Shown here: positions 1 through 64,000 of the stretch, in pieces
Layout of the letters: every line of letters begins with the position of its first letter
Numbering within the stretch: position 1 is the first letter of the stretch
NCBI GenBank assembly: GCA_016214035.1
Contig: JACRPF010000005.1
Span: 496,001 to 560,000, forward strand
DNA length: 64,000 nucleotides
Source: Spirochaetota bacterium
Lineage (GTDB): Bacteria; Spirochaetota; Brachyspiria; Brachyspirales; JACRPF01
Direction: 5' to 3'
Position numbers and translations under genes: made by a program
Notes under the pieces: model-generated
The model's input: the letters and a program-made list of their open reading frames with translations, nothing else
Told to the model about the DNA's origin: nothing
Databases searched by the model: none

Positions 1-4
1 TCAT
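1..4 (-). CDS. First codon of a divergent gene running off the left edge
   Basis: Only the start is visible. Read on the minus strand, an ATG begins at position 4 and is preceded by AAGAAGG (13-19) with 8 nt spacing, and further up by a promoter at 51-78. The product cannot be judged from four bases. The geometry of start codon, ribosome site and promoter all pointing left supports a real gene divergent from the PD40 gene. Confidence 0.45.
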
Positions 5-50
5 GATGGGAGCCTTCTTATTGTTTTATCGTGCGGGAACGATTGGGCAC

Positions 51-78
51 AGTATAATCCTGTATTATTTTGCGTCAA
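51..78 (-). promoter_or_regulatory. Sigma-70-like promoter for the left-edge gene
   Basis: On the minus strand TTGACG (73-78) and TATACT (51-56) are separated by 16 nt. It points to the ATG at position 4. Its -35 box forms an inverted repeat (GTCAACC / GGTTGAC) with the -35 box of the opposite promoter, so the two units fire back to back. Confidence 0.55.
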
Positions 79-96
79 CCCCATAGATCGCCTCGG

Positions 97-125
97 TTGA
101 CATTTACACTTTTTTCTACTAATAT
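97..125 (+). promoter_or_regulatory. Sigma-70-like promoter for the PD40 gene
   Basis: TTGACA (97-102), 17 nt, TAATAT (120-125): close to consensus in sequence and spacing. Predicted start of transcription is about 132, giving a leader of roughly 26 nt to the ATG at 158. It probably also drives the peptidase gene 31 bp downstream of the first gene. Confidence 0.7.
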
Positions 126-157
126 GAATATATCATGCGGGATAACGGCGGGCAGAC

Positions 158-1285
158 ATGCGTTTTGCGATATTTTTGACATTTCTCAGTGTTGTCTCAC
201 TGTTCGGACAGCTTGAAACATTCGGACCGAATATCAACACTCCCTACGACGAGCTTGCTCCCGTCATCTCGCCCGACGGCCTTACGCTTTATTTCGTCCG
301 GCAGAACCATCCTGAAAACAAGCTTGAAGGCAAACGGACGCTCGCCATCTGGATGAGCGAACTCGACGACAAAGGGGTTCCGAAACTGGCGCGGCGTATG
401 AGCGAGCCGTTCAACAATACGGTGTTCAACAGTCTGTTCAGCGTCACGCCGGAAGGTTCTGTCCTCATCCTCGGCGCGTATGATAAAGGCGTGTATCAGG
501 GATCGGGATTCTCCATCATTCCGCGTACACCCGAAGGCGGCTGGGGCGTGCCGCAGAAAATCGTCATTCAGGGGTATGATACGCTTGAAAAGAACCGCGA
601 TCCGAACCAGGAAACCAGCCAGATGCAGCGAAGCGCCTATCTCGCCAATGACGAAAAGACGCTGTTTTTTTCCGCGTCAAGCGGCAGCGATGAGAATGAC
701 AGCGACATCTATGTAACGCTTCTCTCCAACGGTGTGTGGACGAAACCGCTCAATCTCGGTACGCCGTTCAACTCCGAGGGAAACGAGATTACCCCGTTCC
801 TCGCATCCGACGGCGAGACGATGTATTTCTCAAGCGACCGCAAAGGCAATCACGACATCTATATTTCACGCAGGCTCGGTTCAAGCTGGACACGCTGGTC
901 GCAGCCGGTGGCGCTTCCGGCGCCGATAAATTCAAGCGCGTGGGAGGCGTATTTTTCTATTGATGCGCGCGGTGAGTACGCCTATGTCGTATCATACCAG
1001 AACCCGGCGAACAAGGCCGATATCGTACGCGTGAAAATGCGCGAGGAATACCGGCCGAAACCGGTGGTACTGAAGAAGAAAAAAGAGGAAGCGCCGCCGC
1101 CCCCTCCTCCGCCACCGCCCAAGGTAAAACCGGCCTTCGTGTTCACCGATGAACTCAAGGAGACGTTCTCCGAACTCATGCGCAAGGCGCGCGGTGCCAA
1201 TACGAACGTGAGCGATATCAATAAGAAAACGGAAAAATACAAGATTCCTTCCGGCATCGACAAGGAATTTCCGGAAAAGAAATAG
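158..1285 (+). CDS. Secreted PD40 (WD40-like) beta-propeller protein
   Basis: 375 residues. A short N-terminal hydrophobic segment (MRFAIFLTFLSVVSLFGQ) looks like a signal peptide. The body carries repeats of the PD40 type (PVISPDGLTLYF near residue 37, TPFLASDGETMYFSSDRKG near 211, SIDARGEYAYVV near 268), the pattern of periplasmic TolB-like propellers. A run of nine prolines after a KKKKEE stretch (about residues 308-323) forms a linker to a charged 50-residue C-terminus with no OmpA domain, although OmpA is a common partner. The role is probably periplasmic or outer-membrane protein interaction; ligand unknown. It shares a transcription unit with the downstream peptidase. Confidence 0.8.
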   Translation: MRFAIFLTFLSVVSLFGQLETFGPNINTPYDELAPVISPDGLTLYFVRQNHPENKLEGKRTLAIWMSELDDKGVPKLARRMSEPFNNTVFNSLFSVTPEGSVLILGAYDKGVYQGSGFSIIPRTPEGGWGVPQKIVIQGYDTLEKNRDPNQETSQMQRSAYLANDEKTLFFSASSGSDENDSDIYVTLLSNGVWTKPLNLGTPFNSEGNEITPFLASDGETMYFSSDRKGNHDIYISRRLGSSWTRWSQPVALPAPINSSAWEAYFSIDARGEYAYVVSYQNPANKADIVRVKMREEYRPKPVVLKKKKEEAPPPPPPPPPKVKPAFVFTDELKETFSELMRKARGANTNVSDINKKTEKYKIPSGIDKEFPEKK

Positions 1286-1316
1286 GCGATTTCCTTACTC
1301 TATCCAAAAGGCCCGT

Positions 1317-2411
1317 ATGAAACACTCCATGACAAACGTTCCTGACTACGCGCAGCGCATTGTGTCCGTATCCGGCGATGATATCGTGCTTGTCGTAAAG
1401 ATGGAACATATTTTTTATCTCACCGGTTTCCGCGGCACCGCGGGGATGCTGCTCCTCATGCGCGGCACGGCGTTCCTTTTTGTAGACGCGCGATATGCGG
1501 AACACGCCGAGCGTAACGTCAGCTCCGTGACAACGGTACGTGTTTCCGGCCAGTATTTCGACGCTGTCGTAACGTTTCTCAAAGAGCACGAGGTAAAGGA
1601 CGTTACAGTTGACGAGGACGGCGTACTGCTAGCCGATTATACACGGCTTACCGCACTGTGCGATGAGGCCGGTATTCGCGTGACGGCGGGACAGAGTGTC
1701 ATTGCGGACGCGCGCGTGCTTAAGGATAAGTATGAACTGACGCTGATGAAAGACACGCTCAGGGTAACCGAGATAGCGCTGACGAAGACGATTGGTTTTA
1801 TCAAGGAAGGAATGACCGAAAAGGAACTTGCCGCCGAGGTGGATTACCGGCTCAGACGTGAAGGCGGCGACCAGAGCTCGTTTGAAACCATTGCGCTTTT
1901 CGGCGCGAGGTCGTCGATGCCGCACGGGTGTCCGTCGGATGTGAAACTGGTCCACGGCGACATCATTCTCATCGACTGCGGGATGCGGCGCAGCGGCTAC
2001 TGTTCCGATATCACGCGTACGTTTTTTTTCGGAAAAGGAAAAGATTTCCAGCGCATGTCCCGCGTGTACGATGCGGTACGTGAAGCCCAGAATGAAGGAA
2101 TTGCCAGGGCCGCAACCGGTGTGCGCGGCGCCGATGTGGACCGCGCGGCACGCGACGTGATGCGCGCGCATAAGCTGAATGATTATTTCACCCACGGGCT
2201 CGGTCACGGCGTGGGCATCGAGATACATGAACGGCCGTATGTCTCGGAAAAAAAAGGCGATGAAATACTGCCGGGGGGCACGGTCATCACCATCGAACCG
2301 GGCGCATATATTCCCGAGGTCGGCGGTATACGCATCGAGAATATGGTGATTGTCACGAAGTCCGGCGGGGCATCGATCAATATCACGCCGACGGATATGA
2401 TTGTCCTTTAG
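1317..2411 (+). CDS. M24 family Xaa-Pro aminopeptidase/dipeptidase
   Basis: 364 residues, normal for short Xaa-Pro peptidases. It has an N-terminal creatinase-like domain (about 1-135) and a C-terminal pita-bread domain. All five dinuclear metal ligands are in place: D220 and D231 (IDCG...SDITR), H297 in HGLGHGVG, E327 in TIEPGAY, E341 in GIRIEN. It is expected to remove N-terminal residues before proline, or split X-Pro dipeptides, in the cytoplasm. AAAAGG lies 5 nt before the 1317 ATG and supports that start. The gene follows the PD40 gene by 31 bp, probably co-transcribed, and converges with the DUF115 gene 12 bp downstream. Confidence 0.92.
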   Translation: MKHSMTNVPDYAQRIVSVSGDDIVLVVKMEHIFYLTGFRGTAGMLLLMRGTAFLFVDARYAEHAERNVSSVTTVRVSGQYFDAVVTFLKEHEVKDVTVDEDGVLLADYTRLTALCDEAGIRVTAGQSVIADARVLKDKYELTLMKDTLRVTEIALTKTIGFIKEGMTEKELAAEVDYRLRREGGDQSSFETIALFGARSSMPHGCPSDVKLVHGDIILIDCGMRRSGYCSDITRTFFFGKGKDFQRMSRVYDAVREAQNEGIARAATGVRGADVDRAARDVMRAHKLNDYFTHGLGHGVGIEIHERPYVSEKKGDEILPGGTVITIEPGAYIPEVGGIRIENMVIVTKSGGASINITPTDMIVL

Positions 2412-2423
2412 AAGTATGATTTC

Positions 2424-4055
2424 TTACGCGGCGCCGAGCGATGCCATAACGCCGCACAACTCGTTATAAAGACGCCCCGCATTCTCAGCGGTGCGATTTG
2501 CGAGATAGCGTTTCATGTAGAACGGGACGGATTCCCATGCAAGTTCCAAACCTGTGAGCGCATCGGCATCCCGTTTATGTACGGCATCCATGATGTGCCC
2601 GCATTCGTCAAAGAGCCTCTGTTGCGCGATAATCTCCGGCACATGCATCGGAGATGGTTTTGTAACCGGCGGCAGCGGCGAACGGTCTCGCAGTGTTACG
2701 CCGGCGATACGTGCCGACGTGCTGTTCATGGTGAGCACCGGCACGGTCATATCAGCAACGAGCATTTCCATCTGACTGCGATACGCTTCGAGCGTCGCAC
2801 TTGTTGTCACGGGTTTTCCATCGTAATCGATTGCGGCGATGCGGTCGCCCTGTCTCCGTAAGTTGCGTGCGGTGAGCGGCGCGAGTTTATACGATGAGAC
2901 ATAATCGATCCGGTGCGATGCGCTTGCGGCGCTGTGCGTCTTTTCATCCTGAAAGCAGAAATCCGCGGCGGCGAGTATGATGCATGACGGGTGCAGGCTT
3001 GCGCCGGCTCGTACCGCCGACGAGAGCACGCTGCCCTCCATCGGGTATTCGGGTGTCTCCGGATAACAGAGGCGCTCCGCATGCATGCCGTGGGAAAAGT
3101 AATAGACGGGCCCGTTGTGCGCGATGGCCGGACCATAGGCGGTGTGCGTCGTGATGAGCGGTATGCCGGATTCATAACATGCGGTCAGATGCGAGGTGGC
3201 GTAGAATCCGCCGTCGGTGGAGATGACGGCATCCGGACGTATCCCCGCATGGAGCAGCGTCGCCGATGATGTCGCCGCAGCGAGCAGAAAAGCCCCCGAC
3301 GCTATCGTCCTCAGTTCTTCGATTACACGGTCTATCGATGGTCCGCCGCCGACGATGACAAGCGGCATGGTGCCGTTGAGGATTCCGCTGTATGCGGAGA
3401 ACGATGCGCCGCGGTTCCTTTTGAGATTATAGCCGATATTCGCCATCCAGCGCGGTGCGAAATAGTAAAACGTGGTCATCGACATGAATTTCCGCTCGAG
3501 AAATCCACTGAGTGCGCTGTCCAGTCCGCGAAAATATGCTTCGTCATAGAAACGGGCGCGTTGATTGGGGATGATCACCGTGGTGTCGGCGCAGTAGTCG
3601 GGAATATGCGCATCGCAGTGGTCAACGCAGCGTACAATGGATTCGCCGATAAGGAATACCGCGCGGTCGAGCCACGGGAACACCGCCGCCGACAGTACTG
3701 CCGCCGCGAGTTCTGCGGATTGTTCGATGATGATGATGCTCCTGCACTGCGGATATGCCGCGATCAAAGCATCGACCAGATGCAGTCCGCCCATGCCCGA
3801 AAAAACGGCATGCGTAATCGCGGTGCGGTTTGCGCAGCACGCATCGATACGTACACGCGCTTCCCTGAGCGGATCATACTGCGATACCAATGGACGTTTC
3901 CCGAATGAGACAAATACGGCGCCGTTGCAGAGCTTCGCCGAGAATACACTGCCGGATGTGCCGATGGATGCTGCTGCACCACGAACGACGTTGATCGCGT
4001 TCAGATTGCGTTGATTCTTTTTGAGGGCGGAGAGGTTCGTCTCAAGCGATGTCAT
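2424..4055 (-). CDS. DUF115 / MptE-like (Maf-type) protein
   Basis: 543 residues. The central region (VIVGGGPSID, then HAGIRPDAVISTDGG, then GSVLSSAVRAGASLHPSCII and a D-rich FCFQDEKTH segment) matches the 6-hydroxymethylpterin-diphosphokinase MptE-like domain (MAF_flag10, PF01973). Spirochaetes carry many such proteins; in other bacteria Maf proteins of this group transfer nonulosonic acid to flagellin. Its substrate here is unknown: no flagellin or sugar biosynthesis gene is adjacent. The start overlaps the stop of the preceding basic-tail gene by ATGA, so translation is likely coupled. It is the last gene of the minus-strand operon driven from 7399-7427. Confidence 0.75.
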   Translation of the reverse strand: MTSLETNLSALKKNQRNLNAINVVRGAAASIGTSGSVFSAKLCNGAVFVSFGKRPLVSQYDPLREARVRIDACCANRTAITHAVFSGMGGLHLVDALIAAYPQCRSIIIIEQSAELAAAVLSAAVFPWLDRAVFLIGESIVRCVDHCDAHIPDYCADTTVIIPNQRARFYDEAYFRGLDSALSGFLERKFMSMTTFYYFAPRWMANIGYNLKRNRGASFSAYSGILNGTMPLVIVGGGPSIDRVIEELRTIASGAFLLAAATSSATLLHAGIRPDAVISTDGGFYATSHLTACYESGIPLITTHTAYGPAIAHNGPVYYFSHGMHAERLCYPETPEYPMEGSVLSSAVRAGASLHPSCIILAAADFCFQDEKTHSAASASHRIDYVSSYKLAPLTARNLRRQGDRIAAIDYDGKPVTTSATLEAYRSQMEMLVADMTVPVLTMNSTSARIAGVTLRDRSPLPPVTKPSPMHVPEIIAQQRLFDECGHIMDAVHKRDADALTGLELAWESVPFYMKRYLANRTAENAGRLYNELCGVMASLGAA

Positions 4056-5497
4056 GCGGGAGGAGCGGCCGGCGGCAGTACTGTCTTTGTGCGTTTTCGC
4101 GGCGATACGCGTTTTACCTTTTTTTTCCCGGCAGCACGTTTGCTTTTTGCCTTTTTTGAACTTCGTTTTTTAACGATCTTCGCGGATTTTGCTTTTCCTG
4201 CCCGAAGCTTTTTGCGGCCCTTTGATTTTTTGGTCTTCTTTACGGCGCGTTTCTTTCTGCGTATGACGGCCTTTTTTTTCAATGCCGGGCGGCCTGCCCT
4301 TTTTTTACGTCGTTTTGCATACTTCCGTTTTTTGTTTTTCGCGGTTGCGCGTTTCTTTCTGCGCGGTTTTTTCTTCGGCACGGCTTTTTTACGGCGCTTC
4401 GGCTTCGGGAAATGCGAATAGATGGCTGACAGACAGCGCTGTATGCGGATGAGCGCCGCTTTCACCGGTTCGGGAAGCGCATCGGCCTTTACTTTGAGTT
4501 CAAATACGAGGAGTGCGCCGACGAGCCGTCCGTCAACAACAACGGGGATGAACCAGAACGTCCGTTCAGTCATCGTGCGTGAGCCTTTCTTGACCACATA
4601 CGTGAAGGGAAGCGGCGACGTGTGCTTCGGATTCACCGATTTGAAATTGCCGAACAGCTTCAGGTTGAAGCCCTGCGGTATGGCGGCTGTTGTGCTGTCG
4701 AAGGGAACGAGCTTGCCGTTTCCGTTGCGCCTGAGGAGCACATATCGTTTTATGCCCGCGGCGGATGCGGTCTGGCTGAACGCCCGCGCAATCGACGCAT
4801 CACCTTCGTATCCGGCAAGCAGCAGGCGTTCGTAATGCTCGGCACGTGAAGCGCGTATCGCGCTTTCCGGCGTCTTTTTTTCCGCGTCCAGCATGAGACC
4901 GGCGAGTGCGGCGACAAATGACAGCCTGAGCAGGTCCTCGTCATCGTACGGTTCGCCGTTTGTTTTTTTGCCGGTATAGATTATCGCCTGGACGGCGTGC
5001 GAGACAAGTACATAGGTGATGCGGCTGCCGTCGTGACGGGCGAGTTCCTCTGCGGATGCGCCCGGCAGACAGTCTGCATAGCGTTTTGTATATCGTTTAT
5101 CCCAGATGGAGAATGATTTCGCGATTTCACCGGGCAGTTCGGCAACTGTGTCCTTCTCCGATTTGCCGGCATCGCCGATGATGAATTTTCCGTTGCGGAG
5201 AATGTACATGCATACAGGTGACGCGGTGATGATTGCGGAAATGAAATGGAGCACCATGCGTTCGATGTCTTTCAGCGAGGGACGTTCGCGTGCCGCGTCC
5301 ACCGACGTCATGAAGGTACGGTATTCGTCAAGGATCTTTTTCTGACGGTTAAGATCGCCGATGCTGTCGCGCAGAAGCGATCCGATGAGCCATTCCTCGT
5401 GTGAGAACGGATTCCTGAAATCGTTTGATTGTAATTCGCCGATGACCGCGGATTTCCGCTCGTTCAGATAGGCATCCGCTTTCGCACGTAAACCCAT
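4052..5497 (-). CDS. GAF-like protein with a histone-H1-like basic tail
   Basis: 481 residues. The N-terminal 360 residues are soluble; two stretches, about 65-200 (ASPVCMYILRNGKFIIGD...EDLLRLSFVAALAGLMLD) and 215-350, look like GAF-type sensor folds, though no ligand residues can be named. From about residue 365 to 481 (roughly 4055-4405) the sequence is low complexity and extremely basic: I count 63 Lys+Arg in 117 residues, as KKK/RRKK/KRRKK blocks with Ala and Pro, resembling the C-terminal tail of histone H1 or bacterial Hc1/AlgR3-like proteins. It could bind nucleic acid or the acidic protein encoded 3 bp upstream. It overlaps the DUF115 start by 4 bp. Confidence 0.7.
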   Translation of the reverse strand: MGLRAKADAYLNERKSAVIGELQSNDFRNPFSHEEWLIGSLLRDSIGDLNRQKKILDEYRTFMTSVDAARERPSLKDIERMVLHFISAIITASPVCMYILRNGKFIIGDAGKSEKDTVAELPGEIAKSFSIWDKRYTKRYADCLPGASAEELARHDGSRITYVLVSHAVQAIIYTGKKTNGEPYDDEDLLRLSFVAALAGLMLDAEKKTPESAIRASRAEHYERLLLAGYEGDASIARAFSQTASAAGIKRYVLLRRNGNGKLVPFDSTTAAIPQGFNLKLFGNFKSVNPKHTSPLPFTYVVKKGSRTMTERTFWFIPVVVDGRLVGALLVFELKVKADALPEPVKAALIRIQRCLSAIYSHFPKPKRRKKAVPKKKPRRKKRATAKNKKRKYAKRRKKRAGRPALKKKAVIRRKKRAVKKTKKSKGRKKLRAGKAKSAKIVKKRSSKKAKSKRAAGKKKVKRVSPRKRTKTVLPPAAPPA

Positions 5498-5500
5498 ACG

Positions 5501-7006
5501 TTATACCCCGAATTTTTTGAGCAGCGATGTGTAAAGGTCGTAGAATTTCGATTCGGCAAACGTCCTGATCTTTTCCTCGGGGAGGTTCGCAAGCAGATCG
5601 TCAAAATAGACGAGGAGGTCTTTGAGCTGCGGATCGTCCTCGGCGGCTTTGCGCATGGCGGGTGTCACCTGCGGACGGCTGACGTTCTCTTTTTCGAATT
5701 CCTTCACCGCTCCCTGCAGATCGTCCTCGGAGAGCGTGCCGTCAAAGTCCGCCTTTTTCTTTTTCGCGGGCTTTTCTCCCGGTTCGACGGGGATCACCGG
5801 TACTTCATCAGCGATGACCGGTGTGATGTCGGGCAGTATTTCAGGCTCTTCTGAAAGCGCGGGTTTCTCGTCCACCTCCGCTTCCGGAGCCTCGATGACC
5901 GGGATCTCGTCTTCAGGGACCTCTATGCCGCTTTCTTTCATGATCTCTTTTTCGAAACTGAGCGATTCCAGTACGTTCGCCGAAGATTTCGCTTCCCGCT
6001 GCAGCTGCGCGATGTCGCCGATATCAAGCGGATCGCCAAGGTCCATCGGTGCTTCGTCCCGCCCGGCCGCCGGTTTTTCTTCATCAACTTCCTCTACGAG
6101 ATCTTCTTCCGGCTCATCGGTGAGCTTGATGTCGTCGGGTATGGGCGGCAGTTCATCGTCGGCGGCGGAAATATTCTCCATAACATCATCGGGTTCGGGG
6201 ATTTCCATTTCCTGCATTTTTTTCGTCAGGTCGTCGATGTCGTCCTTAATCGACGCTTCGTCAATATCTATGTCGAGGTCGGGAGTGATGGCAACAGGTT
6301 CGGGCTCACTTGCACGCTCGGTGGCGGCTTCTGCTTCGTCTTCAAGTATTTCGTTGAGCTCTTCACCGGAGAGCGCGATCACATCGTCCTCATCGGACAA
6401 CTTGAAAATATCGCCGTCATTTCCTGCGGCGCCGGACTCATCGGATTCGGCTCTATCGGACGGAACGGTGTCTTCAAGCGCTTCGTCACGCTCTGCGGCT
6501 GCATCGCCGGCTTCATCGCTCACATCGGCTAGTATGTTCTCAAGCTCGCCGTCGGAAAGCGATATAGTCTCGTCCTCTTCTTCTTTGAAAAAACCTTCAG
6601 CGGCGGGCGCGGTTGTGTCTTCAGCAGTATCGTCCGTTGTTTTGTCCGCTGTTTCGGCCAGGTCGCTCATGTCGGGTATGCTGTCAAGGTCTATGGAAAC
6701 ATCTTTGATATCATCAAGCGTGATCGTCTCGTCTTCGGCTGTCGTATCGCCGAGCATGCCGCCGGCGGATGCAGCGCTGACGTCTGCCGCGGCCGGTTCA
6801 CCGTCGTCGAGTTCGACCGCCGGTGAAGATTCAATGTCGTCGACCGTCGGCGCGAGCGTATGCTCTTCAGCCGCGGGTGCTTCTATGGTCTCTAAAGCAA
6901 TCTCGCTGTCACCGAGGATATTATCGAGCTCGGTTTCCGACAGTGAGATCTCATCGGTGTCATCGGATTCTTTGAAAAACCCTTCTTTTTCCTGTTCGCT
7001 CGCCAT
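5501..7006 (-). CDS. Very acidic repeat protein with spirochaete-type C-terminus
   Basis: 501 residues from the ATG at 7006; an upstream in-frame start (7048) is rejected because GAGAGG sits 5 nt before 7006. Most of the chain is Asp/Glu-rich and probably disordered. A short motif recurs three times: FFKESDDTDEISLSETELDN (near residue 10), FFKEEEDETISLSDGELENI (near 137) and IFKLSDEDDVIALSGEELNE (near 198). The last ~60 residues form a helical module (LKDLLVYFDDLLANLPEEKI, then RTFAESKFYDLYTSLLKKFG) that I recall at the end of many spirochaetal proteins. No enzyme motif is seen. It is tightly packed between the SLBB gene (25 bp) and the basic-tail gene (3 bp). Confidence 0.75.
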   Translation of the reverse strand: MASEQEKEGFFKESDDTDEISLSETELDNILGDSEIALETIEAPAAEEHTLAPTVDDIESSPAVELDDGEPAAADVSAASAGGMLGDTTAEDETITLDDIKDVSIDLDSIPDMSDLAETADKTTDDTAEDTTAPAAEGFFKEEEDETISLSDGELENILADVSDEAGDAAAERDEALEDTVPSDRAESDESGAAGNDGDIFKLSDEDDVIALSGEELNEILEDEAEAATERASEPEPVAITPDLDIDIDEASIKDDIDDLTKKMQEMEIPEPDDVMENISAADDELPPIPDDIKLTDEPEEDLVEEVDEEKPAAGRDEAPMDLGDPLDIGDIAQLQREAKSSANVLESLSFEKEIMKESGIEVPEDEIPVIEAPEAEVDEKPALSEEPEILPDITPVIADEVPVIPVEPGEKPAKKKKADFDGTLSEDDLQGAVKEFEKENVSRPQVTPAMRKAAEDDPQLKDLLVYFDDLLANLPEEKIRTFAESKFYDLYTSLLKKFGV

Positions 7007-7031
7007 TGTTTCCTCTCGGTGCTCTCCGCGA

Positions 7032-7349
7032 TTATTCTCGCGTTTCATACCCTGTCTTTTCCCATGACAGGCGATGCGGTATCATGATCGACTGATCCGC
7101 GGTAACCGGTGCGTTCAGATCGAAATCACGGGGAAGAAATCCCGCCGTGATGATGCCGCCGCATTGGGAGAAGACGTCTTTCCAGGTGCTCTGTGCCGGC
7201 AACCGGTATTCACCCGGGAACCGGACAGCGCCGTTTACGCGTACCGTCACCATGGCAACGGGGACACTGCGGTGCAGCGCGTCGGCGTTGAGGAATTTAA
7301 TGACAATTCCCGCCGCGAGAAAGACCAATGCGCAGCACCAAAACGCCAT
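7032..7349 (-). CDS. Membrane-anchored SLBB-like protein
   Basis: 105 residues from ATG 7349. One N-terminal membrane helix (MAFWCCALVFLAAGIVIKF) is followed by a single soluble-ligand-binding beta-grasp (SLBB-like) domain: VTVRVNGAVRFPGEYRLPA, then FDLNAPVTADQSIMIP. Such domains occur in polysaccharide export proteins and ComEA. Upstream in-frame starts at 7400 (ATG) and 7427 (TTG) are unlikely because they lie inside the -10 and -35 boxes of the only visible promoter. The ribosome site at 7349 is poor (GGAG almost abuts the ATG). First gene of a four-gene minus-strand operon. Confidence 0.6.
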   Translation of the reverse strand: MAFWCCALVFLAAGIVIKFLNADALHRSVPVAMVTVRVNGAVRFPGEYRLPAQSTWKDVFSQCGGIITAGFLPRDFDLNAPVTADQSIMIPHRLSWEKTGYETRE

Positions 7350-7398
7350 CTCCGTTTTAATTATCGGCTCCTCAGCGCGAATCGTTGATACAAAAATC

Positions 7399-7427
7399 AT
7401 TATATGCAGGAATATGGTGAAAGTCAA
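7399..7427 (-). promoter_or_regulatory. Promoter of the SLBB/acidic/basic-tail/DUF115 operon
   Basis: On the minus strand TTGACT (7422-7427), 17 nt, TATAAT (7399-7404), near-consensus. Predicted transcription start is near 7392. This places the ATG at 7400 upstream of the transcript and favours the start at 7349. Confidence 0.7.
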
Positions 7428-7516
7428 GCGAGCGGGATTAACGGCTGAAAAATGTCAAAAAATGCGAATCAAACCGTATATGACGCCATTTCGGAGAATT
7501 CCGCGTTCATGCGACT

Positions 7517-7544
7517 TTGCGTATTCCTTTTGGTGCTATATAAT
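7517..7544 (+). promoter_or_regulatory. Promoter of the A2M/pbpC/glycosidase operon
   Basis: TTGCGT (7517-7522), 16 nt, TATAAT (7539-7544). The -10 is perfect, the -35 moderate. It is divergent from the 7399-7427 promoter and sits 25 nt ahead of the ribosome site of the A2M gene. Confidence 0.5.
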
Positions 7545-7569
7545 GAAGACAGTATATTGGAGGTCGTTT

Positions 7570-10500
7570 ATGAAGATTCCGCGTTTTGTTCCATATATCA
7601 TATCTTTTGCGATCTATCTTTCAGGATTCATCTGTTCATCGGTTCTGCAGGGATCGGTGCCCGATGCGTTCTATCGCATGGTGCTTTCGCTTGCATTCGC
7701 TTTCGCGGAAACGATATCCGTGATATTTTATCTCCGTATTGCACTCACCCGTTTCGGCGGTTCGCGGGCATTCCTCCGCGGGTTCTATCTGTTTACCGGT
7801 TTGAACGCAGTCGCGCTGCTTGTTTCATCATTCACCGGGAATGCAGCCGTTTTTTTTATCATGCTTGCTGCTGCCTATGCTGCCGGAACCGTCATCTTCT
7901 TTGTGCGTCGTGTTGAAGGGAACGCTGCCAGACTGCGAATACCGTTTCTTGTGGTCATCATCACCGCTGCGGCGTTCTATATCGCCGCGTTCGTACTGGC
8001 GATTACGCTTCTGGAGGCCGAGGTCAGTCAGGCTGCCGGTTATGCAGTTGCGGCGGTCATCGCCGCGCTCGTGTTTACAGGCATCACCGCGCTTGTACGT
8101 CGTGCCGTGACAAAGTCATGGGGGCATATACATTATACATTCACGATATACGCCGCGGCAGCCGGCCTTTTCAATCTCGTCGGCGCATCGGCGAATGTCG
8201 CGTTCATGCCGACAAACCTGTATCAGACGGTCATGTTCTGCATCATTATGTTCGCCGCGTTTATCTTCACGCTGACACATGAGCTGCTTGTTGAATTTAC
8301 CGGTATTGCCGGAGCGGGGAAACAGCGCGCCGTACGGGCGACCAAAGAGCGTGCGGCGGGGATATCGGTTACGCTCGGGCCGAAGCTGACGGCGCTGAAA
8401 GCATCGCTCGCTGATGCGGCAGAGCTCATACGGGCGGCCGCGGACGATTTTTCTAAAAACTATGCGAAACGCTTTTTTGCGGCAATCGGTATTGCGGCAG
8501 CCGCAGCGCTGGTAATCGCCGGCGTATTTTTCATCCTGAATCTCGTCGGCGTGCACGTGGTGAGGTATACGCCGAAAGGCGAGATACAGTCGCTCCGGAC
8601 GGCGATCACCGCGGTTTTCAGTGACCCGATACAGCCGCGGGCTGCCGATATCGACAAACATATTTCCGGCCCATCGGAATATTCCAATGTGCGTCCGGTG
8701 AGCGATGTGGTGTTCATTAAACCGGGGGTTCAGTATTTCCGTATATCGCCGCCGGTAAAAGGCTCATATCGTATCGAAGGCGGCAGGCAGTTATATTTTA
8801 CACCGGACGAAGACCTTAAGCCGTCGATGAAATATACGGTGCAGGTGGATACCCGATGGCTTTCATCGGAAAAGAAGGTGGTCTTCGGCAAACGTTTTTC
8901 ATTCAATACGGAATATTTCAAGGTCACGGGTGCAAATATATTCTACACGCTTGATATGGTCAGGGACGTTGAGAAAGAAGCCGTTGTCGAAGTGAATTTC
9001 AATTATCCGGTCTCGCTTGAACAGCTCCGGAAATACGCAGCACTCCGCATCGACGGCGACGTGATGGACGCGACCGTGGAACCGTCCGCGATACCGACAC
9101 GATTTTATGTGCGTTCAACGAAAGTGGCGCGCAAGGATAAAACGGCGTCGGTGACGTTCACGGTGAAGAAGGATCTTTCTTGTATCGGCGGCGGAAGCGG
9201 ATTACGGAATGATTTTTCCGTGAGCACGATACTGCAGGAAAAACGCAAACTCGCCGTCAATGAAGTAAAGACATATCCGGTTGTCGGCACCACCTATGTC
9301 GCCGTCCGGTTCAACATGCCGGTGAGCGCACAGGCGGCCTCCGCCGGCATACGTGTGACGGATGAGAAAAAAGACGCGGTACCGTTCACGGTTGACGCCG
9401 AATACTGCTATGCGGTGCTCAGGGCTGATTTTAAACCGAATGCGAAATACACGGTAACCGTGATGAAAGGGCTCCGTTCGCGCTCGGGAGAGACGCTTGA
9501 GGAGAAGCGCGAGACAACGCTTTCCATCGCCGACATGCCCCCGGCGGTGCGGTTCACGTCGCCGGGCAAGGTGCTCCCGCTGCGCGGGAATCTCGATATC
9601 GAGTTCTACACGCTCAATCTCGACCGGTGTGCGGTGAAAATCGACAAGGTGTTCAGGAATAACGTCGTTCATTTCATACGGAACTACGAAAGCTCGGAAT
9701 ATACGAAGTCGCTGCTCTACAAAACCGTGGACGTTACCGACGGAAAACTGAACGACCGCGTGCCGGGTTTCATCAATCTCAGAAAATTCCACGCCATGGA
9801 TTACAAGGGGCTCTACAAGATACGCATCTCGGACCCGAAGCGTCACAGCAATTACGACGACCGGTATATTCTTATCAGCGATCTGGGTATTATCGCGAAA
9901 CAATCGGGCGATGATCTTATCGTCAGGGTGTATTCGATTATGGACCTGAAACCGCTGGCGAACATCGCCGTGAAGCTCATGAGTTATGAAAATCAGGAGA
10001 TGCGCGTGCTCAGAACATCTGCCGACGGCGAGGCGCTCATACGCGACTACAAGGTGAATGAACACAATTTCATCCCCTTTCTTGTGACAGCCGAGAACGG
10101 CGATGATTTTTCATTCGTCGATCTTTCGCGTCAGGAGATCAATCAGTCGCGTTTCAACACCGGCGGTGAAGGTTACGATGAACGCGCTGGCGGTACTGTG
10201 TCGGCGCTTCGCGGCATGAAGGCGTTTCTCACACCGGAGCGCGGCGTGTACAGGCCCGGCGAGGATGTGTTCATCACCGCCGTGGTGCGCAATGCCGATC
10301 AGTCGCTGCCGCCTCCGTTGCCCGTACAGCTTCAGTTTGACGACCCGACAGGTGAGCGTTTCAATGTTACACGGATGAAACTAACGGCTAACGGTATGCT
10401 GGTGTTCAAGGTGAACGTCCCCGGTTACGCGAAGACGGGCGAGTATGCGGCAACGCTGCGTGTCGGAGACGGTATCGTCATCGGAAAGACATCGGTGAAA

Positions 10501-13500
10501 ATTGAGGATTTCATCCCGGATAAAATAAAAGTGCGTATCACGGCGCCGGAAAAACGGCCGCTCCCGGGAGAACCCGTGACGTTCACGGTGAAGGCCAATC
10601 AGCTTTTCGGACCGCCGGCATCGGGACGACGCGTGGTCACCGAAGTCCGCTTCGATGCGCGCGAATTCTCGCTCAGCGCATTCAAGGACTATTCTTTTTC
10701 CGACAACAGCAGGAATTATGGCGGAGAGACATTCCGTCTCGGTGATGAAAAACTGGACGAGAACGGCGAGCGGTCATACTCGGTGGAAGTTCCCTCCACC
10801 GCACTGCCGCCGTCGGCACTCAACGCGAAGATATATACGCTCGTATACGATGAGGGCGGCAGGCCTGTGGGCGAGATGAAAAGCGTTCCCGTAGACCGCT
10901 ATTCGCTGTACTACGGTGTGGCGGCGGCAAAAAAAGATGTACATCTGAAAGGCGTACCCATCGGCGTCTCGTATATCGCCGTAACGCCGGCGGGGACAAA
11001 GACGAACGCTTCTGATGTTTCCATTGTCGTCAAGCGGCGGATTTATTATACGATATTCAAGCGATACGGCATAACCCGTGAAGGCTATGAAAGCGAAAGT
11101 TTTGAGGAAGTCGTCTTCAATACGACGGTCACTATTAACGGCGAGGGAAGTTTTTCGTTTGTGCCGAAAGACGCGGGTACGTACACCGTTATCGTCGGAA
11201 ACGACAGCGCCATGCGCACAAGCACGGATGTCTATGTGCAGGGCGACGGCGTGGAAACACTCGATATGGGACGATCGCACGATATCGTCATCGAATTCAA
11301 CAAGGAAAAATATGCGCCCGGTGAAACGGCAGCGGTTACCGTGAAGTCTCCGATACCGGGACGTCTCTTCTTCTCCGTGGAGCGTGAAAAAGTTCTGTTC
11401 TCGCGTTCGGTGATGCTCACTGACAACAAGGCGACGGTTGAATTCCCTGTCGCGGCAGACTATACGCCGAATGTCTATGTGCATGCATTCGTTGTGCGCA
11501 CGCCGGATGAGGACAAAAAAGACCTGCCGATGACATCGCTCGGTATACGCAGCCTCGATATCGCGCCGGGCGATAAGCGCATGGTGATCGCGCTTGACGC
11601 TCCGAAGGCGGTGCGTTCACGTGACGGTGTTACGGTGAACCTGAAGCTGCCGGCGGGCGGACCGTCAGGCGGCGTGGTGCTCACGGCCGTCGACGAGGGG
11701 ATTCTTCAGATAACGCAGTTTGAAACGCCGAAACCTTTCGATTTCTTCTATGCAAAACGAAGACTGGAAACCCGTCTCTTTACGCTGTTCGATGCGGTGC
11801 TTCCCAATGTGCGGGCTACCGTGTCCGCGATCGGCGGCGGGGACATGGATAATATGTTCGGCGGCGAGAAATCGCGCCGGCACGTCAATCCGGTAGCCGG
11901 GAAACGGGTGCGGTCGGTGGCGCTCTGCTCGGGCGTGCTCATCCCCGACGCGCAGGGAAATGTGTCGTACCGGTTCACACTGCCGGATTTTAACGGTGAA
12001 CTCCGCGTTATGGCAATTGCCGCGGATCGCGACCGCTACGGTTCCCGTGCGGCTGCGGTGACGGTAGCGGACCCCATCATCGCCACGGCGTCGCTGCCGC
12101 GTGTGCTTGCGCCGCGCGACACCTTCGAGGTGCCGGTGTATGTATATAACAAGACCGGTAATCCGGGAACATTCCGCGTGTCGCTGTCGGCGGCGGGCCC
12201 GATGAAAGTGAAAAGCGCGCCGTCACAGACCGTTGAACTCGGCAATGAGAGCGAAAAGCGCGTTGTCTTTTTCTGCGACGCGCTCGAAGACGCGGGACTG
12301 TCCGAGTTTACCGTCACGGCCGAAGGCAACGGCGAACAGATACGCACGAAGACCGAAGTCCCCGTGCGGCCTGCGGTGATGATGACAACGCTGAGCAAAG
12401 AAGGAAAGATAGAATCCGGCAAAAGCGTTTCCATCGATGTCCCCGGCGGGTTCATTCCGTACGGACAGCGGGTGCGCTTTTCCGTTTCACATCAGACGCT
12501 CACGAAATATCTGCGTTCACTTGACTATCTCGTGCGCTATCCGTACGGCTGCGCCGAGCAGGTGAGCTCCGCGGTGTTCGGTCTTATGTATTACCGTGAG
12601 CTTCTGCCGCTCGCGGGACTACTCGGTGAACGCGCAGGCCAGGCTGACTACTATATCGAAGAAGGGATACGGAAACTGGAAGGGCAACAGCTTTCCGACG
12701 GCAGTTTCACCTATTGGACCGGCGGAAATAACGGCGACGCGGCACTGTCGCGCTATGTGGCGCATTGTCTCATCGAGGCGTCAAGGCTCGGGCATGAGGT
12801 GAGTCCCGAGGTCATCGCGAAAATAAAAAAGATGACCGCTTCGAAATCGATAAAGCGCGGACGGCTTGACCGCAGCGAACAGCATTCCTGGGAGGAGATG
12901 AACACCTATAATCTGTATCTCCGCGCGCTTCTGGGCGAACCCGACCGCGAGATGATGCAGCACCTTAAGGAACGCAAACTCAAGGATATGCAGTACGTGG
13001 ACCGCTGTCTCCTTGCCATGGCTTTTGCCGCGTCCGGTGACAGCGCTAACGGGAACGCGGTGCTTCCCGATTCGTTTACGCTCAAGTATTTCCCGCGTGC
13101 TCTCGGCGGCGATTACGATTCGCCGGTAAAACGCCAGGCGATATATCTCCGGGCGCTTGCCGAAGTATCGAGCAACGACGCGCGCATCAAGCCGCTCGTC
13201 AAAGAACTGGAATCGCGCATGGTGAACGGTCATTTCGGTTCCACGCACGAGAATGCACTTGCGCTTACCGCATTGGCGCGCGCGTACGGCAGCGAGGCAG
13301 CGGTGCCCGTCAGCGCCGACCTCATCGTGAACGGCAGAGTATACGGTAGCGCGTTCAGCGGAGCGGCGCTTGAAGACAATACGCTTTCAGGAAAAACCGT
13401 AACGCTCCTCAATAAAGGGAAAGTACCGCTCTACTATTCGCTCATCGCGGAAGGTACGCAGCAGGCGAAGACCGGCGGTGCAGTGGAGAAAGGCATCAAG

Positions 13501-13920
13501 GTTGAGCGTGAGTACTTTACTGAAGACGGCAAAAAGCTCAATCTCACGAGCGTGAAACAGGGTTCGCTCATCGTTGCAACGCTTACGCTGAAGACCATGC
13601 GGAACGATATCGACAATGTGGTCATCGTGGATATATTTCCGGCGGGGTTTGAGATGGAAAATCCGCGCATACGTTCACGCGGCAGGCTAGCCTACGACCC
13701 GCCGCACACGTTCACGCCGGTGTATGAGGATATACGCGACGACAGAATGCTGCTCTTTACCGGACGCGTCAACGGCGAGGTGAAATATTCCTACACGATG
13801 CGCGCGGTGAGTGCCGGCGAATTCGTTGTGCCCGATATTTCCGCCGAGGCTATGTATGATCCCGATGTACGTTCCATCTCGGGCGACTCGGGGAAAGTTA
13901 TCATAGTCGGAGTGCGATAG
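7570..13920 (+). CDS. Alpha-2-macroglobulin family protein with polytopic membrane domain
   Basis: 2116 residues. The start at 7570 is fixed by GGAGG 7 nt upstream; the open frame to 7147 has no such site and crosses the promoter. Residues 1-327 hold about nine membrane helices, a first cluster of eight (roughly residues 8-235), a charged linker of about 60 residues, and one more (about 301-327). The rest is periplasmic beta-rich MG/Ig domains, the A2M bait/MG region and the thioester segment YGCAEQ (C1661, E1663, Q1664), followed by the alpha/alpha-toroid TED. Bacterial A2Ms are thought to trap proteases that breach the envelope and normally have only a lipoprotein signal. The gene is 12 bp before pbpC, the classic partnership linking protease trapping with cell-wall repair. 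Confidence 0.9.
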   Translation: MKIPRFVPYIISFAIYLSGFICSSVLQGSVPDAFYRMVLSLAFAFAETISVIFYLRIALTRFGGSRAFLRGFYLFTGLNAVALLVSSFTGNAAVFFIMLAAAYAAGTVIFFVRRVEGNAARLRIPFLVVIITAAAFYIAAFVLAITLLEAEVSQAAGYAVAAVIAALVFTGITALVRRAVTKSWGHIHYTFTIYAAAAGLFNLVGASANVAFMPTNLYQTVMFCIIMFAAFIFTLTHELLVEFTGIAGAGKQRAVRATKERAAGISVTLGPKLTALKASLADAAELIRAAADDFSKNYAKRFFAAIGIAAAAALVIAGVFFILNLVGVHVVRYTPKGEIQSLRTAITAVFSDPIQPRAADIDKHISGPSEYSNVRPVSDVVFIKPGVQYFRISPPVKGSYRIEGGRQLYFTPDEDLKPSMKYTVQVDTRWLSSEKKVVFGKRFSFNTEYFKVTGANIFYTLDMVRDVEKEAVVEVNFNYPVSLEQLRKYAALRIDGDVMDATVEPSAIPTRFYVRSTKVARKDKTASVTFTVKKDLSCIGGGSGLRNDFSVSTILQEKRKLAVNEVKTYPVVGTTYVAVRFNMPVSAQAASAGIRVTDEKKDAVPFTVDAEYCYAVLRADFKPNAKYTVTVMKGLRSRSGETLEEKRETTLSIADMPPAVRFTSPGKVLPLRGNLDIEFYTLNLDRCAVKIDKVFRNNVVHFIRNYESSEYTKSLLYKTVDVTDGKLNDRVPGFINLRKFHAMDYKGLYKIRISDPKRHSNYDDRYILISDLGIIAKQSGDDLIVRVYSIMDLKPLANIAVKLMSYENQEMRVLRTSADGEALIRDYKVNEHNFIPFLVTAENGDDFSFVDLSRQEINQSRFNTGGEGYDERAGGTVSALRGMKAFLTPERGVYRPGEDVFITAVVRNADQSLPPPLPVQLQFDDPTGERFNVTRMKLTANGMLVFKVNVPGYAKTGEYAATLRVGDGIVIGKTSVKIEDFIPDKIKVRITAPEKRPLPGEPVTFTVKANQLFGPPASGRRVVTEVRFDAREFSLSAFKDYSFSDNSRNYGGETFRLGDEKLDENGERSYSVEVPSTALPPSALNAKIYTLVYDEGGRPVGEMKSVPVDRYSLYYGVAAAKKDVHLKGVPIGVSYIAVTPAGTKTNASDVSIVVKRRIYYTIFKRYGITREGYESESFEEVVFNTTVTINGEGSFSFVPKDAGTYTVIVGNDSAMRTSTDVYVQGDGVETLDMGRSHDIVIEFNKEKYAPGETAAVTVKSPIPGRLFFSVEREKVLFSRSVMLTDNKATVEFPVAADYTPNVYVHAFVVRTPDEDKKDLPMTSLGIRSLDIAPGDKRMVIALDAPKAVRSRDGVTVNLKLPAGGPSGGVVLTAVDEGILQITQFETPKPFDFFYAKRRLETRLFTLFDAVLPNVRATVSAIGGGDMDNMFGGEKSRRHVNPVAGKRVRSVALCSGVLIPDAQGNVSYRFTLPDFNGELRVMAIAADRDRYGSRAAAVTVADPIIATASLPRVLAPRDTFEVPVYVYNKTGNPGTFRVSLSAAGPMKVKSAPSQTVELGNESEKRVVFFCDALEDAGLSEFTVTAEGNGEQIRTKTEVPVRPAVMMTTLSKEGKIESGKSVSIDVPGGFIPYGQRVRFSVSHQTLTKYLRSLDYLVRYPYGCAEQVSSAVFGLMYYRELLPLAGLLGERAGQADYYIEEGIRKLEGQQLSDGSFTYWTGGNNGDAALSRYVAHCLIEASRLGHEVSPEVIAKIKKMTASKSIKRGRLDRSEQHSWEEMNTYNLYLRALLGEPDREMMQHLKERKLKDMQYVDRCLLAMAFAASGDSANGNAVLPDSFTLKYFPRALGGDYDSPVKRQAIYLRALAEVSSNDARIKPLVKELESRMVNGHFGSTHENALALTALARAYGSEAAVPVSADLIVNGRVYGSAFSGAALEDNTLSGKTVTLLNKGKVPLYYSLIAEGTQQAKTGGAVEKGIKVEREYFTEDGKKLNLTSVKQGSLIVATLTLKTMRNDIDNVVIVDIFPAGFEMENPRIRSRGRLAYDPPHTFTPVYEDIRDDRMLLFTGRVNGEVKYSYTMRAVSAGEFVVPDISAEAMYDPDVRSISGDSGKVIIVGVR

Positions 13921-13932
13921 ACGACGCGGACT

Positions 13933-16278
13933 ATGCGATTACCTGAACATTATCGGGACATTATCCGTTCGTCGCCGGCGCATCTCAGGCGTTTCGCCGT
14001 GCGGTTCAGTACGGAACTCGTGTCCGTTTCCGCATTCGTCGTACTGGCGATTGCCTGTCTTACACTGGTTCCGCTTCCGCTGGAGCGTATTGAAAATGAT
14101 TTTTCCACGGTGTATACGGACAGGAGCGGTGCGCTCATGCGTATCGCGCTTTCACCGTCGGGAAAATACCGGATTCGAATTGCGGATAAGGATATATCGC
14201 CGTTTCTCAGAAACGGTATTGTCGCGTATGAAGACCGGTGGTTTTATCTTCACCCGGGCGTGAATCCGGTGTCTATTGCGCGTGCTGTCGTACTTAACGT
14301 GAGCGCACGCCGCGTAATTTCCGGCGGATCCACCATAACGATGCAGCTTGCGCGCATGCTTGAACGGCGCCCGCGCACGTTCGGCGCAAAGGTCATCGAA
14401 GCGTTCCGCGCGCTGCAGCTTGAACTCAGGTACAGCAAACGGGAACTCCTCTCGATGTATCTCAACAGCATACCGATGGGCGGTAACATCGAAGGCGCGG
14501 GAGCCGCCGCATATTTCTATTTCGGCAAGAACGCCGGTGAACTGAGCGCGCGTGAGTCCGCGCTCCTCATCGGCATACCGAATTCGCCCAACAGGAATAA
14601 GCCGGATTCGGATGATGATACGGCGCGCGTGGCGCAGAAAGTCGTATCACGAATTCCCGCGGCGCTCGGCATCACGGGAACGAATATGCAGACTGCCGTG
14701 TCGGCCGGCATGCATGCGAATGTGTTCCATGCGCCGTACCTCATCGAATCGGGCCGCCTGTCTGGCGTGTCATTGCTCGCGCGAACGACGATCGATCTGC
14801 CGCTGCAGGGACACTGCGAGGAAACGCTGCGACGTCATGCGGCTGCGAACGAACGCGACGGTATTCATAACGGCGCAATAATTGTCTGCGAGAACCGCAC
14901 CGGGAACGTGCTCGCGTATGCGGGCAATGTGGATTATAACGACAGCGAACACAGCGGCAAAATCAACGCCGCGGCGCTGCCCCGTTCGCCGGGTTCAGTG
15001 TTGAAACCGTTCATCTATGTAAAGGCGGTGAGCGGTTCACTCATCACGCCGAAATCGATGCTTATGGACATACCCCGCTCGTTCGACGAATATTTTCCGC
15101 GCAATTATGACAAGGGTTCGCGCGGTCTCGTGAGCGCCGAGTTCGCGCTCATCAACTCGCTCAACATCCCCGCGGTGCGGCTTGAACAGGAATTGAACGG
15201 AGCGGGACTCCTTGCCGTACTCCGTGACGGCTGTCCGTCAGCCGTTGACGCTGCTGAACGCGCCGGGCTTACGAGAGCGCTCGGTGGATTCGGTATTTCC
15301 CTTGAAGACGCGGTTGCATTGTACGCGGCGCTCGCGCGCGGCGGGCGTTTTGCTCCGCTCAGATATGTTGACGGCGGGCGTCTTGACGGAAAACAGATAA
15401 TGGACGAAGCTTCGTGCTATATCGTAAGCGAGATGCTTTCAGAATATCAGCGCACCGATCTTCCGCACGCGTGGGAATTCTCTCCGCATCTGGCGAAGGC
15501 CGCGTTCAAGACCGGAACGTCGTTCGGACTCCGCGACGCATGGTGCATCGGCTATAATCCCGACTACACCGTGGGCGTATGGCTCGGCAACGTGAACTCG
15601 CGTGACGCGCAGCGGCTTATCGGCGGGACGAAAGCGGCACCGCTTTTCTTCGATATCTTCAACTACATCACCCGCGATTCCGACGCATGGTACAAGCGCC
15701 CCCCGTCGGTAGCCGAACGGAAGGTGTGCGCGGTGAGCGGCATGAAGCCGGGCCGGCAGTGCAGAACTATGACTGATGACCTTTACATACCCGGGATATC
15801 GCCCGAAAGTGAATGTGATGTGCATCGGGTTATCCGCGTGAGAAAAAGCGATGGACGCGAGGTGTGCGCATACTGCATGACGCGGGATGCTGCCGCATAT
15901 GAGGACAGAACCGTACTATGGTATCGGCCCGAGGTTGCCACCTATATGCGTTCGCGCGGACTGTCGATTGCACAGGCGCCTGAGCATAACGATGCATGCG
16001 AACATTATTTTGTGCGCGGCAGACCGGCCATCACCGAGCCTTCAGCCGGCGCCGTGTATGCGATACGCGAAACGCTGCCGCTTGCGGTGCAGAAAATACC
16101 GCTCAAAGCGAACGTCGGCGGTGATGCCGGCACGGTATACTGGTTCATCGGCTCACTGCTCGTGGCGGCGGGGCGGCCCGACGAGCGGTTTTTTCTTACG
16201 CCCAAACGCGGCTCATGGAAGATATCGGTGGTTGACGCGAAAGGACGAAGCGATTCGGTGACGATAAAAATATATTGA
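13933..16278 (+). CDS. pbpC: Penicillin-binding protein 1C
   Basis: 781 residues. One N-terminal membrane helix (about 36-52). GT51 glycosyltransferase domain with catalytic E100 in YEDRWFYLHPG and GGSTITMQLARM. Transpeptidase domain with S355-V-L-K358, S409-L-N411 and K526-T-G-T. A C-terminal BiPBP_C-like beta domain (about residues 690-781) is diagnostic of the 1C class. It polymerises and, at least by motif, crosslinks peptidoglycan in the periplasm; PBP1C proteins are poorly active transpeptidases in known cases. Placed 12 bp after the A2M gene and 17 bp before the glycosidase gene. Confidence 0.95.
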   Translation: MRLPEHYRDIIRSSPAHLRRFAVRFSTELVSVSAFVVLAIACLTLVPLPLERIENDFSTVYTDRSGALMRIALSPSGKYRIRIADKDISPFLRNGIVAYEDRWFYLHPGVNPVSIARAVVLNVSARRVISGGSTITMQLARMLERRPRTFGAKVIEAFRALQLELRYSKRELLSMYLNSIPMGGNIEGAGAAAYFYFGKNAGELSARESALLIGIPNSPNRNKPDSDDDTARVAQKVVSRIPAALGITGTNMQTAVSAGMHANVFHAPYLIESGRLSGVSLLARTTIDLPLQGHCEETLRRHAAANERDGIHNGAIIVCENRTGNVLAYAGNVDYNDSEHSGKINAAALPRSPGSVLKPFIYVKAVSGSLITPKSMLMDIPRSFDEYFPRNYDKGSRGLVSAEFALINSLNIPAVRLEQELNGAGLLAVLRDGCPSAVDAAERAGLTRALGGFGISLEDAVALYAALARGGRFAPLRYVDGGRLDGKQIMDEASCYIVSEMLSEYQRTDLPHAWEFSPHLAKAAFKTGTSFGLRDAWCIGYNPDYTVGVWLGNVNSRDAQRLIGGTKAAPLFFDIFNYITRDSDAWYKRPPSVAERKVCAVSGMKPGRQCRTMTDDLYIPGISPESECDVHRVIRVRKSDGREVCAYCMTRDAAAYEDRTVLWYRPEVATYMRSRGLSIAQAPEHNDACEHYFVRGRPAITEPSAGAVYAIRETLPLAVQKIPLKANVGGDAGTVYWFIGSLLVAAGRPDERFFLTPKRGSWKISVVDAKGRSDSVTIKIY

Positions 16279-16294
16279 TGCTTCCGGAGAGAGT

Positions 16295-18097
16295 ATGAAA
16301 CGATTCATGTTTGTCATGCTGTGCTGTTCGGTAATGCTGTCCGCGGGTAATATCGTACGCAATGGTGATTTTTCATCCGGACTTGCCGGCTGGAGCACGT
16401 ATGGTTCATCCGCGCGCGATGTGTTTACCGCGGCGAACGATGACGGGACACCGGTGCTCCGCTATGCGAAAACGGCAAAACAAAAATCCGACAACTATCA
16501 TATCGACCAGACGATAACGACATCGCCGGAAACGGTGTATCGTCTGACGCTGCGATGGCGGAGCAGATTATTGTCGCCGGTCATCGCTGTTTCAACGACG
16601 AACTGGCAGCAGGTGAAAATCGCCGTACTGCCTCCGTCGGCTTCATGGAGCGGGCAGTCGATTACATTCTACAGCGGCAGGGAGACCGAGCTCAAACTTC
16701 AGCTTTTCGCGGGCGCGCAGGGAAAGTTACGCGAGGCATTCGACGGTGAATCGATGTTTACGGCGATACGCTGCGAAGCGACGGGTTCCGGACAGGCGAG
16801 CATTATACTTGACGCTGCCGCGGGAACGTATGACATTCCGGCGGCATTCACCGGTGTGAATACACTGTTCTGGCTCGAAACGCCCGAGGACCTTGCCGAC
16901 GGGACGATACCCTCGCTCCTTGCCGACGCGCATTTCGGCATACTGCGCTATCCCGCGGGCACCGCCGGCCAGAACTATGACTGGAAAAAGAACACGGTGG
17001 TCAACGTGAAAAAATATCCCGGTCCCGCAAAGAGCGGCGAGACATATCTCGACACCGGCGGATTCATCGCGCTTGCGAAACGCGTGAACGCAGCGCCTTT
17101 CATCGTGCTCGATCTCGCGTCGCTATTCCATTTCACCGATAATCCTTCCGAAGCCGACTACGAGGCGATGTATGCACGGGGCGCCGAATGGGCGTCGCTT
17201 TTCAAGCAGGCGGGTGTGCGCGTGGCGTGTTACGAGCTCGGCAATGAGCATTACCTTCCTGAAAAACATAATCCCTACGTGAAGATGACGGCACAACAGT
17301 ACGCGTCAACAGCACAACGCATGATGGCATCGATTCGCTCGGCAGATCCCGATGCGGTGTTCGGTGCGGTGGGGCCGGAGCGGTTTGCAACGGTGGGCGG
17401 GTTTGATCGCGAGAAAAGCATCAGCGATCCGTGGTGGCCCACGGTGCTTTCGGTAATCGGCAAGGACATCGGTGCGATAATACTTCACCATTACTGGGGC
17501 GGTCAGGAATATTATGCAGCATCGTTTGATTACGGAAATGAGGTAAATGAATTCCGCACCGCACTCGATGCGTGGCAGCGGAAGAACGGAGGTGCGCGCA
17601 CACTGAAGATAGGCTATACCGAATGGGGCGGCAAGGATTATCCCGACGCCGCGGCGTATGCACTCTTTATCCACGAATCACTTTCGAGTTTTGCGGCGCA
17701 TCGTGTAGACTTCGCTATATCATGGCCGCTCAGGCGGTTCAAAACGGAATGGGAGAACAGTCTCATTCTCGACGGCAAGTCTGCGCGTCCCGCCTATGGC
17801 GTTTTCGCGGCGTGGGGAAATGCGATGAGCGGCGGTACATTCATTCCGTTTTCGCCCGAATCGATGCTGCCGCCGTATCTGTTCGGCGCCGCATCGCGGA
17901 AGGACGGTTCAATGAACGTGATGATCGGCAGCAAATCGTCGAAGGATACACCCGTAACGATATCGGTGCGCGGCACCTATGCGCGGTCTGTGTACCGGGT
18001 CATCGGCGGCGGTCAGCCGGTGACGAATGAATTCAGGAGTGATATGACGGTTACCGTGCCCGCGCGTTCCATCATATCGGTGCAGGGCATACAATGA
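16295..18097 (+). CDS. Secreted clan-A glycoside hydrolase (arabinofuranosidase-like)
   Basis: 600 residues. Signal peptide MKRFMFVMLCCSVMLSAG, then a CBM4/22-like jelly roll (NIVRNGDFSSGLAGWS, about 20-165), then a TIM-barrel resembling GH51/GH39/GH79 enzymes (residues about 185-500) and a C-terminal beta domain. The likely acid/base is E318 in YELGNEHY and the nucleophile E443 in YTEWGG, the two-glutamate arrangement of clan GH-A. Substrate is not deducible; alpha-L-arabinofuranosidase is the nearest resemblance. GGAGAG before 16295 supports the start. It is third in the A2M/pbpC transcription unit, an unusual third partner. Confidence 0.7.
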   Translation: MKRFMFVMLCCSVMLSAGNIVRNGDFSSGLAGWSTYGSSARDVFTAANDDGTPVLRYAKTAKQKSDNYHIDQTITTSPETVYRLTLRWRSRLLSPVIAVSTTNWQQVKIAVLPPSASWSGQSITFYSGRETELKLQLFAGAQGKLREAFDGESMFTAIRCEATGSGQASIILDAAAGTYDIPAAFTGVNTLFWLETPEDLADGTIPSLLADAHFGILRYPAGTAGQNYDWKKNTVVNVKKYPGPAKSGETYLDTGGFIALAKRVNAAPFIVLDLASLFHFTDNPSEADYEAMYARGAEWASLFKQAGVRVACYELGNEHYLPEKHNPYVKMTAQQYASTAQRMMASIRSADPDAVFGAVGPERFATVGGFDREKSISDPWWPTVLSVIGKDIGAIILHHYWGGQEYYAASFDYGNEVNEFRTALDAWQRKNGGARTLKIGYTEWGGKDYPDAAAYALFIHESLSSFAAHRVDFAISWPLRRFKTEWENSLILDGKSARPAYGVFAAWGNAMSGGTFIPFSPESMLPPYLFGAASRKDGSMNVMIGSKSSKDTPVTISVRGTYARSVYRVIGGGQPVTNEFRSDMTVTVPARSIISVQGIQ

Positions 18098-18149
18098 CCG
18101 CCGGTAAAACACCGCGGGTATCAATCCTGTCGGGGAAAGTATCGCCGTG

Positions 18150-18310
18150 TTATTCGCAGCGGAGCGTGTCGATGGGGTTAAGATCGGCGGCTTTACGCGC
18201 AGGCAGAATACCGAATACGAACCCGATGCCGATGTATTCGGCAGTACGCCGCTGAGCGCAGTGAGAAATCCGGTACGGACCTCGTTAAGTGCGTTTTTCG
18301 CCGCGGCAAG
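18150..18310 (-). pseudogene. Remnant of a MacB/FtsX-type ABC permease
   Basis: Read on the minus strand, one frame shows the N-terminal signature of MacB-type permeases (AAKNALNEVRTGFLTALSGV, about 18245-18308). A shifted frame beginning at almost the same place gives the C-terminal signature (AEYIGIGFVFGILPARKAAD, then LNPIDTLRCE and a TAA stop at 18150). The roughly 350 residues normally between these ends are missing. A large internal deletion that joined the ends out of frame explains this best. No start codon is preserved and a stop lies just before the N-terminal piece. The 18098-18470 interval otherwise holds only the small ORF at 18313. Confidence 0.6.
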
Positions 18311-18312
18311 CT

Positions 18313-18462
18313 ATGGTAAGAATAGCAGAGCAATTTGTATTGATAGACACCGGAGGGATGCATTTTATTCCACATAAAATTCTGCAAGAAATAACAAAAA
18401 ACAGTAAACGCATACAGGATATTCCGGTGAACTATGTAAAAAGTGGTACGTTCAGGAAATGA
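18313..18462 (+). CDS. Tiny AT-rich ORF of unknown nature
   Basis: 49 codons beginning MVRIAEQFVLIDTGGMHFIP and ending VNYVKSGTFRK. Its base composition is visibly more AT-rich than neighbouring genes and it has no clear ribosome site. The FVLIDTGG segment loosely recalls the active-site loop of retropepsin-like aspartyl proteases, but the chain is far too short. It abuts the permease remnant, so this is probably a site of deletion and insertion. It could be a fragment of a foreign gene; I do not recognise it. Confidence 0.25.
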   Translation: MVRIAEQFVLIDTGGMHFIPHKILQEITKNSKRIQDIPVNYVKSGTFRK

Positions 18463-18470
18463 ATTACCGG

Positions 18471-19706
18471 TTATTCTTGAATATAAAACGATGAATGACC
18501 TTTCGGATCGAGCACAAGCCCATTTTCACAAAGTATTCGCTGCAGGTGCGGTACATCGATCATGCGAATATCAGTAACACTGTTCTCCACGGCTGCTGCC
18601 GCCGCGGTACCCGCCGATTGACCCATCATGCAGCAGGTGGGCGTCATGCGGTAGCTTGAATGCGCCACCTGATCGCCGGAAATGCATTTGCCGGCGGTGA
18701 GAATATTTTTCAGTCCTTTCGGTGTGAGCGCGCGAAGCGGAATACCGTACGGCGGCACCTGCTCGCGGCGTCCGCCGTGTCCGGGCTCGGTGAGGCTGTG
18801 AAAATCAATCTGCGATGTAGCCACGGCGATATTGTCGTTAAAGGTGACACCGGCAAGAATGTCTTTTTCGGTGAGCGTGTATTCACCGGTGATGCGCCGT
18901 CCTTCACGTATGCCGATTTTCGAGCCGCTTGCGCAGAGCTGATAGGTCGGGTGCGAGGTGCGCTGCATGTAATGTACGATACGCGCAATCTGCATGCGGG
19001 CCTCGGCTTCCGCATCGCTCAGGCTTTTTCCGTCGGTGGGGTCGTGGCGCATGACCTTGGTGGCGTTGCAGTACACCCTGCCGTCGGGGAGCCTGCCGCC
19101 GGTGCCGAGTCCCGGCAATTCGCTCCGGCTGTGTATCGCCTGAAGACCTTCGGGGAGATATGGTGTCACCGGCTTGCCGGTATCACAAAGGATGAAGACA
19201 AGCGTCATATGCAGCATGAGACCTTCAACCGGATCGCCTTTCGAGAACGATGCGCCCGCATATGCCGCGAGATCGCCTTCGCCGGTGGTGTCGATGACGA
19301 ACTTCGCCGGTACTTCGAAGAAACCGGAGCGGTTATGGCAGTGTACCGTTTTAATTGAACCGTCGGAAACAGAAGCGCCGGTTACCCGTGTATGGAAGAG
19401 AATATCCGCACCGCTTTTCTGCATCTGATGCTGAAGTATTATCTTGAGCATCTCGCTGTTGAAAAATCGGCCCCAGGCGCAGTTCGCTCTGGTCAACTCG
19501 GCGGTAATGCCGTTGAAAATATCACCCATGCCGGTGATGCCGGCGAACCATTCGCCCACGCATCCAGCCGTTGATATGCCGCCGAGGCAGTTGCTTTCTT
19601 CTATAATAAGAACCCTGCGCCCCGGACGTGCCGCCGCAATCGCCGCCGCGGTACCGGCAGTTCCCCCGCCGGCGACTACGATATCGTACGGAGATGTCTG
19701 ATTCAT
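18471..19706 (-). CDS. FAD-dependent oxidoreductase (FAD_oxidored family), copy 2
   Basis: 411 residues from ATG 19706; a TTG two codons upstream is less likely. N-terminal Rossmann motif VVAGGGTAGTAAAIAAA with a matching ...RVLIIEE strand end, then a second FAD-binding segment (KFVIDTTGEGDLAAYAGA) and a C-terminal GGRREQVPPYGIPLRAL / ILTAGKCISG motif. This is the FAD_oxidored family (PF12831) common in organisms degrading polysaccharides; substrates are generally unknown. No signal peptide. It follows its paralogue by 13 bp with no good ribosome site of its own, so it is likely read from the same message. Confidence 0.8.
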   Translation of the reverse strand: MNQTSPYDIVVAGGGTAGTAAAIAAARPGRRVLIIEESNCLGGISTAGCVGEWFAGITGMGDIFNGITAELTRANCAWGRFFNSEMLKIILQHQMQKSGADILFHTRVTGASVSDGSIKTVHCHNRSGFFEVPAKFVIDTTGEGDLAAYAGASFSKGDPVEGLMLHMTLVFILCDTGKPVTPYLPEGLQAIHSRSELPGLGTGGRLPDGRVYCNATKVMRHDPTDGKSLSDAEAEARMQIARIVHYMQRTSHPTYQLCASGSKIGIREGRRITGEYTLTEKDILAGVTFNDNIAVATSQIDFHSLTEPGHGGRREQVPPYGIPLRALTPKGLKNILTAGKCISGDQVAHSSYRMTPTCCMMGQSAGTAAAAAVENSVTDIRMIDVPHLQRILCENGLVLDPKGHSSFYIQE

Positions 19707-19719
19707 ACACAACCACGCG

Positions 19720-21015
19720 CTATGGCTTTACCCCGCGGGCGATAAGCACATCCTGTATCTTTTTCACGCCAACCTTACGCGGCGCGATTTTTTCTTTCGC
19801 CGCTATCGATGCCGCAATACCCGCCGCTTCGCCCATGGCCGCACAAATGGGCATGACGCGGTAATTCGAATGGGCCTTGTGCGTACCGGAGATGCAGCGT
19901 CCGGCGAGTATGAGGCCGTCCACGGTTTTCGGCAGGAGCGAACGGTACGGGATGGAATAGCCGTCAACGTTGGGGAAATGTTTCTGGGCGCCGTTCTTGT
20001 CGAGTCCCGGGCCGTCGATGTTGTGGATGTCGAAGTTGAACTTCGCGCGCAGCACCACCCAGTCGTCGAAGACGCGCGAGGCGAGTATGTCGTCCTCATT
20101 AAGCGTGTATTCGCCCACGAAGTGTCTCGTCTCACGCACGCCGAGGAGTGACGCCGTCGATATGATAAAGCACTGCTCGAAGCCGGGGACGGTGTCACGG
20201 AGGAATTTCACTATCGGGTCCATCTGCTTACGGCATTCATATTCCGCTTTGGCGAGGTCGTCGGCGTTGGTGCCGTCGATGCCGATGAAGTTCGTCATAT
20301 TCACCGTTACGATGCCGGGAAGCGATGAAGGATACAGCAGCGTATGCCCCGCCGGAAACGGCAGCGCCTGCCGCGAGAGATCCTGTATCTTTCCTTTCGG
20401 AACATCAAGGTTCGCCTCGAAGCCGCCGGGGAACACCGCGCGTGAATAATCAACGCCGGCTACCTTGAACATGATGGTCACCGGCTGCATCTTGCCGTCA
20501 CCCTCGCGGCCTTTCACGAACTCGGCACCCGCACGCGCCGCCGCATCGCCGTCGCCGGTGGCGTCGATGACCGTTTTCGCGAGTACCGCCTGTCTGCCGG
20601 ATTTATTCTCGATGATAAGACCTTTGAGCGTTGTACCTTCTTTTACCGCGCCGGAGACGAAAGTATAAAGGAGAACATGCACGTTTGCTTCATGCAGCAT
20701 TTCGAACATGACGAATTTCAGTTTTTCGGGATTGATTGTTCCCTGCCAGGGGAATTTCTCGACGATATCGGGAACCGTTGAGCGTTTATATAATTCCTGG
20801 AGCACGGATGATGCGGCGCTTCCCGCCCAGTGGCTCATGAGCCCCGCAGTAGCGATGCCGCCGATCATGCCGGTCTGTTCTATAATGACGGTTTTCGCGC
20901 CCTCGCGTGCGGCGCTAATAGCCGCGGCGAATCCCGCAGGACCTCCGCCGGCAACCGCCACGTCGTATTCGCCGAGAACCGGAAGTGTGTGCGCAGGTTC
21001 ATTGATCATTGTCAT
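19720..21015 (-). CDS. FAD-dependent oxidoreductase (FAD_oxidored family), copy 1
   Basis: 431 residues. Rossmann motif VAVAGGGPAGFAAAISAARE, second FAD motif KTVIDATGDGDAAARAGAEF, and the closing motif VDGLILAGRCISGTHKAHSN. It shares the whole fold plan with the next gene (both end in AHS.YR...GQ/EAAG segments), so the pair arose by tandem duplication. Start at 21015 is supported by GGAG seven nucleotides upstream. Cytoplasmic. The flavin chemistry is clear, the substrate is not; sugar or amino-acid-derived hydroxyl compounds are the usual guess for this family. Confidence 0.82.
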   Translation of the reverse strand: MTMINEPAHTLPVLGEYDVAVAGGGPAGFAAAISAAREGAKTVIIEQTGMIGGIATAGLMSHWAGSAASSVLQELYKRSTVPDIVEKFPWQGTINPEKLKFVMFEMLHEANVHVLLYTFVSGAVKEGTTLKGLIIENKSGRQAVLAKTVIDATGDGDAAARAGAEFVKGREGDGKMQPVTIMFKVAGVDYSRAVFPGGFEANLDVPKGKIQDLSRQALPFPAGHTLLYPSSLPGIVTVNMTNFIGIDGTNADDLAKAEYECRKQMDPIVKFLRDTVPGFEQCFIISTASLLGVRETRHFVGEYTLNEDDILASRVFDDWVVLRAKFNFDIHNIDGPGLDKNGAQKHFPNVDGYSIPYRSLLPKTVDGLILAGRCISGTHKAHSNYRVMPICAAMGEAAGIAASIAAKEKIAPRKVGVKKIQDVLIARGVKP

Positions 21016-21134
21016 AACGGCACTCCATGTGAAAATGTAGCTTAAATATAACCCGTTCCCGGCAAAATGCTATATGGAATCGTGCCGGAATTCGTTTAAA
21101 ATCATGCTGCGGTGCCGGTTGTCATGAACGGTTA

Positions 21135-21162
21135 TTGACGAAGCATAATCATGACATATAGT
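21135..21162 (+). promoter_or_regulatory. Promoter of the nitroreductase gene
   Basis: TTGACG (21135-21140), 16 nt, TATAGT (21157-21162). Points to the ATG at 21195 about 26 nt after the expected transcription start. Confidence 0.6.
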
Positions 21163-21194
21163 ATTCCCAATCAAAAAGTAACCTGGAGCATCGC

Positions 21195-21821
21195 ATGGAA
21201 CCGACAACCGTACCATCCGTACCGCCGAATGAATTCATCAAGACCATCTATGAACGCAGAAGCATACGATCGTTCGTAGACCGCGATGTCCCGGATGATC
21301 TTATCACCGCATGCCTGAAAGCGGCGAACAAGGCGCCGTCCGCGCATAATCAGCAGTCGTGGCGATTCATCGTCGTGCGCGGGCAGAAGAAAAAGGAGCT
21401 CTCGGAGCTCATCGTGAACCGCGCGGCGGGTTTTCCCAAGGCGTCGGCTGCGCTTCTGCGCATGGCGGCACGTTCCATCACGAGCGCGCCGGTGGTCGTC
21501 GCCGTGGCGAATACCGGAGAGCTCATCGAGCACGGAAAACGTCTGTTCGCCATCGATGAGGACAAAGCTGTTGATTTTTTCCGTACCATGGAGATACAAA
21601 GCTCGGCGGCCGCGGTTGAAAACCTCCTTCTGGCGGCAACATCGCTCGGTCTCGCGACGGTGTGGCTCGGCATCATGTATCTGATAAAGGACGAGGTGCT
21701 CGAGCTTCTCGGTGAACCGAAGGGCGAATTCATGGCCATCGTGCCGGTTGGTTATACATCAAGGGAAACATCCGGTCCGCAGAAAAAGAAACTTGACGTC
21801 ATTGTGAAACGCTTCAATTAA
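21195..21821 (+). CDS. Nitroreductase family FMN oxidoreductase
   Basis: 208 residues. The N-terminus IYERRSIRSFVDRDVPDDLI and APSAHNQQSWRFIVV are the FMN-phosphate and ring-contacting segments of nitroreductases; the C-terminal GLATVWLGIM and VPVGYTS strands complete the fold. It reduces nitro, quinone or enone compounds using NAD(P)H in the cytoplasm; physiological substrate not evident. CTGGAG six nucleotides upstream supports the start. Single-gene unit with its own promoter, divergent from the FAD oxidoreductase pair. Confidence 0.88.
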   Translation: MEPTTVPSVPPNEFIKTIYERRSIRSFVDRDVPDDLITACLKAANKAPSAHNQQSWRFIVVRGQKKKELSELIVNRAAGFPKASAALLRMAARSITSAPVVVAVANTGELIEHGKRLFAIDEDKAVDFFRTMEIQSSAAAVENLLLAATSLGLATVWLGIMYLIKDEVLELLGEPKGEFMAIVPVGYTSRETSGPQKKKLDVIVKRFN

Positions 21822-21918
21822 GGGCGCCTCGGAAAACAGTTGTTATACAGCCATTCCTGCTGCATACGCCCATTCAGATAATCCTTTAGGTGTACTGCTG
21901 TAATCGCACTGCGTCAAT

Positions 21919-21958
21919 CGTTCGGATTATTGACGTCCGGCGGTGCCTGTCGTAGGAT
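21919..21958 (+). promoter_or_regulatory. Promoter with GGATTATTG box, barrel-like gene 1
   Basis: The box CGTTCGGATTATTGACG (21919-21935) overlaps a TTGACG -35 (21930-21935), followed after 17 nt by TAGGAT (21953-21958). The same box and spacer text recur before the paralogous gene at 24522. A 7-bp inverted repeat CGTCAAT/ATTGACG (21912-21918, 21929-21935) brackets the box. Confidence 0.5.
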
Positions 21959-22018
21959 GATATCCATAGGGATTATTGAAACCGGTTCAGCATGCCTTCC
22001 CTATGAAGGAGCATCCGT

Positions 22019-22498
22019 ATGTACAAGCGCGCATCCGTTATGATTGCGGTAATCATGTGCTGTTCGGCAGTCGTATTCAGTCAGCAGAAGATAACTGCAA
22101 CCAGCAGCCACGGCATCATACTTGAAGCGGTGAATCCGCTGAAGCTCGGGATAGGGTACAATTTTTATGACTCGATACTGCTGAGCGGCAATATTCCATC
22201 AGGCTGGGGCCGCGGCGTAATGGTATCCTGGGCATCCGGTAAAGAAAGCGCGTTTCTGGCAAAGCCGTATGCGTATTTTTTCGTGGGGCAGGCCGCACCC
22301 TTTGTAGGCGGCAGTGTGGCTTTCGGCAGTGATTTCGGCACCAGGAACTTTATCCGTCTTACGCCGGAAATTGGATTCTCGCTTGCCGGCATGCTCATGT
22401 TTTATTATGCGCTCAATTTTCAGGTATACCCGGCGGTAACAGCAGCCACGGGTGAAGCCGGGATACGCATGTACTTTTTCCCGCTGTTCTCAAAGTAG
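22019..22498 (+). CDS. Small secreted barrel-like protein, copy 1
   Basis: 159 residues. Signal peptide MYKRASVMIAVIMCCSAVVFS, then about 135 residues of alternating, Gly/Tyr/Phe-rich strands (LGIGYNFYDSILLSG, AKPYAYFFVGQAAPFVGGSV, FSLAGMLMFYYALNFQVYPA) ending in YFFPLFSK. A terminal aromatic residue and strand pattern suggest a small outer-membrane beta-barrel, but no family is recognised. Its mature part is about three quarters identical to the protein at 24522 by my hand alignment. AAGGAG seven nucleotides upstream marks the start. Confidence 0.7.
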   Translation: MYKRASVMIAVIMCCSAVVFSQQKITATSSHGIILEAVNPLKLGIGYNFYDSILLSGNIPSGWGRGVMVSWASGKESAFLAKPYAYFFVGQAAPFVGGSVAFGSDFGTRNFIRLTPEIGFSLAGMLMFYYALNFQVYPAVTAATGEAGIRMYFFPLFSK

Positions 22499-22549
22499 GG
22501 GCGTTACCGGCGGAATTACATGCCGATGCATCCGGGAAGTTCAGGAAAG

Positions 22550-22598
22550 AGCAATAAATAAAGAAACCCTCCCGCAGCCGTACGTCCGCAGGAGGGTT
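22550..22598 (-). terminator. Intrinsic terminator of the DUF6266/FN3-like gene
   Basis: On the minus strand an 8-bp perfect stem AACCCTCC/GGAGGGTT (22591-22598 and 22565-22572) closes an 18-nt loop that can pair further, followed by a U-rich tract (TTTCTTTATTTATT). It lies 16 bp after the stop at 22615. Confidence 0.75.
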
Positions 22599-22614
22599 CA
22601 TCGGAATACCATGA

Positions 22615-23241
22615 TCACCCGAGAGGTGCCGTTGTCACGCTCACGCTGATCGATGACGATATCGCCGTTGCGTCGGCATATACCGCATCAGCCAGCATGG
22701 CATACACAACGTATTTCGCCGCCGTTGCGAGACCGGTAATCGTGAACGGCTGGGCGTTGTCCGCAGGCACGGAGAACAACCGAACGTTATCCGTGCACGC
22801 AACGCCCCACGCCTGGACCGCATACACGATGCACACGTTTCCCGCCGCGGCCGGCAGTTCAACCCGGCAGTCAACCGAGTCCGCCGTGACGTTCACCGCC
22901 GTGAGCCCCGCAGGAGCAGCCATGCCCAACGGCTTGGCAACCTGAAGGACGTTCCCCTCACGCAGACGGGCTGCATTCACTCCGATGAAGTGATTGAACC
23001 CCGTCATGTTGAGGTCTTCGGCTGCGTGATTCCAAGAACCCTGAATCACCCCGCCGAACGATTTCCAGAGCGAGACGAGCGTCCTGAACGACGCGCGCAC
23101 CTCGATCTGCGCAGGCGAATTGCCGACATTGTATGCAATGTACGGCCGGATGTAATTCGTCTGCTTCCACTTCGAGAACACCACGTTGCCGAGTTTCCGG
23201 CGAAGATCGGTCAACACAATACTGAGATCTGCTTTGGCCAT
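22615..23241 (-). CDS. DUF6266-like N-terminal domain plus fibronectin-III-like domain
   Basis: 208 residues, no signal peptide. The N-terminal 100 residues (LRRKLGNVVFSKWKQTNYIR, then SPAQIEVRASFRTLVSLWKS, then NMTGFNHFIGVN) resemble the DUF6266-type module I recall from Bacteroidetes. The C-terminal half (PAGLTAVNVTADSVDCRVEL, then PFTITGLATAAKYVVYAMLA) looks like a fibronectin-III beta-sandwich. Cys residues are few. It has a perfect AAAGGAGG ribosome site six nucleotides before the ATG and a strong terminator, which suggests high expression. A TATAAT (23260-23265) lies just upstream but would leave a leader of only about ten nucleotides. Function unknown. Confidence 0.65.
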   Translation of the reverse strand: MAKADLSIVLTDLRRKLGNVVFSKWKQTNYIRPYIAYNVGNSPAQIEVRASFRTLVSLWKSFGGVIQGSWNHAAEDLNMTGFNHFIGVNAARLREGNVLQVAKPLGMAAPAGLTAVNVTADSVDCRVELPAAAGNVCIVYAVQAWGVACTDNVRLFSVPADNAQPFTITGLATAAKYVVYAMLADAVYADATAISSSISVSVTTAPLG

Positions 23242-23376
23242 AAATAGCCTCCTTTTTTTATTATAAGGGATCGCGGAATGTCCATCAGCGCGCTTTGACT
23301 TGATTCCTTGGCCTTACATATACATATACGAAAAGGTGTTGCATATCATGGAATGCTGATCGTATACATATCGGGC

Positions 23377-23418
23377 AAGCGGAGGCAAAGCGGACCGGAA
23401 GCGGAGACAAAGCGGACC
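23377..23418. repeat. Short tandem repeat upstream of the sigma factor gene
   Basis: Two imperfect copies of AAGCGGAGGCAAAGCGGACC with a 22-bp period (23377-23396 and 23399-23418, one mismatch). Nearby are TACATATACATATACG (23315-23333 region) and the palindrome ACGTATACGT (about 23468-23477). The cluster lies in the 268-bp gap between the divergent DUF6266-like and sigma-factor genes and could be regulatory. Confidence 0.6.
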
Positions 23419-23509
23419 TGACACGGCGGTGCGGTTTCATACCGGCGCCCATTGCATGCAACACTATTACGTATACGTATAGGTACGAACAAGTATCAAG
23501 GAATATAGT

Positions 23510-24400
23510 ATGAACACACGAACAATCACGGCGGCAGCGCCGGTTGATGATATGACACTCATCTGCGGGATTCTCAATAACCGCATGTCAAGTTTCCGGT
23601 TGTTCCAGGACAGATATCTCGGCTACATCAAACACCTTTTCGGCCGGTGGATTAACGATACGTCAGATGCCGAGGAGCTTTCATATGATGTGCTGGCGAA
23701 GACAATTGCCGGTATCGGCCGTTTTGATCCGGATCGCGGCAGCCTGCGTATGTGGATATATGCCATTGCCATCCATGTAAGGAACGATTACCTTCGAAAA
23801 ACTGCGGCATGCAGAGCGGCGGTAACCGTAGTGTCGCTTGACGACCCGGTGACGTCCGGCAGCGATACATGCCGCATCGATAATCTTACGGACAGCAGCA
23901 CAGACAGTTCCCTGCAGCCGTCCGCGGCATATACCGGTGATCCGGGATTACAAGCCGCGCAGGCGGTCATTGAAGCGCTGCCGATTGATACACGGTATAT
24001 TCTCCAGATGCATTCGGACGGGTATACGTCCTCGGAAATTGCCGAGACCGTTCACAAACCGGAGGGAACGGTACGGAGTATCTGTTCGCGCATACTCAAG
24101 ACAATACGCAATGCATACGAAAAAGCGATGAGGCATGATATGCCGGCTACGGCGGCGGATACTACTCCGGGCTGTGATACGATTCCCGAACAGCATGAAC
24201 CGGTATCCGAAAATACCGCCATTATCGCATGCGATCAGGACAGCGGGGATAGCATCTTTATTATGCTATTTCCGGTTACCCTAACATTTAAAAGCATCCT
24301 CGTGGAAGGATATCCGCCAAGTCTTACATCGCCGCGCGGAGCGGTGTTCAAGCGAAGTCGTATGATGAGTTCAAACAGTATGATAATCCATATGGTGTAA
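23510..24400 (+). CDS. ECF-like RNA polymerase sigma factor with C-terminal extension
   Basis: 296 residues. Sigma region 2 at about 27-92 (FQDRYLGYIKHLFGRWINDT, then SDAEELSYDVLAKTIAGIGR, then RGSLRMWIYAIAIHVRNDYL) and region 4 at about 152-205 (ALPIDTRYILQMHSDGYTSS, then EIAETVHKPEGTVRSICSRI). Between them is a 50-residue linker; after region 4 comes an unusual ~95-residue tail without recognisable domain. ECF factors normally end soon after region 4, so the tail may be an inhibitory or sensing element. AGGA upstream supports the ATG at 23510. No anti-sigma gene is adjacent. It lies between two paralogous secreted-protein genes. Confidence 0.75.
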   Translation: MNTRTITAAAPVDDMTLICGILNNRMSSFRLFQDRYLGYIKHLFGRWINDTSDAEELSYDVLAKTIAGIGRFDPDRGSLRMWIYAIAIHVRNDYLRKTAACRAAVTVVSLDDPVTSGSDTCRIDNLTDSSTDSSLQPSAAYTGDPGLQAAQAVIEALPIDTRYILQMHSDGYTSSEIAETVHKPEGTVRSICSRILKTIRNAYEKAMRHDMPATAADTTPGCDTIPEQHEPVSENTAIIACDQDSGDSIFIMLFPVTLTFKSILVEGYPPSLTSPRGAVFKRSRMMSSNSMIIHMV

Positions 24401-24433
24401 TCATCATTGCGTTTACGTCAGACATATGCGAAT

Positions 24434-24473
24434 CGTTTGGATTATTGACGCACGGCAGTACCTGTCATACGCT
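24434..24473 (+). promoter_or_regulatory. Promoter with GGATTATTG box, barrel-like gene 2
   Basis: CGTTTGGATTATTGACG (24434-24450) overlaps TTGACG (24445-24450); after 17 nt comes TACGCT (24468-24473). Spacer text (CGGCAGTACCTGTCA) closely matches that of the 21919 promoter (CGGCGGTGCCTGTCG), so the promoters are duplicates that stayed conserved. Confidence 0.5.
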
Positions 24474-24521
24474 GTTATCAAGGGCATGGCATTTCGTTCA
24501 GCATGTCCGGGGAGCATGTGT

Positions 24522-25028
24522 ATGCGTTCATTCATCGGTAAAGGTATTACGATATTGTTCAGCGGTGTTGTCCTTTCGTTCGGGGCGGCGCCGACGTTCA
24601 ATGCAACAGCGGGGCAGACGATACGGGCGACGAGCAGCCATGGCATCATCCTTGAGATTGCCAATCCGCTGAAGTTGGGTGTCGGCTATAACTTCTACGA
24701 TTCAATGCTGATGAGCGGCGGACACCCGTTCGGCCTGGGCCGCGGGGTTATTCTGTCATATGCCGGCGGAAAGGACAATGCTTTTCTGGCGAAACCATTT
24801 GCGTACTTTTTCGCGGGCAAGGCTGCTCCGTATATCGGCGGCAGCGTGGTTTTCGGCAGTGATCTCGGGACAAGGAACTTCATCCGGATTGCACCGGAGA
24901 TCGGGTTTTCACTGACCGGACTTATGATGTTCTACTATTCACTGCAATTCCCGGTATACCCGGCGGTTACCGCAATGACGGGAGAGATTGGGCTGAAGAT
25001 GTACTTTTTTCCGCTGTTCTCAAAATAG
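24522..25028 (+). CDS. Small secreted barrel-like protein, copy 2
   Basis: 168 residues from ATG 24522, chosen because GGGGAG lies seven nucleotides upstream; earlier in-frame ATGs (24426, 24516) lack proper sites. N-terminal hydrophobic segment GITILFSGVVLSFGAAP is a likely signal peptide. The mature region runs collinearly with the protein at 22019 (ATSSHGIILE start, YFFPLFSK end), about three quarters identical without gaps. The alternating aromatic/glycine strands suggest an outer-membrane barrel; unrecognised family. It lies 121 bp after the sigma factor gene. Confidence 0.7.
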   Translation: MRSFIGKGITILFSGVVLSFGAAPTFNATAGQTIRATSSHGIILEIANPLKLGVGYNFYDSMLMSGGHPFGLGRGVILSYAGGKDNAFLAKPFAYFFAGKAAPYIGGSVVFGSDLGTRNFIRIAPEIGFSLTGLMMFYYSLQFPVYPAVTAMTGEIGLKMYFFPLFSK

Positions 25029-25107
25029 TATCTGTTAGAATAGTACGCTTATTATCTGTAAACAGAATAACGATTCATCCGGAAAATAATCAAAAAAAGG
25101 AAGAACC

Positions 25108-25134
25108 GCGGCGGGAATTTTGTTTTCCCGCCGC
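25108..25134. terminator. Strong hairpin after barrel-like gene 2
   Basis: A perfect 10-bp stem GCGGCGGGAA/TTCCCGCCGC with a 7-nt loop, 80 bp beyond the stop at 25028. On the plus strand no U-run follows; instead an A-run precedes it, so a textbook terminator forms only on the minus strand, where no gene points. The remainder of 25029-25410 shows a ribosome-site-like AGGAGG at 25145 with no usable start, and the promoter at 25322-25350. Confidence 0.5.
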
Positions 25135-25321
25135 AGCTCCGTCATAGGAGGTATTTAATTTGTAAGCTGTTATTGCTTACATGAACAATATAGTCAACTT
25201 AATCAGTATCGGGAATACTACATATGGCGTAGAATTCAACTAGTACATTCGTATTATATGTATCTGAGAGACTCTGTGCATGCAAACGAACATCGATACG
25301 CATGATTTTGCGGCGTGCGAC

Positions 25322-25350
25322 TTGACGATATATGCCGGGCAATCTATACT
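25322..25350 (+). promoter_or_regulatory. Promoter of the cyclic glucan synthase gene
   Basis: TTGACG (25322-25327), 17 nt, TATACT (25345-25350). Leader of roughly 54 nt to the ATG at 25411. Confidence 0.65.
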
Positions 25351-25410
25351 GCTGTTATGACGAAGGGTTCTGATGATATCGCCAACCATTCAGGATCATG
25401 ATGAGAAAAC

Positions 25411-28400
25411 ATGAAAATAAAAATTCCAAACATTGCCAACAATGATGTAGCAAGTCTTGAAATAGAGCCGCCGTTGCTCGCGGAGCTTTTCGGACATGAT
25501 CAGTTTGCTAAATATGCGCGTGTGCTTGCGGACGAGCATGAGGTTGACACAGCACCGGGAGCCGAACTGCTGCTTTCCCGGCTTGCGGAAAACAAGACGG
25601 TGATACGCGAGGCGCACAGGATAGTCTCCCGGGCGCTTGAGAATAACAGGCAGATTTCGCCGGCGGCCGAATGGCTCCTGGACAACTATTATGTCATTGA
25701 AGAGCAGATACTGCTTGCGGAACAATATCTCCCGAAACGGTACAGCAGGCAGCTGCCGCGTTTGAAAACAGGCAAGCATGAGGGATTCCCGCGGGTATAT
25801 GATATTGCATTCGAGCTGGTCTCACATACCGACGGCAGAATCGATATAGGGAATCTGTCGCATTTTATTGAAAAATATCAGACGGTCCAGCACCTTTCTC
25901 TGGGGGAGCTCTGGGCAATGCCTATTATGCTCAGAATGGCCCTTATCGAAAATCTTCGCCGTGTTGCCCATCGTATTGCGCTGCGCCGTCTTGACCGTGA
26001 TTCGGCCATAACCTGGGCGGAACGTTTCCTGGCCTCGGCGGGAGCGAACGCCAAGGAGCTGATAACGGTACTTGCCGATTTCGCCCGTGAATCTCCAAAA
26101 CTGTCGCATCCGTTCCTCGCCGAATTGACCATGCGCATACACGGACAGCATCTTTCACTGGGACTGGTGATCAACTGGCTGGAACGTCAGCTCGCTGAGG
26201 ACGGACAGACCATCGAGCAGATACTGCAGGCTGAGAGTCAGGATCAGGCTGTCCATCAGGTGTCGATAGGCAACAGCATCACCAGTCTGCGGGCGCTCAG
26301 TGAGATAGATTGGAAGCCTTTTGTCGAAACCCAGAGCGCAACGGAGAAGGAACTTGAGAAGGATCCATCGGGCATATACAAAATGATGGATTTCCGCACC
26401 CGCGACGCGTACCGGCACGTGGTGGAAAAACTGTCAAGGTACAGTGGAAAAAAGGAAGAGGATATCAGCGCCGAAGCGGTTAAGCTTGCGGTAAGACGGA
26501 AGGGCAGAAAAGGGGTGGCCCCCCGGGAATACCACGTGGGCTATTTTCTGGTGGACAAAGGCCTTGCGGAGCTTGAGCGTATCATACTTCCACGGTACCC
26601 GTTTCGGGATGCCGCCCGCCGGCTGTTCGGGAGAAATCCGTTTCTCATCTATCAGGGACTTGTTACGGCTGCCTCGTTGGTATTGGCCGGAGTCACGGCG
26701 GCCGGTGTAATATCGCATACCATGTACGGCAGACTGCCGCTTACGGTGATCGCATGTCTCATCGTTGTGCTGGCCTCCAGATCCGCTATCACCATCATCA
26801 ATTGGGTTATCACCCTGTTTGTCACGCCGCAAGCACTGCCGCGGATGGATTTTTCCAAAGGCATTCCGGACAATTGCAGGACACTGGTGGCGGTTCAGAC
26901 CATGCTTACCGGTACGTCCTCAATTGATGACCTGCTGTCGGGTCTGGAAATATATCATGTAGCAAACCGCGATCCGAATGTGGTATTTACACTGGTGGCC
27001 GACTTTGCAGACGCAGACCGGGAGATGACGGATAACGACGGTCCGCTGCTTGACTATGTGAAAAACGGTATTGAAGCGCTCAATAAAAAATATGCAGCGG
27101 AAGACAACCGGATCTTTTTCCTGCTGCACCGGAAACGCGAGTGGAATCCGTCAGAGCGGAAATGGATGGGGTATGAACGGAAGCGGGGCAAGGTCAATGA
27201 CCTCAATGCATTTCTCCGCGGCAAACCGGGGCGGATCATCGCCGCGTCCGGGGAACATCGGAAACTGCTGCAGACCGTCCGTTATGTTATCACCCTTGAT
27301 TCCGATACGCAGCTTCCGCCGTCCACCGCATGGAAACTTGCAGGGACGATGGCGCATCCGCTCAACACTCCCCTGATCGACGAAAAGACCGGGTGCGTGG
27401 TGCAGGGATACGGTATCATGCAGCCGAGGATATCCATGAGTCTTGTCGGCTCTTCGGCTTCCCCTTTCTCAAAGCTTTTTTCCGGAGATGTGGGAATTGA
27501 CCCCTATACACACGAGATATCCGATGTCTATCATGATATGATCGGGACAACGCCTTTTCTCGGGAAGGGAATTTATGATGTCGATGCGTTCAGTGCTGCA
27601 GCCGGTTCCCGGTTCCCCGAAAATACAATACTCAGCCACGACCTCATCGAGGGGCTGCACGCGCGATGCGGTTATATCAACAATGTCGACCTTATTGAGG
27701 ACCATCCGGCGCAGTATCTCGTGGATGTCAGCCGCAGAAGCCGATGGATTCGCGGGGATTGGCAGATCATGCGATGGCTCTTTCCCCGTGTCCCCGATGC
27801 TTCCGGTAAAAAGACACGAAACGTACTGTCAACAACCGCGCGGTGGATGATATTCGATAATCTGCGGCGCAGTATTATTCCGCCGGCTTTTTTTCTTCTG
27901 CTTCTGATCACCGGAACGCTGTTTACCGCCGGTTTTTTCTGCAAAGCAGCCGTTATACTTTCACTTTTTTATCTGCCGGTATTTCTGCAGACGTTGTGGG
28001 GGATGTGCAATAAGCCCGCGCGGGTTGCATGGCATTACCATTTCGGACACGTACTGAGCCAGCGGCTGCAGCAGTCGGTGCGGGATACGCTCATGGTTGT
28101 TTTTCTGCCGTTCGAGGCGTTCATAGGTATCGATGCGATTCTTAAGGCGTGGTGGCGGAAGACGATAAGTCACCGAAATATGCTTGAATGGCAGACCGCG
28201 CGGAGCGCCGCACACGGTGCAAAAACGGGCCTGTCTTCGGTGTTGAAGCGGATGTGGGTCAATCCGGTTACAGGTATAGTATGCCTGGTATTTGTATATT
28301 GCAGAGAGGAAATATCTTTTTCAGCAACCGCGGCCGCCGGGTTGATCTGGATATTGGCTCCGTTCATTGCGTGGTTCATCAGCAGACCGGTGAAAAATAT

Positions 28401-31400
28401 TCATGTGCGGTTTACCGCGGAACAGCAGGCGTTTTTAAGGAACATATCCAGAAGGACATGGCGGTATTTTGAGACGTTCGCGGGACCCGAGCACAACTGG
28501 CTGCCTCCCGATAATGTCCAGGAAAAGCCCGAATTCCAGATTGCGGCGAGGACATCGCCCACGAACATCGGACTCTATCTGCTTTCGATACTCGCCGCCC
28601 GCGACTTCGGCTATATCAGTACGACATCCGCGCTGCACCGTATACGGAATGCGTTTTCTTCCATGGGACATATGGAACGTTTTCGCGGACATTTTTTAAA
28701 CTGGTACGAGACAAAGAGCCTTCAGACGTTGCGGCCTCGATATGTTTCCACCGTAGACAGCGGGAATCTGGTCGGGTCGCTGATAGCGCTGCGCGGGGGG
28801 CTTCTTGAGATGAAAGCCGAACCCCTGCTCTCGGAGCAATGGCTCCCGGGCCTCAGAGATACCGCCCGCGCGCTACTGGATGAGATGAGACGCATCGCAC
28901 GGGATATGCCGGTCATAAATGCCGAACAACTCCGCGCGTGCGAAGCATTCGCCGGCGACATTGCCGCTTATTCCGGTCCGGCGGGTACCGTGGAAGACCT
29001 GTACCGTTTTCTATCCGGCGTCATTGCAGAACGGGCGGCCGTCAGGATTGATCTCATCGCGAGCGCTGACGTACGATCGTGGATTGCCGCGGTTCAGACG
29101 CAGTGTGAAGATATCATCGGAGAAATAGTCCGGCTTGCGCCATGGCTCTCAGGAAATTGTTTTTCCGGGACGGCGTTGGAACGGGCCGGCAGTATGCTTG
29201 ACCCCGGCGAGTTGAACGATCTGCTCACGGATGTGCACCGTTCAGATACGCTTGTCAGGCTTGCGGCGCTCAGCATGAAGTGGTCGGCACGTTTCGATTC
29301 CTGGATCGAGGATGTCTCCGGCGGGGATGGTTCGCCGGAACAGGTTTCGGAGATGCGTGCCTGGATACAGGATGTCCGCAGGCATATTGCCGATGCCAGT
29401 ATGTACGCCGGCAACAGGATCAGTGAGCTTGAACAGCTAGCTGAAGCGTGCAGTGAGTTTTCCGATTGGGATATTGAATTCCTTTTTCAGCAGGACAAGA
29501 AGCTTTTTACCATCGGATACAATATCGAGAATCGCAAGGCGGACAACAGTTACTATGATCTTTTTGCCTCGGAGGCGAGGCTCGGCAGTTACATCGGTGT
29601 TGCGCAGGGCCGCATCCCGCAGGAGCACTGGTTTCTGCTTGGCCGCCAGCAGGCGAAGGTAGAAACAGGTCCGCCAACGCTGCTTTCATGGAGCGGATCG
29701 ATGTTCGAGTATCTGATGCCGAATTTGATCCTGCCGGTGTATGAGGGAACGCTGACCGACTATTCGTGCCGCAATGCCGTACAGCAGCAGATCATTTACG
29801 GGAACGGACGTACAGTCCCATGGGGAATATCCGAATCGTCATATAATCTCATCGACGTACACAAGACCTATCAATACCGCGCGTTCGGAGTTCCGGCGCT
29901 CGGTCTTATGCGCGGGCTGGCGGAGGATCTGGTGGTGGCTCCCTATGCATCGATCATGGGACTCACCAGCATGGCGTCAGAGGCGTGTCTGAATCTGCAG
30001 CGGCTGGCCGCTGACGGGATGCTGGGCGGCATGGGCATGTACGAGGCGGTGGATTATACCGCCATGCGCGTCCCTTCCGGTCAGGATCGCGTCATCGTTC
30101 AGAGTTATATGGCGCATCACAGCGGCATGGGACTCCTTGCGCTCGCGTCGGTGCTGCTGAACAGCCCGATGCAGCGGCGTTTTATTTCTGACCCTGAGAT
30201 GCGGTCGGCGCTGCTCCTGCTGCAGGAACGTATTCCTCCGGTTCTTGATGACGCTTCGATCATCGCGCATCCCCAGGCGGGAGTCTCCAATAAGACCGAA
30301 GCCCAGATCAGAGAATCGATTACGCGTGTGTATGCAAATGTCAATGCAGACGTGCCGCGCGTACAGCTGCTCAGCAACGGACGCTATAATGTGATGATCA
30401 CCAATGCCGGGGGCGGATACAGCAGATGGCACGGTATTGACCTGATACGCTGGCGCGAGGATGTGACCAGAGACAATTATGGATTATACTGTTATATCCA
30501 GGACGTTGAAACGGGTGCGTTCTGGTCCGCAGCATATCAGCCGGCATGCGTTCGCCCCGAACGCTATGAAGCCATATTCTCGCAGGCATTGGGTGAATTC
30601 CGTTGCGTGCACAACGATATTGAGATATACACCAAGATATCAGTCTCTCCCGAGGATGACGTTGAGATACGGCGCATGACGGTCAGCAATCTTTCGTCCG
30701 AAGAACGGACACTCGACCTGACCAGCTATGCTGAAGTAGTGCTTGCCGAATCACTGGCGGAAATTTCTCACCCCGTATTCAACAGCCTTTTTATTCAGAC
30801 CGAACTGATCCCCGATAAATCAGCCATCATATGCACGCGCCGCCGGCGTTCGGACGAAGAGGCGGTTCCCTGGATGTTCACGAGCATGGTGGTGAATAAC
30901 GGACAGCCCGTACGGGGATGTTCGTTCGAAACCGACCGCAACCGGTTCGTCGGCAGAACACGCGGTACGATGCACCCGGCCGCGATGGACAGTGTGGGGC
31001 GGCTTTCAAACACCTCCGGCATGGTGCTCGATCCGATTGCATCCATCAGACGCAGGATCGTCATCCCCGCCGGCGAATCCCTCATGGTGGATCTTATCAT
31101 GGGGGCGTCGTCCTCACGTGAACAGGTGCTCCTGCTCATCGATAAATACCGTGATTACCGGCTGGCCGAACGCGTTTTTGATATCGCGTGGACTCACAGT
31201 CAGGTGCTGCTGCAGCATCTCCGGTCAACCGAGGCCGATGCCCAGTTGTTCGGAAGACTTGCAAGTTCGATAATATATCCGAACGCCCGGCACCGTGCCG
31301 GGACCACGGTCATCACGCAGAACAGCAAAAATCAGTCGTCGTTATGGCGGTACGGTATTTCCGGTGACCTGCCGATCATGCTCATCCAAACGACGGACGC

Positions 31401-34191
31401 TGCCGGGCTCGAGCTGGTACGGCAGGCGGTACGCTGCTACGCCTACTGCCGTAATAAAGGGCTGCGGATGGAATTGGTGATCTGGGTTGATACGGTCTCG
31501 GGATACCGTCAGCCGCTGCGTGACGAGATTGCCGGTATGATAGCCACCGATTCCGAGTCGCAGCTTCTGGACCAGCCCGGGGGGATATTCATCCGGACAA
31601 CCGATCAGGTGCCGGAGGATGACCGCCTTCTTATTCAGGCTGCGGCTCGCGTGTACATGACCGACCGGGCAGGTACCTTCGCCGAGCAGGTGGAGCGGAG
31701 ATCGCGCGGAGAGATGAAATTACCGCGCTTCGTACCGAAACGCGCGGCGCCGGCTGCGGAAGATGACATCCCGGTTGCGAGACCTGATCTGGTTTTCTTC
31801 AACGGGTATGGCGGTTTTACCCGTGACGGACGTGAATATGTGATCATCCTCAAGCCCGGCGCGGCCACTCCGGCGCCGTGGGTGAATATTCTCGCCAATG
31901 AACGGTTCGGCAGTGTGACCGGAGAATCCGGGCCGGTGTATACCTGGTATGAGAACGCCCGTCAGTTCCGTATCACCCCGTGGCACAATGATCCGGTGGG
32001 AGGGACATCGGGAGAAGCGTTCTACATACGGGATGAGCAGACGGGGGTGTTCTGGTCGCCCACACCGGGCCCCGCCCGCGGTCCGACGACGTACGTATGC
32101 CGGCACGGCCTGGGATATTCCGCGTATGAGCACCGGCAGAACGATATTTTTTCGGAGACGATGATCTATGTCCCGGTTGACGCACCAATGAAGCTTACGC
32201 TCATCAGGGTCAGAAACCTGTCGGAGCGTGAACGAAAGCTGTCGGTGACCTCGTTTGCCGAATGCGCCGTGGGAGAACTCCAGGGGCGCAGTTCCATGCA
32301 TGTGGTGAGCAAGATCGATCCTCAGACAAATGCCGTCTTCCTGACCAATGCATTTAATACGGAATTCTCATCTACGGTTGTCTTCGTGCAGACGGGCGAA
32401 TCGGAACGTACGTTCACTGGCGACCGCACGGAGTTCATCGGCAGAAACGGTTCTCTTGAACGTCCGGCGGCCATGTTCAGGCAGGGATTATCCAATAAGG
32501 TGGGGCCAGCGCTCGATCCGTGCGCGGCGCTGCAGACCTATATCACCATACCGGCGGGACAGGAACGATATGTTGTCTTTATGATGGGCGGGGCGGAGAG
32601 CAGGGACGAGGCGAGAAACATCATCCGGAAACACAGCTCCAAGGCGGGGGCATGGCAGTCGTTGGAAAAAGTGTGGGATTTCTGGAAACATTGCACGGGG
32701 GCAATTAATATAGAGACGCCGGATACCGCAATGAATCTGCTTGTCAATAACTGGCTGCTTTATCAGGTTATTGCCTGCCGGATGTGGGGACGCAGCGGTT
32801 TTTATCAATCGGGAGGGGCGTTTGGTTTCAGAGACCAGCTGCAGGACAGTATGGCGCTGCTCCATTGCAGGCCGGATATGATGAGACGGCATATTATCCT
32901 CTGTTCCGGCCGGCAATTCATCGAAGGTGATGTGCAGCATTGGTGGCATCAGCCGTCCGGGCGCGGCATACGCACGCGTTTTTCCGATGATTGTCTATGG
33001 CTTCCGTATACGGTCAGCCGGTATGTTCAGTCCACCGGGGACACAGGATTACTCGACGAGCTTGCCCCCTTTCTCAGCGGACGTCCGGTCCCCGAAAATG
33101 AAGAATCATATTACGACATACCCCGCACGGAAGATGCGCAGGCGCCGGTCTACGAGCACTGTGTACGCGCACTTGAGCTGGTGATGTCCCGTATGGGCGA
33201 ACACGGTCTGCCGCTTATGGGATGCGGCGACTGGAATGATGGCATGAACAAGGTCGGCATCAAGGGGAAGGGCGAAAGTGTCTGGCTTGCTTTTTTTCTC
33301 GTGGAAGTGCTTCAGCAGTTTGAAGGAATTGCCGCGGCACGTAAAGATGCGTACTTCAGTGCTAAATGTCTGAACATGCAGACGTATTTGAAGAAAAACA
33401 TTGAAGAGAACACCTGGGATGGATCATGGTATATGCGCGCCTATTTTGACAACGGGACACCGCTGGGTTCCCGCATGAATATAGAATGCAGTATAGATTC
33501 AATTCCCCAGAGTTGGGCGGTACTCAGCGGCGCGGCGGATCCGGAACGATGCCTGCGGGCAATGGATGAAGTAGAGAAACATCTTGTCCGTCCGGAACGC
33601 GGCATTATCCAGCTGTTCGACCCTCCTTTCGATAAGTCCGAAATTTCACCCGGATACATCAAAGGATACATTCCCGGAGTCAGGGAGAACGGCGGACAAT
33701 ACACCCATGCCGCGGTATGGGTGGGCATGGCATACGCCAAACAACACGACGTGAAGCGCGCCTGGGATGTGGCAAGAATGATAAATCCCATCAGTCATGG
33801 CGGCACCCGGGAACGGATTCAAATCTATATGACGGAACCCTATGTGGTCTCCGCTGATATCTATTCCTCAAAACAGCATGAGGGACGTGGCGGGTGGACA
33901 TGGTATACCGGCAGCGCGGGCTGGATGTACCGCTTTTATGTGGAAAGTCTGCTCGGGTTGAAGTTGGAAGTAGACCGGCTGTCGTTCGCACCGGTGCTTC
34001 CGCCGGAGTGGAATGAATTCACCGTACACTACCGGTATCGTGAAACGGTCTATCATATTAAAATCCGTATTTCAGGCAGTGAAACATGGACGGTGAGAAA
34101 AATCATGGTGGATAATCGTGCGCAGGATGATTTATGTATTCACCTTGTTGATGACCGGATTGATCATACCGCTGAAGTCGAAGTTGGATGA
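25411..34191 (+). CDS. ndvB: Cyclic beta-1,2-glucan synthase (GT84 + GH94)
   Basis: 2926 residues, the usual size of NdvB/ChvB/Cgs. N-terminal cytoplasmic region (1-410); membrane helices at about 412-470; GT84 glycosyltransferase with LDSDTQLP (about 628-635) and VNDLNAFLRGK; more helices at about 820-865 and 950-990; glucoamylase-like domain (about 1000-1630); two GH94 N-terminal-type beta domains (about 1640-2040 and 2125-2430); and a C-terminal GH94 phosphorylase-like domain with MGCGDWNDGMNKVG (D2607). The enzyme primes, elongates, trims and cyclises beta-1,2-glucan at the inner membrane for release to the periplasm. No NdvA-type exporter is adjacent. The start has only a weak ribosome site; single-gene unit. 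Confidence 0.93.
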   Translation: MKIKIPNIANNDVASLEIEPPLLAELFGHDQFAKYARVLADEHEVDTAPGAELLLSRLAENKTVIREAHRIVSRALENNRQISPAAEWLLDNYYVIEEQILLAEQYLPKRYSRQLPRLKTGKHEGFPRVYDIAFELVSHTDGRIDIGNLSHFIEKYQTVQHLSLGELWAMPIMLRMALIENLRRVAHRIALRRLDRDSAITWAERFLASAGANAKELITVLADFARESPKLSHPFLAELTMRIHGQHLSLGLVINWLERQLAEDGQTIEQILQAESQDQAVHQVSIGNSITSLRALSEIDWKPFVETQSATEKELEKDPSGIYKMMDFRTRDAYRHVVEKLSRYSGKKEEDISAEAVKLAVRRKGRKGVAPREYHVGYFLVDKGLAELERIILPRYPFRDAARRLFGRNPFLIYQGLVTAASLVLAGVTAAGVISHTMYGRLPLTVIACLIVVLASRSAITIINWVITLFVTPQALPRMDFSKGIPDNCRTLVAVQTMLTGTSSIDDLLSGLEIYHVANRDPNVVFTLVADFADADREMTDNDGPLLDYVKNGIEALNKKYAAEDNRIFFLLHRKREWNPSERKWMGYERKRGKVNDLNAFLRGKPGRIIAASGEHRKLLQTVRYVITLDSDTQLPPSTAWKLAGTMAHPLNTPLIDEKTGCVVQGYGIMQPRISMSLVGSSASPFSKLFSGDVGIDPYTHEISDVYHDMIGTTPFLGKGIYDVDAFSAAAGSRFPENTILSHDLIEGLHARCGYINNVDLIEDHPAQYLVDVSRRSRWIRGDWQIMRWLFPRVPDASGKKTRNVLSTTARWMIFDNLRRSIIPPAFFLLLLITGTLFTAGFFCKAAVILSLFYLPVFLQTLWGMCNKPARVAWHYHFGHVLSQRLQQSVRDTLMVVFLPFEAFIGIDAILKAWWRKTISHRNMLEWQTARSAAHGAKTGLSSVLKRMWVNPVTGIVCLVFVYCREEISFSATAAAGLIWILAPFIAWFISRPVKNIHVRFTAEQQAFLRNISRRTWRYFETFAGPEHNWLPPDNVQEKPEFQIAARTSPTNIGLYLLSILAARDFGYISTTSALHRIRNAFSSMGHMERFRGHFLNWYETKSLQTLRPRYVSTVDSGNLVGSLIALRGGLLEMKAEPLLSEQWLPGLRDTARALLDEMRRIARDMPVINAEQLRACEAFAGDIAAYSGPAGTVEDLYRFLSGVIAERAAVRIDLIASADVRSWIAAVQTQCEDIIGEIVRLAPWLSGNCFSGTALERAGSMLDPGELNDLLTDVHRSDTLVRLAALSMKWSARFDSWIEDVSGGDGSPEQVSEMRAWIQDVRRHIADASMYAGNRISELEQLAEACSEFSDWDIEFLFQQDKKLFTIGYNIENRKADNSYYDLFASEARLGSYIGVAQGRIPQEHWFLLGRQQAKVETGPPTLLSWSGSMFEYLMPNLILPVYEGTLTDYSCRNAVQQQIIYGNGRTVPWGISESSYNLIDVHKTYQYRAFGVPALGLMRGLAEDLVVAPYASIMGLTSMASEACLNLQRLAADGMLGGMGMYEAVDYTAMRVPSGQDRVIVQSYMAHHSGMGLLALASVLLNSPMQRRFISDPEMRSALLLLQERIPPVLDDASIIAHPQAGVSNKTEAQIRESITRVYANVNADVPRVQLLSNGRYNVMITNAGGGYSRWHGIDLIRWREDVTRDNYGLYCYIQDVETGAFWSAAYQPACVRPERYEAIFSQALGEFRCVHNDIEIYTKISVSPEDDVEIRRMTVSNLSSEERTLDLTSYAEVVLAESLAEISHPVFNSLFIQTELIPDKSAIICTRRRRSDEEAVPWMFTSMVVNNGQPVRGCSFETDRNRFVGRTRGTMHPAAMDSVGRLSNTSGMVLDPIASIRRRIVIPAGESLMVDLIMGASSSREQVLLLIDKYRDYRLAERVFDIAWTHSQVLLQHLRSTEADAQLFGRLASSIIYPNARHRAGTTVITQNSKNQSSLWRYGISGDLPIMLIQTTDAAGLELVRQAVRCYAYCRNKGLRMELVIWVDTVSGYRQPLRDEIAGMIATDSESQLLDQPGGIFIRTTDQVPEDDRLLIQAAARVYMTDRAGTFAEQVERRSRGEMKLPRFVPKRAAPAAEDDIPVARPDLVFFNGYGGFTRDGREYVIILKPGAATPAPWVNILANERFGSVTGESGPVYTWYENARQFRITPWHNDPVGGTSGEAFYIRDEQTGVFWSPTPGPARGPTTYVCRHGLGYSAYEHRQNDIFSETMIYVPVDAPMKLTLIRVRNLSERERKLSVTSFAECAVGELQGRSSMHVVSKIDPQTNAVFLTNAFNTEFSSTVVFVQTGESERTFTGDRTEFIGRNGSLERPAAMFRQGLSNKVGPALDPCAALQTYITIPAGQERYVVFMMGGAESRDEARNIIRKHSSKAGAWQSLEKVWDFWKHCTGAINIETPDTAMNLLVNNWLLYQVIACRMWGRSGFYQSGGAFGFRDQLQDSMALLHCRPDMMRRHIILCSGRQFIEGDVQHWWHQPSGRGIRTRFSDDCLWLPYTVSRYVQSTGDTGLLDELAPFLSGRPVPENEESYYDIPRTEDAQAPVYEHCVRALELVMSRMGEHGLPLMGCGDWNDGMNKVGIKGKGESVWLAFFLVEVLQQFEGIAAARKDAYFSAKCLNMQTYLKKNIEENTWDGSWYMRAYFDNGTPLGSRMNIECSIDSIPQSWAVLSGAADPERCLRAMDEVEKHLVRPERGIIQLFDPPFDKSEISPGYIKGYIPGVRENGGQYTHAAVWVGMAYAKQHDVKRAWDVARMINPISHGGTRERIQIYMTEPYVVSADIYSSKQHEGRGGWTWYTGSAGWMYRFYVESLLGLKLEVDRLSFAPVLPPEWNEFTVHYRYRETVYHIKIRISGSETWTVRKIMVDNRAQDDLCIHLVDDRIDHTAEVEVG

Positions 34192-34356
34192 TGCATGTAA
34201 CGGAACAGGTATTAATAACATCCGGGAATAGAACGGTAAGCGCCCCGATTACTGCTGGTTCGCGTCAATCCAAACAGCACATAAATTTAGATAGTGACAT
34301 CTACACCCTTGGTATTATTGCGGCAGCTGCAGCGTTATGATATGAATCACAGCGAT

Positions 34357-34362
34357 TATAAT
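34357..34362 (+). promoter_or_regulatory. Candidate -10 box for the CBM-like gene
   Basis: TATAAT 31 nt before the ATG at 34393, with only a weak -35 candidate (TTATGA, 34335-34340, 16-nt spacer). The 34192-34392 gap shows nothing else convincing. Confidence 0.35.
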
Positions 34363-34392
34363 GTTTACATGTTTATTTGAAGGAGTCTCAAT

Positions 34393-35001
34393 ATGAAAAT
34401 CATATGCATCACCGTAGCAGCACTGGCGACTGCTGCGCTCTGTTCCGGACAGATGCCGGCGCGCGCACGCATCGACGTTGACGGGAATTCCAAGGGTATC
34501 GCGCTCACCAATTTCATCGTTTCAAAAGGGAGCGCCCGGTGTGCAAGCTGGATGAAACCGGAACAGAACGCCCGTTTTGTCACCAGCGACCTCGACATTG
34601 CTCAGAATAAATGGACTCAGGTGTTTTTCACCTTCACGCCGCTGGCGAGCGGTGAGGTGAACATTCAGCTGAAGGGCAATTACTGGAAGAAGAATTCGGC
34701 GGATAAGAACATAACCCCGGTTCCGGTATATTTCGATGCCGTAACCGTTACGGGCGGTACTATCGTCAATGGTGATTTTGAGGAAAGGGACGATCAGGGT
34801 GAGCTGAAATCATGGTATAAGGGCGGGAATGAAGCGTCATGGATGAACGTTCCGCCGCTCATCAATAACGATCCCGTATTCGTAAAGTCCGGCAGTCAGA
34901 GCATCCGTGTCTGGCATAACGCGGTCTATTCCCAGAACATCAAGGTGACGGCCAATACACCGGTAACGATCAATGCCTGGGTGTATCAGGATGTCAAATA
35001 A
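34393..35001 (+). CDS. Secreted carbohydrate-binding-module-like protein
   Basis: 202 residues. Signal peptide MKIICITVAALATAALCSGQ, then a beta-sandwich resembling the CBM4/9/22 group: WTQVFFTFTPLASGEVNIQL, VPVYFDAVTVTGGTIVNGDF and a final QNIKVTANTPVTINAWVYQD strand. The INGDFE-type segment at about residue 117 is typical for the start of such modules, so parts of two modules may be present. No catalytic domain. GAAGGAG seven nucleotides before the ATG is a good ribosome site. It is followed by a lectin-like gene in the same direction; both may bind extracellular polysaccharide. Confidence 0.65.
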   Translation: MKIICITVAALATAALCSGQMPARARIDVDGNSKGIALTNFIVSKGSARCASWMKPEQNARFVTSDLDIAQNKWTQVFFTFTPLASGEVNIQLKGNYWKKNSADKNITPVPVYFDAVTVTGGTIVNGDFEERDDQGELKSWYKGGNEASWMNVPPLINNDPVFVKSGSQSIRVWHNAVYSQNIKVTANTPVTINAWVYQDVK

Positions 35002-35004
35002 AAA

Positions 35005-35033
35005 CTCCCGGCAGTTCAGGCGTATGACGGGAG
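35005..35033. terminator. Hairpin between two secreted-lectin genes
   Basis: CTCCCG (35005-35010) pairs with CGGGAG (35028-35033). As with the 25108 hairpin, an A-run precedes it on the plus strand and the U-run follows only on the minus strand (GGGAGTTTTTATTT). It may stabilise or separate the two plus-strand messages rather than terminate them. Confidence 0.4.
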
Positions 35034-35068
35034 CTTCGGAAAACATCTGAATAACAATGGAGTTTTGT

Positions 35069-35755
35069 ATGAAAAATGCGTTGGCCTTACTTGCTATCAT
35101 TACGGGCGCCTGTTTGTCAGCTCAGTCGGCGTCTGCAGTCGAATTTACTTTTGACGAAGGTACAGGTATCAGGATTTCGGATACGACGGGAACGTTTACC
35201 GGCGAGGTTAAAAATGCTTTATGGACTGAAGGCAGAAGCGGCAAGGCGCTTGCATTCACCGGATCGAATTCGTATGCGGTCATCAAATTCACCAACCTCA
35301 GCGGCGGTTTCACATTCGCCGCATGGGTGAAGCCGAAAGAGATCAGCGCCGATCTTCCGTTCGGTGAGACATCCATCGTGGCGCGTTCGGGGTATCACAG
35401 CTCTATCGCTTATACCACCGCTAAGAAATTCTTTTTCAATTACTGGACCACCAACAATCGCAATGTCAGTGCGGTATCATCGGCGACATATGATGCAAAT
35501 GAGTGGTATCATGTGGCGGGTGTGTACGATAAAACCGGCGGAAAGGCGTATATCTATGTCAACGGAGAGTTGAAGGGGACGGCAGCCGCTCCGGCGGGAT
35601 CAGAGATACGGAGATATGAGCCGGTGCTCTATATCGGATGCGGCACCACATCGGGTAAATATGCCGGGTGGTTCACCGGAGCCGTGGACGATGTCAAAAT
35701 ATTCAATCGCGCGCTGCTCAGTGACGAAGTAAAAGAGTTATACACATCGAGGTGA
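35069..35755 (+). CDS. Secreted LamG (concanavalin A-like) domain protein
   Basis: 228 residues from ATG 35069, chosen because GGAG lies six nucleotides upstream; a start 12 nt earlier has no site. Signal peptide MKNALALLAIITGACLSAQS. The remainder is one complete LamG_3 jelly roll: FTFDEGTGIRISDTTG, GGFTFAAWVKPKE, EWYHVAGVYDKTGGKAYIYV, NGELKGTAAAP, and the closing GAVDDVKIFNRALLSDEVKE. No enzyme domain. Such single-domain proteins bind sugars or proteins at the cell surface; the ligand cannot be told. Confidence 0.82.
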   Translation: MKNALALLAIITGACLSAQSASAVEFTFDEGTGIRISDTTGTFTGEVKNALWTEGRSGKALAFTGSNSYAVIKFTNLSGGFTFAAWVKPKEISADLPFGETSIVARSGYHSSIAYTTAKKFFFNYWTTNNRNVSAVSSATYDANEWYHVAGVYDKTGGKAYIYVNGELKGTAAAPAGSEIRRYEPVLYIGCGTTSGKYAGWFTGAVDDVKIFNRALLSDEVKELYTSR

Positions 35756-35863
35756 TTTTTCTCTGATCCCGTACCGGTACACTCACACCCGATACGCGCA
35801 TGCAGCTAGGATTATAATCATATAGATTCGATCCGGCAGTCATGCGTCGATGGAAATAGTGTG

Positions 35864-36511
35864 TTACTGCGCTTTTGCCCGGACTTCCTTGAACTCAGAG
35901 ATGAAAAATGAGCTGTCAATACCGGGTTTCCCGCTTTTTACCGCAGCGGAAGTAAATTCATATTTCCGTTCAAAGATCATTTTTCCGTCCATATCTTTTA
36001 TGGTGCCCGATATTCCGCCCGGAGTCAGCTCTATCCGTATACGGTAGGGTACGTTGAATTTCCAATCCTGAGCACCGCTTTCCGAGACCATTTTCACGTT
36101 CTTGTTATAATTCCATTCCCCGTTATAGAGCTGTGAGAGCTCGCAGAAGTGACGTTCCTGGTATGCTTTGGGCCCTTCCACCAGCGCCACATGCCAGTAA
36201 TTTGTTGCGTCTTTGACGATGGTCACACCTGCTATTTTCCACTGGTCGGCAAGCCCCTTTTTAACGGTGACAACCGCTTCCGCTTTGCATGCGCTGAGCA
36301 TTGGAGCCGCTTTGATGACCGGGAATTCCTTCGATTCGCAGGTTGCGACGAATAATCCGCCGGTAACTTTCCATTGCGCCGAAGGCACCGTCCAATTGGC
36401 TGTCGGTGAACTGCCTTCGGGGTACTGTGAGAAATCATCCCGGAATGAAAAATCCTGCGCACATACAACCGCGAAACAGGCACAAAGGACAGCTGCAAAA
36501 AAACGGAACAT
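35864..36511 (-). CDS. Secreted concanavalin-like (DUF1080-type) protein
   Basis: 215 residues. Signal peptide MFRFFAAVLCACFAVVCAQD. The mature part (FRDDFSQYPEGSSPTANWTV, WKVTGGLFVATC, YRIRIELTPGGISGTIKDMD, and closing GIDSSFFISEFKEVRA) has the strand order of the 3-keto-disaccharide hydrolase / DUF1080 and glucanase-like sandwich group, but no catalytic residues can be named. AGGAG eight nucleotides upstream supports the start. It has a near-consensus promoter of its own and converges with the LamG gene. Confidence 0.65.
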   Translation of the reverse strand: MFRFFAAVLCACFAVVCAQDFSFRDDFSQYPEGSSPTANWTVPSAQWKVTGGLFVATCESKEFPVIKAAPMLSACKAEAVVTVKKGLADQWKIAGVTIVKDATNYWHVALVEGPKAYQERHFCELSQLYNGEWNYNKNVKMVSESGAQDWKFNVPYRIRIELTPGGISGTIKDMDGKMIFERKYEFTSAAVKSGKPGIDSSFFISEFKEVRAKAQ

Positions 36512-36543
36512 GATTGTTCTCCTGCACTTCCTATGACGGAATC

Positions 36544-36572
36544 AGTATAATGCGGGACATTATATCTGTCAA
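36544..36572 (-). promoter_or_regulatory. Promoter of the DUF1080-like gene
   Basis: On the minus strand TTGACA (36567-36572), 17 nt, TATACT (36544-36549), near-consensus. Leader about 30 nt. It lies in the divergent gap before the giant beta-helix gene. Confidence 0.72.
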
Positions 36573-36718
36573 TATAAATCTGTTTTGTGATTTGAAAATA
36601 ATGGGCTTTTACTATGAAACATGAAACGTGGTTCAAGAATATTTCACTTTTTCCCGATATATATGTTATATGTCATAGCTCCGCATAGGAAGTTACCCCA
36701 TAGTGGGAGGACTGCCCT

Positions 36719-39700
36719 ATGCTGTTGCACTTCATAAATTATTTCACCGCATGCATACGATGTAAATCAACTTTTCTGTATCTCTTCTTTAATAGTATAT
36801 ATTTTTTTCGTCGATTGGCATATACCGCCGTGATATATGTGATGTTCACGGTTGCTTCGCTTATGCCGAATGATTCCATTGCATTTCTCGGGTGGTGGGG
36901 GCGCGGTACGAACGGTCCCGGTATTACCAATATCGGCTGGAATGCGCCCGCATCGGGCAATTTCGGGATGGCTGCGGGCGATAATGGCGCATTCAGCGGG
37001 CCTCGGGATTTGTATTTTGATGAAACTACCGGGTATATCTATGTGGCGGACGCATATAATGACCGGGTGCAGAAATTCAGCGCGCCCGGAGTGTATGATT
37101 CAAAATGGGGTGCAATAGGGACAGGCGATAACCAGTTCAATGATCCATTCGGCATCGCCGTGGACAGTGCAAATAACACCGTGTATGTCGGTGATTATAA
37201 CGGTAACCGTGTCATTAAAAGCGATACGAACGGTGCAATGATTGAATGGTATGGACGAGGAAGCAACACCGGAACGGGTGTATTCAGTAACGGGACGTTT
37301 ATGCTCGGGTCGGGTTATGTCGGCGGATTCACCGGCAACAGCGGGGCAGCAATCAATCAGCCGCGCGGACTGGCGCTCGATGCGAATAAAGACCTCTATA
37401 TCTGTGACCGGAATAATCACCGGGTGTTGAAATATTCATCAACGGGAAATTTCATCGGTTGGTGGGGCCGGGGCAATCTTACCAGCGGCTGGCATCATGC
37501 CGATTCGGCAGAGACGGCGGCCGGCGCTGCAAACGGGGACTGGAATTTCGATACACCCATCGGCGTTGCGGTATACGGCTCCAATGTATACGTTTCCTGC
37601 TACAATCAGCACCGAGTGGTGCGTTTCGGTACCAACACCAATACCGCATTCCATGGTTTTTTCGGCCGCGGACCGGTTGTGGGCTGGAATCCCGGAGGAT
37701 TTAACTATACATCGACCGCGGGGATGAATAACGGCGAGTTCAACGGCGCGCTGAAGGTAACCGTCGACAGCCGCGGCAATGTATATGTCTCGGATGTCAA
37801 CAATTATCGGGTCCAGAAATTCACTCCTGATGGCATATTTCTTGCCGCATTCGGCACCTACGGGCGCGGTGACGGACAGTTCCTGTACCCGACAGCCATT
37901 ACGGTAACATCGAATGAAGAGGTTTACATATCGGATAATCAGAATCACCGTGTCATGGCATGGAAATGCGATACTGCGCCGCTGGTCACGGTATCGCAAT
38001 CCGGTTTTGCTACCAATGCGGGACCGGTAGTCATTACCCTTGATGTGAACGAGACGAATGGATACTGGTCGACCAATGGTTCCGTATTCTATGCCTTCAC
38101 CGACAGCACGAATGTTTCGTTCTCGGTTACAACCCGTCTGTATTATTATGGACAGGACGGCAGTAATAACAGCGGCACGAACATGCAGCTGTATTCTATC
38201 GGTGCTCTTGCTGCGTCGAACACCATCACAGGCGCCGTCTATACGACCGTCTCGGAAGCGGTTTCAAATGCTGTCAGCGGGCAGACCGTTGTCGTTTTCG
38301 AAGGCGTTTACAATGAATCACTTTACTTTTTCAATATGACGAATATTTCGCTGATAAGCTATCCGTGGCTGACGAATGGAAATAGCGGTGCGGCTGTTTT
38401 TGATGGGACAGGTCTTGGTTTCGACCCGTTGGTGACAGCGGGGAGCAACCGCGCGGCGGTGACTTTCAGTAATGCGGTCAGCAACAGCGTACTCGGCTTT
38501 TCCATCCGCAATTACAGCAACGGCATATACTTCTGCGATTCAAATCCGCTGTCGCTACGCTGTTCCTACAACATTATTGCGGCGAACCGCATCTATTCCA
38601 ACGGTAATTTCGCCGCAACATCGGGTCACGGCATTTCGCTCGGGAACAGCTGGGTGGTGAGCAATAATTTTGTCAGCAATGAACTGTTCGGCAATGCCCG
38701 CTTCGGCGTATGGAACGGCAATGCGGACTGGAACAGGTACATGGAGAACAGCATACACCATAATTATCGCGGTATTGACTGCGACGGGAGCGCCACCTAT
38801 ACGCTGATAGCATCGAACCTGATCTATTCGAACTATAGTCACGGGGTGTATTTCAATTCCGATAACGCCGACTTTAATACGGTTATATCGAATTATATCT
38901 ATGCGAATGATGACGGCATACGGTATGTAGACGGTGATTCTTCGGCGATCATGTCGAATATCATTTGTTCAAACCGCGGTGACGGCATTGAAATGAATAA
39001 TCAGGCGGATATTTGGAAGCTGTGGGATAACGATATATTCGGCAACACGAGTTACGGAATAAATCTGTACGGCAATGGCGACTTCGCCACGGTTCTTTCA
39101 AACCGCATCTGGGATAACGGCAACGGCCTAAGGCTTTGGGATACGGACTCGAATATGATTTCGTATAATGAAATCGTCAGCAACCGCGCAACGGGATTGT
39201 ACTTAGACCCCGGGGCGGGAAATCCTGCGACAAACAATTATGCCGTTAACAATATCATTTCGTATAACTATAATAACAATATCGCCATCAGTGGAGACGG
39301 TGCCGATAATAATTATTTCATATCGAATTTCATCAGCAGACCGACGGCGCCCACGGCGGCCAATCCGAACAACATCAGTTTCGGCAGCGGCCCGGACGGC
39401 AACTGGTTCATCAGCAATATCATCTGCAGCAACGCCGGTCGTCCGGCCATCAACTGCTGGAGCGGCTATCCGGCGGGGTCGTGGGTCAGTGACACTTCGA
39501 ACAGTACGAATAATGTATTCATGTATAATTCCATATTTTCAAACAGCTACGCCATAACGTTCGATCATGACAACTACCGCTCGTTTTCTCTTATTTCAAA
39601 CCGGATATTTTATAACAATACCGGAATCAACAATAGCCAGTCGGATTATCTGTATATCTTCGGGAATGATATCTGCAGTAATTTCGGCACCGGGATCTAT

Positions 39701-42700
39701 ATAGCGCCGCCGACCACCGGCCCGACGTCAAATGTGGTCAGCAACTCGATTGTAGGCAATAATATCTTTTCAAACGGAACTTACGATATCCGTCTGAACT
39801 CCGAAAATGCGGATACGAATTTCATATCAAATAATTTTATCCACAGTACCCGGTATGGAATTTATCTTGAAAACGGCCCCGATGCTGTTGAGATCGTCAG
39901 GAACACGATATCGAACTGCTTTGTCAATGGTATTTATTCGAGCGGTGTGTACGACAATAATGCCGGAGCCGGTATCGTACATAATAATTTCACCGGAAAC
40001 CTGACCAATGCCCGGCTGTGGTCGTCGGCGTGGGAAGGAACGAATGTGCAGTCGAATTACTGGGGCGTCATAGCCATCGACAGCATCAGCAATAAATTCG
40101 CGGACACCAACGCGGCGACGAATTTCTATGCGCCGTACCGGCTTGGATGGATCGGGGTCGACCAGGCGGATATCGATCCGCCGCCGTCGCCGACCGGTCT
40201 GATTAAAGCCACCCTCGGCAGCACCAACTACATCACCTGGAATGCGGCAGCCGGAGCGGCGGGTTATCATATCTGGCGTGCCGTCACGGTGAACGAGTGG
40301 ACGAATTTCAGCGCACCGTACGCAGCCGTTACCGGATTGAATTTCCTGGATACGAATGCCGGCGCGTCGTATTACTACTATGTAACCGCGTATGACGGAG
40401 CGCTGCCGTATTCCAATGAGTCGTGGTTCAGTGCTCCGGAGACGACGGCGAATACGCCGCCGGTTCTCACCAACCAGCAGGTGCTTCGGCTGCAGGGCGT
40501 GACGAACAGTTCGTTCGCGTTCAGCGTTGTATACTACGACTTTGAGAACGACGGTCCCTCGAACGGCGTGAGCTTGGTGCTCTCGAACGGAGCAACGGGC
40601 ATTGCCGCCACCAACAGCATGCTGCTTGCCTCGGGAGCGTTCAATACGGGGGCCATTTATACCAACAGCGTGGTCATTGCATCCGCGGGTGATTATGTGT
40701 GCTACATGTACGCCGCCGGATCGAACAGCTCGCCGGTACCGAGTGAATCGGTGCGGGTTGCGGCGCCGCATGTGACAACGGGTATTGTCGCATCGAATAT
40801 GACCACCGGATTGTTTTATGACACCGTGCAGACCGCGGTTGACAGCGCGTCTGACGGCGAGACCGTGACGGTGTTCGCAGGAACGTACGGGGAACAGGTG
40901 TATGTTACCAACAAAACCGGCGTGGTCATTGCCGGATATCCCTGGCTTACGAATGCCGACAACACGCAGGTTGTGTTTGACGGCAGCGGAATCGGTGCGC
41001 CGCTGAGTTCGGCGTTTACGTTGAGCTCGGTATCGGGTGTGGTCATCCGCGGCATTACGGCACGTCTGTACACCAACGGGATTACATTCAGGGATAACGC
41101 ATCGAACTGCATTATCGAGGCAAACAACTTATATTCGAACGGCTACGGGATGCCGGGAAGCTATCATGGCGGCATACTCGTCATGTCGAACAGCGCGTAT
41201 TCGAATGCGTTTCTCAGCAATTATGTGTGGCGCAATAATGGCGGCATCATCAATTCAAATTCCAGCAGCAATGTGTTTTATGCGAACACCGTTGCGGGAA
41301 ACACCGGTAACGGCATCGGTTCTCCCACGTATCAGGGCTCATGGCGGCTCTTTAATGAGTTTGTGAACAATGTCATCGTATCAAACGGCGGCAACGGCAT
41401 CTCACTTGCCGCCTACTATCACAATACGACCATTGTATCAAACGTCATCGCGAGCAACAATGGACGCGGCATCTACTGCGACGGGTTCCGCGACAGCATC
41501 ATCGCGTCTAATATCGTGCTCCGCAACAATGGGGGGGGCGGCGGCATATTCCAGGGCGGTGCGGTGAACTGGACGAACACCGTTGCGTTCAACAGCTTTA
41601 TCAGCAACAGCACCTACGGATTCGGTCTGTTCTCGACGAAGATAACGCATTCCTGGATCGTCTCGAATACGGTCAGCGGTAACAGCACGTACGGGCTGTG
41701 GATCACCAACGGCAGTAATGTGTTTGTCGCCAATAACACCGTCGACGGATCGCCGTACGGCATCTATGTCAACGACACGACGAACAATCAGATCACGCGG
41801 AATACGGTGACCAACTGCTCGGCAACCGGCATCTATTTCGGCGGCATGGGCATGGTGAGCGGTCCTAACTGGGTGGGCGGCTACATCGCATATAATAATA
41901 TTTTTTCAAATACGACCAACGTCCGTGTGGCCGATGCGGTGAACATCGCGAATATCGCCCTGTCGAACTACTGGGGAGCCATCGATGTGCCGTCGATAGC
42001 GCCGAAGATGGCCGAATCGCTCGCGCAGGCGACCAACTTCTACGCCCCGTACCGTCTCGGTATGATCGGTGTTGATCAGGCCGACATCGATCCGCTTTCG
42101 CCCCCCGTGATAACGAATGTCACGACGAATGCGGCGACGAATATCCTGGTGCAGTGGCAGGCGGTTGGCGGAGCGGCGGGTTACCGCATATACCGGAGTT
42201 CTGATGCGGAGTCATGGACCAATTTCAATTCCGCGTACGCCGGCCTCGGCACGGTGACATCGTACACCGATACGAATGTGATCGTCGGGACGCGGTATTA
42301 TTACTATCTTACGTCGATCGATAATGCAGTGCCGCTCTCGAATGAATCATGGTTCAGCGAACCGTCGAACGCGAGATTCATGCCGTCGTATTATGCCGAG
42401 TTCACCAATCCGGCGCCGGACAGCGCGCTGTTTCCCGCGGTCTATTCGTTCGCGGGGAATTATGGCCCGCTCACCGGCACCGCGGTATATTTCAGCGCGA
42501 ACGGTACCGTGTTCGGCATGCCGTCGACGAACAGCGGTGTCTGGTCGACCAATGTCGATGTGACACCGTACGTGGGCATGACGAACCGTTTCTATGCGGT
42601 TGCGAGCAATATAGCAACAGGGCTTGCCGAGACGAATATACAGACGAATTTCATCGCCCCGCTCATTGCGTCGAATATGAGTAACGGTACGCGGTATATT

Positions 42701-45511
42701 TCTGTTGCACAGGCGGTTAACGACGCATCAAACGGGCAGGCGGTTGCCGTATTCGCGGGGACTGCACGTGAAAACATCTCCATCGCGGGTAAAACGGATT
42801 TTACGCTTATCGGCTGGCCCTGGGTCACCAATGCCGACAATACCGGCGCCAGAATCGACGGTATGAACCTTTCCGGATACAACAATATGGGTATCGAGAT
42901 CACCAACTCGACGGGTGTGCGCATCGAGGGTCTTACGGTGTGCAACTTCACGAACGGGATATTCATGTCGCGTGATATTTCGAATTGCATCATCATCAAT
43001 AACGATATCAACAATAACGGCAATGTTGATACGACGAATTATTGGCGCGGCGGCCTGGTGTTCTTTACGAATACAACGGTGTCGAATTTCATCATATCGA
43101 ATACCATGTGGAGCAACCGTCTGGGTATCGTATTTCTCGGCGGACCGAAAAATACGTTCATCGGGAACCGGATCTATTGGAATAAAACCCACGGCGCCGG
43201 ATATCCGGACTGGAACCGCCCGATGAGCGATTCATATTTTGAAGGTAACGTGTTCTGCTCGAATGCATCCGCCGGGTTTAACGGCTGGGGTGCGCAGTAC
43301 CGGTGTGTGTTCGTATCGAACAAGTTTTTCAGCAACGGGGGGGTGGGGATCACCATACCCTCGTGGGATAATAATACCTTTTCCATGAATGAGATACTGA
43401 GTAATGCCGGCAACGGCGTAGAATTGAGCTGGGGTACCGGCTCGAACATGTTCGTTTATAACGTAATTGACTATAACAATTCCGGGGTGTACTTCAGCGG
43501 CGATTACGGCACGAGTGATATTTCGAATTATTTCCTGTCGAACAGCATCTCATATAACAGGAATAACGGTGTTGATATTCGTCATGCGGACTGGAATTTC
43601 ATCCGGTACAACGACATCGCCAGCAATGCGTCGCGGGGTATCTACATACAGGCGATCACGAACGGTATAACATTTTCGAATGAGATATTCGGCAACAATA
43701 TTCACGGTAATACGAACGAGGGCGTCTACCTCGTCTATGATAAGGTTGTCGCTACCAGTATTATGTCCAATGTCATCAGCGGCAATCTGCATGGCATCCG
43801 CATTCATGAGGGTGATTCAAACATCATTTTCGGAAATGTGGTGTGCAGTAACCGGCAGGAAGGAATATATTTTCTCCCGAGTTCAAATAACGTTTCGTAT
43901 AATACGATAGAGAGTAATATCATCTTCGGACATACGGGCGGCGCAAATGGACGCGGTATTCTGATATCGGGCGACCGGGCGGACACGAATACCATTGTCA
44001 GTAACGTGATATTCGGAAACAGGATCGGCATACATATTTCCGAGGCAGAGGGGCAGACGGTCATGCTCAATACCATCACGAACAATAGCCAGTACGGCCT
44101 CTACAGCGACGGCACGTATGACGGCAACAGGGGCGCGGGTCTTGTTGCGTTTAACAATTTCACCGGCAATCCGAAGATCATGCGGGTGAATTCGGGATGG
44201 TACAGCACGAATATCCGGAGCAATTATTTCGGCACGATAAACGCCGGAGCGATATCGAACAGCATTGAGAATTGTGCGGGTACGAATTTCTATGCGCCGT
44301 ATCTGCTGAGACCGGTGGATATCTACAGTGCCGACATTACGCCGCCCGCGACACGCCCTGCAGTGACGAATGTATCCACGGGTTTGAACGGCAAGGTAGG
44401 CGTTCTATGGACGGATACCGGCGCGTCGGGGTATCGTGTATACCGCTCGGAGCATATCGATGTCTGGACGAATATGTATGCGTGTGTCGCTGATGTCACC
44501 GCAGCCGGGTATACCGATATCATGGTGCTTCCCGGTACGAATTACTACTACTACGTGACCGCGTACGATGCGGCGAGCAATGAAACATGGTTCAGCGATG
44601 CATCCGGTTTTGCGGGGAACATCAATCCAGGCTTCTGGCTTACCATGACTAATACGATACCGCTTACATGGATCAATACATCGAACTATACCTACCGCGG
44701 GATGTACGGCCTGTCGGCGAACACGATGCCTTATTACAGTACGAACGGGATAGACTTTCAGATGATCACCACGACGAATACCGCCGGCGGATGGTGGCTG
44801 AGCGCAACGCTGCCGTTCGGTTCCGGCTCAACGAATGTTACGAATGTGTTCTATGTGATGATCAGCAACAATGCGGACCGGTTGACCAATCTGGTCACCA
44901 ATTATTTTGACGGATCCGCTCCGGTTGCGGCGCTGACGAATATTGCGGACGGAGCATTGATCACCAATACATTCGCCTTTTGGGGGACGGTGTACGAACC
45001 GGAGAGCGGTATATTGAATGTGTCGGTCAGGATATCCAACGCCGCCGGTTACACAACGAATGTACCGGCAGTGATCAGCAATGGTTCAACGTATTATGCG
45101 GTATGGGATTCGTTTCCTTCTTCCATCACGAACGGGGCGTATTTCGCATATGTGCATTCAGGTAATACTGTCGGACTTACCGCAGAAACCGGGTCACTGC
45201 GGTTTTTCGTGAGCAATCAGCGGGCGTCTGATGATGCCGAAAGCGCCTATGTGTTCAACAATCCGTATACCGGTATCGGTGATATTGTATTCAAAGATCT
45301 GCCGACCAACACGGTACTCAGCATCTATACGGTATCCGGTAAGCTGGTGCGGAAACTGGAAATGCCCGCGGGGGACAATGCCGGCATGATCACCTGGAGT
45401 GTCACTGATATGAACGGCCGTCTCGCGTCGCCGGGGGTCTATATCTGTTATGTCAGTTCACCTGCCGGCATACGCATCATGAAGCTCATCATCAAGCGGC
45501 GTAAACAGTAA
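36719..45511 (+). CDS. Giant surface protein: NHL propeller, three beta-helix/FN3 modules, T9SS-like C-terminal domain
   Basis: 2930 residues. GGGAGG eight nucleotides upstream marks the ATG. The export signal is unusual: a 30-residue Phe/Tyr-rich lead precedes the hydrophobic stretch LAYTAVIYVMFTVASLMPND. Residues ~55-416 hold six NHL repeats (GPRDLYFDETTGYIYVADAY, then YPTAITVTSNEEVYISDNQN), a six-bladed propeller. Three ~550-750-residue modules follow, each an Asn/Ser-rich right-handed beta-helix (NosD/DUF1565-like) closed by ATNFYAPYRLG-type text and an FN3-like domain (YYYYVTAYD, SNESWFS). An Ig-like domain precedes the last ~90 residues (YVFNNPYTGIGDIVFKDL, then LSIYTVSGKLVRKLEM), a FlgD-Ig/type-IX-sorting-like domain. 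Asn content is extreme. The PorV-like gene lies 10 bp downstream. Confidence 0.85.
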   Translation: MLLHFINYFTACIRCKSTFLYLFFNSIYFFRRLAYTAVIYVMFTVASLMPNDSIAFLGWWGRGTNGPGITNIGWNAPASGNFGMAAGDNGAFSGPRDLYFDETTGYIYVADAYNDRVQKFSAPGVYDSKWGAIGTGDNQFNDPFGIAVDSANNTVYVGDYNGNRVIKSDTNGAMIEWYGRGSNTGTGVFSNGTFMLGSGYVGGFTGNSGAAINQPRGLALDANKDLYICDRNNHRVLKYSSTGNFIGWWGRGNLTSGWHHADSAETAAGAANGDWNFDTPIGVAVYGSNVYVSCYNQHRVVRFGTNTNTAFHGFFGRGPVVGWNPGGFNYTSTAGMNNGEFNGALKVTVDSRGNVYVSDVNNYRVQKFTPDGIFLAAFGTYGRGDGQFLYPTAITVTSNEEVYISDNQNHRVMAWKCDTAPLVTVSQSGFATNAGPVVITLDVNETNGYWSTNGSVFYAFTDSTNVSFSVTTRLYYYGQDGSNNSGTNMQLYSIGALAASNTITGAVYTTVSEAVSNAVSGQTVVVFEGVYNESLYFFNMTNISLISYPWLTNGNSGAAVFDGTGLGFDPLVTAGSNRAAVTFSNAVSNSVLGFSIRNYSNGIYFCDSNPLSLRCSYNIIAANRIYSNGNFAATSGHGISLGNSWVVSNNFVSNELFGNARFGVWNGNADWNRYMENSIHHNYRGIDCDGSATYTLIASNLIYSNYSHGVYFNSDNADFNTVISNYIYANDDGIRYVDGDSSAIMSNIICSNRGDGIEMNNQADIWKLWDNDIFGNTSYGINLYGNGDFATVLSNRIWDNGNGLRLWDTDSNMISYNEIVSNRATGLYLDPGAGNPATNNYAVNNIISYNYNNNIAISGDGADNNYFISNFISRPTAPTAANPNNISFGSGPDGNWFISNIICSNAGRPAINCWSGYPAGSWVSDTSNSTNNVFMYNSIFSNSYAITFDHDNYRSFSLISNRIFYNNTGINNSQSDYLYIFGNDICSNFGTGIYIAPPTTGPTSNVVSNSIVGNNIFSNGTYDIRLNSENADTNFISNNFIHSTRYGIYLENGPDAVEIVRNTISNCFVNGIYSSGVYDNNAGAGIVHNNFTGNLTNARLWSSAWEGTNVQSNYWGVIAIDSISNKFADTNAATNFYAPYRLGWIGVDQADIDPPPSPTGLIKATLGSTNYITWNAAAGAAGYHIWRAVTVNEWTNFSAPYAAVTGLNFLDTNAGASYYYYVTAYDGALPYSNESWFSAPETTANTPPVLTNQQVLRLQGVTNSSFAFSVVYYDFENDGPSNGVSLVLSNGATGIAATNSMLLASGAFNTGAIYTNSVVIASAGDYVCYMYAAGSNSSPVPSESVRVAAPHVTTGIVASNMTTGLFYDTVQTAVDSASDGETVTVFAGTYGEQVYVTNKTGVVIAGYPWLTNADNTQVVFDGSGIGAPLSSAFTLSSVSGVVIRGITARLYTNGITFRDNASNCIIEANNLYSNGYGMPGSYHGGILVMSNSAYSNAFLSNYVWRNNGGIINSNSSSNVFYANTVAGNTGNGIGSPTYQGSWRLFNEFVNNVIVSNGGNGISLAAYYHNTTIVSNVIASNNGRGIYCDGFRDSIIASNIVLRNNGGGGGIFQGGAVNWTNTVAFNSFISNSTYGFGLFSTKITHSWIVSNTVSGNSTYGLWITNGSNVFVANNTVDGSPYGIYVNDTTNNQITRNTVTNCSATGIYFGGMGMVSGPNWVGGYIAYNNIFSNTTNVRVADAVNIANIALSNYWGAIDVPSIAPKMAESLAQATNFYAPYRLGMIGVDQADIDPLSPPVITNVTTNAATNILVQWQAVGGAAGYRIYRSSDAESWTNFNSAYAGLGTVTSYTDTNVIVGTRYYYYLTSIDNAVPLSNESWFSEPSNARFMPSYYAEFTNPAPDSALFPAVYSFAGNYGPLTGTAVYFSANGTVFGMPSTNSGVWSTNVDVTPYVGMTNRFYAVASNIATGLAETNIQTNFIAPLIASNMSNGTRYISVAQAVNDASNGQAVAVFAGTARENISIAGKTDFTLIGWPWVTNADNTGARIDGMNLSGYNNMGIEITNSTGVRIEGLTVCNFTNGIFMSRDISNCIIINNDINNNGNVDTTNYWRGGLVFFTNTTVSNFIISNTMWSNRLGIVFLGGPKNTFIGNRIYWNKTHGAGYPDWNRPMSDSYFEGNVFCSNASAGFNGWGAQYRCVFVSNKFFSNGGVGITIPSWDNNTFSMNEILSNAGNGVELSWGTGSNMFVYNVIDYNNSGVYFSGDYGTSDISNYFLSNSISYNRNNGVDIRHADWNFIRYNDIASNASRGIYIQAITNGITFSNEIFGNNIHGNTNEGVYLVYDKVVATSIMSNVISGNLHGIRIHEGDSNIIFGNVVCSNRQEGIYFLPSSNNVSYNTIESNIIFGHTGGANGRGILISGDRADTNTIVSNVIFGNRIGIHISEAEGQTVMLNTITNNSQYGLYSDGTYDGNRGAGLVAFNNFTGNPKIMRVNSGWYSTNIRSNYFGTINAGAISNSIENCAGTNFYAPYLLRPVDIYSADITPPATRPAVTNVSTGLNGKVGVLWTDTGASGYRVYRSEHIDVWTNMYACVADVTAAGYTDIMVLPGTNYYYYVTAYDAASNETWFSDASGFAGNINPGFWLTMTNTIPLTWINTSNYTYRGMYGLSANTMPYYSTNGIDFQMITTTNTAGGWWLSATLPFGSGSTNVTNVFYVMISNNADRLTNLVTNYFDGSAPVAALTNIADGALITNTFAFWGTVYEPESGILNVSVRISNAAGYTTNVPAVISNGSTYYAVWDSFPSSITNGAYFAYVHSGNTVGLTAETGSLRFFVSNQRASDDAESAYVFNNPYTGIGDIVFKDLPTNTVLSIYTVSGKLVRKLEMPAGDNAGMITWSVTDMNGRLASPGVYICYVSSPAGIRIMKLIIKRRKQ
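38215..40445 (+). repeat. Beta-helix/FN3 module 1 of the giant protein
   Basis: Begins ASNTITGAVYTTVSEAV, includes ISYPWLTNG, ends in NFYAPYRLGWIGVDQADIDP and an FN3-like domain. Protein-level repeat of the modules at 40765 and 42664; codons differ at many silent positions, so the duplication is old. Confidence 0.75.
40765..42375 (+). repeat. Beta-helix/FN3 module 2 of the giant protein
   Basis: Begins VASNMTTGLFYDTVQTAVDS, includes AGYPWLTNADNT, ends NFYAPYRLGMIGVDQADIDP plus FN3-like domain. Contains a run of eight G at 41531-41538 coding for glycines. Confidence 0.75.
42664..44600 (+). repeat. Beta-helix/FN3 module 3 of the giant protein
   Basis: Begins IASNMSNGTRYISVAQAVND, includes GWPWVTNADNTGARIDG, ends NFYAPYLLRPVDIYSADITP plus FN3-like domain. 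It has diverged more than modules 1 and 2 in the closing text. Confidence 0.75.
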
Positions 45512-45521
45512 GGAGCTGGCC

Positions 45522-46976
45522 ATGAGTATGAACCTGAAACACCTTATTCTCTATGCGGCACTTGCCGGGACAGTCATGTTTCCCGCGACGATGGATTCGT
45601 TCGATGTACTTAACATCGGAGCCGGCGGCGCGTCGGCGGCGTTTGCGCAGACGGTTGCGGGAGAAAGCGGCACCATCGAAGGCGTGTTCAATAATCCGGC
45701 AACGCTCGGTTCACTCGGCGGCGCTACCGCTGTGCTCGGCTCGTATAATCCGTATATTGAAGGTATGTCGCTGTGGAGCGGCGCGGCCGCGATTCGGCTG
45801 CCGGGCCTCATTACGCTTGCGGTGTCCGGTTACGGCCTTATGTTCGACCCCATTCCCGGCGACATCAAATTCTCCGGTGACACCGGACGGCTCATGCAGT
45901 CGGGCGATTATGTATTCGGCGCCAGTGCCGCATTCCCGCTGGGCTCATACGGGAATCTTCCCTTCACACTCGATCTTGGCATCACTGCACGGTACGTGAT
46001 GGAGATGCTCGATGATGTCACGATATCGGGCGTCATGGCAGACGCGGGCATTATCCTTGCGTTCACCAATCTTGCCGGCAACGATATGTTCTCGGTGGGC
46101 GCGTACGGCCGCAATCTCGGTATACCGCTCTCGCAGGCAAATGAGATTACGCTTCCGATGGCGGTGTGCGCGGGAGTGATGTACGGTGCGCAGGTGTCAC
46201 CGGTATTCGGGTACAAGGCTCTATTCGACGGCACCTATTATTTCAACGATACGCCGAAGTTCAACATCGGTACGGAGATAGGGCTGTTCAGGACCGTGAT
46301 GATACGCATGGGGTACATGATCGGCTATGATGCGCGCGGATTTACAATCGGCGGCGGACTCAATCTCGGTTTCAGCGGCATGAAAGTGTCGTTCGATTAT
46401 TCGCTGGTCCCGCTGGGCGATCTCGGAATGCATCACGCGCTGCAGCTCACCGGCATGTTCGGTGACGTGCAGGTGAAGATTGATCCGGGTAAAGACCTGT
46501 ACGAACAGGGGATGGCGCATGAAAATACAAAACGATATGAAGAAGCGCTGGCAACACTGGCGAAGATAACCGACGGGTCGGCGTATTACGAACGCGCGCG
46601 TAAAAGCATCGAAAAGCTCGCGGTAATCGTTGCGGCGCGCCGCGCCTATGGAGAAGGCGTTGGTTATGCGCGTGAAGGCCGTTTGACTGACGCGGTGGCG
46701 GCATGGAGCCGCGTACCGCAGGGATCTGATGTGTACGAGAAGGCGCAGAAGAGCATCGCCAAAGCGAAGGCGAGAATTGCTGAAGAGGCGGCAGCACAAG
46801 CTGCTCCGGCTGATATGAGCGATGATGATCTGTACCGCAACGGTATTGCTCTGGCGCGGGAAAAGAAGCTCAACGAGGCGATCGAGATGTGGAGCAGGGT
46901 CAGGGAAGGTTCGGAAGTCTACGAGAAGGCGCAGAAAGCGATTGAGCGCGCGAAGAGAATGCTCGCGGAGGAATGA
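45522..46976 (+). CDS. PorV/UPF0164-like outer-membrane barrel with TPR tail
   Basis: 484 residues. Signal peptide (about 1-25), then the hallmark start FDVLNIGAGGASAAFAQTVA...VFNNPATLGSLGG of the PorV/PorQ and spirochaetal UPF0164 (FadL-like) barrels, with Gly/aromatic strands to about residue 320 (YSLVPLGDLGMHHALQLTG closes the barrel). Residues ~327-484 are three helical TPR-like repeats (LYEQGMAHENTKRYEEALAT, YGEGVGYAREGRLTDAVAAW, LYRNGIALAREKKLNEAIEM). PorV in Bacteroidetes shuttles type IX cargo to the attachment complex; the TPR tail is not part of that protein. AAGGAG upstream; 10 bp after the giant sorting-domain protein, so co-expressed with its probable cargo. Confidence 0.82.
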   Translation: MSMNLKHLILYAALAGTVMFPATMDSFDVLNIGAGGASAAFAQTVAGESGTIEGVFNNPATLGSLGGATAVLGSYNPYIEGMSLWSGAAAIRLPGLITLAVSGYGLMFDPIPGDIKFSGDTGRLMQSGDYVFGASAAFPLGSYGNLPFTLDLGITARYVMEMLDDVTISGVMADAGIILAFTNLAGNDMFSVGAYGRNLGIPLSQANEITLPMAVCAGVMYGAQVSPVFGYKALFDGTYYFNDTPKFNIGTEIGLFRTVMIRMGYMIGYDARGFTIGGGLNLGFSGMKVSFDYSLVPLGDLGMHHALQLTGMFGDVQVKIDPGKDLYEQGMAHENTKRYEEALATLAKITDGSAYYERARKSIEKLAVIVAARRAYGEGVGYAREGRLTDAVAAWSRVPQGSDVYEKAQKSIAKAKARIAEEAAAQAAPADMSDDDLYRNGIALAREKKLNEAIEMWSRVREGSEVYEKAQKAIERAKRMLAEE

Positions 46977-47001
46977 ACACATTCATCGATACATCCGTCA
47001 C

Positions 47002-47700
47002 TTATCCTTCAAGGTCCGCGTCGCGCTTTGCGCGGTCCTTTTCACGCAGATTATGCATGAACCGTTCGGCCGCGGAACGGGCGATATCCTTGCAGCCGAG
47101 TCCGAACGCGAGCGCCATGCCGAATGCGATGGCGGCGATAACGATCTGAAATGTTGCCCCGATGATCGTGGTTTTGATGTTCAGCTGTTCCACCGCGACG
47201 CCGACGACGAATATTATTCCCGCCCATTTTACGATGCGGGCGATGAGTTCGGCGTGAGCGAGTGCCGCGTTCTTTGCCAGGGTCATAACGAAATTGGCGG
47301 CGAATGTTATGAGAATATATCCGAAAACACCGAATAAAAGCGATGTAAGGACGCCCGGTATGATGTTTTCAATATGTCTGAATAAAATGGCGATGATCTG
47401 TATCCCTGAAAGCTTCGCGGCTACTCCTAATGCTGCAAGTATGATGACCCAATAGCATAACAGTGCTACGAGACGTCCGGGGGTGTATGCAACCTGACCT
47501 TTACGCAGAAACTCGGAAAAACCAACACGCTGAAAGAAAATAATGAACCCTTTCGTTTCAAGAAACCGCGAAAGCACCAGCCGCACGACGATTGCAAGCA
47601 GCCAGCCGATGATGAAAATGGCTAGCGCGGAAAGCCAGCCGGGGATTGTCGATAAAAATGACGCCGCGTTGCTCATTGCAGATTCAATGAACGAATTCAT
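47002..47700 (-). CDS. MscS-like channel / conserved TM-helix protein
   Basis: 232 residues. At least four membrane helices (LSALAIFIIGWLLAIVVRLV, ALLCYWVIILAALGVAAKLS, SLLFGVFGYILITFAANFVM, WAGIIFVVGVAVEQL) and a final Gly/Ala-rich helix (IVIAAIAFGMALAFGLGCKD) typical of the conserved TM-helix repeat family (PF05552) grouped with mechanosensitive channels. The large MscS cytoplasmic domain is absent. It probably releases small solutes on hypo-osmotic shock. The start overlaps the dehydrogenase stop by ATGA, with AAAGGAG inside the previous gene: last gene of a four-gene coupled operon. Confidence 0.78.
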   Translation of the reverse strand: MNSFIESAMSNAASFLSTIPGWLSALAIFIIGWLLAIVVRLVLSRFLETKGFIIFFQRVGFSEFLRKGQVAYTPGRLVALLCYWVIILAALGVAAKLSGIQIIAILFRHIENIIPGVLTSLLFGVFGYILITFAANFVMTLAKNAALAHAELIARIVKWAGIIFVVGVAVEQLNIKTTIIGATFQIVIAAIAFGMALAFGLGCKDIARSAAERFMHNLREKDRAKRDADLEG

Positions 47701-48872
47701 AATGCTGCTCCTTTTCTTGCTCTTCCGGCTGCGCCGCCTACGACCATATTGCGGATCTCACGTATGCTCATGCCGGCGATGCCGAGGCGTTCCACGTTCC
47801 TGCCTTCGGCGGCGTAATCAACGCCGTGCATGAGTGAGCCAAGCCGTATCACGGTATCGATCATGGGCGTACTGACACCGAGCATGTTTCCTATGGACGA
47901 CAGCGGTACGAGACTCATGGGAATGTCTTCAAAGATATAGCGATGCACGATGTTCTGCGGAGCCCTGATGCCCCGATAGCTTTCCGTATTGTGTATCGCC
48001 TCGTACAGGTCTTTGCCGGGGGAATCGTAGGACAGATACAGCCACTCACGCGCGGAAACGCTTCGTATACCGAGCGCCGTTGCAACGGCAACACGTTCAC
48101 GGTCTATCTCCGCAAGCACTTTTGCTATTGACGGGGTGATGCCGTCGAGGTAATAATCGAAATCACCATGCGTCTTTTCTATCCACCCGGCATTCATAAT
48201 GGTGAGCGCCGGATGGAACACCGCCCCGATGTTCTCAAGACTGGTAGCCAGCACATTACTGCCCGCTACGAATTGGGGATACGCCCGTGTAAGGACGGCG
48301 AGTACCTGCGGTATCCAGTACGCCGGCAGTGTGGCGATGGGAACGCTGTTTTTGATACGATGAATATGCGCTTCGTATGCCGATGTAGCGCGTGATGCAT
48401 AGATGAATGTCTGCGTTTCGGTAATGAACAGCGGAGTGGTGACGCGCGCGACGTTCAGGCGTTCGCGGAACTCAAGCGCTCCGCCGGTGCGCCCCGGATT
48501 GAGCACGACGATCTGTCCCGCGGTGAGATGCGGCGCCATCGCATCTGCTAGCGAACGATGCGCAGTTGACGGAGTTACTACCATAATTACGTCGGCGTTT
48601 TCCACCGCCCGGACGATATCGCTCGTGGCGCACTCCATCTTTCCGAATCCGTTCACCTCACCGCTCACACTGATGCCGCCGTGCCAACGCACCGCATGCA
48701 GCTTGTCGTCGGTGCGGTTATACAATTTCACCGGGAAACCCGTGATGGCGAGATGTCCCGCCATCGCCAGGCCGCCGTGACCGGCGCCGATGACCGAAAA
48801 ACGTATGGCGGCACCTTTGTTCTTTAACCGTTCAATGCTCTCCTGTAATTTTTTGTCATCGCGTGACGGCAT
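47697..48872 (-). CDS. NAD-dependent opine/octopine-type dehydrogenase
   Basis: 391 residues from ATG 48872, which shares one base with the asnB stop (TGATG). An open frame extends upstream inside asnB and is rejected. N-terminal Rossmann domain (IRFSVIGAGHGGLAMAGHLA, like glycerol-3-phosphate dehydrogenase) and C-terminal octopine/nopaline dehydrogenase domain (about 205-350, with NIGAVFHPALTIMNAGWIE carrying the catalytic-type His). These enzymes reductively join an amino acid's nitrogen to a 2-oxo acid. With a B12 mutase-like enzyme and asparagine synthase upstream, it may finish a small amino-acid-derived product. Translationally coupled on both sides. Confidence 0.8.
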   Translation of the reverse strand: MPSRDDKKLQESIERLKNKGAAIRFSVIGAGHGGLAMAGHLAITGFPVKLYNRTDDKLHAVRWHGGISVSGEVNGFGKMECATSDIVRAVENADVIMVVTPSTAHRSLADAMAPHLTAGQIVVLNPGRTGGALEFRERLNVARVTTPLFITETQTFIYASRATSAYEAHIHRIKNSVPIATLPAYWIPQVLAVLTRAYPQFVAGSNVLATSLENIGAVFHPALTIMNAGWIEKTHGDFDYYLDGITPSIAKVLAEIDRERVAVATALGIRSVSAREWLYLSYDSPGKDLYEAIHNTESYRGIRAPQNIVHRYIFEDIPMSLVPLSSIGNMLGVSTPMIDTVIRLGSLMHGVDYAAEGRNVERLGIAGMSIREIRNMVVGGAAGRARKGAAL

Positions 48873-50344
48873 CAGAATACTCCGGTAAACCCGATGCATG
48901 CGATAGTCTTTTCGGGAAATCGTGACGTGAATATGCGGCGGTATAATAATTCTTCCTTGGTGCGGCATGGGTAATCGGTGGCGGACGACGCCTGTTCAAA
49001 ATCGGCGGTGCTGATTTCATCGTCCGCAATCGTTTCAAGGACATGCATCGACCCTGCACCTGCCGAGAATTTCTGTTTGGGCCGGTCGATGATTGCTGCC
49101 GGCAGCAGATCACGGAATGCTTCGCGTAGAAGCCATTTTTCCGGTTTATCGGCGGCGGCCTTCAGATGTACCGGTATCGAGAATACATAGGTGAGGAAAT
49201 CAATATCCAGGAACGGAACACGTGCTTCAACGCCATGGGCCATGGTCATCCGGTCGACACGCTGCAGATTGGTATGATGCAGCGAGTAGGTGATCCGTAC
49301 CAGTTCCTGCTCCAATGCGCGTTCATCGTGGATGTCCTTGAGATATCGGTATCCGCTGAATAGTTCATCTGCCCCTTCGCCGGTAAGAACAACCTTGATG
49401 CCGTGTGTATGCGCGAGCCGTGAAACAAAATAGCAGGGGATGGCACTTCGTACGAGCGGCGCGTCGTATGATTCCAGATAATAGATGACGTCGGAAAGAA
49501 CATATTCCATATCGGCGCTGGTATATACGAACTCATGATGTGTTGTGCCGAGATGCGCTGCCGCGATGCGCGCGTTCGCAAGATCATCAGAACCCTTCAT
49601 CCCCACTGCGAATGAATGCACCTCGCGGGAGCATGTGCGCATAATGGCGGCAATGATGCTGCTGTCAAGACCTCCGCTCAGGAATACACCGACGGGAACA
49701 TCGGCAATCATCCGTTTTTCAACCGCGTTGAAAAGGAATTTCCGGATGTTGTGAATATGCTCCTCACCGGAAGCATGTGAGACGGCGGGTGACGGCAATG
49801 TAAAATAGCCTGCATAGCCATGAATACTTGAGTATGTATGTCCGGGAGGGAATACGGCGATATCATCACAATGTGCCAACGTCTTCAACTCGGAAGCGAA
49901 ATAATGAGTGCCGTCTTTCGTGCCGGAATACAGCGGCTTGATGCCAAGGCGGTCACGGGCGAGAAACAATTCCCCGGTCTTTGCGTCAAAGATGGCGAAT
50001 GCGAACATACCGTCCAGTTTTTCCACGCATGAGGCACCCATTTCCTCAAAAAGATGCAATATGACTTCCGTATCTGTTCTGGTGGAAAACGTATGTGTCT
50101 CTGACAGTGAGGCATAAAGCTGTTTGAAATTATATATCTCTCCGTTGAAAACAATGGACACAGTGCCGTCCTCATTTGCAATGGGCTGGTGCCCCCCGTC
50201 AACATCGATGATGGAAAGCCGCCGGTGGCCGAGCGTTGCTTCCGGTTCACGAAGGATACCGCAGTCATCCGGGCCGCGGTGACGGATAAGATGCAGTAAT
50301 CGGTCGATATTCCTGCTTTTAGTCGCTGCGACAATACCGCACAT
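48872..50344 (-). CDS. asnB: Asparagine synthase, glutamine-hydrolysing
   Basis: 490 residues, shorter than many AsnB (about 550-650). N-terminal glutaminase with Cys2 nucleophile (MCGIVAA), RHRGPDD and FNGEIYN; C-terminal synthetase with the PP-loop SGGLDSS (about residue 225) and GEGADELFSGYRYL. It converts a carboxylate to an amide using glutamine and ATP. In this operon the acceptor may not be aspartate: homologues also amidate peptides and beta-lactam precursors. It starts 3 bp after the B12-binding gene and ends inside the start of the dehydrogenase gene. Confidence 0.9.
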   Translation of the reverse strand: MCGIVAATKSRNIDRLLHLIRHRGPDDCGILREPEATLGHRRLSIIDVDGGHQPIANEDGTVSIVFNGEIYNFKQLYASLSETHTFSTRTDTEVILHLFEEMGASCVEKLDGMFAFAIFDAKTGELFLARDRLGIKPLYSGTKDGTHYFASELKTLAHCDDIAVFPPGHTYSSIHGYAGYFTLPSPAVSHASGEEHIHNIRKFLFNAVEKRMIADVPVGVFLSGGLDSSIIAAIMRTCSREVHSFAVGMKGSDDLANARIAAAHLGTTHHEFVYTSADMEYVLSDVIYYLESYDAPLVRSAIPCYFVSRLAHTHGIKVVLTGEGADELFSGYRYLKDIHDERALEQELVRITYSLHHTNLQRVDRMTMAHGVEARVPFLDIDFLTYVFSIPVHLKAAADKPEKWLLREAFRDLLPAAIIDRPKQKFSAGAGSMHVLETIADDEISTADFEQASSATDYPCRTKEELLYRRIFTSRFPEKTIACIGFTGVF

Positions 50345-50347
50345 TGT

Positions 50348-51973
50348 TCAGTCCTTCAGTCCGGCTAAACGGTTTTTTTCAGATAATGCACAATGCCGTT
50401 TCCCGTCATAGGACACACAAGCGCCGTTGATAATGCGTGTTGCTGCGCCCCGGGCTAGCAGGTTGCTTTTTAAGTCGGGTGCATCGAGAATGCCGCGTTC
50501 AACCGCCATGCTCAGTACAACAGGATCGGCAAACGGATCCGCGCTCGTTTTGCCGCCCAGTGCATGGATAGCTTTTAAGATAGTTTTCGCATCACGCCGC
50601 AATTCCCGGATGCGCCGTTGGACATCACGGTCTACCGTCATGTCCGGCATACCATCCATACAGTTGCGCAAGACCCCGTGTGCAATGCCGCAGCTTTCAA
50701 TAAGTTCGTCGGCAGTGACCGCATGGTCGCCCTCGCTGTATCCCACGACATGCAGGATATGCGGCTTCATTGCCATTGAGAGAACCGCAGACGCCGCCAT
50801 TTGTCCCTTTGCGGTATTTGCGTCGGCGGAGAAGTTGAGCAGCCCGGCGCGGACCTGAATGAAATATGAGAACCGGTCGTCAACAAGCTCATCAAGCAGT
50901 GACTTCTTGGCTAACATTTTCGCAAGGTCCATCGTTCCTGAAACACCGCCCGGCGTGTTAAACATGAACTGTGCCACATACCGCCGTACTCCGGCAGCCT
51001 TCGCGTTGTATGCGGCAAGATAGAACACGGCAACAGCAACCGCATCCGATGCGCTCCTGAGGCTCCATTGATGCGATTCGTTCACTTCAACGGGTATGCC
51101 CTGTTCTGCGTACCAGCGCATGACCGCGCAATTCTCTGCAATCGCTTCCGCGAGCGGGCGTCCGGAGCGCCCATCGAGCGTGCTGTACCAGTAGAGCGGG
51201 ATTGCACCCCAGGCGTTGTGCAGATGACTGACAGACATCTCAGCCCATCGCGTAAGATCATTCGTTCCCGCATAACAGCGTACCAGGGGGAAATTCCCCG
51301 CCCGTGTGGCGCGGTAGATAGCTGCGAGGTCTTTCGGTGTGCGCAGCGGGACACCGCCGGCGCCGTCCTGTGAACGGTCCATGCGCTCCGGATGAAAGAA
51401 ATGCTCCTGCGCATTCTGATCCGGTCCTACTGAAAGAACGTCCAGAACGCCCGCCTGTGCGATGCGTGCAGCTCCGCGTACCGTCTCGCTGACGGTGGGT
51501 CTTCCGAAATGGTGCCGGAGTAACGGGTAAGGATATTTCTGCTGTATACGGGATTCAAGTGTGTGCTCATGCACGGTGTCTTTCGCGGAAGCGTTCTTAC
51601 CCGCAAGAAATGCACGGATATCTGACAGCGACTCGGTCCCGTCGAATACGCGGAAGAATAAGCCGCTCTTTTTGGCGATGGCGGCAACGGGCGGCGTACC
51701 GCCGAAGATGAAGCGTATACTTCCGGAGAGGCGACGTATCCTGGGCGACATCCTGCGGAATATGGCAGTCGCAACCGACGGCGTCAAGCGGTAACTGAGT
51801 GCGACCATATCAGGATGTGTCTCGCTGATGGTCGAGAACAGATGGCCGTCGGGGACGGCTGTTCCGAGGAAGCGCGTTGCATAGCCTTCATCTTCCGCCA
51901 TTCGCAGAAAGCGTTGTATACCGCCCACATGTACGCAATCGCCGATCGTTGCGCCAAGGATAATTTTTTCCAT
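50348..51973 (-). CDS. B12-binding, glutamate-mutase-epsilon-like protein
   Basis: 541 residues. The N-terminal ~125 residues form a cobalamin-binding Rossmann fold: LGATIGDCVHVGGIQRFLRM, EGYATRFLGTAVP, DMVALSYRLTP, and IRFIFGGTPP. The usual DxHxxG loop is altered to DCVHVGG but keeps the histidine. The remainder (about 150-500) is TIM-barrel-like (YAGTNDLTRWAEMSVSHLHN, ALYWYSTLDGRSGRPLAEAI with VEVNESHQWSLR, YVAQFMFNTPGGVSGTMDLA), recalling the methylaspartate mutase E subunit. A carbon-skeleton rearrangement is a reasonable guess. First gene of the operon; GGAG lies nine nucleotides before the ATG. Confidence 0.7.
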   Translation of the reverse strand: MEKIILGATIGDCVHVGGIQRFLRMAEDEGYATRFLGTAVPDGHLFSTISETHPDMVALSYRLTPSVATAIFRRMSPRIRRLSGSIRFIFGGTPPVAAIAKKSGLFFRVFDGTESLSDIRAFLAGKNASAKDTVHEHTLESRIQQKYPYPLLRHHFGRPTVSETVRGAARIAQAGVLDVLSVGPDQNAQEHFFHPERMDRSQDGAGGVPLRTPKDLAAIYRATRAGNFPLVRCYAGTNDLTRWAEMSVSHLHNAWGAIPLYWYSTLDGRSGRPLAEAIAENCAVMRWYAEQGIPVEVNESHQWSLRSASDAVAVAVFYLAAYNAKAAGVRRYVAQFMFNTPGGVSGTMDLAKMLAKKSLLDELVDDRFSYFIQVRAGLLNFSADANTAKGQMAASAVLSMAMKPHILHVVGYSEGDHAVTADELIESCGIAHGVLRNCMDGMPDMTVDRDVQRRIRELRRDAKTILKAIHALGGKTSADPFADPVVLSMAVERGILDAPDLKSNLLARGAATRIINGACVSYDGKRHCALSEKNRLAGLKD

Positions 51974-52010
51974 AAATAGTACACTCCGTGATTAACGGTT
52001 TTCTCTAGAT

Positions 52011-52046
52011 ACCTTACAATACTATAACGCGGAGGGCAATAATCCG
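52011..52046 (-). promoter_or_regulatory. Candidate promoter with GGATTATTG box for the B12/asnB/opine operon
   Basis: On the minus strand CGGATTATTG (52037-52046) runs into TTGCCC (52034-52039), then 17 nt to TAAGGT (52011-52016). The box matches those at 21919, 24434 and 54391 in the same position relative to the -35. Confidence 0.4.
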
Positions 52047-52052
52047 TTCAGG

Positions 52053-53987
52053 TTAGCTGTTTTTTTCTTTTGAAGCTTCGTTGAACGCTTTGTTCGATGC
52101 TGAAAGTGCGCTCAATGACTGCAGGATTGTTTTGACGAGTTTGGTTTTCGAGTTTACATTGAATTTTCTGTATATGTTTATCGTATGCACTTTTGCTGTC
52201 GGCTCCGCAATGCCGTACTGATCGGCAATTTCCCGGTTCGAAAAGCCGTTGAGCAGATCCACAAGGATCTGCTCCTCGCGTTTGGTGAGATGATGCTCGC
52301 GCAGGAAGTCCGGATATTTATCGAGATTCAGAAATTCAGAACGAACCATCTGCTCAAGCAGATTCTCTGCGTTCTTGCGCTCTTCCATTTCATCCCGGAG
52401 CCCTTTATTTGATACGATGAGTTCCTTGGTGCGCTCATCGACCATGGTTTCAAGATGATTGCTGTATTCGGTGAGCTTTTTCCTTGATGATACAATTTCA
52501 TTGATATATCGGGAAAGCCGATGTGCCATTTTGTTGAAAGAGTCGGCGATGCGTCCGAATTCATCGTTTCGTTCTATTTTAAGATTAACCTTTAACTTGT
52601 TCTGATCGAACGATTCAATGGCGGCCATTAAGCCATTGAGCGGCGTCAGCAGTGCCCGATAGAAGAAAAGCGGGAATAAAATAAATACTATTGCCGCGAT
52701 CATGAGCGCCATCCAGATATAATTAACAAGCACATCACCAAGATAACGGCGGTATTCGATGTACGACAGCCCCACTTCATATACATATTTTCCTGATGTG
52801 AATGTCCGGCAGATCGAATATGACGCGGGGTCGGAGACGTTGATCGAACGGAACTGTCTGCGGGGATTTGCCTGGTGCCTTTTTTTGCCCTCCTCATTTA
52901 TTATTTTTGCAATCGACATTCCCGCAGGCTGTATAACAATATCCTCATAATTCGTCGATGGAACATTGTCATCCGCCGGATGCCGGATGATATATATGAT
53001 GTCCTGCGGCAAATATGACCCGTCCTGCCGGAGCACATATGCCGAAGCGGCATTTACAGATTTTATAAGCTTTTTCTCATAAATCTGTTCGATGCTGCTG
53101 TTTGCGGGGATGGCCATGAAGCCGATAACAGCCAGCGCGGTTATGAGCGGGATTACCGTGATCTTAAAAAGAAATGTGGTCGGCTGCGGCGAGTTGTTCA
53201 TGTAGATGACAACAAAAATAACAAGAAAAAGCATTGAACCTATTGAGACGAAGAGTTCATAGCTCGCATAGCGTATCACGCCTTTGAGCGCGAGCAGATA
53301 AAAAGACATGAGCGCAAGCGGGATGAGTGTTGCGAAAAGAAACGCCCGACAGGCCCGGGCGTGAATTCCAACGGGAAACAGCAATGCGCGGACAAATGAA
53401 ACGATCTTTTCGGCGGGAACGGCGTATATACGGGCGATACCATGTTTCGGCTGTTTTGTGGAGGGAACACGCTTCTGACTGATTGAAAAACGTACGGTTT
53501 TCCGAATAAACACAACGGCGGACCAGATGTAAATTACGACAAAGAGCGGGGCGATGAATTCACCGCGAAACGACATGTCGTTGTAACGGTATGAACTGAG
53601 TATGAAATCAAAATATGGCACGGCAGACGACGTTCGAAGGGCAAAAATAATATATGAGATGATAGTGAACAGTGAGAGCATAGACAGAACAATGATCGAT
53701 TCACGTTTATGTACGTTTTCGTGGTACATATATGCGAATATCGTCAGAAAAATACCGCCTGCCATCAAAGAACGGTGTATATAAATAAGGTTTACCACTC
53801 CAGGTGTAAGCGCAGAGTCAAGAATAAATCCGATGAATCGTGTCGCGGCAAATGAGATCACATATATTGCAATAAACCAGGTGGCTGCCGACTTTTTTCT
53901 GAACGTCAGTATATAGATGCCGAGTACCGCGGCGGAAAGCGCGGATATAAAATGTCCAACGGCATAGAGTGTGCTGTATAGAGGCAT
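52053..53987 (-). CDS. Membrane-bound LuxR-family one-component regulator with HAMP
   Basis: 644 residues. An N-terminal block of about seven to eight helices (residues 8-300), then one helix (about 285-305), a periplasmic stretch of about 110 residues (IEQIYEKKLIKSVNAASAYV to YVYEVGLSYIEYRR), another helix, a HAMP domain (LTPLNGLMAAIESFDQNKLK, then NDEFGRIADSFNKMAHRL), a coiled coil (about 510-560) and a C-terminal LuxR HTH (LTKREEQILVDLLNGFSNRE, then IADQYGIAEPTAKVHTINIY). DNA binding from the membrane is implied, with no kinase or receiver. It sits 79 bp upstream of the B12/asnB/opine/MscS operon, same strand, and is its natural candidate regulator. Confidence 0.85.
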   Translation of the reverse strand: MPLYSTLYAVGHFISALSAAVLGIYILTFRKKSAATWFIAIYVISFAATRFIGFILDSALTPGVVNLIYIHRSLMAGGIFLTIFAYMYHENVHKRESIIVLSMLSLFTIISYIIFALRTSSAVPYFDFILSSYRYNDMSFRGEFIAPLFVVIYIWSAVVFIRKTVRFSISQKRVPSTKQPKHGIARIYAVPAEKIVSFVRALLFPVGIHARACRAFLFATLIPLALMSFYLLALKGVIRYASYELFVSIGSMLFLVIFVVIYMNNSPQPTTFLFKITVIPLITALAVIGFMAIPANSSIEQIYEKKLIKSVNAASAYVLRQDGSYLPQDIIYIIRHPADDNVPSTNYEDIVIQPAGMSIAKIINEEGKKRHQANPRRQFRSINVSDPASYSICRTFTSGKYVYEVGLSYIEYRRYLGDVLVNYIWMALMIAAIVFILFPLFFYRALLTPLNGLMAAIESFDQNKLKVNLKIERNDEFGRIADSFNKMAHRLSRYINEIVSSRKKLTEYSNHLETMVDERTKELIVSNKGLRDEMEERKNAENLLEQMVRSEFLNLDKYPDFLREHHLTKREEQILVDLLNGFSNREIADQYGIAEPTAKVHTINIYRKFNVNSKTKLVKTILQSLSALSASNKAFNEASKEKNS

Positions 53988-54039
53988 GTTATTTCCCGTG
54001 TAAAACGTGTGATGTATTCATCTGAATCGAATATATACT

Positions 54040-54067
54040 ATTTTACTGAATAATGGGACATTGTCAA
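54040..54067 (-). promoter_or_regulatory. Promoter of the LuxR-family regulator
   Basis: On the minus strand TTGACA (54062-54067), 16 nt, TAAAAT (54040-54045). It overlaps the 3' end region of the tiny membrane-protein gene at 54090. Confidence 0.6.
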
Positions 54068-54089
54068 TCAGGCATTGCCGCATCATGTC

Positions 54090-54218
54090 TCATCTCGGGT
54101 TTGCCTTTTTTTTATATTTCCGGTGCGATGAAATATACACAATAATGATTGCGACCAATAGGATGAATAATATCGTTATCGTTGCCCCGAAAATGATGAA
54201 CATTATATTCATTAGCAT
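54090..54218 (-). CDS. Tiny single-helix membrane protein A
   Basis: 42 residues from ATG 54218, preceded by GAGGAG with 7-nt spacing. Almost the whole chain is one hydrophobic helix (MFIIFGATITILFILLVAII) followed by a basic tail (SSHRKYKKKANPR), which orients the tail to the cytoplasm. Longer frames upstream lack ribosome sites. Its promoter element and 80-nt leader resemble those of the 30-residue gene at 54742. Possible roles are membrane stress peptide, small regulator of a transporter, or type-I toxin; none can be chosen. Confidence 0.55.
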   Translation of the reverse strand: MLMNIMFIIFGATITILFILLVAIIIVYISSHRKYKKKANPR

Positions 54219-54279
54219 GCTGCAGCTCCTCGTTTTTTCAGCTATATGCAATATCATACCCATATACCGCAAAATGATT

Positions 54280-54299
54280 AGTATCCATTCGGATTATAT
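54280..54299 (-). promoter_or_regulatory. 20-bp promoter element, copy 1
   Basis: On the plus strand AGTATCCATTCGGATTATAT; identical to 54895-54914. On the minus strand it contains TATAAT and ends 81 nt from the downstream start codon at 54218 (copy 2: 80 nt to its gene). Likely the -10 region plus a regulator site. Confidence 0.55.
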
Positions 54300-54390
54300 A
54301 CATCAATCCGTTGCGGTTCGGCGCAATGCCGATCCAAATATGGTTTATGGAAAACGAAACAGCTCATGAATAATAGCCGTTATAATCAGT

Positions 54391-54430
54391 CGTCCGGATT
54401 ATTGCTCACTCATAGAATGACAGGTATATT
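54391..54430 (+). promoter_or_regulatory. Promoter with GGATTATTG box, zinc-ribbon gene
   Basis: CGTCCGGATTATTGCTC (54391-54407) overlaps TTGCTC (54402-54407); 17 nt later TATATT (54425-54430). Third plus-strand gene with this box at its -35. Confidence 0.5.
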
Positions 54431-54458
54431 AACGTATGATCACATCGGAGGAAACAGT

Positions 54459-54686
54459 ATGGCACTGGAACTATTGTATATCTGTGAGCGGTGCGGTGAG
54501 CGGAGCGCTAACGTGTTCCGTGCTGATTACCTCGATCAAGGATATATGCATGTCTGCGGCAGCTGCCTTCTTGAAATAACCGCCAGGTTGGCCGGAAAGA
54601 AGGCGGCTACAACTGTGATGTGGACGATTCCAAGATATGTACGGCCGTGGAATGCTGCGGAAAGAAATATGGGGAAGGAATCATAA
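54459..54686 (+). CDS. Small zinc-ribbon protein
   Basis: 75 residues. ATG 54459 is chosen for the GGAGG seven nucleotides upstream; the frame is open further left without a site. Two CxxC pairs, C9-C12 (YICERCGE) and C33-C36 (HVCGSCLLE), are 20 residues apart, the spacing of a zinc ribbon. The C-terminus is basic (LAGKKAATTVMWTIPRYVRP). It may bind nucleic acid or a partner protein; not a recognised family. It is the only plus-strand gene among three tiny minus-strand membrane proteins. Confidence 0.65.
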   Translation: MALELLYICERCGERSANVFRADYLDQGYMHVCGSCLLEITARLAGKKAATTVMWTIPRYVRPWNAAERNMGKES

Positions 54687-54741
54687 TATGAAGATTCGGG
54701 CGGTTGCTCAGTAATAATGCGTATGTGTGCTGTTGATAATG

Positions 54742-54834
54742 CTATTTCTTCACAGAAAAACAGATAAACGCAATATACGCCACGGCAAATAGTGCGAAGA
54801 CAACAAAGATCGCGAAAAGGACCGTTTCGGCCAT
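54742..54834 (-). CDS. Tiny single-helix membrane protein B
   Basis: 30 residues from ATG 54834: MAETVLFAIFVVFALFAVAY followed by IAFICFSVKK. AGGAG lies ten nucleotides upstream. One membrane helix and a two-lysine tail. It has the same promoter element and a recognisably related leader to gene A at 54090, with AGGAGC ribosome sites in both, so the two units look like duplicates whose coding parts diverged. Confidence 0.5.
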   Translation of the reverse strand: MAETVLFAIFVVFALFAVAYIAFICFSVKK

Positions 54835-54894
54835 TTTGATATTGCTCCTATGGTCAACGATATGTGATGGTATCGCAGCAGCAGGGAACTGTCC

Positions 54895-54914
54895 AGTATC
54901 CATTCGGATTATAT
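54895..54914 (-). promoter_or_regulatory. 20-bp promoter element, copy 2
   Basis: Identical to 54280-54299. On the minus strand TATAAT lies within it, and the start codon of the 30-residue gene is 80 nt downstream. Confidence 0.55.
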
Positions 54915-54988
54915 CCAACGGCAATGGGCTGTTTCATATGCATTGAATCACATGTCTGGATAACATCCATGCTGGATATCGGCGCGCG

Positions 54989-55159
54989 TTACATCGGCGT
55001 CGGCAGCTCATTGCTCAACATAAACACAACCAGAATGCAGAGCGCGATAAAAAATGCCGGTACCACAAGATCCGATATCACCCATCGTTTACGGTTCGCA
55101 TCCTGTATATGCCGGTTATGCCGGCTTTTCGTAGCGGACGTCGTGTGTGTTCTTCTCAT
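54989..55159 (-). CDS. Tiny basic single-helix membrane protein C
   Basis: 56 residues from ATG 55159 with AGAGG six nucleotides upstream. A strongly basic N-terminus (MRRTHTTSATKSRHNRHIQD, then ANRKRW) precedes one helix (LVVPAFFIALCILVVFMLSN) and a short ELPTPM tail, giving N-in orientation. Unlike A and B the charge is on the N-terminal side. It lies 66 bp after the PorV-like gene on the same strand and could be read from that operon. No family recognised. Confidence 0.5.
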   Translation of the reverse strand: MRRTHTTSATKSRHNRHIQDANRKRWVISDLVVPAFFIALCILVVFMLSNELPTPM

Positions 55160-55225
55160 GTCGTTCCTCTCGTGAAAAGTAATGTATACTATAAGGGTAT
55201 GAATTTCGACGGCCTCGGCCAGACA

Positions 55226-56494
55226 TCAGGGTGCGCGGTATTTGATGCGCAGTTTTTTCAGACGTTCTTTTGCCGAACTATAGAGCGGTGATGAATCTGT
55301 AATTGAAGACAGGAATGCATATGCCTTTGCATACTCATGCTGCACGATGAGTTCATCGGCAAGCGCAATGATACGCAGCTCGGCCTTCCGGATGTTCTGA
55401 AGCGCCCGCTCATAGGATGCGGATTTTTTTTCGATCTGCCGCCAATACAATAGCGCAGCTGGATAGTCGCCATTTTTAGCCGCGCCAATACCGCGCCGCA
55501 TCAAGTCCTCATTGCGGTTATCGATCGGTTCGGGTGCCGCTTTTTTCATGTCCAGATCGGCGATCGCCGTACTGAGCTGCATACTATGATGCATGCCCAT
55601 GTTACCGAGCGGTATGAGCGCATAATCAATCCGCAGACGCATCGCCGGGGGGCCGAATGCGATGCCGGCGCCGAAAGTCGGTCCGCGGGCATCAGCGCCG
55701 ATCATATACCCGTACCGCACCGCGAGCATCTTTATGAACGATGTTTCGAACCCCGCTGCAATGATGAGCGCACCGTCCGTGTCCACACGAATATCGGAAC
55801 GCAGGCGGTACGAGACGTTTTTTGTCACGTCCATTCCATATTCAAATCCGCCTGCAATGCGCAGCGGCAACGTTATCCGCTGCGACGCAGTAACGAGAGG
55901 CATGCCTGCATTTTTTACGGCAAATCCTATAGAAAGCGTGTCGCGTATGATAATATTACTTATGGTTGCGATACAGCCGGCGTCAAACATGAGGGCCGAC
56001 AGTGAAAGATCATCAAGGCTTTCTGCGGCATACTTTATTGCTGCTCCCATATCAACGGCCAGCGGAAGCTTGAGCAGTTTCCCGACGGGTACGCCGATGC
56101 CGATGCATGCCGCATAGCATCCGGCGCTGACCATTCTTCCCGGATCTCCATCAAAGGTGATATCACCGGCGAACGGTTCGAAGACAAGACCATGACCGGC
56201 GACGGAAAGCGTGCCGACACCCTCAAATGCATACGCGGCGGCGCCGTTCCACGCGGTCATGATCAGATACGGATCATACGAAGCCGTCAGCGAGATGCCG
56301 CGGAGGGAGGCAAGCGACGCCGGATTGTTGAAACTTCCATCCGGATCCCCCGGTGCCGCTGTTGATGCCGTGCCGAGCGATGCGGCGGCCCCGCCGGCGG
56401 CGATATCAAGGAACGAAAATGATTCACTGATCGATCCGAACATCCCGGCGGCCAGCGCAACAGAAATGATAATGAGAACTCCCGTCTTTTTCAT
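55226..56494 (-). CDS. PorV/UPF0164-like outer-membrane barrel with TPR tail (second copy)
   Basis: 422 residues. Signal peptide (MKKTGVLIIISVALAAGMFG) and the same opening as the 45522 protein: FSFLDIAAGGAAASLGTAST...SFNNPASLASLRG. Barrel strands run to about residue 310 (DYALIPLGNMGMHHSMQLST matches its paralogue's closing strand), followed by helical TPR-like repeats (LMRRGIGAAKNGDYPAALLY, LADELIVQHEYAKAYAFLSS). GGAGGT precedes the ATG, inside the end of the upstream gene. It is 3 bp downstream of a secreted protein with a type-IX-like C-terminal domain, repeating the arrangement at 36719-46976. Confidence 0.8.
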   Translation of the reverse strand: MKKTGVLIIISVALAAGMFGSISESFSFLDIAAGGAAASLGTASTAAPGDPDGSFNNPASLASLRGISLTASYDPYLIMTAWNGAAAYAFEGVGTLSVAGHGLVFEPFAGDITFDGDPGRMVSAGCYAACIGIGVPVGKLLKLPLAVDMGAAIKYAAESLDDLSLSALMFDAGCIATISNIIIRDTLSIGFAVKNAGMPLVTASQRITLPLRIAGGFEYGMDVTKNVSYRLRSDIRVDTDGALIIAAGFETSFIKMLAVRYGYMIGADARGPTFGAGIAFGPPAMRLRIDYALIPLGNMGMHHSMQLSTAIADLDMKKAAPEPIDNRNEDLMRRGIGAAKNGDYPAALLYWRQIEKKSASYERALQNIRKAELRIIALADELIVQHEYAKAYAFLSSITDSSPLYSSAKERLKKLRIKYRAP

Positions 56495-56497
56495 GGG

Positions 56498-58651
56498 CTA
56501 CCTCCGTACGACCATGACGAGCATGGTCCTTGTCCTTCGCGGAGTCACGAGTTCACAGAGATACATTCCCGAACCGGCATTCATACCGTTCATCGTGCGT
56601 ACATTCCACGTAAGTGAACCGCCGCCGCCGCCCGGAGGAGGCTTGATCGTGCTGATAAGTTTACCGGCCACCGTATATATTCTGATGAACGTATCGGCGG
56701 TGAGATTTACAAATATGACGCCGCGATCGCCGCCGCGCCATGGGTTGTTGATCACGGTTGCCCTTTCTATCGTTTCTTTTATGGAAAACGCCGCCGGCTG
56801 GTACGGGATGAGAAAGGATATCCCGGGTGAACGGTATTCCATCCCCGCGTTATTAACGGAAACGACAAAGGCATCGTATATGCCTTCCGGCACTGCCCGG
56901 GAATTCCACGGCGCCTGCCATCCCGTTTCCGTTACTATTGCCGGCACCGATGCTGCCACTCCGCCTGCGTTCGAGATGACAACCCGGGCGGATAATACGC
57001 CCGACTCCGGATCGTAATTACTTCCTTTGAAAACGAATATATTGCTTGAATAATGGTCATCGTAAAATATATTCGATACCACCTGTCCGGCGGTGACGTT
57101 GGTGATCGATGATGACGGAGGTGTCGTATCTATAAAGTTCGTCTGTATATTGGTGATCATCTCCGGTATTGCGGCGTTTGATGCGGCAAGAAATAATGTA
57201 ACGGAACCACCGAGTGATGACAGCGGCAGATTTGTCCACCATCCGCCGCTTCCGTTCGTCGCGGTACGTCCGTAGGTTATGCCGTCGGAACTGAAATAGG
57301 CCTGCACATCGGATGCGGGAAGCATGGTGCCGGAAAAGGTATATGATACGTTGGTGATCCATATGTCCGGCGCCGGATTGGTCATGTATGCAACAGCAGC
57401 CGGAGCATACTCAAATATCAGTCTGACATTGGTCACTACCGGCGTCGTTCCCTGCACCGACGATGCTAACTGTACGCGATATTGAAAATAGCGTGCGTTA
57501 TTATCAAGGTCAGGACTATTCGATACGATCACCGCCCCCGGCGTGTTCGTAAAGCTGCTGCCCGCACCGGAAGGCCCTGTCCACGGAGCAGATCCCAGTG
57601 CCGTTATGGTGTCGGCGCTTCTCAGCTGCATTGCCGCAGTGATCTCCTGATAATAGTTCAAATTCGTATTCGTGAACGTGCTGCGTCCGAGCCCGTTGGT
57701 GTTTATCATCCCCTGCAGTCCTGAAAAGGCGATCGATTTTATGTTCTTAAAGACATAGTTCGTTCCGTTGGAGATGAATGACGGCACCGCCTGTATGGGG
57801 CAGGAGACGAATGACCCGTATGACGCCAGATCGTATGCGAATATCGGTTCATCTACCCACAGTGTATTCGAGACCGGTGTTGCGGGAGACGCGCCCGTGC
57901 GGTTGAAATAACTCGTCACATCGAGACCGATCGCGATATGGTTTGACGCGTAATACCAGCCGTCCACATTGGTGTTCGGTACACACCGCAGATTGTTCGT
58001 GTTAAAATTGAACTGCCCGCAATTCCAGTTCCACGCGGTGTCGGCAAATGAAAAACCGTTGACGCTGTGCCCTTTATAGCCGAACGATGACTCGAGTATC
58101 CAGACTGACAGCCGCAGATTCGCGTTATTCGGCGGTCCCGGGGGATTTTGCGATTTCATGAAGAACATGAAGAATGCGTTGCTCTGATGCGTTATCGTGC
58201 CATGCTTGTATTTATTGTTCGGGTTTCTGTGCGGGTTGATTGACCCCGTATTCGTCGAGTCGAAACAGAATTTTGCAGAGCCGATGCCGTCAACGGAATC
58301 TGATGCGTCGAAATAGCGTTTATAACTTTTCGGCGCCTGATACCAATCGGACCAGCCGTACGAATTGAATTCCGTCGCAGTGGCGACGTATGACGGCCAG
58401 TGATTGGTGACCGGTTTCAGGATTACCGCACCGTTCGTCCTATATCCGGCGCAGGTGAAGAACAGACCGCCGTCAGCTTGTGCGTAATTGCTTGCCGGCT
58501 GAGCACCGGTGACGGTATAGGCTGCCGGCGATGCTCCGCCGCGCCAGAGCGACTGGTTCCAGACAACGTCATAACCCCAGCCCGGCACGGCCGGGACAAG
58601 CAGTGCCGCAGTGCATATACACGGCAGTGCGCGTTTCAAACAGGTGATCAT
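56498..58651 (-). CDS. Secreted protein with Ig-like domains and T9SS-like C-terminal domain
   Basis: 717 residues from ATG 58651 (GGAGGT five nucleotides upstream; an earlier frame start at 58714 has none). Signal peptide MITCLKRALPCICTAALLVP. Residues ~25-400 are an unrecognised Asn/Tyr/Trp-rich beta region. Then two Ig-like domains (NPAPDIWITNVSYTFSGTML; TPPSSSITNVTAGQVVSNIF with YDPESGVLSARVVISNAGGV) and the last ~85 residues (ATVINNPWRGGDRGVIFVNL, then TFIRIYTVAGKLISTIKPPP) form a FlgD-Ig/sorting-like domain. These ~300 C-terminal residues are homologous to the end of the giant protein at 36719. Probable cargo of the barrel encoded 3 bp downstream. Confidence 0.78.
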   Translation of the reverse strand: MITCLKRALPCICTAALLVPAVPGWGYDVVWNQSLWRGGASPAAYTVTGAQPASNYAQADGGLFFTCAGYRTNGAVILKPVTNHWPSYVATATEFNSYGWSDWYQAPKSYKRYFDASDSVDGIGSAKFCFDSTNTGSINPHRNPNNKYKHGTITHQSNAFFMFFMKSQNPPGPPNNANLRLSVWILESSFGYKGHSVNGFSFADTAWNWNCGQFNFNTNNLRCVPNTNVDGWYYASNHIAIGLDVTSYFNRTGASPATPVSNTLWVDEPIFAYDLASYGSFVSCPIQAVPSFISNGTNYVFKNIKSIAFSGLQGMINTNGLGRSTFTNTNLNYYQEITAAMQLRSADTITALGSAPWTGPSGAGSSFTNTPGAVIVSNSPDLDNNARYFQYRVQLASSVQGTTPVVTNVRLIFEYAPAAVAYMTNPAPDIWITNVSYTFSGTMLPASDVQAYFSSDGITYGRTATNGSGGWWTNLPLSSLGGSVTLFLAASNAAIPEMITNIQTNFIDTTPPSSSITNVTAGQVVSNIFYDDHYSSNIFVFKGSNYDPESGVLSARVVISNAGGVAASVPAIVTETGWQAPWNSRAVPEGIYDAFVVSVNNAGMEYRSPGISFLIPYQPAAFSIKETIERATVINNPWRGGDRGVIFVNLTADTFIRIYTVAGKLISTIKPPPGGGGGSLTWNVRTMNGMNAGSGMYLCELVTPRRTRTMLVMVVRR

Positions 58652-58844
58652 ACCGCACCTCCGAAAACTGAATGAGTGCAGACTATGAAAGCAATCATCA
58701 TGATACATTTGCATTATTGTACAAAATCGCAGGTAAACAATAGTGCCGTCGGTGTAAAACGGACGTAATCCATATGTATACTGTTTTTCTTCAGTGCGTT
58801 ACAGCTGATGGTGTATGGGTATCAGCACTTCGGTGTAAAGGAAC

Positions 58845-58861
58845 CTGGTACGTCATTAGCA
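58845..58861 (+). promoter_or_regulatory. Possible sigma-54 promoter of the activator gene
   Basis: CTGGTACGTCATTAGCA keeps the GG and GC dinucleotides at the required 12-bp offset and differs from the -24/-12 consensus at two informative positions. It lies about 125 bp before the start codon at 58985. The 58652-58984 gap otherwise holds the palindrome at 58910 and no gene. Confidence 0.35.
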
Positions 58862-58909
58862 CTAGTTCAACAATACATACATCGAATTATTTACATATTC
58901 CTAAGAACG

Positions 58910-58927
58910 CTGTAATTGGAATTACAG
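58910..58927. promoter_or_regulatory. 18-bp palindromic operator candidate
   Basis: CTGTAATTGGAATTACAG is a perfect inverted repeat with 8-bp arms and a 2-bp centre, 58 bp before the sigma-54 activator start. Its size and perfect symmetry fit a dimeric regulator binding site, perhaps autoregulation. Confidence 0.5.
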
Positions 58928-58984
58928 TATTGCGTTTGAAGTTCATTATCTGCTATGTTACTTGATGCGCATGCGGGAGACACA

Positions 58985-59977
58985 ATGAACACAAACAGTT
59001 GCTTGACACCGCCTGAGATATATGACGACGTGGGATTTATCATCGGCGAAAGTGAATCGATCAGGAACGTCGTTGCCACCGCATTGCAGGTTGCGGATAG
59101 GGATGCACCGGTGCTCATACAGGGGCCGAGCGGCAGCGGCAAAGAGCTCATCGCCAGGCTCATCCATTTTTCCAGTACGAGACGGGCGCATCCGTTCTAT
59201 CCGATCAATTGTTCGGCGATCAACGAGTCCATCGCTGAGAGCGAGTTTTTCGGACATCGCCGGGGTGCATTTACGGGTGCGTTCGATGAGCAGCAGGGTA
59301 TTTTTGAGGCTGCCGGCGGCGGCACCCTGCTCCTTGATGAGATAGGAGATATGCCGACGAGCATTCAATCGAAAATACTCCGGGCGATCGAAGACAAGAA
59401 GATACGAAAGATCGGCGCCCATAAACAGGTTCCGGTACTTGCCCGTCTGATCTGTTCGACTAACCAGGACATACCGCATCTGCTGAAAGAAAAGCGTTTC
59501 CGCTCCGATCTCTTTTACCGGATCAATACCGTAACGATACAAATCCCGCCGTTACAAGAACGGCGGGACGATATACGCCCGCTCGTCGAACATTATTGCA
59601 GCCATTTCTCGGCGAAACTCGGCAGGCAGGATATGCGTATCGATGCCGGTGTCTTTTCTAAACTTGCACGGTATGATTTCCCCGGGAATGTCCGCGAATT
59701 GAAAAACATGATCGAGCGGGCGTATACGTTATTTGACGGCAGTACGGTCATGCCTGAACACATCATGCTGCAGCAGCATGCGCCGGGTGAACATGAACAT
59801 GCGTTCACCCCGGATACATATGATCTTGAGGCGATCGAGCGGAGCGTTATTCAGGCGGCGCTGCAGAAGGCGCGATATTCACAAAAGCGCGCGGCACACC
59901 TTTTAAAGATATCCCGCTATACGTTGGTCAGGAAGATGAGGAAACATGCCATCCTTGCAAAACCGCCGGGGCAGTAA
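58985..59977 (+). CDS. Sigma-54-dependent transcriptional activator (AAA+, Fis-type HTH)
   Basis: 330 residues from ATG 58985 (GGGAG five nucleotides upstream). AAA+ core with Walker A GPSGSGKE (47-54), the sigma-54-contacting GAFTGA loop (94-99), Walker B GTLLLDEIGD and FRSDLFYRIN. The C-terminal helix-turn-helix is SQKRAAHLLKISRYTLVRKM. No N-terminal receiver or sensor domain beyond about 25 residues, so it must be controlled by abundance or by a partner; the stand-alone receiver encoded downstream is an obvious candidate. Activates sigma-54 RNA polymerase by ATP hydrolysis. Confidence 0.93.
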   Translation: MNTNSCLTPPEIYDDVGFIIGESESIRNVVATALQVADRDAPVLIQGPSGSGKELIARLIHFSSTRRAHPFYPINCSAINESIAESEFFGHRRGAFTGAFDEQQGIFEAAGGGTLLLDEIGDMPTSIQSKILRAIEDKKIRKIGAHKQVPVLARLICSTNQDIPHLLKEKRFRSDLFYRINTVTIQIPPLQERRDDIRPLVEHYCSHFSAKLGRQDMRIDAGVFSKLARYDFPGNVRELKNMIERAYTLFDGSTVMPEHIMLQQHAPGEHEHAFTPDTYDLEAIERSVIQAALQKARYSQKRAAHLLKISRYTLVRKMRKHAILAKPPGQ

Positions 59978-60092
59978 AATAGAAAATGGTTTTCCGGACT
60001 ACGGTCAATGTGCGGAAAAGCAGGTGTCTGAGCGATTCCGCACCTGAAAAGCTGCGGCAACACCGTTCTTTCATATTTTCTGCAATACGGCA

Positions 60093-60109
60093 TTGGCACA
60101 TATAATGCA
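60093..60109 (+). promoter_or_regulatory. Sigma-54 (-24/-12) promoter of the receiver gene
   Basis: TTGGCACATATAATGCA: intact TTGGCAC at -24 and TGCA at -12 with correct GG-GC offset of 12. Expected transcription start near 60120, just before the AGGAGG at 60129 and the GTG at 60144. It is 116 bp beyond the sigma-54 activator gene. Confidence 0.65.
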
Positions 60110-60143
60110 TGTTCTATGCCGATCTCATAGGAGGAGTTGATTC

Positions 60144-60518
60144 GTGCATGCCATCATCGTTGACGACAATGAAAGTGATCTGCTTCTGCTTCATGAAATA
60201 GTGACGCACGCCGGATTCATCGTCACGTCGTTCTCAGAGCCGTTTGCCGCGCTGGCATTTTATAAACAGTCTCCGGCGGATGTCGTCGTCAGTGACCTGC
60301 AGATGCCGTTGCTGCAGGGTGACATGCTGATGGAGCAGATCCTGCGTGTGCACCATGACGCGGTTTTCATTATGCACACGGGATATGACGATGAGCGCAT
60401 GATGGAAAAGATCATGTCATCGGGCGCGTATGCGGCGATATCCAAAGACCTTTCAAAGGAAATGAAAATAGATTTTTTCTCAAACTTGATGCAATATCTT
60501 ATCACCCGAAGGATATGA
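60144..60518 (+). CDS. Stand-alone response-regulator receiver (CheY-like)
   Basis: 124 residues starting at GTG (AGGAGG nine nucleotides upstream). One receiver domain only: acidic pocket DDN (about 8-10), phosphoacceptor D51 in VVSDLQMP, Thr in MHTGYDD and K101 in ISKD. No output domain. A histidine kinase is not encoded nearby. Its sigma-54 promoter and position suggest it acts with the upstream activator, or with the downstream sensor-like genes. Confidence 0.88.
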   Translation: MHAIIVDDNESDLLLLHEIVTHAGFIVTSFSEPFAALAFYKQSPADVVVSDLQMPLLQGDMLMEQILRVHHDAVFIMHTGYDDERMMEKIMSSGAYAAISKDLSKEMKIDFFSNLMQYLITRRI

Positions 60519-60551
60519 TCTGCAGAAAATAAAAACAGGAGGATATGCCGT

Positions 60552-60579
60552 TTGACAAAAAACATGTATTTAGTATTGT
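60552..60579 (+). promoter_or_regulatory. Promoter before the poly-G tract
   Basis: TTGACA (60552-60557), 16 nt, TATTGT (60574-60579). The predicted start near 60586 puts the nine-G tract (60601-60609) in the leader of the downstream gene. Confidence 0.5.
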
Positions 60580-60600
60580 ATGTTACTAGGTGGTATCAAA

Positions 60601-60609
60601 GGGGGGGGG
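60601..60609 (+). repeat. Poly-G tract (nine G)
   Basis: Homopolymer of nine G between promoter and ATG 60617, where the ribosome site should be. It is a natural site for slipped-strand length change. Confidence 0.85.
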
Positions 60610-60616
60610 CAAATCA

Positions 60617-61264
60617 ATGTCAATTGTAACCATACGCGGGACACTCGGCAGCGGTGCACCCGAGATTGGAAGACTCATCGCTCAGAAGATTCATGGTGAT
60701 TATGTCGACAGGGAAATAATCGAACGGGTCGCAAAAACGATCGACAAAAATAAAAAATATGTGATCGATAAAGAGATGCCGGACAGCTCCGTTTTCGGCA
60801 GAATAATTGAAGCGTTGGCAAAAAGTCCGCCGGCGCCCGCGCTCGACGGGCTGTACGCCGCGTATCTGCCGACGTGGGAATACCCGCTGGACGACAATAG
60901 ATATCTGGCCGGATTGGAGACGGTGATCAAGCAGCTCGCAGAACATAAGTCGATCGTCATTCGGGGCCGCGGCAGTCAGTTCATTCTGAAAGACAAGCCC
61001 GGCGCTTTTCACGTCCTGACCGTCGCATCGACGGAGATCAGGACTAAACGCGTTATGGAAGAGAAAAAAACGGACGAGAGCGGTGCACTGAAGCTTATAT
61101 CCCGGTTTGACAACAGCCGCAGGGAGTTTATCAAACGCTATTTCAATGCCGATCTTGACGATCCCGTGCATTATGATCTTGTGATCAATACTGATCGCAT
61201 GACATTTGAACACGCTGCGTCACTCGTGTCGAATGCACTGTCACTGGTCCGTGACGCAATGTGA
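60617..61264 (+). CDS. Cytidylate-kinase-like family protein
   Basis: 215 residues from ATG 60617. The P-loop region IVTIRGTLGSGAPEIGRLIA and YVDREIIERVAKTI match the Cytidylate_kin2 group (PF13189), where GSGG/A-x-EIG replaces the usual kinase loop. It continues with IVIRGRGSQFILKD and a Lid-like RFDNSRREFIKRYFN. Nucleoside-monophosphate phosphorylation is plausible but the true substrate of this group is unproven. A GTG at 60590 in frame is less likely because it almost coincides with the transcription start. The poly-G tract replaces a normal ribosome site. Confidence 0.8.
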   Translation: MSIVTIRGTLGSGAPEIGRLIAQKIHGDYVDREIIERVAKTIDKNKKYVIDKEMPDSSVFGRIIEALAKSPPAPALDGLYAAYLPTWEYPLDDNRYLAGLETVIKQLAEHKSIVIRGRGSQFILKDKPGAFHVLTVASTEIRTKRVMEEKKTDESGALKLISRFDNSRREFIKRYFNADLDDPVHYDLVINTDRMTFEHAASLVSNALSLVRDAM

Positions 61265-61313
61265 GCATCACGCGAAGCGCGGTGATGAGTATACTGCAAT
61301 AACTAAGGACGGT

Positions 61314-61853
61314 ATGATGATCATTCAGAACGTCATCTCGAGGATTGAAGCGAATACCGGATCGATGGCCATGAAATGGGCTGATAAAGTGCGAAAGACC
61401 GAAAACATGAAGACATATCAGCGTGATATTGAAAAGCTGATAGGCAAAAATGAGCAGATCTACAAATTTCTGGTGCTCTGGCTGCAGAAGGAAAAATCCA
61501 AGGATGAGATCGGCAGCTTCTTTTTTGAAATGGGAAAAGATTATTTTAACGGAAGTTATGCCTTATCGCAGATCAATTACGCGTTCTTTCTCGCAAAAAT
61601 GACCGTCCGTGAGGATATCTTCAACGAACAGGTCATCGAGACATCGCTGGCGTTTTCCCAGATAATGGAATTGATAATCGCGATACACGATTTCTTTTTT
61701 CTTGCGGCGTTTTATGTCATCAAGGGATATCACGAAGGGATGTACCATGCGCTGAGCGGCAAACACGGCGTTTCCGCTGAATTGCTTGACCAGGTATTTC
61801 ACGACGACTTTTTCTTCAAGAGTCCTGAATTTTATAAAAAATATCTGCCATAG
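61314..61853 (+). CDS. RsbRD-N-like helical sensor protein
   Basis: 179 residues; ATG 61314 or the next codon (61317), both after AAGGA. Entirely helical: MAMKWADKVRKTENMKTYQR, FLVLWLQKEKSKDEIGSFFF, YALSQINYAFFLAKMTVRED, FFFLAAFYVIKGYHEGMYHA. This pattern recalls the RsbRD N-terminal sensory (globin-like) domain found at the front of signalling proteins, here without any output domain. It follows the kinase-like gene by 49 bp. It may deliver a signal to the receiver or activator encoded upstream. Confidence 0.6.
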   Translation: MMIIQNVISRIEANTGSMAMKWADKVRKTENMKTYQRDIEKLIGKNEQIYKFLVLWLQKEKSKDEIGSFFFEMGKDYFNGSYALSQINYAFFLAKMTVREDIFNEQVIETSLAFSQIMELIIAIHDFFFLAAFYVIKGYHEGMYHALSGKHGVSAELLDQVFHDDFFFKSPEFYKKYLP

Positions 61854-61858
61854 GCTTC

Positions 61859-62404
61859 ATGATGAGCATGCGACGAAAATACATCGGCATAGTGGCGTTG
61901 TCGCTCCTGCACTTCGCAGCATCTGTTACGATCGGCTGCACAGCGCAAAAACCGGTGAAACCCGATGCCGTGAAGCCGACGGCGGACAGCAATGAAATTG
62001 TCCCGATGCGTATTCCCGGCCCATGGCTTTTTTACGGCAGCGATGTCCCGCGCGGGCAGTTTACGTTTTCGTCTGACGGCACCTTTCTGCTGCACGGCTG
62101 GCTGTCGAACGGATTCCGGTCATCGGGTTCATGGCGCTTTGACGATGTACACGGTATGCTCCTGCTCACGTTCGTTGATAATCGTGATTTTTGGTCCTGG
62201 CAGTTCCGCCCTTCCTCGAACCGGTTCGGTGCGGCCAGCGGCATCGTGAAACTTGATCCGCGCAGCTGTTCTCTCATGCTTCAGGTAAAACGCACCTGGC
62301 GGACAAGCAATCTGTACGTCAATTTCCTTGGTTGGAATTTCATCCAATCGAATATATATTCTACTGACACGGTGCGAAACGACATCGGCGAAACAGGACA
62401 GTAA
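61859..62404 (+). CDS. Putative lipoprotein of unknown function
   Basis: 181 residues. The N-terminus RRKYIGIVALSLLHFAASVT ends in IGC, a relaxed lipobox of the kind spirochaetes tolerate. After a Lys/Pro linker the body has a lipocalin-like strand pattern: GPWLFYGSDVPRGQFTFSSD, TFLLHGWLSNGFRSSGSWRF, GMLLLTFVDN, similar to small domains that read WxF...GSW. Start could be 61859, 61862 or 61868. It begins 5 bp after the sensor gene and is 5 bp before the transporter gene, so all three are co-transcribed. Confidence 0.55.
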   Translation: MMSMRRKYIGIVALSLLHFAASVTIGCTAQKPVKPDAVKPTADSNEIVPMRIPGPWLFYGSDVPRGQFTFSSDGTFLLHGWLSNGFRSSGSWRFDDVHGMLLLTFVDNRDFWSWQFRPSSNRFGAASGIVKLDPRSCSLMLQVKRTWRTSNLYVNFLGWNFIQSNIYSTDTVRNDIGETGQ

Positions 62405-62409
62405 TCAAA

Positions 62410-64000
62410 GTGCAGCCGGAACATAAGAAATTGAGCACATTCACCGGCGTTGTGGCGCCGTCACTTGAAGCGATGCTCGGGGCCATTATATTTCTGGTCA
62501 TGCCCTCGCTTGTCTCCCGTGTAGGACTGCTGCCGATGCTTGCCGTTATCGGCGGCGCTGCAGTCATCATGAGTCTCACCGCGGTATCCATCGCCGCATG
62601 CGTTACGAACCTCACCACCATAGGACCAGGCGGCATTTACCCCCTGGCCCGCGCGTCACTGGGACGGGCCTTCGGCGGCAGCATCGGTATACAGCTGTTT
62701 CTAGCACAGGCGGCTACCACCGGATTCGTCATCGCCGGTTTCGGCGAGACATTGTATGTTTTTTTATCAACGGGGTTCGCTTTTGATTTCGGAGGAATGC
62801 CGCCGCATCAGGTGAAAATGCTTCTATCATCGGCATCATTTCTCGTTTTTCTGCTGATCGTCATCATCGGCGGAGATTTTACAGAAAAACTGCAGCTGCC
62901 TATCCTTACGATCATCATCATCTCCATCCTCGCCGTGGCAGTTGCCGTAATCATGCTGCCGCGAAGCATTCATGCCGACGGGGGCATCACGATGATGCGC
63001 AGGGGACTGACTGCTGCAGCCCTGATATCGGTTTTCGCAGCGTTCTTTCCCGTGGTGAAAGGGATGACCGCCGGTCTGGGTATGAGCGGTGATCTTGCAG
63101 CACCGCAGCGAAGCATCGTTAGAGGAACTGCAATCGTTATCGTATCAGGCATCGGTATCTATATCGTCATGGCATATGTATTTGCGCGTATCAGTCCCGA
63201 GGCAATCCTCAGGGATGACTTTCTATCGGCGGCGGGTATCGCTAAGCTCACACCGCTCAGCATCATCGTTCTCGCCGGCATTCTTACCGCTACCGCATCC
63301 GCCGCGATCAGTTATCTGAACGCGGCGCCGCGCATCCTTCATGCCATGGTCCATGACGGCAACATCCCGCTGCCGGCGGCGCTCCGCGGACCATTGAACG
63401 CCGATACCGCGCATGCAGCCGATCTGCGCATTGCCACACTGATCACCGGGGTCTGCATCATACCCGTATTCCTTGTCGGCGACCTTATGGTTTTGGCTAC
63501 CGTGGTCGGCATCGCTTTCATAGCGGTATACGGCTGGATCAATTGCGCGGCATTCCTTGAGTACATCTCCCGGAACCCGAGCTTCCGGCCGACATCGCGG
63601 GGGCACTGGCTGATATCGTTTGCCGGAATGATCCTGTGCGCGGGCGTTATCATCGCATTCAATCCGTTCATCGCATGTCTGATTGTCCTGTTCCAGGCGC
63701 TGCTCTTTTTACTGCTGTCACGGTTCAGTCCGGGGAAAGCATCCGAGGGCGTCTGGTGGGGAGTGGTTTTTACCCTGATGACGGGGTTGTCAAAGGTCCT
63801 CGGGCGTATTGCGCAGGGAACGAAAAATTGGCGGCCGGTGGTGAAAATACTCGCGTTCAAAGGCGACGGCGCGAATCTACGGCGTATCATCGCTATCGGA
63901 GAGATGATCGGAGAATATCTTGGAATGGTAAGTGCGGATATCTTCGTGGTCGGAGAAAAGAATTCCGGAGAAGATCTACCGCCGGCATCGATATCTCAAA
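62410..64000 (+). CDS. SLC12/APC-type cation-chloride or amino-acid cotransporter (truncated by window end)
   Basis: 530 codons visible, open to the right edge. A GTG at 62410 is the probable start; the first internal ATG would remove helix 1. About 11-12 membrane helices, opening with LSTFTGVVAPSLEAMLGAII, then GPGGIYPLARASLGRAFGGS and later LTATASAAISYLNAAPRILH, the signatures of the APC superfamily branch with Na-K-Cl (SLC12-like) members. After the last helix comes the soluble C-terminal start NWRPVVKILAFKGDGANLRR, characteristic of SLC12-like bacterial proteins. Probably moves ions or amino acids across the inner membrane. Confidence 0.78.
   Translation, partial: MQPEHKKLSTFTGVVAPSLEAMLGAIIFLVMPSLVSRVGLLPMLAVIGGAAVIMSLTAVSIAACVTNLTTIGPGGIYPLARASLGRAFGGSIGIQLFLAQAATTGFVIAGFGETLYVFLSTGFAFDFGGMPPHQVKMLLSSASFLVFLLIVIIGGDFTEKLQLPILTIIIISILAVAVAVIMLPRSIHADGGITMMRRGLTAAALISVFAAFFPVVKGMTAGLGMSGDLAAPQRSIVRGTAIVIVSGIGIYIVMAYVFARISPEAILRDDFLSAAGIAKLTPLSIIVLAGILTATASAAISYLNAAPRILHAMVHDGNIPLPAALRGPLNADTAHAADLRIATLITGVCIIPVFLVGDLMVLATVVGIAFIAVYGWINCAAFLEYISRNPSFRPTSRGHWLISFAGMILCAGVIIAFNPFIACLIVLFQALLFLLLSRFSPGKASEGVWWGVVFTLMTGLSKVLGRIAQGTKNWRPVVKILAFKGDGANLRRIIAIGEMIGEYLGMVSADIFVVGEKNSGEDLPPASISQ

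Follow-up and report, generated by a model that had tools for sequence, protein, structure and literature searches.

The flagellin glycosyltransferases of the Maf/PseD type, such as Aeromonas Maf1, are among the described systems closest to the locus analysed here. In the part of the published account drawn on here, flagellin is a cytoplasmic substrate of Maf, which acts on it ahead of the chaperone (PMC4065374). In T. denticola the FlaB flagellins bear a glycan that is essential for filament assembly, according to the portion of the report that we use (PMC9481697), and the flagellin of B. burgdorferi is reported not to be glycosylated, a statement taken from a title cited in PMC6236881. Like the Maf/PseD systems, our locus has a downstream gene belonging to family PF01973, of which a treponeme paralogue matches PseD; unlike them, it also encodes an acidic protein and a GAF-domain partner, neither of which is mentioned in the part of the Maf paper considered here (PMC4065374). 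The partner invites a second comparison, with tandem-GAF regulators (PDE2/5/6, cyanobacterial adenylyl cyclase, DosS and the phytochromes), with which it shares two GAF folds in series; in contrast to these regulators it has no output domain, and carries instead an N-terminus beginning MGL and a polycationic tail. We describe the family to which the acidic protein belongs, its linkage to MptE/Maf-like genes, and what the conservation of the pair across the Spirochaetota says about the relation between its two oppositely charged members.

The window, by which we mean the whole 64-kb stretch of Spirochaetota DNA that was analysed, encodes on its minus strand a unit of four genes, in the order SLBB, acidic, basic and MptE-like, all of which overlap or nearly do so. 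The first (7032–7427) has an SLBB match under the Pfam curated cut-off (E 1.5e-4) and overlaps the start of the gene for the acidic protein (515 aa; 5501–7048), for which an internal ATG at 7006, 14 codons after the ATG at 7048, is an alternative start, either being possible. Only 3 bp separate the stop codon of the acidic gene (5501–5503) from the ATG (5497) of the gene for its basic partner (481 aa; 4052–5497), and the stop codon of the latter overlaps the start of the MptE/Maf-like gene (2424–4055; PF01973, E 1.9e-20). The initial annotation had reported an extremely Asp/Glu-rich chain encoded 3 bp upstream of the basic protein, and this is confirmed, 160 of the 515 residues being Asp or Glu; it had missed the overlaps of the basic gene's stop with the MptE-like start and of the SLBB gene with the acidic gene's start. 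The same four genes occur in unchanged order in a second genome of the same family (G001), where the SLBB orthologue in the same place gives E 1.3e-25. Near that operon lies an ORF, parts of which resemble PseG and a methyltransferase (L168:8224–9963), its matches being far under the curated cut-offs. Elsewhere in the window, a bacterial alpha-2-macroglobulin gene (7147–13920, plus strand) is divergent from the operon and is followed by a gene for a bifunctional penicillin-binding protein with BiPBP_C (13933–16278, plus strand); two giant ORFs, of 2926 aa (25411–34191) and 2930 aa (36719–45511), lie on the plus strand, and no tRNA was found in the 64 kb by ARAGORN.

The acidic protein consists of an acidic, repeat-bearing region followed by a C-terminal helical domain; with 160 Asp/Glu and 40 Lys/Arg it has a calculated charge of about −121 at pH 7.4, and the acidic chain is probably disordered. 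No Pfam, NCBIfam or PHROGs family matches the protein. Its last 75 residues (5504–5728, minus strand), which include the conserved helical domain of the last ~45, align over 21 spirochaetes with Y, P, F and Y invariant, and a profile built from this alignment, in which the window sequence is itself one of the 21 rows, matches the window genome with E 1.6e-22. The profile matches 226 of 296 Spirochaetota genomes, mostly with one copy each; a genome of 1.1 Mb (G081) also encodes a member. The domain model shows three helices (pTM 0.41), with a pLDDT of about 85 for residues 41–70, and no convincing PDB match was obtained by sequence, nor by Foldseek with this model of pTM 0.41 as query. Acidity extends to all loci, net charge per residue ranging from −0.10 to −0.37 with a mean of −0.25 (n=100, two loci with acidic fragments of at most 150 aa being left out of the acidity and motif counts). 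The acidic protein represents an unannotated Spirochaetota family marked by its C-terminal helical domain and by the private motif described below; in the open-access literature, subscription journals being outside the scope of the search, we found nothing on this family or on the acidic/partner pair.

The partner begins with the signature MGLRAKA (5477–5497, minus strand), and its body is made up of two tandem GAF domains. The structure model (residues 1–360, from three sequences) has a mean pLDDT of 53.5, and its top Foldseek rows are tandem GAF regulators. In this low-pLDDT model the first domain (about residues 72–208; 4874–5284, minus strand) aligns to the GAF-A domain of DosS by VIA-align with Z 11.3 (rmsd 3.1, 114 residues aligned), and the second (about residues 209–360; 4418–4873, minus strand) to phytochrome and other GAF domains with Z 10.2–11.7, the best match (Z 11.7) having an rmsd of 3.2 over 129 aligned residues. 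By sequence, Pfam GAF_2 is matched weakly (E 0.012, 16.2 bits against a cut-off of 28.6), in the second domain. Proteins encoded in the same place in other lineages give GAF matches over the curated cut-off in six of the ten scanned, one of the ten entries (L035) having come from the wrong strand and so not being that partner, and five of the six also match GGDEF; the partners at L034, L046 and L050 match neither. The string GG[DE][EF] occurs in just one of 64 partners (L047), so the partner GGDEF domains look inactive. A first search of the genome contigs with the head of the partner found no relative, and an alignable partner occurs in only three of the 31 genomes of the order (the window genome, G001 and G024). 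Beyond the order, orthology was assigned by position, N-terminus and GAF domains rather than by full-length similarity. In six loci (L044, L047, L053, L072, L088 and L134) a GLLxRA form of the N-terminal signature recurs near the N-terminus, with two to five repeats.

Conservation of the downstream MptE-like gene suggests a connection of the pair with flagellin modification. The window gene clearly belongs to PF01973 (73.8 bits, cut-off 34.6), membership of which does not by itself prove a flagellin glycosyltransferase; against the NCBIfam PseD model (NF050051), which has a cut-off of 670 bits, it scores 17.2 bits (E 0.0015), and a paralogue linked to the acidic gene of a T. denticola-like genome, also below that cut-off, scores 92.7 bits (E 2.2e-26). 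At L046, which comes from a T. denticola-like genome, a GGDEF-domain gene (11142–12572) follows the two MptE-like genes. Loci were sampled by picking 20 individually and adding the best 80 of 204 relatives from a scan of the collection; of the 102 available, 12 with under 4 kb downstream were left out of the synteny count, and most of the sample is from treponemes. On this basis an MptE-like gene lies on the same strand within 3.5 kb downstream in 80 of 90 loci, an MGL partner being present in 47 of these and absent from 33.

The same linkage appears between genomes. Across the 296 Spirochaetota genomes, with PF01973 in 251 and FliM in 269, the acidic domain and PF01973 were found together in 225 and both were absent from 44, the domain alone occurring in 1 and PF01973 alone in 26; these counts ignore ancestry, and few independent losses stand behind them. 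The association of the acidic domain with FliM is weaker (both 216, domain only 10, FliM only 53, neither 17), and all 33 genomes positive for FliM and negative for PF01973 lack the acidic domain. The PF01973-negative genomes that we list, 20 of 45, come from families f37, f49 and f44; the f37 genomes among them, which are small and FliM-positive and which we infer to be Borreliaceae, have neither PF01973 nor the acidic domain. FliS immediately precedes the acidic gene at L039 and L040, and at L036 the acidic gene lies upstream of FliL-FliM-FliY. We place moderate confidence in the link of the pair to flagellin.

Ten of the 90 loci lack a nearby MptE-like gene, and several of these adjoin ATP synthase genes; the acidic gene and partner follow such genes at L042 and L047 by Pfam, and L048, L049 and L053 are alike by their listed neighbours. 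This context fits no flagellar role, and it leaves room for the view that the pair serves signalling in general, as a module comprising GAF and a degenerate GGDEF domain, to which MptE is linked incidentally and which is not dedicated to flagellin. The GAF and GGDEF matches of partners in other lineages, together with the inactive look of those GGDEF domains, agree with such a module. The co-occurrence with PF01973 (225 of the 226 genomes that encode the domain) and the FliS and FliM contexts nevertheless speak against it, and we consider it unlikely.

The basic partner ends in a polycationic tail (residues 365–481; 4055–4405, minus strand), for which the composition given in the initial annotation, 63 Lys/Arg in 117 residues, is exact. 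These comprise 43 Lys and 20 Arg with Ala and Pro and no Asp or Glu, and the calculated charge is about +62. The best 60-residue segment of the protein has a net charge of +38; among the 56 window ORFs of at least 150 aa, the runner-up reaches +21. Used as query against the whole genome, the tail recovered itself alone, with no second copy. Such a charge outlier, unique in its genome, is not a matter of chance. Hc1 and AlgP are presumably the bacterial proteins whose H1-like lysine-rich tails are closest in kind. Compared by composition, these tails and that of the window are alike in being Lys/Ala/Pro-rich, of low complexity and C-terminal; the window tail differs in sitting on a GAF protein and in not being conserved in its family. 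In the closest relative (G001, 36% identity) the tail of the partner is 40 residues long with 14 Lys/Arg and 4 Asp/Glu, in G024 it is 42 residues long with 15 Lys/Arg and 5 Asp/Glu, and the L035 partner has a moderately basic stretch; among 64 adjacent partners, that of the window is the only one with a long polycationic tail.

The tail might be an appendage for nucleic acid or another polyanion that places the GAF protein at the nucleoid or ribosome and has nothing to do with the acidic neighbour. Its resemblance to H1-like tails in Lys, Arg, Ala and Pro content and in its freedom from acidic residues would suit this function, as its uniqueness in the genome and its shortness or absence in relatives do not, and we think the proposal improbable. 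We regard the tail as a lineage-specific addition, and have low confidence in any role proposed for it. In the window lineage the tail might touch its acidic neighbour, or DNA, as a feature of that lineage alone.

Because the coupling of the two genes had been taken to suggest that their products bind each other, perhaps as a complex or condensate driven by charge, it is important to establish which properties of the pair are conserved. A partner was called as an ORF of at least 100 aa that begins M-G-[L/F] and whose start lies −10 to +60 bp from the stop codon of the acidic gene, so that L132 (MSLLEKA) and other partners starting elsewhere were counted as absent, and one of the 102 loci, with under 400 bp downstream, was left out. 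Of 101 loci, 64 have such a partner directly downstream of the acidic gene, the spacing being −1 to +2 bp in 54 of them; the partner begins with MGL in 63 of the 101 eligible loci and its N-terminus is mostly MGL-x-x-[KR]-A. Within the smaller set of the 20 loci picked individually, L003 and the window, 17 of 22 have the partner. The partners themselves are seldom strongly basic: net charge is negative in 38 of the 64, between 0 and +15 in 23 and above +15 in 3, the distant ones being recognised by their location, N-terminus and GAF domains. The acidic protein of the window ranks 72nd of 99 in acidity, and net charge per residue hardly differs between acidic proteins that have a partner (−0.248) and those that lack one (−0.262).

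Adjacency and acidity are therefore general features, common across loci, and the long tail is a local one. Of the inference drawn from the coupling, the part that survives is association: tight gene coupling is conserved (64/101), so a functional, perhaps physical, association is plausible, whereas its charge-driven part is unsupported. Similarly, when conservation is examined as the initial annotation had suggested, the adjacency and the acidic chain persist and the basic pattern is mostly lost. The circumstance named there as contrary to a charge pair, that orthologues of one member lack the charged region while the genes stay adjacent, is the one that we observe, and a polycation and polyanion with both patterns conserved in adjacent pairs is not. 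Charge-driven pairing as the reason for adjacency was rejected, since partners are mostly net negative and acidity is independent of the partner. For the window itself, a polyelectrolyte complex or condensate in which the acidic chain binds the tail and keeps it off DNA has in its favour that charges of about +62 and −121 are encoded with 3 bp between them and that residual basic tails are present in the two other alignable partners (14/40 Lys/Arg in G001 and 15/42 in G024). Set against the net negative charge of most adjacent partners, the unexceptional acidity of the window protein, the equal acidity of proteins without a partner, and a conserved motif and helical domain that charge does not explain, this makes such a complex unlikely. 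As the genes stay paired while the basic tail is mostly missing, an accessory module, probably one with a tie to flagellin modification, is the better reading.

The acidic region carries a private motif, DDETIALTGDELDNIL, present in 93 of 100 acidic proteins. Its pattern is [DE]D[ED]xIALTGDELDNIL, in one to seven copies per protein; 133 copies were observed in the 100 proteins, compared with 0.1 on average when the sequences were shuffled 20 times. The window protein has three copies of the ALTGDELDNIL type, all on the minus strand and given here with their flanks: DTDEISLSETELDNIL (6905–6967), EDETISLSDGELENIL (6521–6583; E 1.1e-7 in its own genome) and EDDVIALSGEELNEIL (6335–6397). In ten genomes searched with a motif profile, all matches below E 0.2 fall inside the acidic gene, one of the ten (G024) giving no significant copy. 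An obvious explanation, that the motif binds the partner protein, was rejected, because the motif is present independently of the partner gene (57 of 62 acidic proteins with a partner and 35 of 37 without), which argues that it binds something else. One partner protein (L047, 5096–7336) itself bears a copy of the motif (score 10.6). The look of the repeats, L[ST]xxELDNIL, superficially recalls LSQSEIDALL of FliM from the same genome, a segment that we take to bind CheY, and the shared pattern L[ST]xxE[LI]xxhL might suggest that the motif stands in for the CheY-binding N-terminus of FliM/FliY and makes the acidic protein a CheY sponge. This identity was rejected, and the sponge is highly improbable: the motif matrix gives scores of −18 to −29 to FliM/FliY N-termini and of more than 9 to the motif copies, the two differ at the most conserved positions, 14 (N) and 15 (I), and the motif profile matches FliM in none of the ten genomes at E below 0.2.

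The reading that we favour, tentatively, is that an acidic scaffold and a GAF sensor are attached to Maf-type flagellin modification, the tail being an add-on of one lineage. The acidic protein would be a cytosolic scaffold specific to the Spirochaetota, made up of an acidic chain, one to seven motifs and a small helical end domain. Its usual downstream partner would be a fast-evolving GAF protein whose N-terminus, MGL-x-x-[KR]-A, is fixed; in several lineages its GAF domains appear to be followed by a degenerate GGDEF domain. Most likely, the pair serves the neighbouring MptE/Maf-type glycosyltransferase in modifying flagellin in the cytoplasm before export. The motif and helical domain of the scaffold may hold the enzyme, the flagellin or the chaperone, and the GAF partner may supply signal input to the modification. 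In the window lineage the partner would have gained its polycationic tail as an electrostatic add-on, which could make the partner bind the scaffold or nucleic acid more tightly and would not be what holds the pair together. A bolder and more doubtful form of this proposal is that a private, essentially single-copy, multivalent scaffold organises cytoplasmic flagellin glycosylation by means of its own linear motif and helical domain in most spirochaetes outside two or three families, with the GAF partner gating the process in response to a small molecule and the tail tuning it in some lineages.

What is new here is a set of accessory proteins at a Maf-type locus. The acidic proteins form an unannotated, widespread and essentially single-copy spirochaete family whose motif, in the genomes tested, is confined to its members, and the family is strongly linked to MptE/Maf-like genes in a phylum in which, for T. 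denticola filaments, the flagellin glycan is described as essential in the part of the report cited above (PMC9481697). The lineage-specific polycationic tail of the window partner would be a natural experiment on the addition of an electrostatic appendage to an existing pair.

Follow-up and report, generated by a model that had tools for sequence, protein, structure and literature searches.

The window, a stretch of 64,000 nucleotides from a Spirochaetota bacterium, contains a tight run of four genes with these predicted products: a B12 mutase-like protein, an asparagine synthase (AsnB), an opine dehydrogenase (ODH) and a small membrane protein. Do these genes serve one pathway, and if so, on what chemistry would it be built? 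Checking the sequence showed that the run lies on the minus strand from 51973 to 47002, in the order just given. The features concerned are:

52053..53987, minus strand: sensor gene, candidate regulator, membrane protein with HAMP (PF00672) and LuxR-type HTH (PF00196) domains
50348..51973, minus strand: P0001, predicted single-chain B12-dependent mutase-like protein, 541 aa; B12-binding domain at about residues 1-125 and MutE-like TIM barrel at about 140-541 (PF02310, AlphaFold2 model, hhalign)
48872..50344, minus strand: P0002, AsnB, 490 aa; glutaminase (Cys2) and synthetase domains intact
47697..48872, minus strand: P0003, ODH, 391 aa; PF02317
47002..47700, minus strand: MscS-type small membrane protein, 232 aa; PF05552, transmembrane helices only

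The junctions were as the first-pass annotation had described them. The mutase and AsnB genes are separated by a 3-bp gap (TGA-ACA-ATG), the AsnB and ODH genes share a TGATG overlap in which the ODH start at 48872 is the last base of the AsnB stop codon region, and the ODH and channel genes share an ATGA overlap. The same annotation expected strict co-translation. Coupling is indeed likely, but its strictness is unproven: the AsnB, ODH and channel genes are each preceded by their own Shine-Dalgarno-like stretch, so that initiation could be either coupled or independent. Upstream, the HAMP/LuxR-type sensor gene on the same strand ends 79 bp before the operon. At the other end, a plus-strand gene ends at 46976, 25 bp from the last operon gene. 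In a weak promoter scan (11 sites found against 9.4 expected), the best minus-strand promoter-like site was at 54067-54040, upstream of the sensor gene, and none was found in the 79-bp gap between sensor and mutase, suggesting that the five genes may share one transcript. Plasmid carriage was rejected, since there was no match in plasmids.

Conserved co-occurrence of the four families had been proposed as a check on a shared pathway. Such co-occurrence was found, with all four families present again in one relative and the mutase/ODH pair widespread in Anaerolineae. Among about 292-296 sampled genomes of the window's phylum, a close ODH was present in four (the window's genome and three at 61-66% identity); the same four genomes have the mutase, the two genes are neighbours in all of them, and a channel-type gene is part of all four clusters. 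In locus L044, from a distant genome in another family of the phylum, the genes run in one direction as AsnB-CitMHS-ODH-channel-mutase-ATPgrasp, an order different from that of the window. This reordered recurrence of the same four families shows that their grouping in the operon is more than chance. The other two clusters read mutase-ODH-channel (L043) and ATPgrasp (cut by the contig end)-mutase-ODH-channel (L045). In the ODH tree the window enzyme groups with ODHs of its own phylum with full support; its mutase shares 45-48% identity with the Anaerolineae type and about 31-35% with the mutases of its phylum. The presence of two mutase sub-types in the same slot argues for the same job.

In Anaerolineae, the 249 genomes sampled from the Pelolinea class included 84 with a mutase match, mostly of the stand-alone type; one named strain, Pelolinea submarina MO-CFX1, has the mutase/ODH pair. 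An ODH gene is directly adjacent and on the same strand in 33/33 stand-alone loci read in which both genes are present (32 distinct loci, L003 and L090 being one contig; the genes are partial in L002 and L017). In a second Anaerolineae group the mutase is part of a fused protein of about 1,220-1,430 aa, and here too an ODH is adjacent in all 10 loci whose contigs reach the neighbour. These fused-mutase loci also contain RpiR regulators, SBP family 5 proteins and permease components (peptide-type ABC transport), and one of them, L083, contains a gamma-glutamyltransferase and an amidohydrolase. AsnB-type genes lie beside the Anaerolineae pair in L002, L009, L014, L093 and L098, and Ddl-like ATP-grasp genes in L005, L009, L097 and L100. 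Most pairs have neither alongside, but the eight loci with one or the other are far above a rough chance rate: clear AsnB-type genes number about 0-3 per sampled Anaerolineae genome, and five AsnB neighbours in 33 loci gave 3e-8 in a rough binomial that assumes one AsnB per 3,000 genes.

The nature of the mutase was addressed by profile and model. P0001 matched PF02310 B12-binding (38 bits, cut-off 32.1) and no other Pfam family, and nine of 13 close homologues gave a weak match to PF06368 MutE (best 2.5e-5). Its AlphaFold2 model (pLDDT 78) matched glutamate mutase E (6h9e_B, E 1.4e-12; 1cb7_B, 2.7e-12) and also ornithine and lysine aminomutases, with an N domain resembling glutamate mutase S (1cb7_A), and a profile of 31 diverse members aligned with MutE over 407 columns (hhalign, E 5.8e-7). 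On this predicted combination of a MutE-type barrel with a B12-binding domain, P0001 belongs with glutamate mutase at the superfamily level, as a protein of one chain. The His (the predicted B12 ligand) and Gly of the cobalamin motif (HxxG) are invariant in 31/31 diverse rows; the motif Asp is replaced by Cys (CxHxxG) in the window type and in the Anaerolineae mutases, and the divergent mutases of the window's phylum (L043-L045) have the full DxHxxG, as DAHTLG or DAHSLG.

In GlmE, residues R66, R100 and R149 form the arginine claw and K326 is likewise a substrate residue. In the profile alignment, whose register is uncertain by a residue or two, these four fall at about H155, A188, Y234 and V410 of P0001, and GlmE E330 aligns with the invariant E414 of the P0001 family. 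Plain glutamate mutase was rejected as a firm label, since the GlmE substrate residues have no conserved equivalents in this alignment. Five other arginines are invariant (R153, R232, R269, R306 and R375), each placed by prediction within a barrel strand or immediately after one. We infer that the substrate is acidic, other than plain glutamate. Glutamate mutase is known to be served by MutL as its reactivase, and the L083 fused mutase ends in a C-terminal PF13941 MutL domain (2.6e-77). MutL reactivase, MutE and a PduO-type adenosyltransferase are all absent from the window genome; a CobA/BtuR adenosyltransferase is present, so that AdoCbl can be made.

Assignment of P0003 as an opine-type enzyme, proposed in the first-pass annotation, was borne out. 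It matched PF02317 Octopine_DH (169.6 bits, cut-off 30) and ArODH 1bg6 (E 8.5e-73), and has the Rossmann Gly motif and the catalytic His and Arg/Asp. Counting residues from one codon upstream of the ATG, as throughout for this protein, G30, G32 and H221 are conserved in 56/56 homologues, R312 in 54/56 and D317 in 53/56. A 2024 study showed that Arg at ArODH position 111 together with Gly at 198 confers preference for L-Asp/L-Glu with pyruvate, and that Arg at position 35 accompanies use of NADPH; swapping the Arg/Gly pair switched amino-acid preference in mODHs, the pair conferring L-Asp (PMC10787698). Read from the 1bg6 alignment, positions 111, 198 and 35 correspond to R129, G217 and R54 of P0003, which thus has the residues of the mODH subclass. 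The Arg/Gly pair is present in 51/51 mutase-linked ODH rows, among them those of a deep branch at only 24-29% identity, and in 0/5 ODHs from genomes of the window's phylum that lack the mutase. Because a few rows duplicate one locus and most share ancestry, the 51 are not independent, although the deep branch helps. P0003 is accordingly predicted from its residues to act specifically on acidic L-amino acids, with NADPH as cofactor.

P0002 is a canonical AsnB. It has both Asn_synthase and GATase domains, exceeds the NF006949 AsnB equivalog cut-off (574.8 against 499 bits; NCBIfam), aligns over its full length with E. coli AsnB 1ct9 (E 4e-96) and retains Cys2, SGGLDSS and the conserved C-domain motifs. 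It is also the sole AsnB-type gene in the window genome, so plain asparagine supply is possible; GatB is present, however, and may provide Asn-tRNA by another route. In L002, L009 and L014 the AsnB relatives no longer have Cys2, and a large part of their glutaminase domain is gone. After asparagine synthetases, the solved structures nearest to these GATase-deleted proteins are those of beta-lactam synthetase and CarA, and the L043 genome encodes one outside its mutase/ODH locus. In the AsnB tree the AsnBs of the clusters do not group as one clade, so the tree does not demonstrate co-inheritance of AsnB, and near-identity between L093 and L098 and between L002 and L014 reduces the number of independent gains.

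The fourth protein had been called an MscS-like channel, and this held in part. The PF05552 MscS-type transmembrane helix was matched (25.7 bits, cut-off 22), but the MscS beta domain PF00924 was missing from the Pfam matches, and NF033912 scored 52 bits, under its cut-off of 100. Some PF05552 proteins are not osmotic valves. The protein is 36-40% identical to proteins of three related clusters, in which an AFGLGCKD motif and a C-terminal D(L/M)EG are kept. Its model was of low confidence (pLDDT 65), and Foldseek returned no usable match.

We consider it probable, though far from certain, that these genes form a dedicated pathway in which ODH and mutase act on one carbon skeleton, followed by ATP-driven amidation or ligation and by release or ion balance; within this proposal we infer the substrates, the step order, the product and the biological role. 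The NADPH-dependent ODH would condense a 2-oxo acid, probably pyruvate, with an L-amino acid of the acidic Asp/Glu type, and the one-chain AdoCbl mutase would rearrange the acidic skeleton before or after this condensation. The mutase substrate would be either that amino acid or the tricarboxylate opine made from it; we think the opine somewhat more likely, and the extra invariant arginines make it reasonable. AsnB would spend ATP to amidate or extend the mutase/ODH product, a role that may fall in sister clusters to a GATase-deleted AsnB relative, a Ddl-type ATP-grasp ligase or both. The MscS-type membrane protein would serve release or ion balance, assisted perhaps in one relative by the CitMHS-type carboxylate transporter. 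The direction would be anabolic in the window operon; fused-type loci with RpiR and ABC components may run backwards. Several observations tell against the scheme: Cys stands in the window-type B12 motif where Asp is usual, the window genome has neither a MutL reactivase nor a PduO-type adenosyltransferase, its single AsnB may simply supply asparagine, neither AsnB nor ATP-grasp flanks most Anaerolineae pairs, and the channel model is poor. In the boldest version of this scheme, the mutase would rearrange the opine itself (an N-(1-carboxyethyl) acidic amino acid) by B12-radical chemistry to a skeleton for which no enzyme pair is known, and the Cys-less, GATase-deleted AsnB relatives of sister clusters would then close or extend the product; we offer this as speculative and rather unlikely.

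Other readings draw on the same genes. The operon may be a loose one, in which AsnB makes asparagine, the channel serves as a housekeeping valve, and the pathway comprises mutase and ODH only. P0002, canonical and without a paralog, fits this, as does the absence of both genes beside most Anaerolineae pairs. However, L044 again has AsnB and channel together with the pair, in another order, AsnB-type genes lie in five Anaerolineae loci and GatB offers its own route to Asn-tRNA; we regard such an arrangement as possible but somewhat unlikely. If instead all four genes act together, they could make a compatible solute, with reductive alkylation capping the amine and amidation capping the carboxylate to give a low-charge product that the channel vents on hypo-osmotic shock. 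AsnB-type amidation with ligation has a parallel in asnO/ngg (NAGGN, PMC8070244), the channel-type gene is constant in the four clusters of the phylum, and the use of ATP by the enzymes points to synthesis as the direction in these clusters. Yet P0002 is far under the NAGGN amidotransferase cut-off (286.9 against 570.1 bits, TIGR03104), the operon has no Ngg-type gene, an Asp/Glu-pyruvate opine would bear three carboxylates before amidation, the Anaerolineae clusters have no osmotic marker and a PF05552 match alone need not mean an osmotic valve, making a solute unlikely.

The predicted ODH product, with three carboxylates and a secondary amine, could instead be a metal ligand, an aminopolycarboxylate chelator modified by AsnB or ATP-grasp and exported, for which the CitMHS-family transporter of L044 is a candidate. 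Against this, opine zincophore loci are defined by cntL-cntM with import and export genes (PMC7438024), whereas the ODH here is PF02317, not CntM-type, and the clustered genes included no recognisable nicotianamine synthase or metal importer; we regard a chelator as very doubtful. The pathway could also run in the catabolic direction, with the ODH oxidising an imported opine-like compound and the mutase rearranging the freed acidic amino acid so that it can be fermented, on the pattern of the methylaspartate route. The regulators, binding proteins and permeases of the fused-mutase loci, and the gamma-glutamyltransferase and amidohydrolase of L083, are consistent with such use in Anaerolineae, but the window operon has an ATP-consuming AsnB and no ABC importer, and its genome has no MutE, so we think catabolism improbable here.

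The dedicated pathway that we favour would matter beyond this locus. Known B12 carbon-skeleton mutase reactions are few, and here a large uncharacterised subfamily is tied to one partner enzyme; the association also suggests a genomic role for acidic-amino-acid ODHs, so far known from in vitro work. Mutase and ODH appear to be soluble enzymes with predictable cofactors, so their chemistry is open to direct test. In line with the first-pass annotation, a literature search turned up no described pathway that combines these four families: among the papers searched there was nothing pairing glutamate mutase with opine dehydrogenase and nothing on octopine dehydrogenase together with Anaerolineae, and broader searches returned nothing relevant to the pair. 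The families are known; as far as could be found, nothing has been published on this mutase subfamily, on its variant motif or on its constant pairing with an acidic-type ODH.

Five known systems come closest. Opine zincophore clusters (cntL-cntM) share with the window operon a step that reductively joins an amine of amino-acid type to a 2-oxo acid, but were rejected as its identity: P0003 has no CntM-family Pfam match, and nicotianamine synthase is not among the operon genes. NAGGN synthesis uses an AsnB-type enzyme with the Ngg ligase/acetyltransferase (asnO-ngg, PMC8070244). The window operon likewise has an AsnB-type enzyme, and the sister clusters have a peptide-bond-forming ligase; it differs in having mutase and ODH and no Ngg, which with the TIGR03104 score led us to reject this assignment also. 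P0002 matches E. coli AsnB 1ct9 in equivalog score, Cys2 and motifs, but its gene lies inside a mutase/ODH operon, and the L002, L009 and L014 relatives lack Cys2. P0003 agrees with the mODH subclass (Asp/Glu and pyruvate; GenBank TPA BK063522-BK063532) at Arg 111, Gly 198, Arg 35 and the His-Asp dyad; the words mutase and gene cluster are absent from the main text of that study (PMC10787698). P0001 differs from glutamate mutase (GlmES/MutES, PF06368 and MutS) in being one chain with an N-terminal B12 domain, in having CxHxxG instead of DxHxxG and other invariant arginines, and in a genome without MutL, but shares with it the B12-binding domain, the predicted MutE-type TIM barrel supported by profile and fold matches, and E414 at the position of GlmE E330.

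In the window, the operon encoding the B12-dependent mutase-like protein, AsnB, opine dehydrogenase (ODH) and a small MscS-type membrane protein lies among the following genes:

36719-45511, plus strand: 2,930-aa protein, inspected by eye only
45522-46976, plus strand: outer-membrane-protein-like gene, on one side of the operon
52053-53987, minus strand: membrane sensor of an unusual one-component kind that combines HAMP and a LuxR-type HTH, located immediately upstream of the operon
55226-56494, minus strand: outer-membrane-protein-like gene, on the other side

No homologue of this sensor was seen in the three other mutase/ODH clusters of the phylum. In each of the phylum's four clusters, the channel-type protein terminates in D(L/M)EG at its extreme C terminus (window 47002-47030, minus strand). 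The two outer-membrane-protein-like genes resemble each other in their N-terminal halves, have C-terminal parts that look TPR-like, and are apparently paralogues. By eye, the 2,930-aa protein starts with NHL-like repeats, contains repeated Asn/Ser-rich beta-helix-like blocks and has an FlgD-like C-terminal end.

AsnB relatives in which a large part of the glutaminase domain is deleted and Cys2 is absent were identified at four loci in other genomes:

L002:2002-3342, adjoining a mutase/ODH pair, Anaerolineae
L009:12133-13476, adjoining a mutase/ODH pair, Anaerolineae
L014:10397-11737, adjoining a mutase/ODH pair, Anaerolineae
L135:331-1977, not linked to the mutase/ODH pair, genome G169

The three clustered proteins are 446-447 aa long, and all carry VAHVGFLD in place of EARVPFLD.

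Two further loci have two ODH genes in tandem ahead of a single mutase, which suggests two opine steps or two substrates:

L102:3101-5309, tandem ODH genes
L103:2725-4932, tandem ODH genes

In the Anaerolineae loci L076-L087, the B12-binding and MutE-like domains are fused in one protein of about 1,220-1,430 aa, and an ODH gene adjoins the fused-mutase gene. The presence of a MutL reactivase domain was confirmed in the L083 protein. Among the neighbours examined (L082, L083 and L085), RpiR regulators and ABC transport components were found near the fused mutases, together with a gamma-glutamyltransferase gene in L083.

Follow-up and report, generated by a model that had tools for sequence, protein, structure and literature searches.

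Candidate type IX secretion cargos paired with PorV-like barrels in a Spirochaetota genome

The DNA analyzed here (the window) is a stretch of 64,000 nucleotides from the genome of a Spirochaetota bacterium, in which two genes for putative exported proteins are each followed, on the same strand, by a gene for an outer-membrane barrel (Table 1). The first pair consists of a giant protein (cargo 1), made of an NHL propeller, right-handed beta-helix modules and a C-terminal domain (CTD), and of barrel 1, with a gap of 10 bp between both genes. In the second, barrel 2 begins 3 bp past the end of cargo 2. A previous inspection of this DNA without database searches (the sequence-only reading) had described this second locus as a recurrence of the order cargo then barrel, and its coordinates, gene order and 3-bp spacing were right. 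The open reading frame of cargo 2 extends up to 58714, but the plausible start is at 58651, directly ahead of a signal-peptide-like stretch that is followed by a passenger of ~400 aa, an Ig-like segment and the CTD. The window also contains, at 25411–34191, a 2926-aa protein that we take to resemble glycosyltransferases of the cyclic beta-glucan synthase type and, at 7147–16278, what presumably are an alpha-2-macroglobulin-like protein of 2257 aa and then a PBP1C-like protein.

Table 1. Location of the two cargo and barrel pairs in the window and of the SprA/Sov-like gene on contig C22 of the same genome.
Feature	Position	Strand	Basis
Cargo 1, 2930 aa, with an NHL propeller, modules of right-handed beta-helix and a CTD	36719-45511	+	Pfam NHL, NosD, Beta_helix; TIGR04183
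CTD of cargo 1, final 90 aa	45239-45508	+	TIGR04183 over residues 2845-2926
Barrel 1, 484 aa, of the PorV/PorQ family and with a TPR-like tail	45522-46976	+	NF033709
Barrel 2, 422 aa, outer-membrane barrel of the PorV/PorQ family	55226-56494	-	NF033709
C-terminal tail of barrel 2, TPR-like and presumably periplasmic	55226-55537	-	TPR matches below cut-off
Cargo 2, putative exported protein, 717 aa	56498-58651	-	Open reading frame and translation
C-terminal segment of cargo 2 common to the giant, Ig-like modules and sorting domain	56501-57385	-	BLASTP
CTD of cargo 2 (final 90 aa), a type-A-like T9SS sorting domain	56501-56770	-	TIGR04183, NF052228, alignment
SprA/Sov-like protein, 2205 aa	C22:126881-133495		TIGR04189

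The last ~300 residues of cargo 2 align by BLASTP with residues 2643–2928 of the giant (35% identity over 304 aa, E = 2e-42), in agreement with the homology proposed from the sequence alone. The N-terminal region had been called unrelated and so it appears: for the ~417 upstream residues BLASTP against the giant gave nothing comparable to the C-terminal match, and a Pfam scan of them returned no family. This passenger has a full-length orthologue in the sister genus (genome G001, 52% identity over ~610 aa), where the giant pair also has an orthologous pair (L105). The two barrels of the window are 36% identical over 421 aa, confirming the second barrel, while the TPR tail ascribed to it was borne out in part, i.e., its repeats align with the tail of barrel 1 and its TPR matches are weak and under the Pfam cut-offs.

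According to profile matches, the end common to both cargos is a type-A-like sorting domain of the type IX secretion system (T9SS). In cargo 1 the TIGR04183 model scored 24.0 bits, over the cut-off of 23, and in cargo 2 17.6 bits (E = 0.0028), under it; the CTD of cargo 2 also matched the model of the PorZ C-terminus (NF052228, E = 2.9e-8) and could be aligned with 25 other CTDs from the same genome. A total of 35 TIGR04183 matches were found in the genome at E ≤ 0.05 (25 over the cut-off), located at the extreme C-terminus in all the proteins read out, and the CTD proteins are of surface or secreted types (subtilases, CBM and glycosidase-like proteins, beta-helices). At the position presumed to be that of the near-invariant type A lysine, 16 of 26 CTDs have K and eight have R (K/R in 24/26), and cargo 2 has Leu. 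When a profile of the 26 CTDs was compared with the PDB, the leading matches were PorZ (1.4e-8), PorU (8.6e-6) and the CTD of Endonuclease I (EndoI, 8glk_D, 1.4e-4).

The barrels are assigned, also by profile, to the PorV/PorQ family. Model NF033709 matched barrel 2 with 77.8 bits (E = 1.1e-21) and barrel 1 with 56.7 bits (E = 3e-15), both under the curated cut-off of 90 bits; among the NF033709 matches of the genome one is above it. Scores for SprA, CTDs and barrels are likewise mostly under their respective curated cut-offs. A profile made with nine barrels of the genome had a sole significant match in the PDB, PorV (6h3i_F, E = 8e-17), a chain that is also part of entry 8glk. UPF0164 proteins are barrel proteins of spirochaetes, and the sequence-only reading had placed the window barrels among them. 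This identity was dropped, since neither barrel had a Pfam match to PF03687 (UPF0164) at E ≤ 1 (nor was there one across the genome, in a search lacking a working positive control) and NF033709 matched instead. The PorP/SprF family was likewise rejected as the carrier family of this genome, in which TIGR03519 had no match. A more trivial explanation would see in the C-terminal domain a generic Ig module like that of FlgD, in the barrel a transporter of the FadL type, and in their adjacency operon bookkeeping with no secretion involved. There are indeed weak matches to FlgD_ig and, in the PDB, to the FadL-type TodX, but FlgD (6e-3) is outscored in the CTD search by PorZ, PorU and the cargo CTD, and TodX (0.04) by PorV. 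The placement of the domain at the extreme C-terminus of exported-type proteins and the presence of an SprA homologue in the genome (see below) also speak against this explanation, which we regard as very improbable.

The cargo and barrel arrangement is repeated throughout the genome. The PorV family is matched 12 times, in one case by a weak fragment, which leaves ~11 barrels. Seven of these are encoded immediately downstream of a CTD gene and in the same orientation, at distances of -4 to 104 bp. They make up the two window pairs and one pair each on contigs C4, C14, C5, C21 and C12, the CTD of the last being below the TIGR04183 threshold used and recognized by sequence and alignment. Assuming ~36 CTD genes among ~4900 genes (the latter is our own estimate), the probability of such adjacency by chance is ~4e-13. 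The CTD genes outnumber the barrels (35 vs. ~11–12) and most of them have no adjoining barrel. At L048 (C10:313539–331608) the best match of the genome to the PorV family (101.9 bits, over the cut-off) is a barrel encoded downstream of a 4597-aa beta-helix protein with a CTD, of a 191-aa gene and of a 704-aa TPR protein, in this order. At L059 (C18:~171000–179100) there are three tandem CTD cargo genes without an adjoining barrel.

To see how widespread this order is, the DNA upstream of 60 barrels from 34 Spirochaetota genomes of the barrel match list was read with a CTD profile built from the present genome. A CTD gene was found directly upstream in 33 of them (>11 bits; 31 at >18 bits), a proportion that is not a population frequency, as the survey is enriched for query-like barrels and at most four candidates were scored per genome. 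The adjacency is thus not peculiar to this genome, the CTD–barrel order recurring in 18 other genomes that belong to 14 families, and nearly all the CTD matches among the 672 ORFs of the survey sit directly upstream of barrels. The Bacteroidota-derived model TIGR04183 independently recovered the same upstream CTDs in genomes G001, G006, G032, G041, G053, G083 and G097. A separate class of single barrels adjoins other genes, e.g., prfB or a ~390-aa gene. On the barrel tree the paired and unpaired labels are clustered, yet 12 changes are needed, indicating that pairing is old and has repeatedly changed. Functional coupling of cargo and barrel, already suggested by the sequence-only reading, is strongly supported by this recurrence and by the match of the two halves to contacting chains of a solved complex (PMC10994853). 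Orthologous pairs of a subtilase and a PorV-like barrel (L057 on C12, L053 on C14 and L107 on G001:C100) have been kept across two genera. In two of the surveyed genomes (G041:C179:466–1711 and G053:C5:9612–10839) PorP/SprF-family matches are located directly after type-A-like CTD matches, which suggests that the link between the type of a CTD and that of its carrier is not strict.

The candidate for the translocon is a 2205-aa protein that matches the SprA/Sov model TIGR04189 over three stretches (E = 5.7e-21, 73.5 bits), under the equivalog cut-off of 200 bits; the SprA-like protein of a relative reaches 146 bits. Searching the PDB with this protein alone, or together with the sister sequence, gave no match, and a profile of 18 SprA homologues of the phylum was required to retrieve SprA (6h3i_A, 2.7e-40). 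The profiles of barrels, CTDs and SprA-like proteins all match chains of one complex, 8glk. A search with the SprA pair detected homologues in 78 of 392 sampled Spirochaetota genomes, from 24 families, and at 19 further SprA-like loci the frames were open over their full length (1860–2289 aa). No conserved gene neighborhood was found around the SprA-like genes. Among records of named organisms SprA gave seven matches, all of them Spirochaetes MAGs, and the barrel alignment none. The relatives that we take to be Brachyspira-like had no SprA homologue. Of the 65 genomes tested for CTDs, three or more matches were found in 12 of the 31 with SprA vs. none of the 34 without it (Fisher p = 4e-5). 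Several SprA-positive genomes have few or zero CTD matches; in these, either the signals have diverged too far or the clients of SprA are others.

Given that the assembly is fragmented and its estimated contamination is 4.65%, all these genes could have come from a Bacteroidota or other FCB genome by an error of assembly or binning. We give this hardly any credit. The CTD genes are spread over most contigs, the SprA-like gene, on a contig separate from the window, shares it with ribosomal-protein operons, and the sister genome has a 56% identical SprA together with orthologous pairs. The distribution of SprA over the phylum, where several of the genomes have public Spirochaetes titles, argues in the same direction. 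A more serious objection is that the barrels merely anchor cargo exported by another route and that the SprA-like protein has no part in this traffic. Barrels of the PorP/SprF type do also serve as surface anchors in Bacteroidota (PMC9143113), and the SprA-positive spirochaetes with hardly any CTD genes would fit. Against this, the CTD expansion is limited to SprA-positive genomes, the three profiles converge on a single transport complex, and SprA was detected in 15 of the 18 other genomes with pairs, the remaining three being 76–88% complete. We therefore hold the anchor-only explanation to be improbable, if less so than the two considered before.

It is likely, in our judgment, that the window pair represents a T9SS-type substrate and its carrier. 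The best reading of the data would be that Spirochaetota use an export route resembling a divergent and reduced T9SS, in which the genes of PorV-like carriers adjoin those of individual cargos. By analogy with the Flavobacterium translocon (PMC10994853), the cargo would be exported by Sec and its CTD would bind the loops of a barrel docked to the lateral opening of the SprA-like channel, after which both would leave the channel and the barrel would display its cargo on the cell surface. Through co-transcription the carrier would be made together with its cargo, and a periplasmic partner may serve as docking site for the TPR-like tail. Since no PorU-type peptidase was found, cleavage and attachment of the cargo by PorU, as in Porphyromonas, probably do not take place here.

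Regarding the known parts of the T9SS, the SprA/Sov translocon, TIGR04183 cargos and a PorV-type carrier were found in the genome, and the motor/ring and the PorU sortase were not. GldM was detected neither here nor in the sister genome. For GldN there was nothing convincing or above the cut-off in 40 SprA-positive genomes (best E = 0.0096, in a search without a positive control), and the verdict on the motor/ring (GldL/M, GldK/N) derives from the GldM and GldN searches only. The C25 peptidase (PorU family) was not found in 38 of the 40, the present genome among them. One SprA-positive spirochaete does have a C25 (gingipain/PorU-family) peptidase (L192, G174:C10:10635–11636, E = 4.5e-27), a match that doubles as positive control for that search. 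Because GldM, GldN, the C25 peptidase and PorP/SprF were not found, the system is not classed as a complete T9SS. A wider proposal, which we put forward tentatively and at slightly under even chances, is that Spirochaetota possess their own long-established type IX branch, with an SprA-like channel and many PorV-like carriers, often in cargo operons, but without the motor and PorU machinery of Bacteroidota and hence newly powered and anchored.

The closest known system is the translocon of Bacteroidota formed by PorV, type A CTDs and SprA, with which the present one shares homologues of all three components and, in most CTDs but not in that of cargo 2, a K/R near the C-terminal end. In the solved Flavobacterium complexes the CTD sits on the loops of PorV inside SprA (8glk; PMC10994853). 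The differences are the phylum, the lack of detectable GldM, GldN and C25/PorU in the present genome, and the multiplication of PorV-like barrels encoded beside individual cargos, whereas PorV of Bacteroidota has been described as the single carrier of all type A cargos (PMC12618676). In this last aspect the spirochaete pairs resemble the shuttle pairs of type B CTDs and PorP/SprF (PMC12618676; PMC9143113), in which the barrel is also directly downstream of the cargo, the carrier is linked to it and orphan cargos probably share carriers. However, the CTDs studied here are type-A-like, the barrels PorV/PorQ-like, and PorP/SprF has no match in the genome. With the attachment complex of PorQ, PorZ and PorU there is also some likeness, as PorZ and PorU have similar CTDs and the barrels also score with PorQ, but again no C25 peptidase is present in the genome.

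The sequence-only reading had further suggested that each barrel might be specific to its own cargo, and in its strict form this idea is not supported. The G001 orthologue of cargo 2 is also followed by a PorV-like barrel, but this is not the orthologue of barrel 2 (only 36% identity). Between this G001 barrel and the one of another pair in that genome the identity is 78%, although the two accompanying CTDs are only 35% identical. On the other hand, the giant pair and the subtilase pairs keep matching barrels between genera. The covariation of barrels and CTDs was equally mixed. In the present and sister genomes taken together their distances are correlated (Spearman 0.71, p = 0.005), while over all pairs the correlation is not beyond that obtained by within-genome shuffling (p = 0.15). 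Strict one-barrel-one-CTD specificity was consequently dropped. Fully dedicated carriers, each recognizing only the adjoining CTD, as is largely the case for SprF-type shuttles and type B cargos, would account for the direct adjacency and tight spacing, for the retained orthologous pairs and for the correlation in the two genomes, and we consider them unlikely though by no means far-fetched. They are at odds with the non-orthologous barrel beside the G001 orthologue of cargo 2, with the 78% identical G001 barrels beside dissimilar CTDs, with the all-pairs result and with the excess of CTD genes, by which the barrels must be shared if all the CTD proteins use this route. Carriers linked to cargos but exchangeable or shared fit best and are probably what is found here.

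According to papers up to 2025 (PMC12618676; PMC11285876; PMC4793230), T9SS does not occur outside Bacteroidota or the FCB phyla. Our search, which covered open-access literature, retrieved no report of it in Spirochaetota, and priority is accordingly uncertain. If true, the SprA–PorV–CTD triad would extend the T9SS to another phylum (SprA-like genes are present in about one fifth of the sampled Spirochaetota genomes) and account for the placing of giant proteins and enzymes on the surface of these bacteria. It would also offer a natural system, seemingly devoid of the usual motor and sortase, in which the minimal requirements of transport are testable, and the linked PorV-like carriers are a natural test set for carrier recognition of type-A-like CTDs. 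One possible lead to the energy source is found at L050 (C15:54000–63900), where the orphan barrel nearest to those of the window is located ~7 kb from genes that, by the appearance of their sequence only, we take to be ExbD-like and TonB-like.
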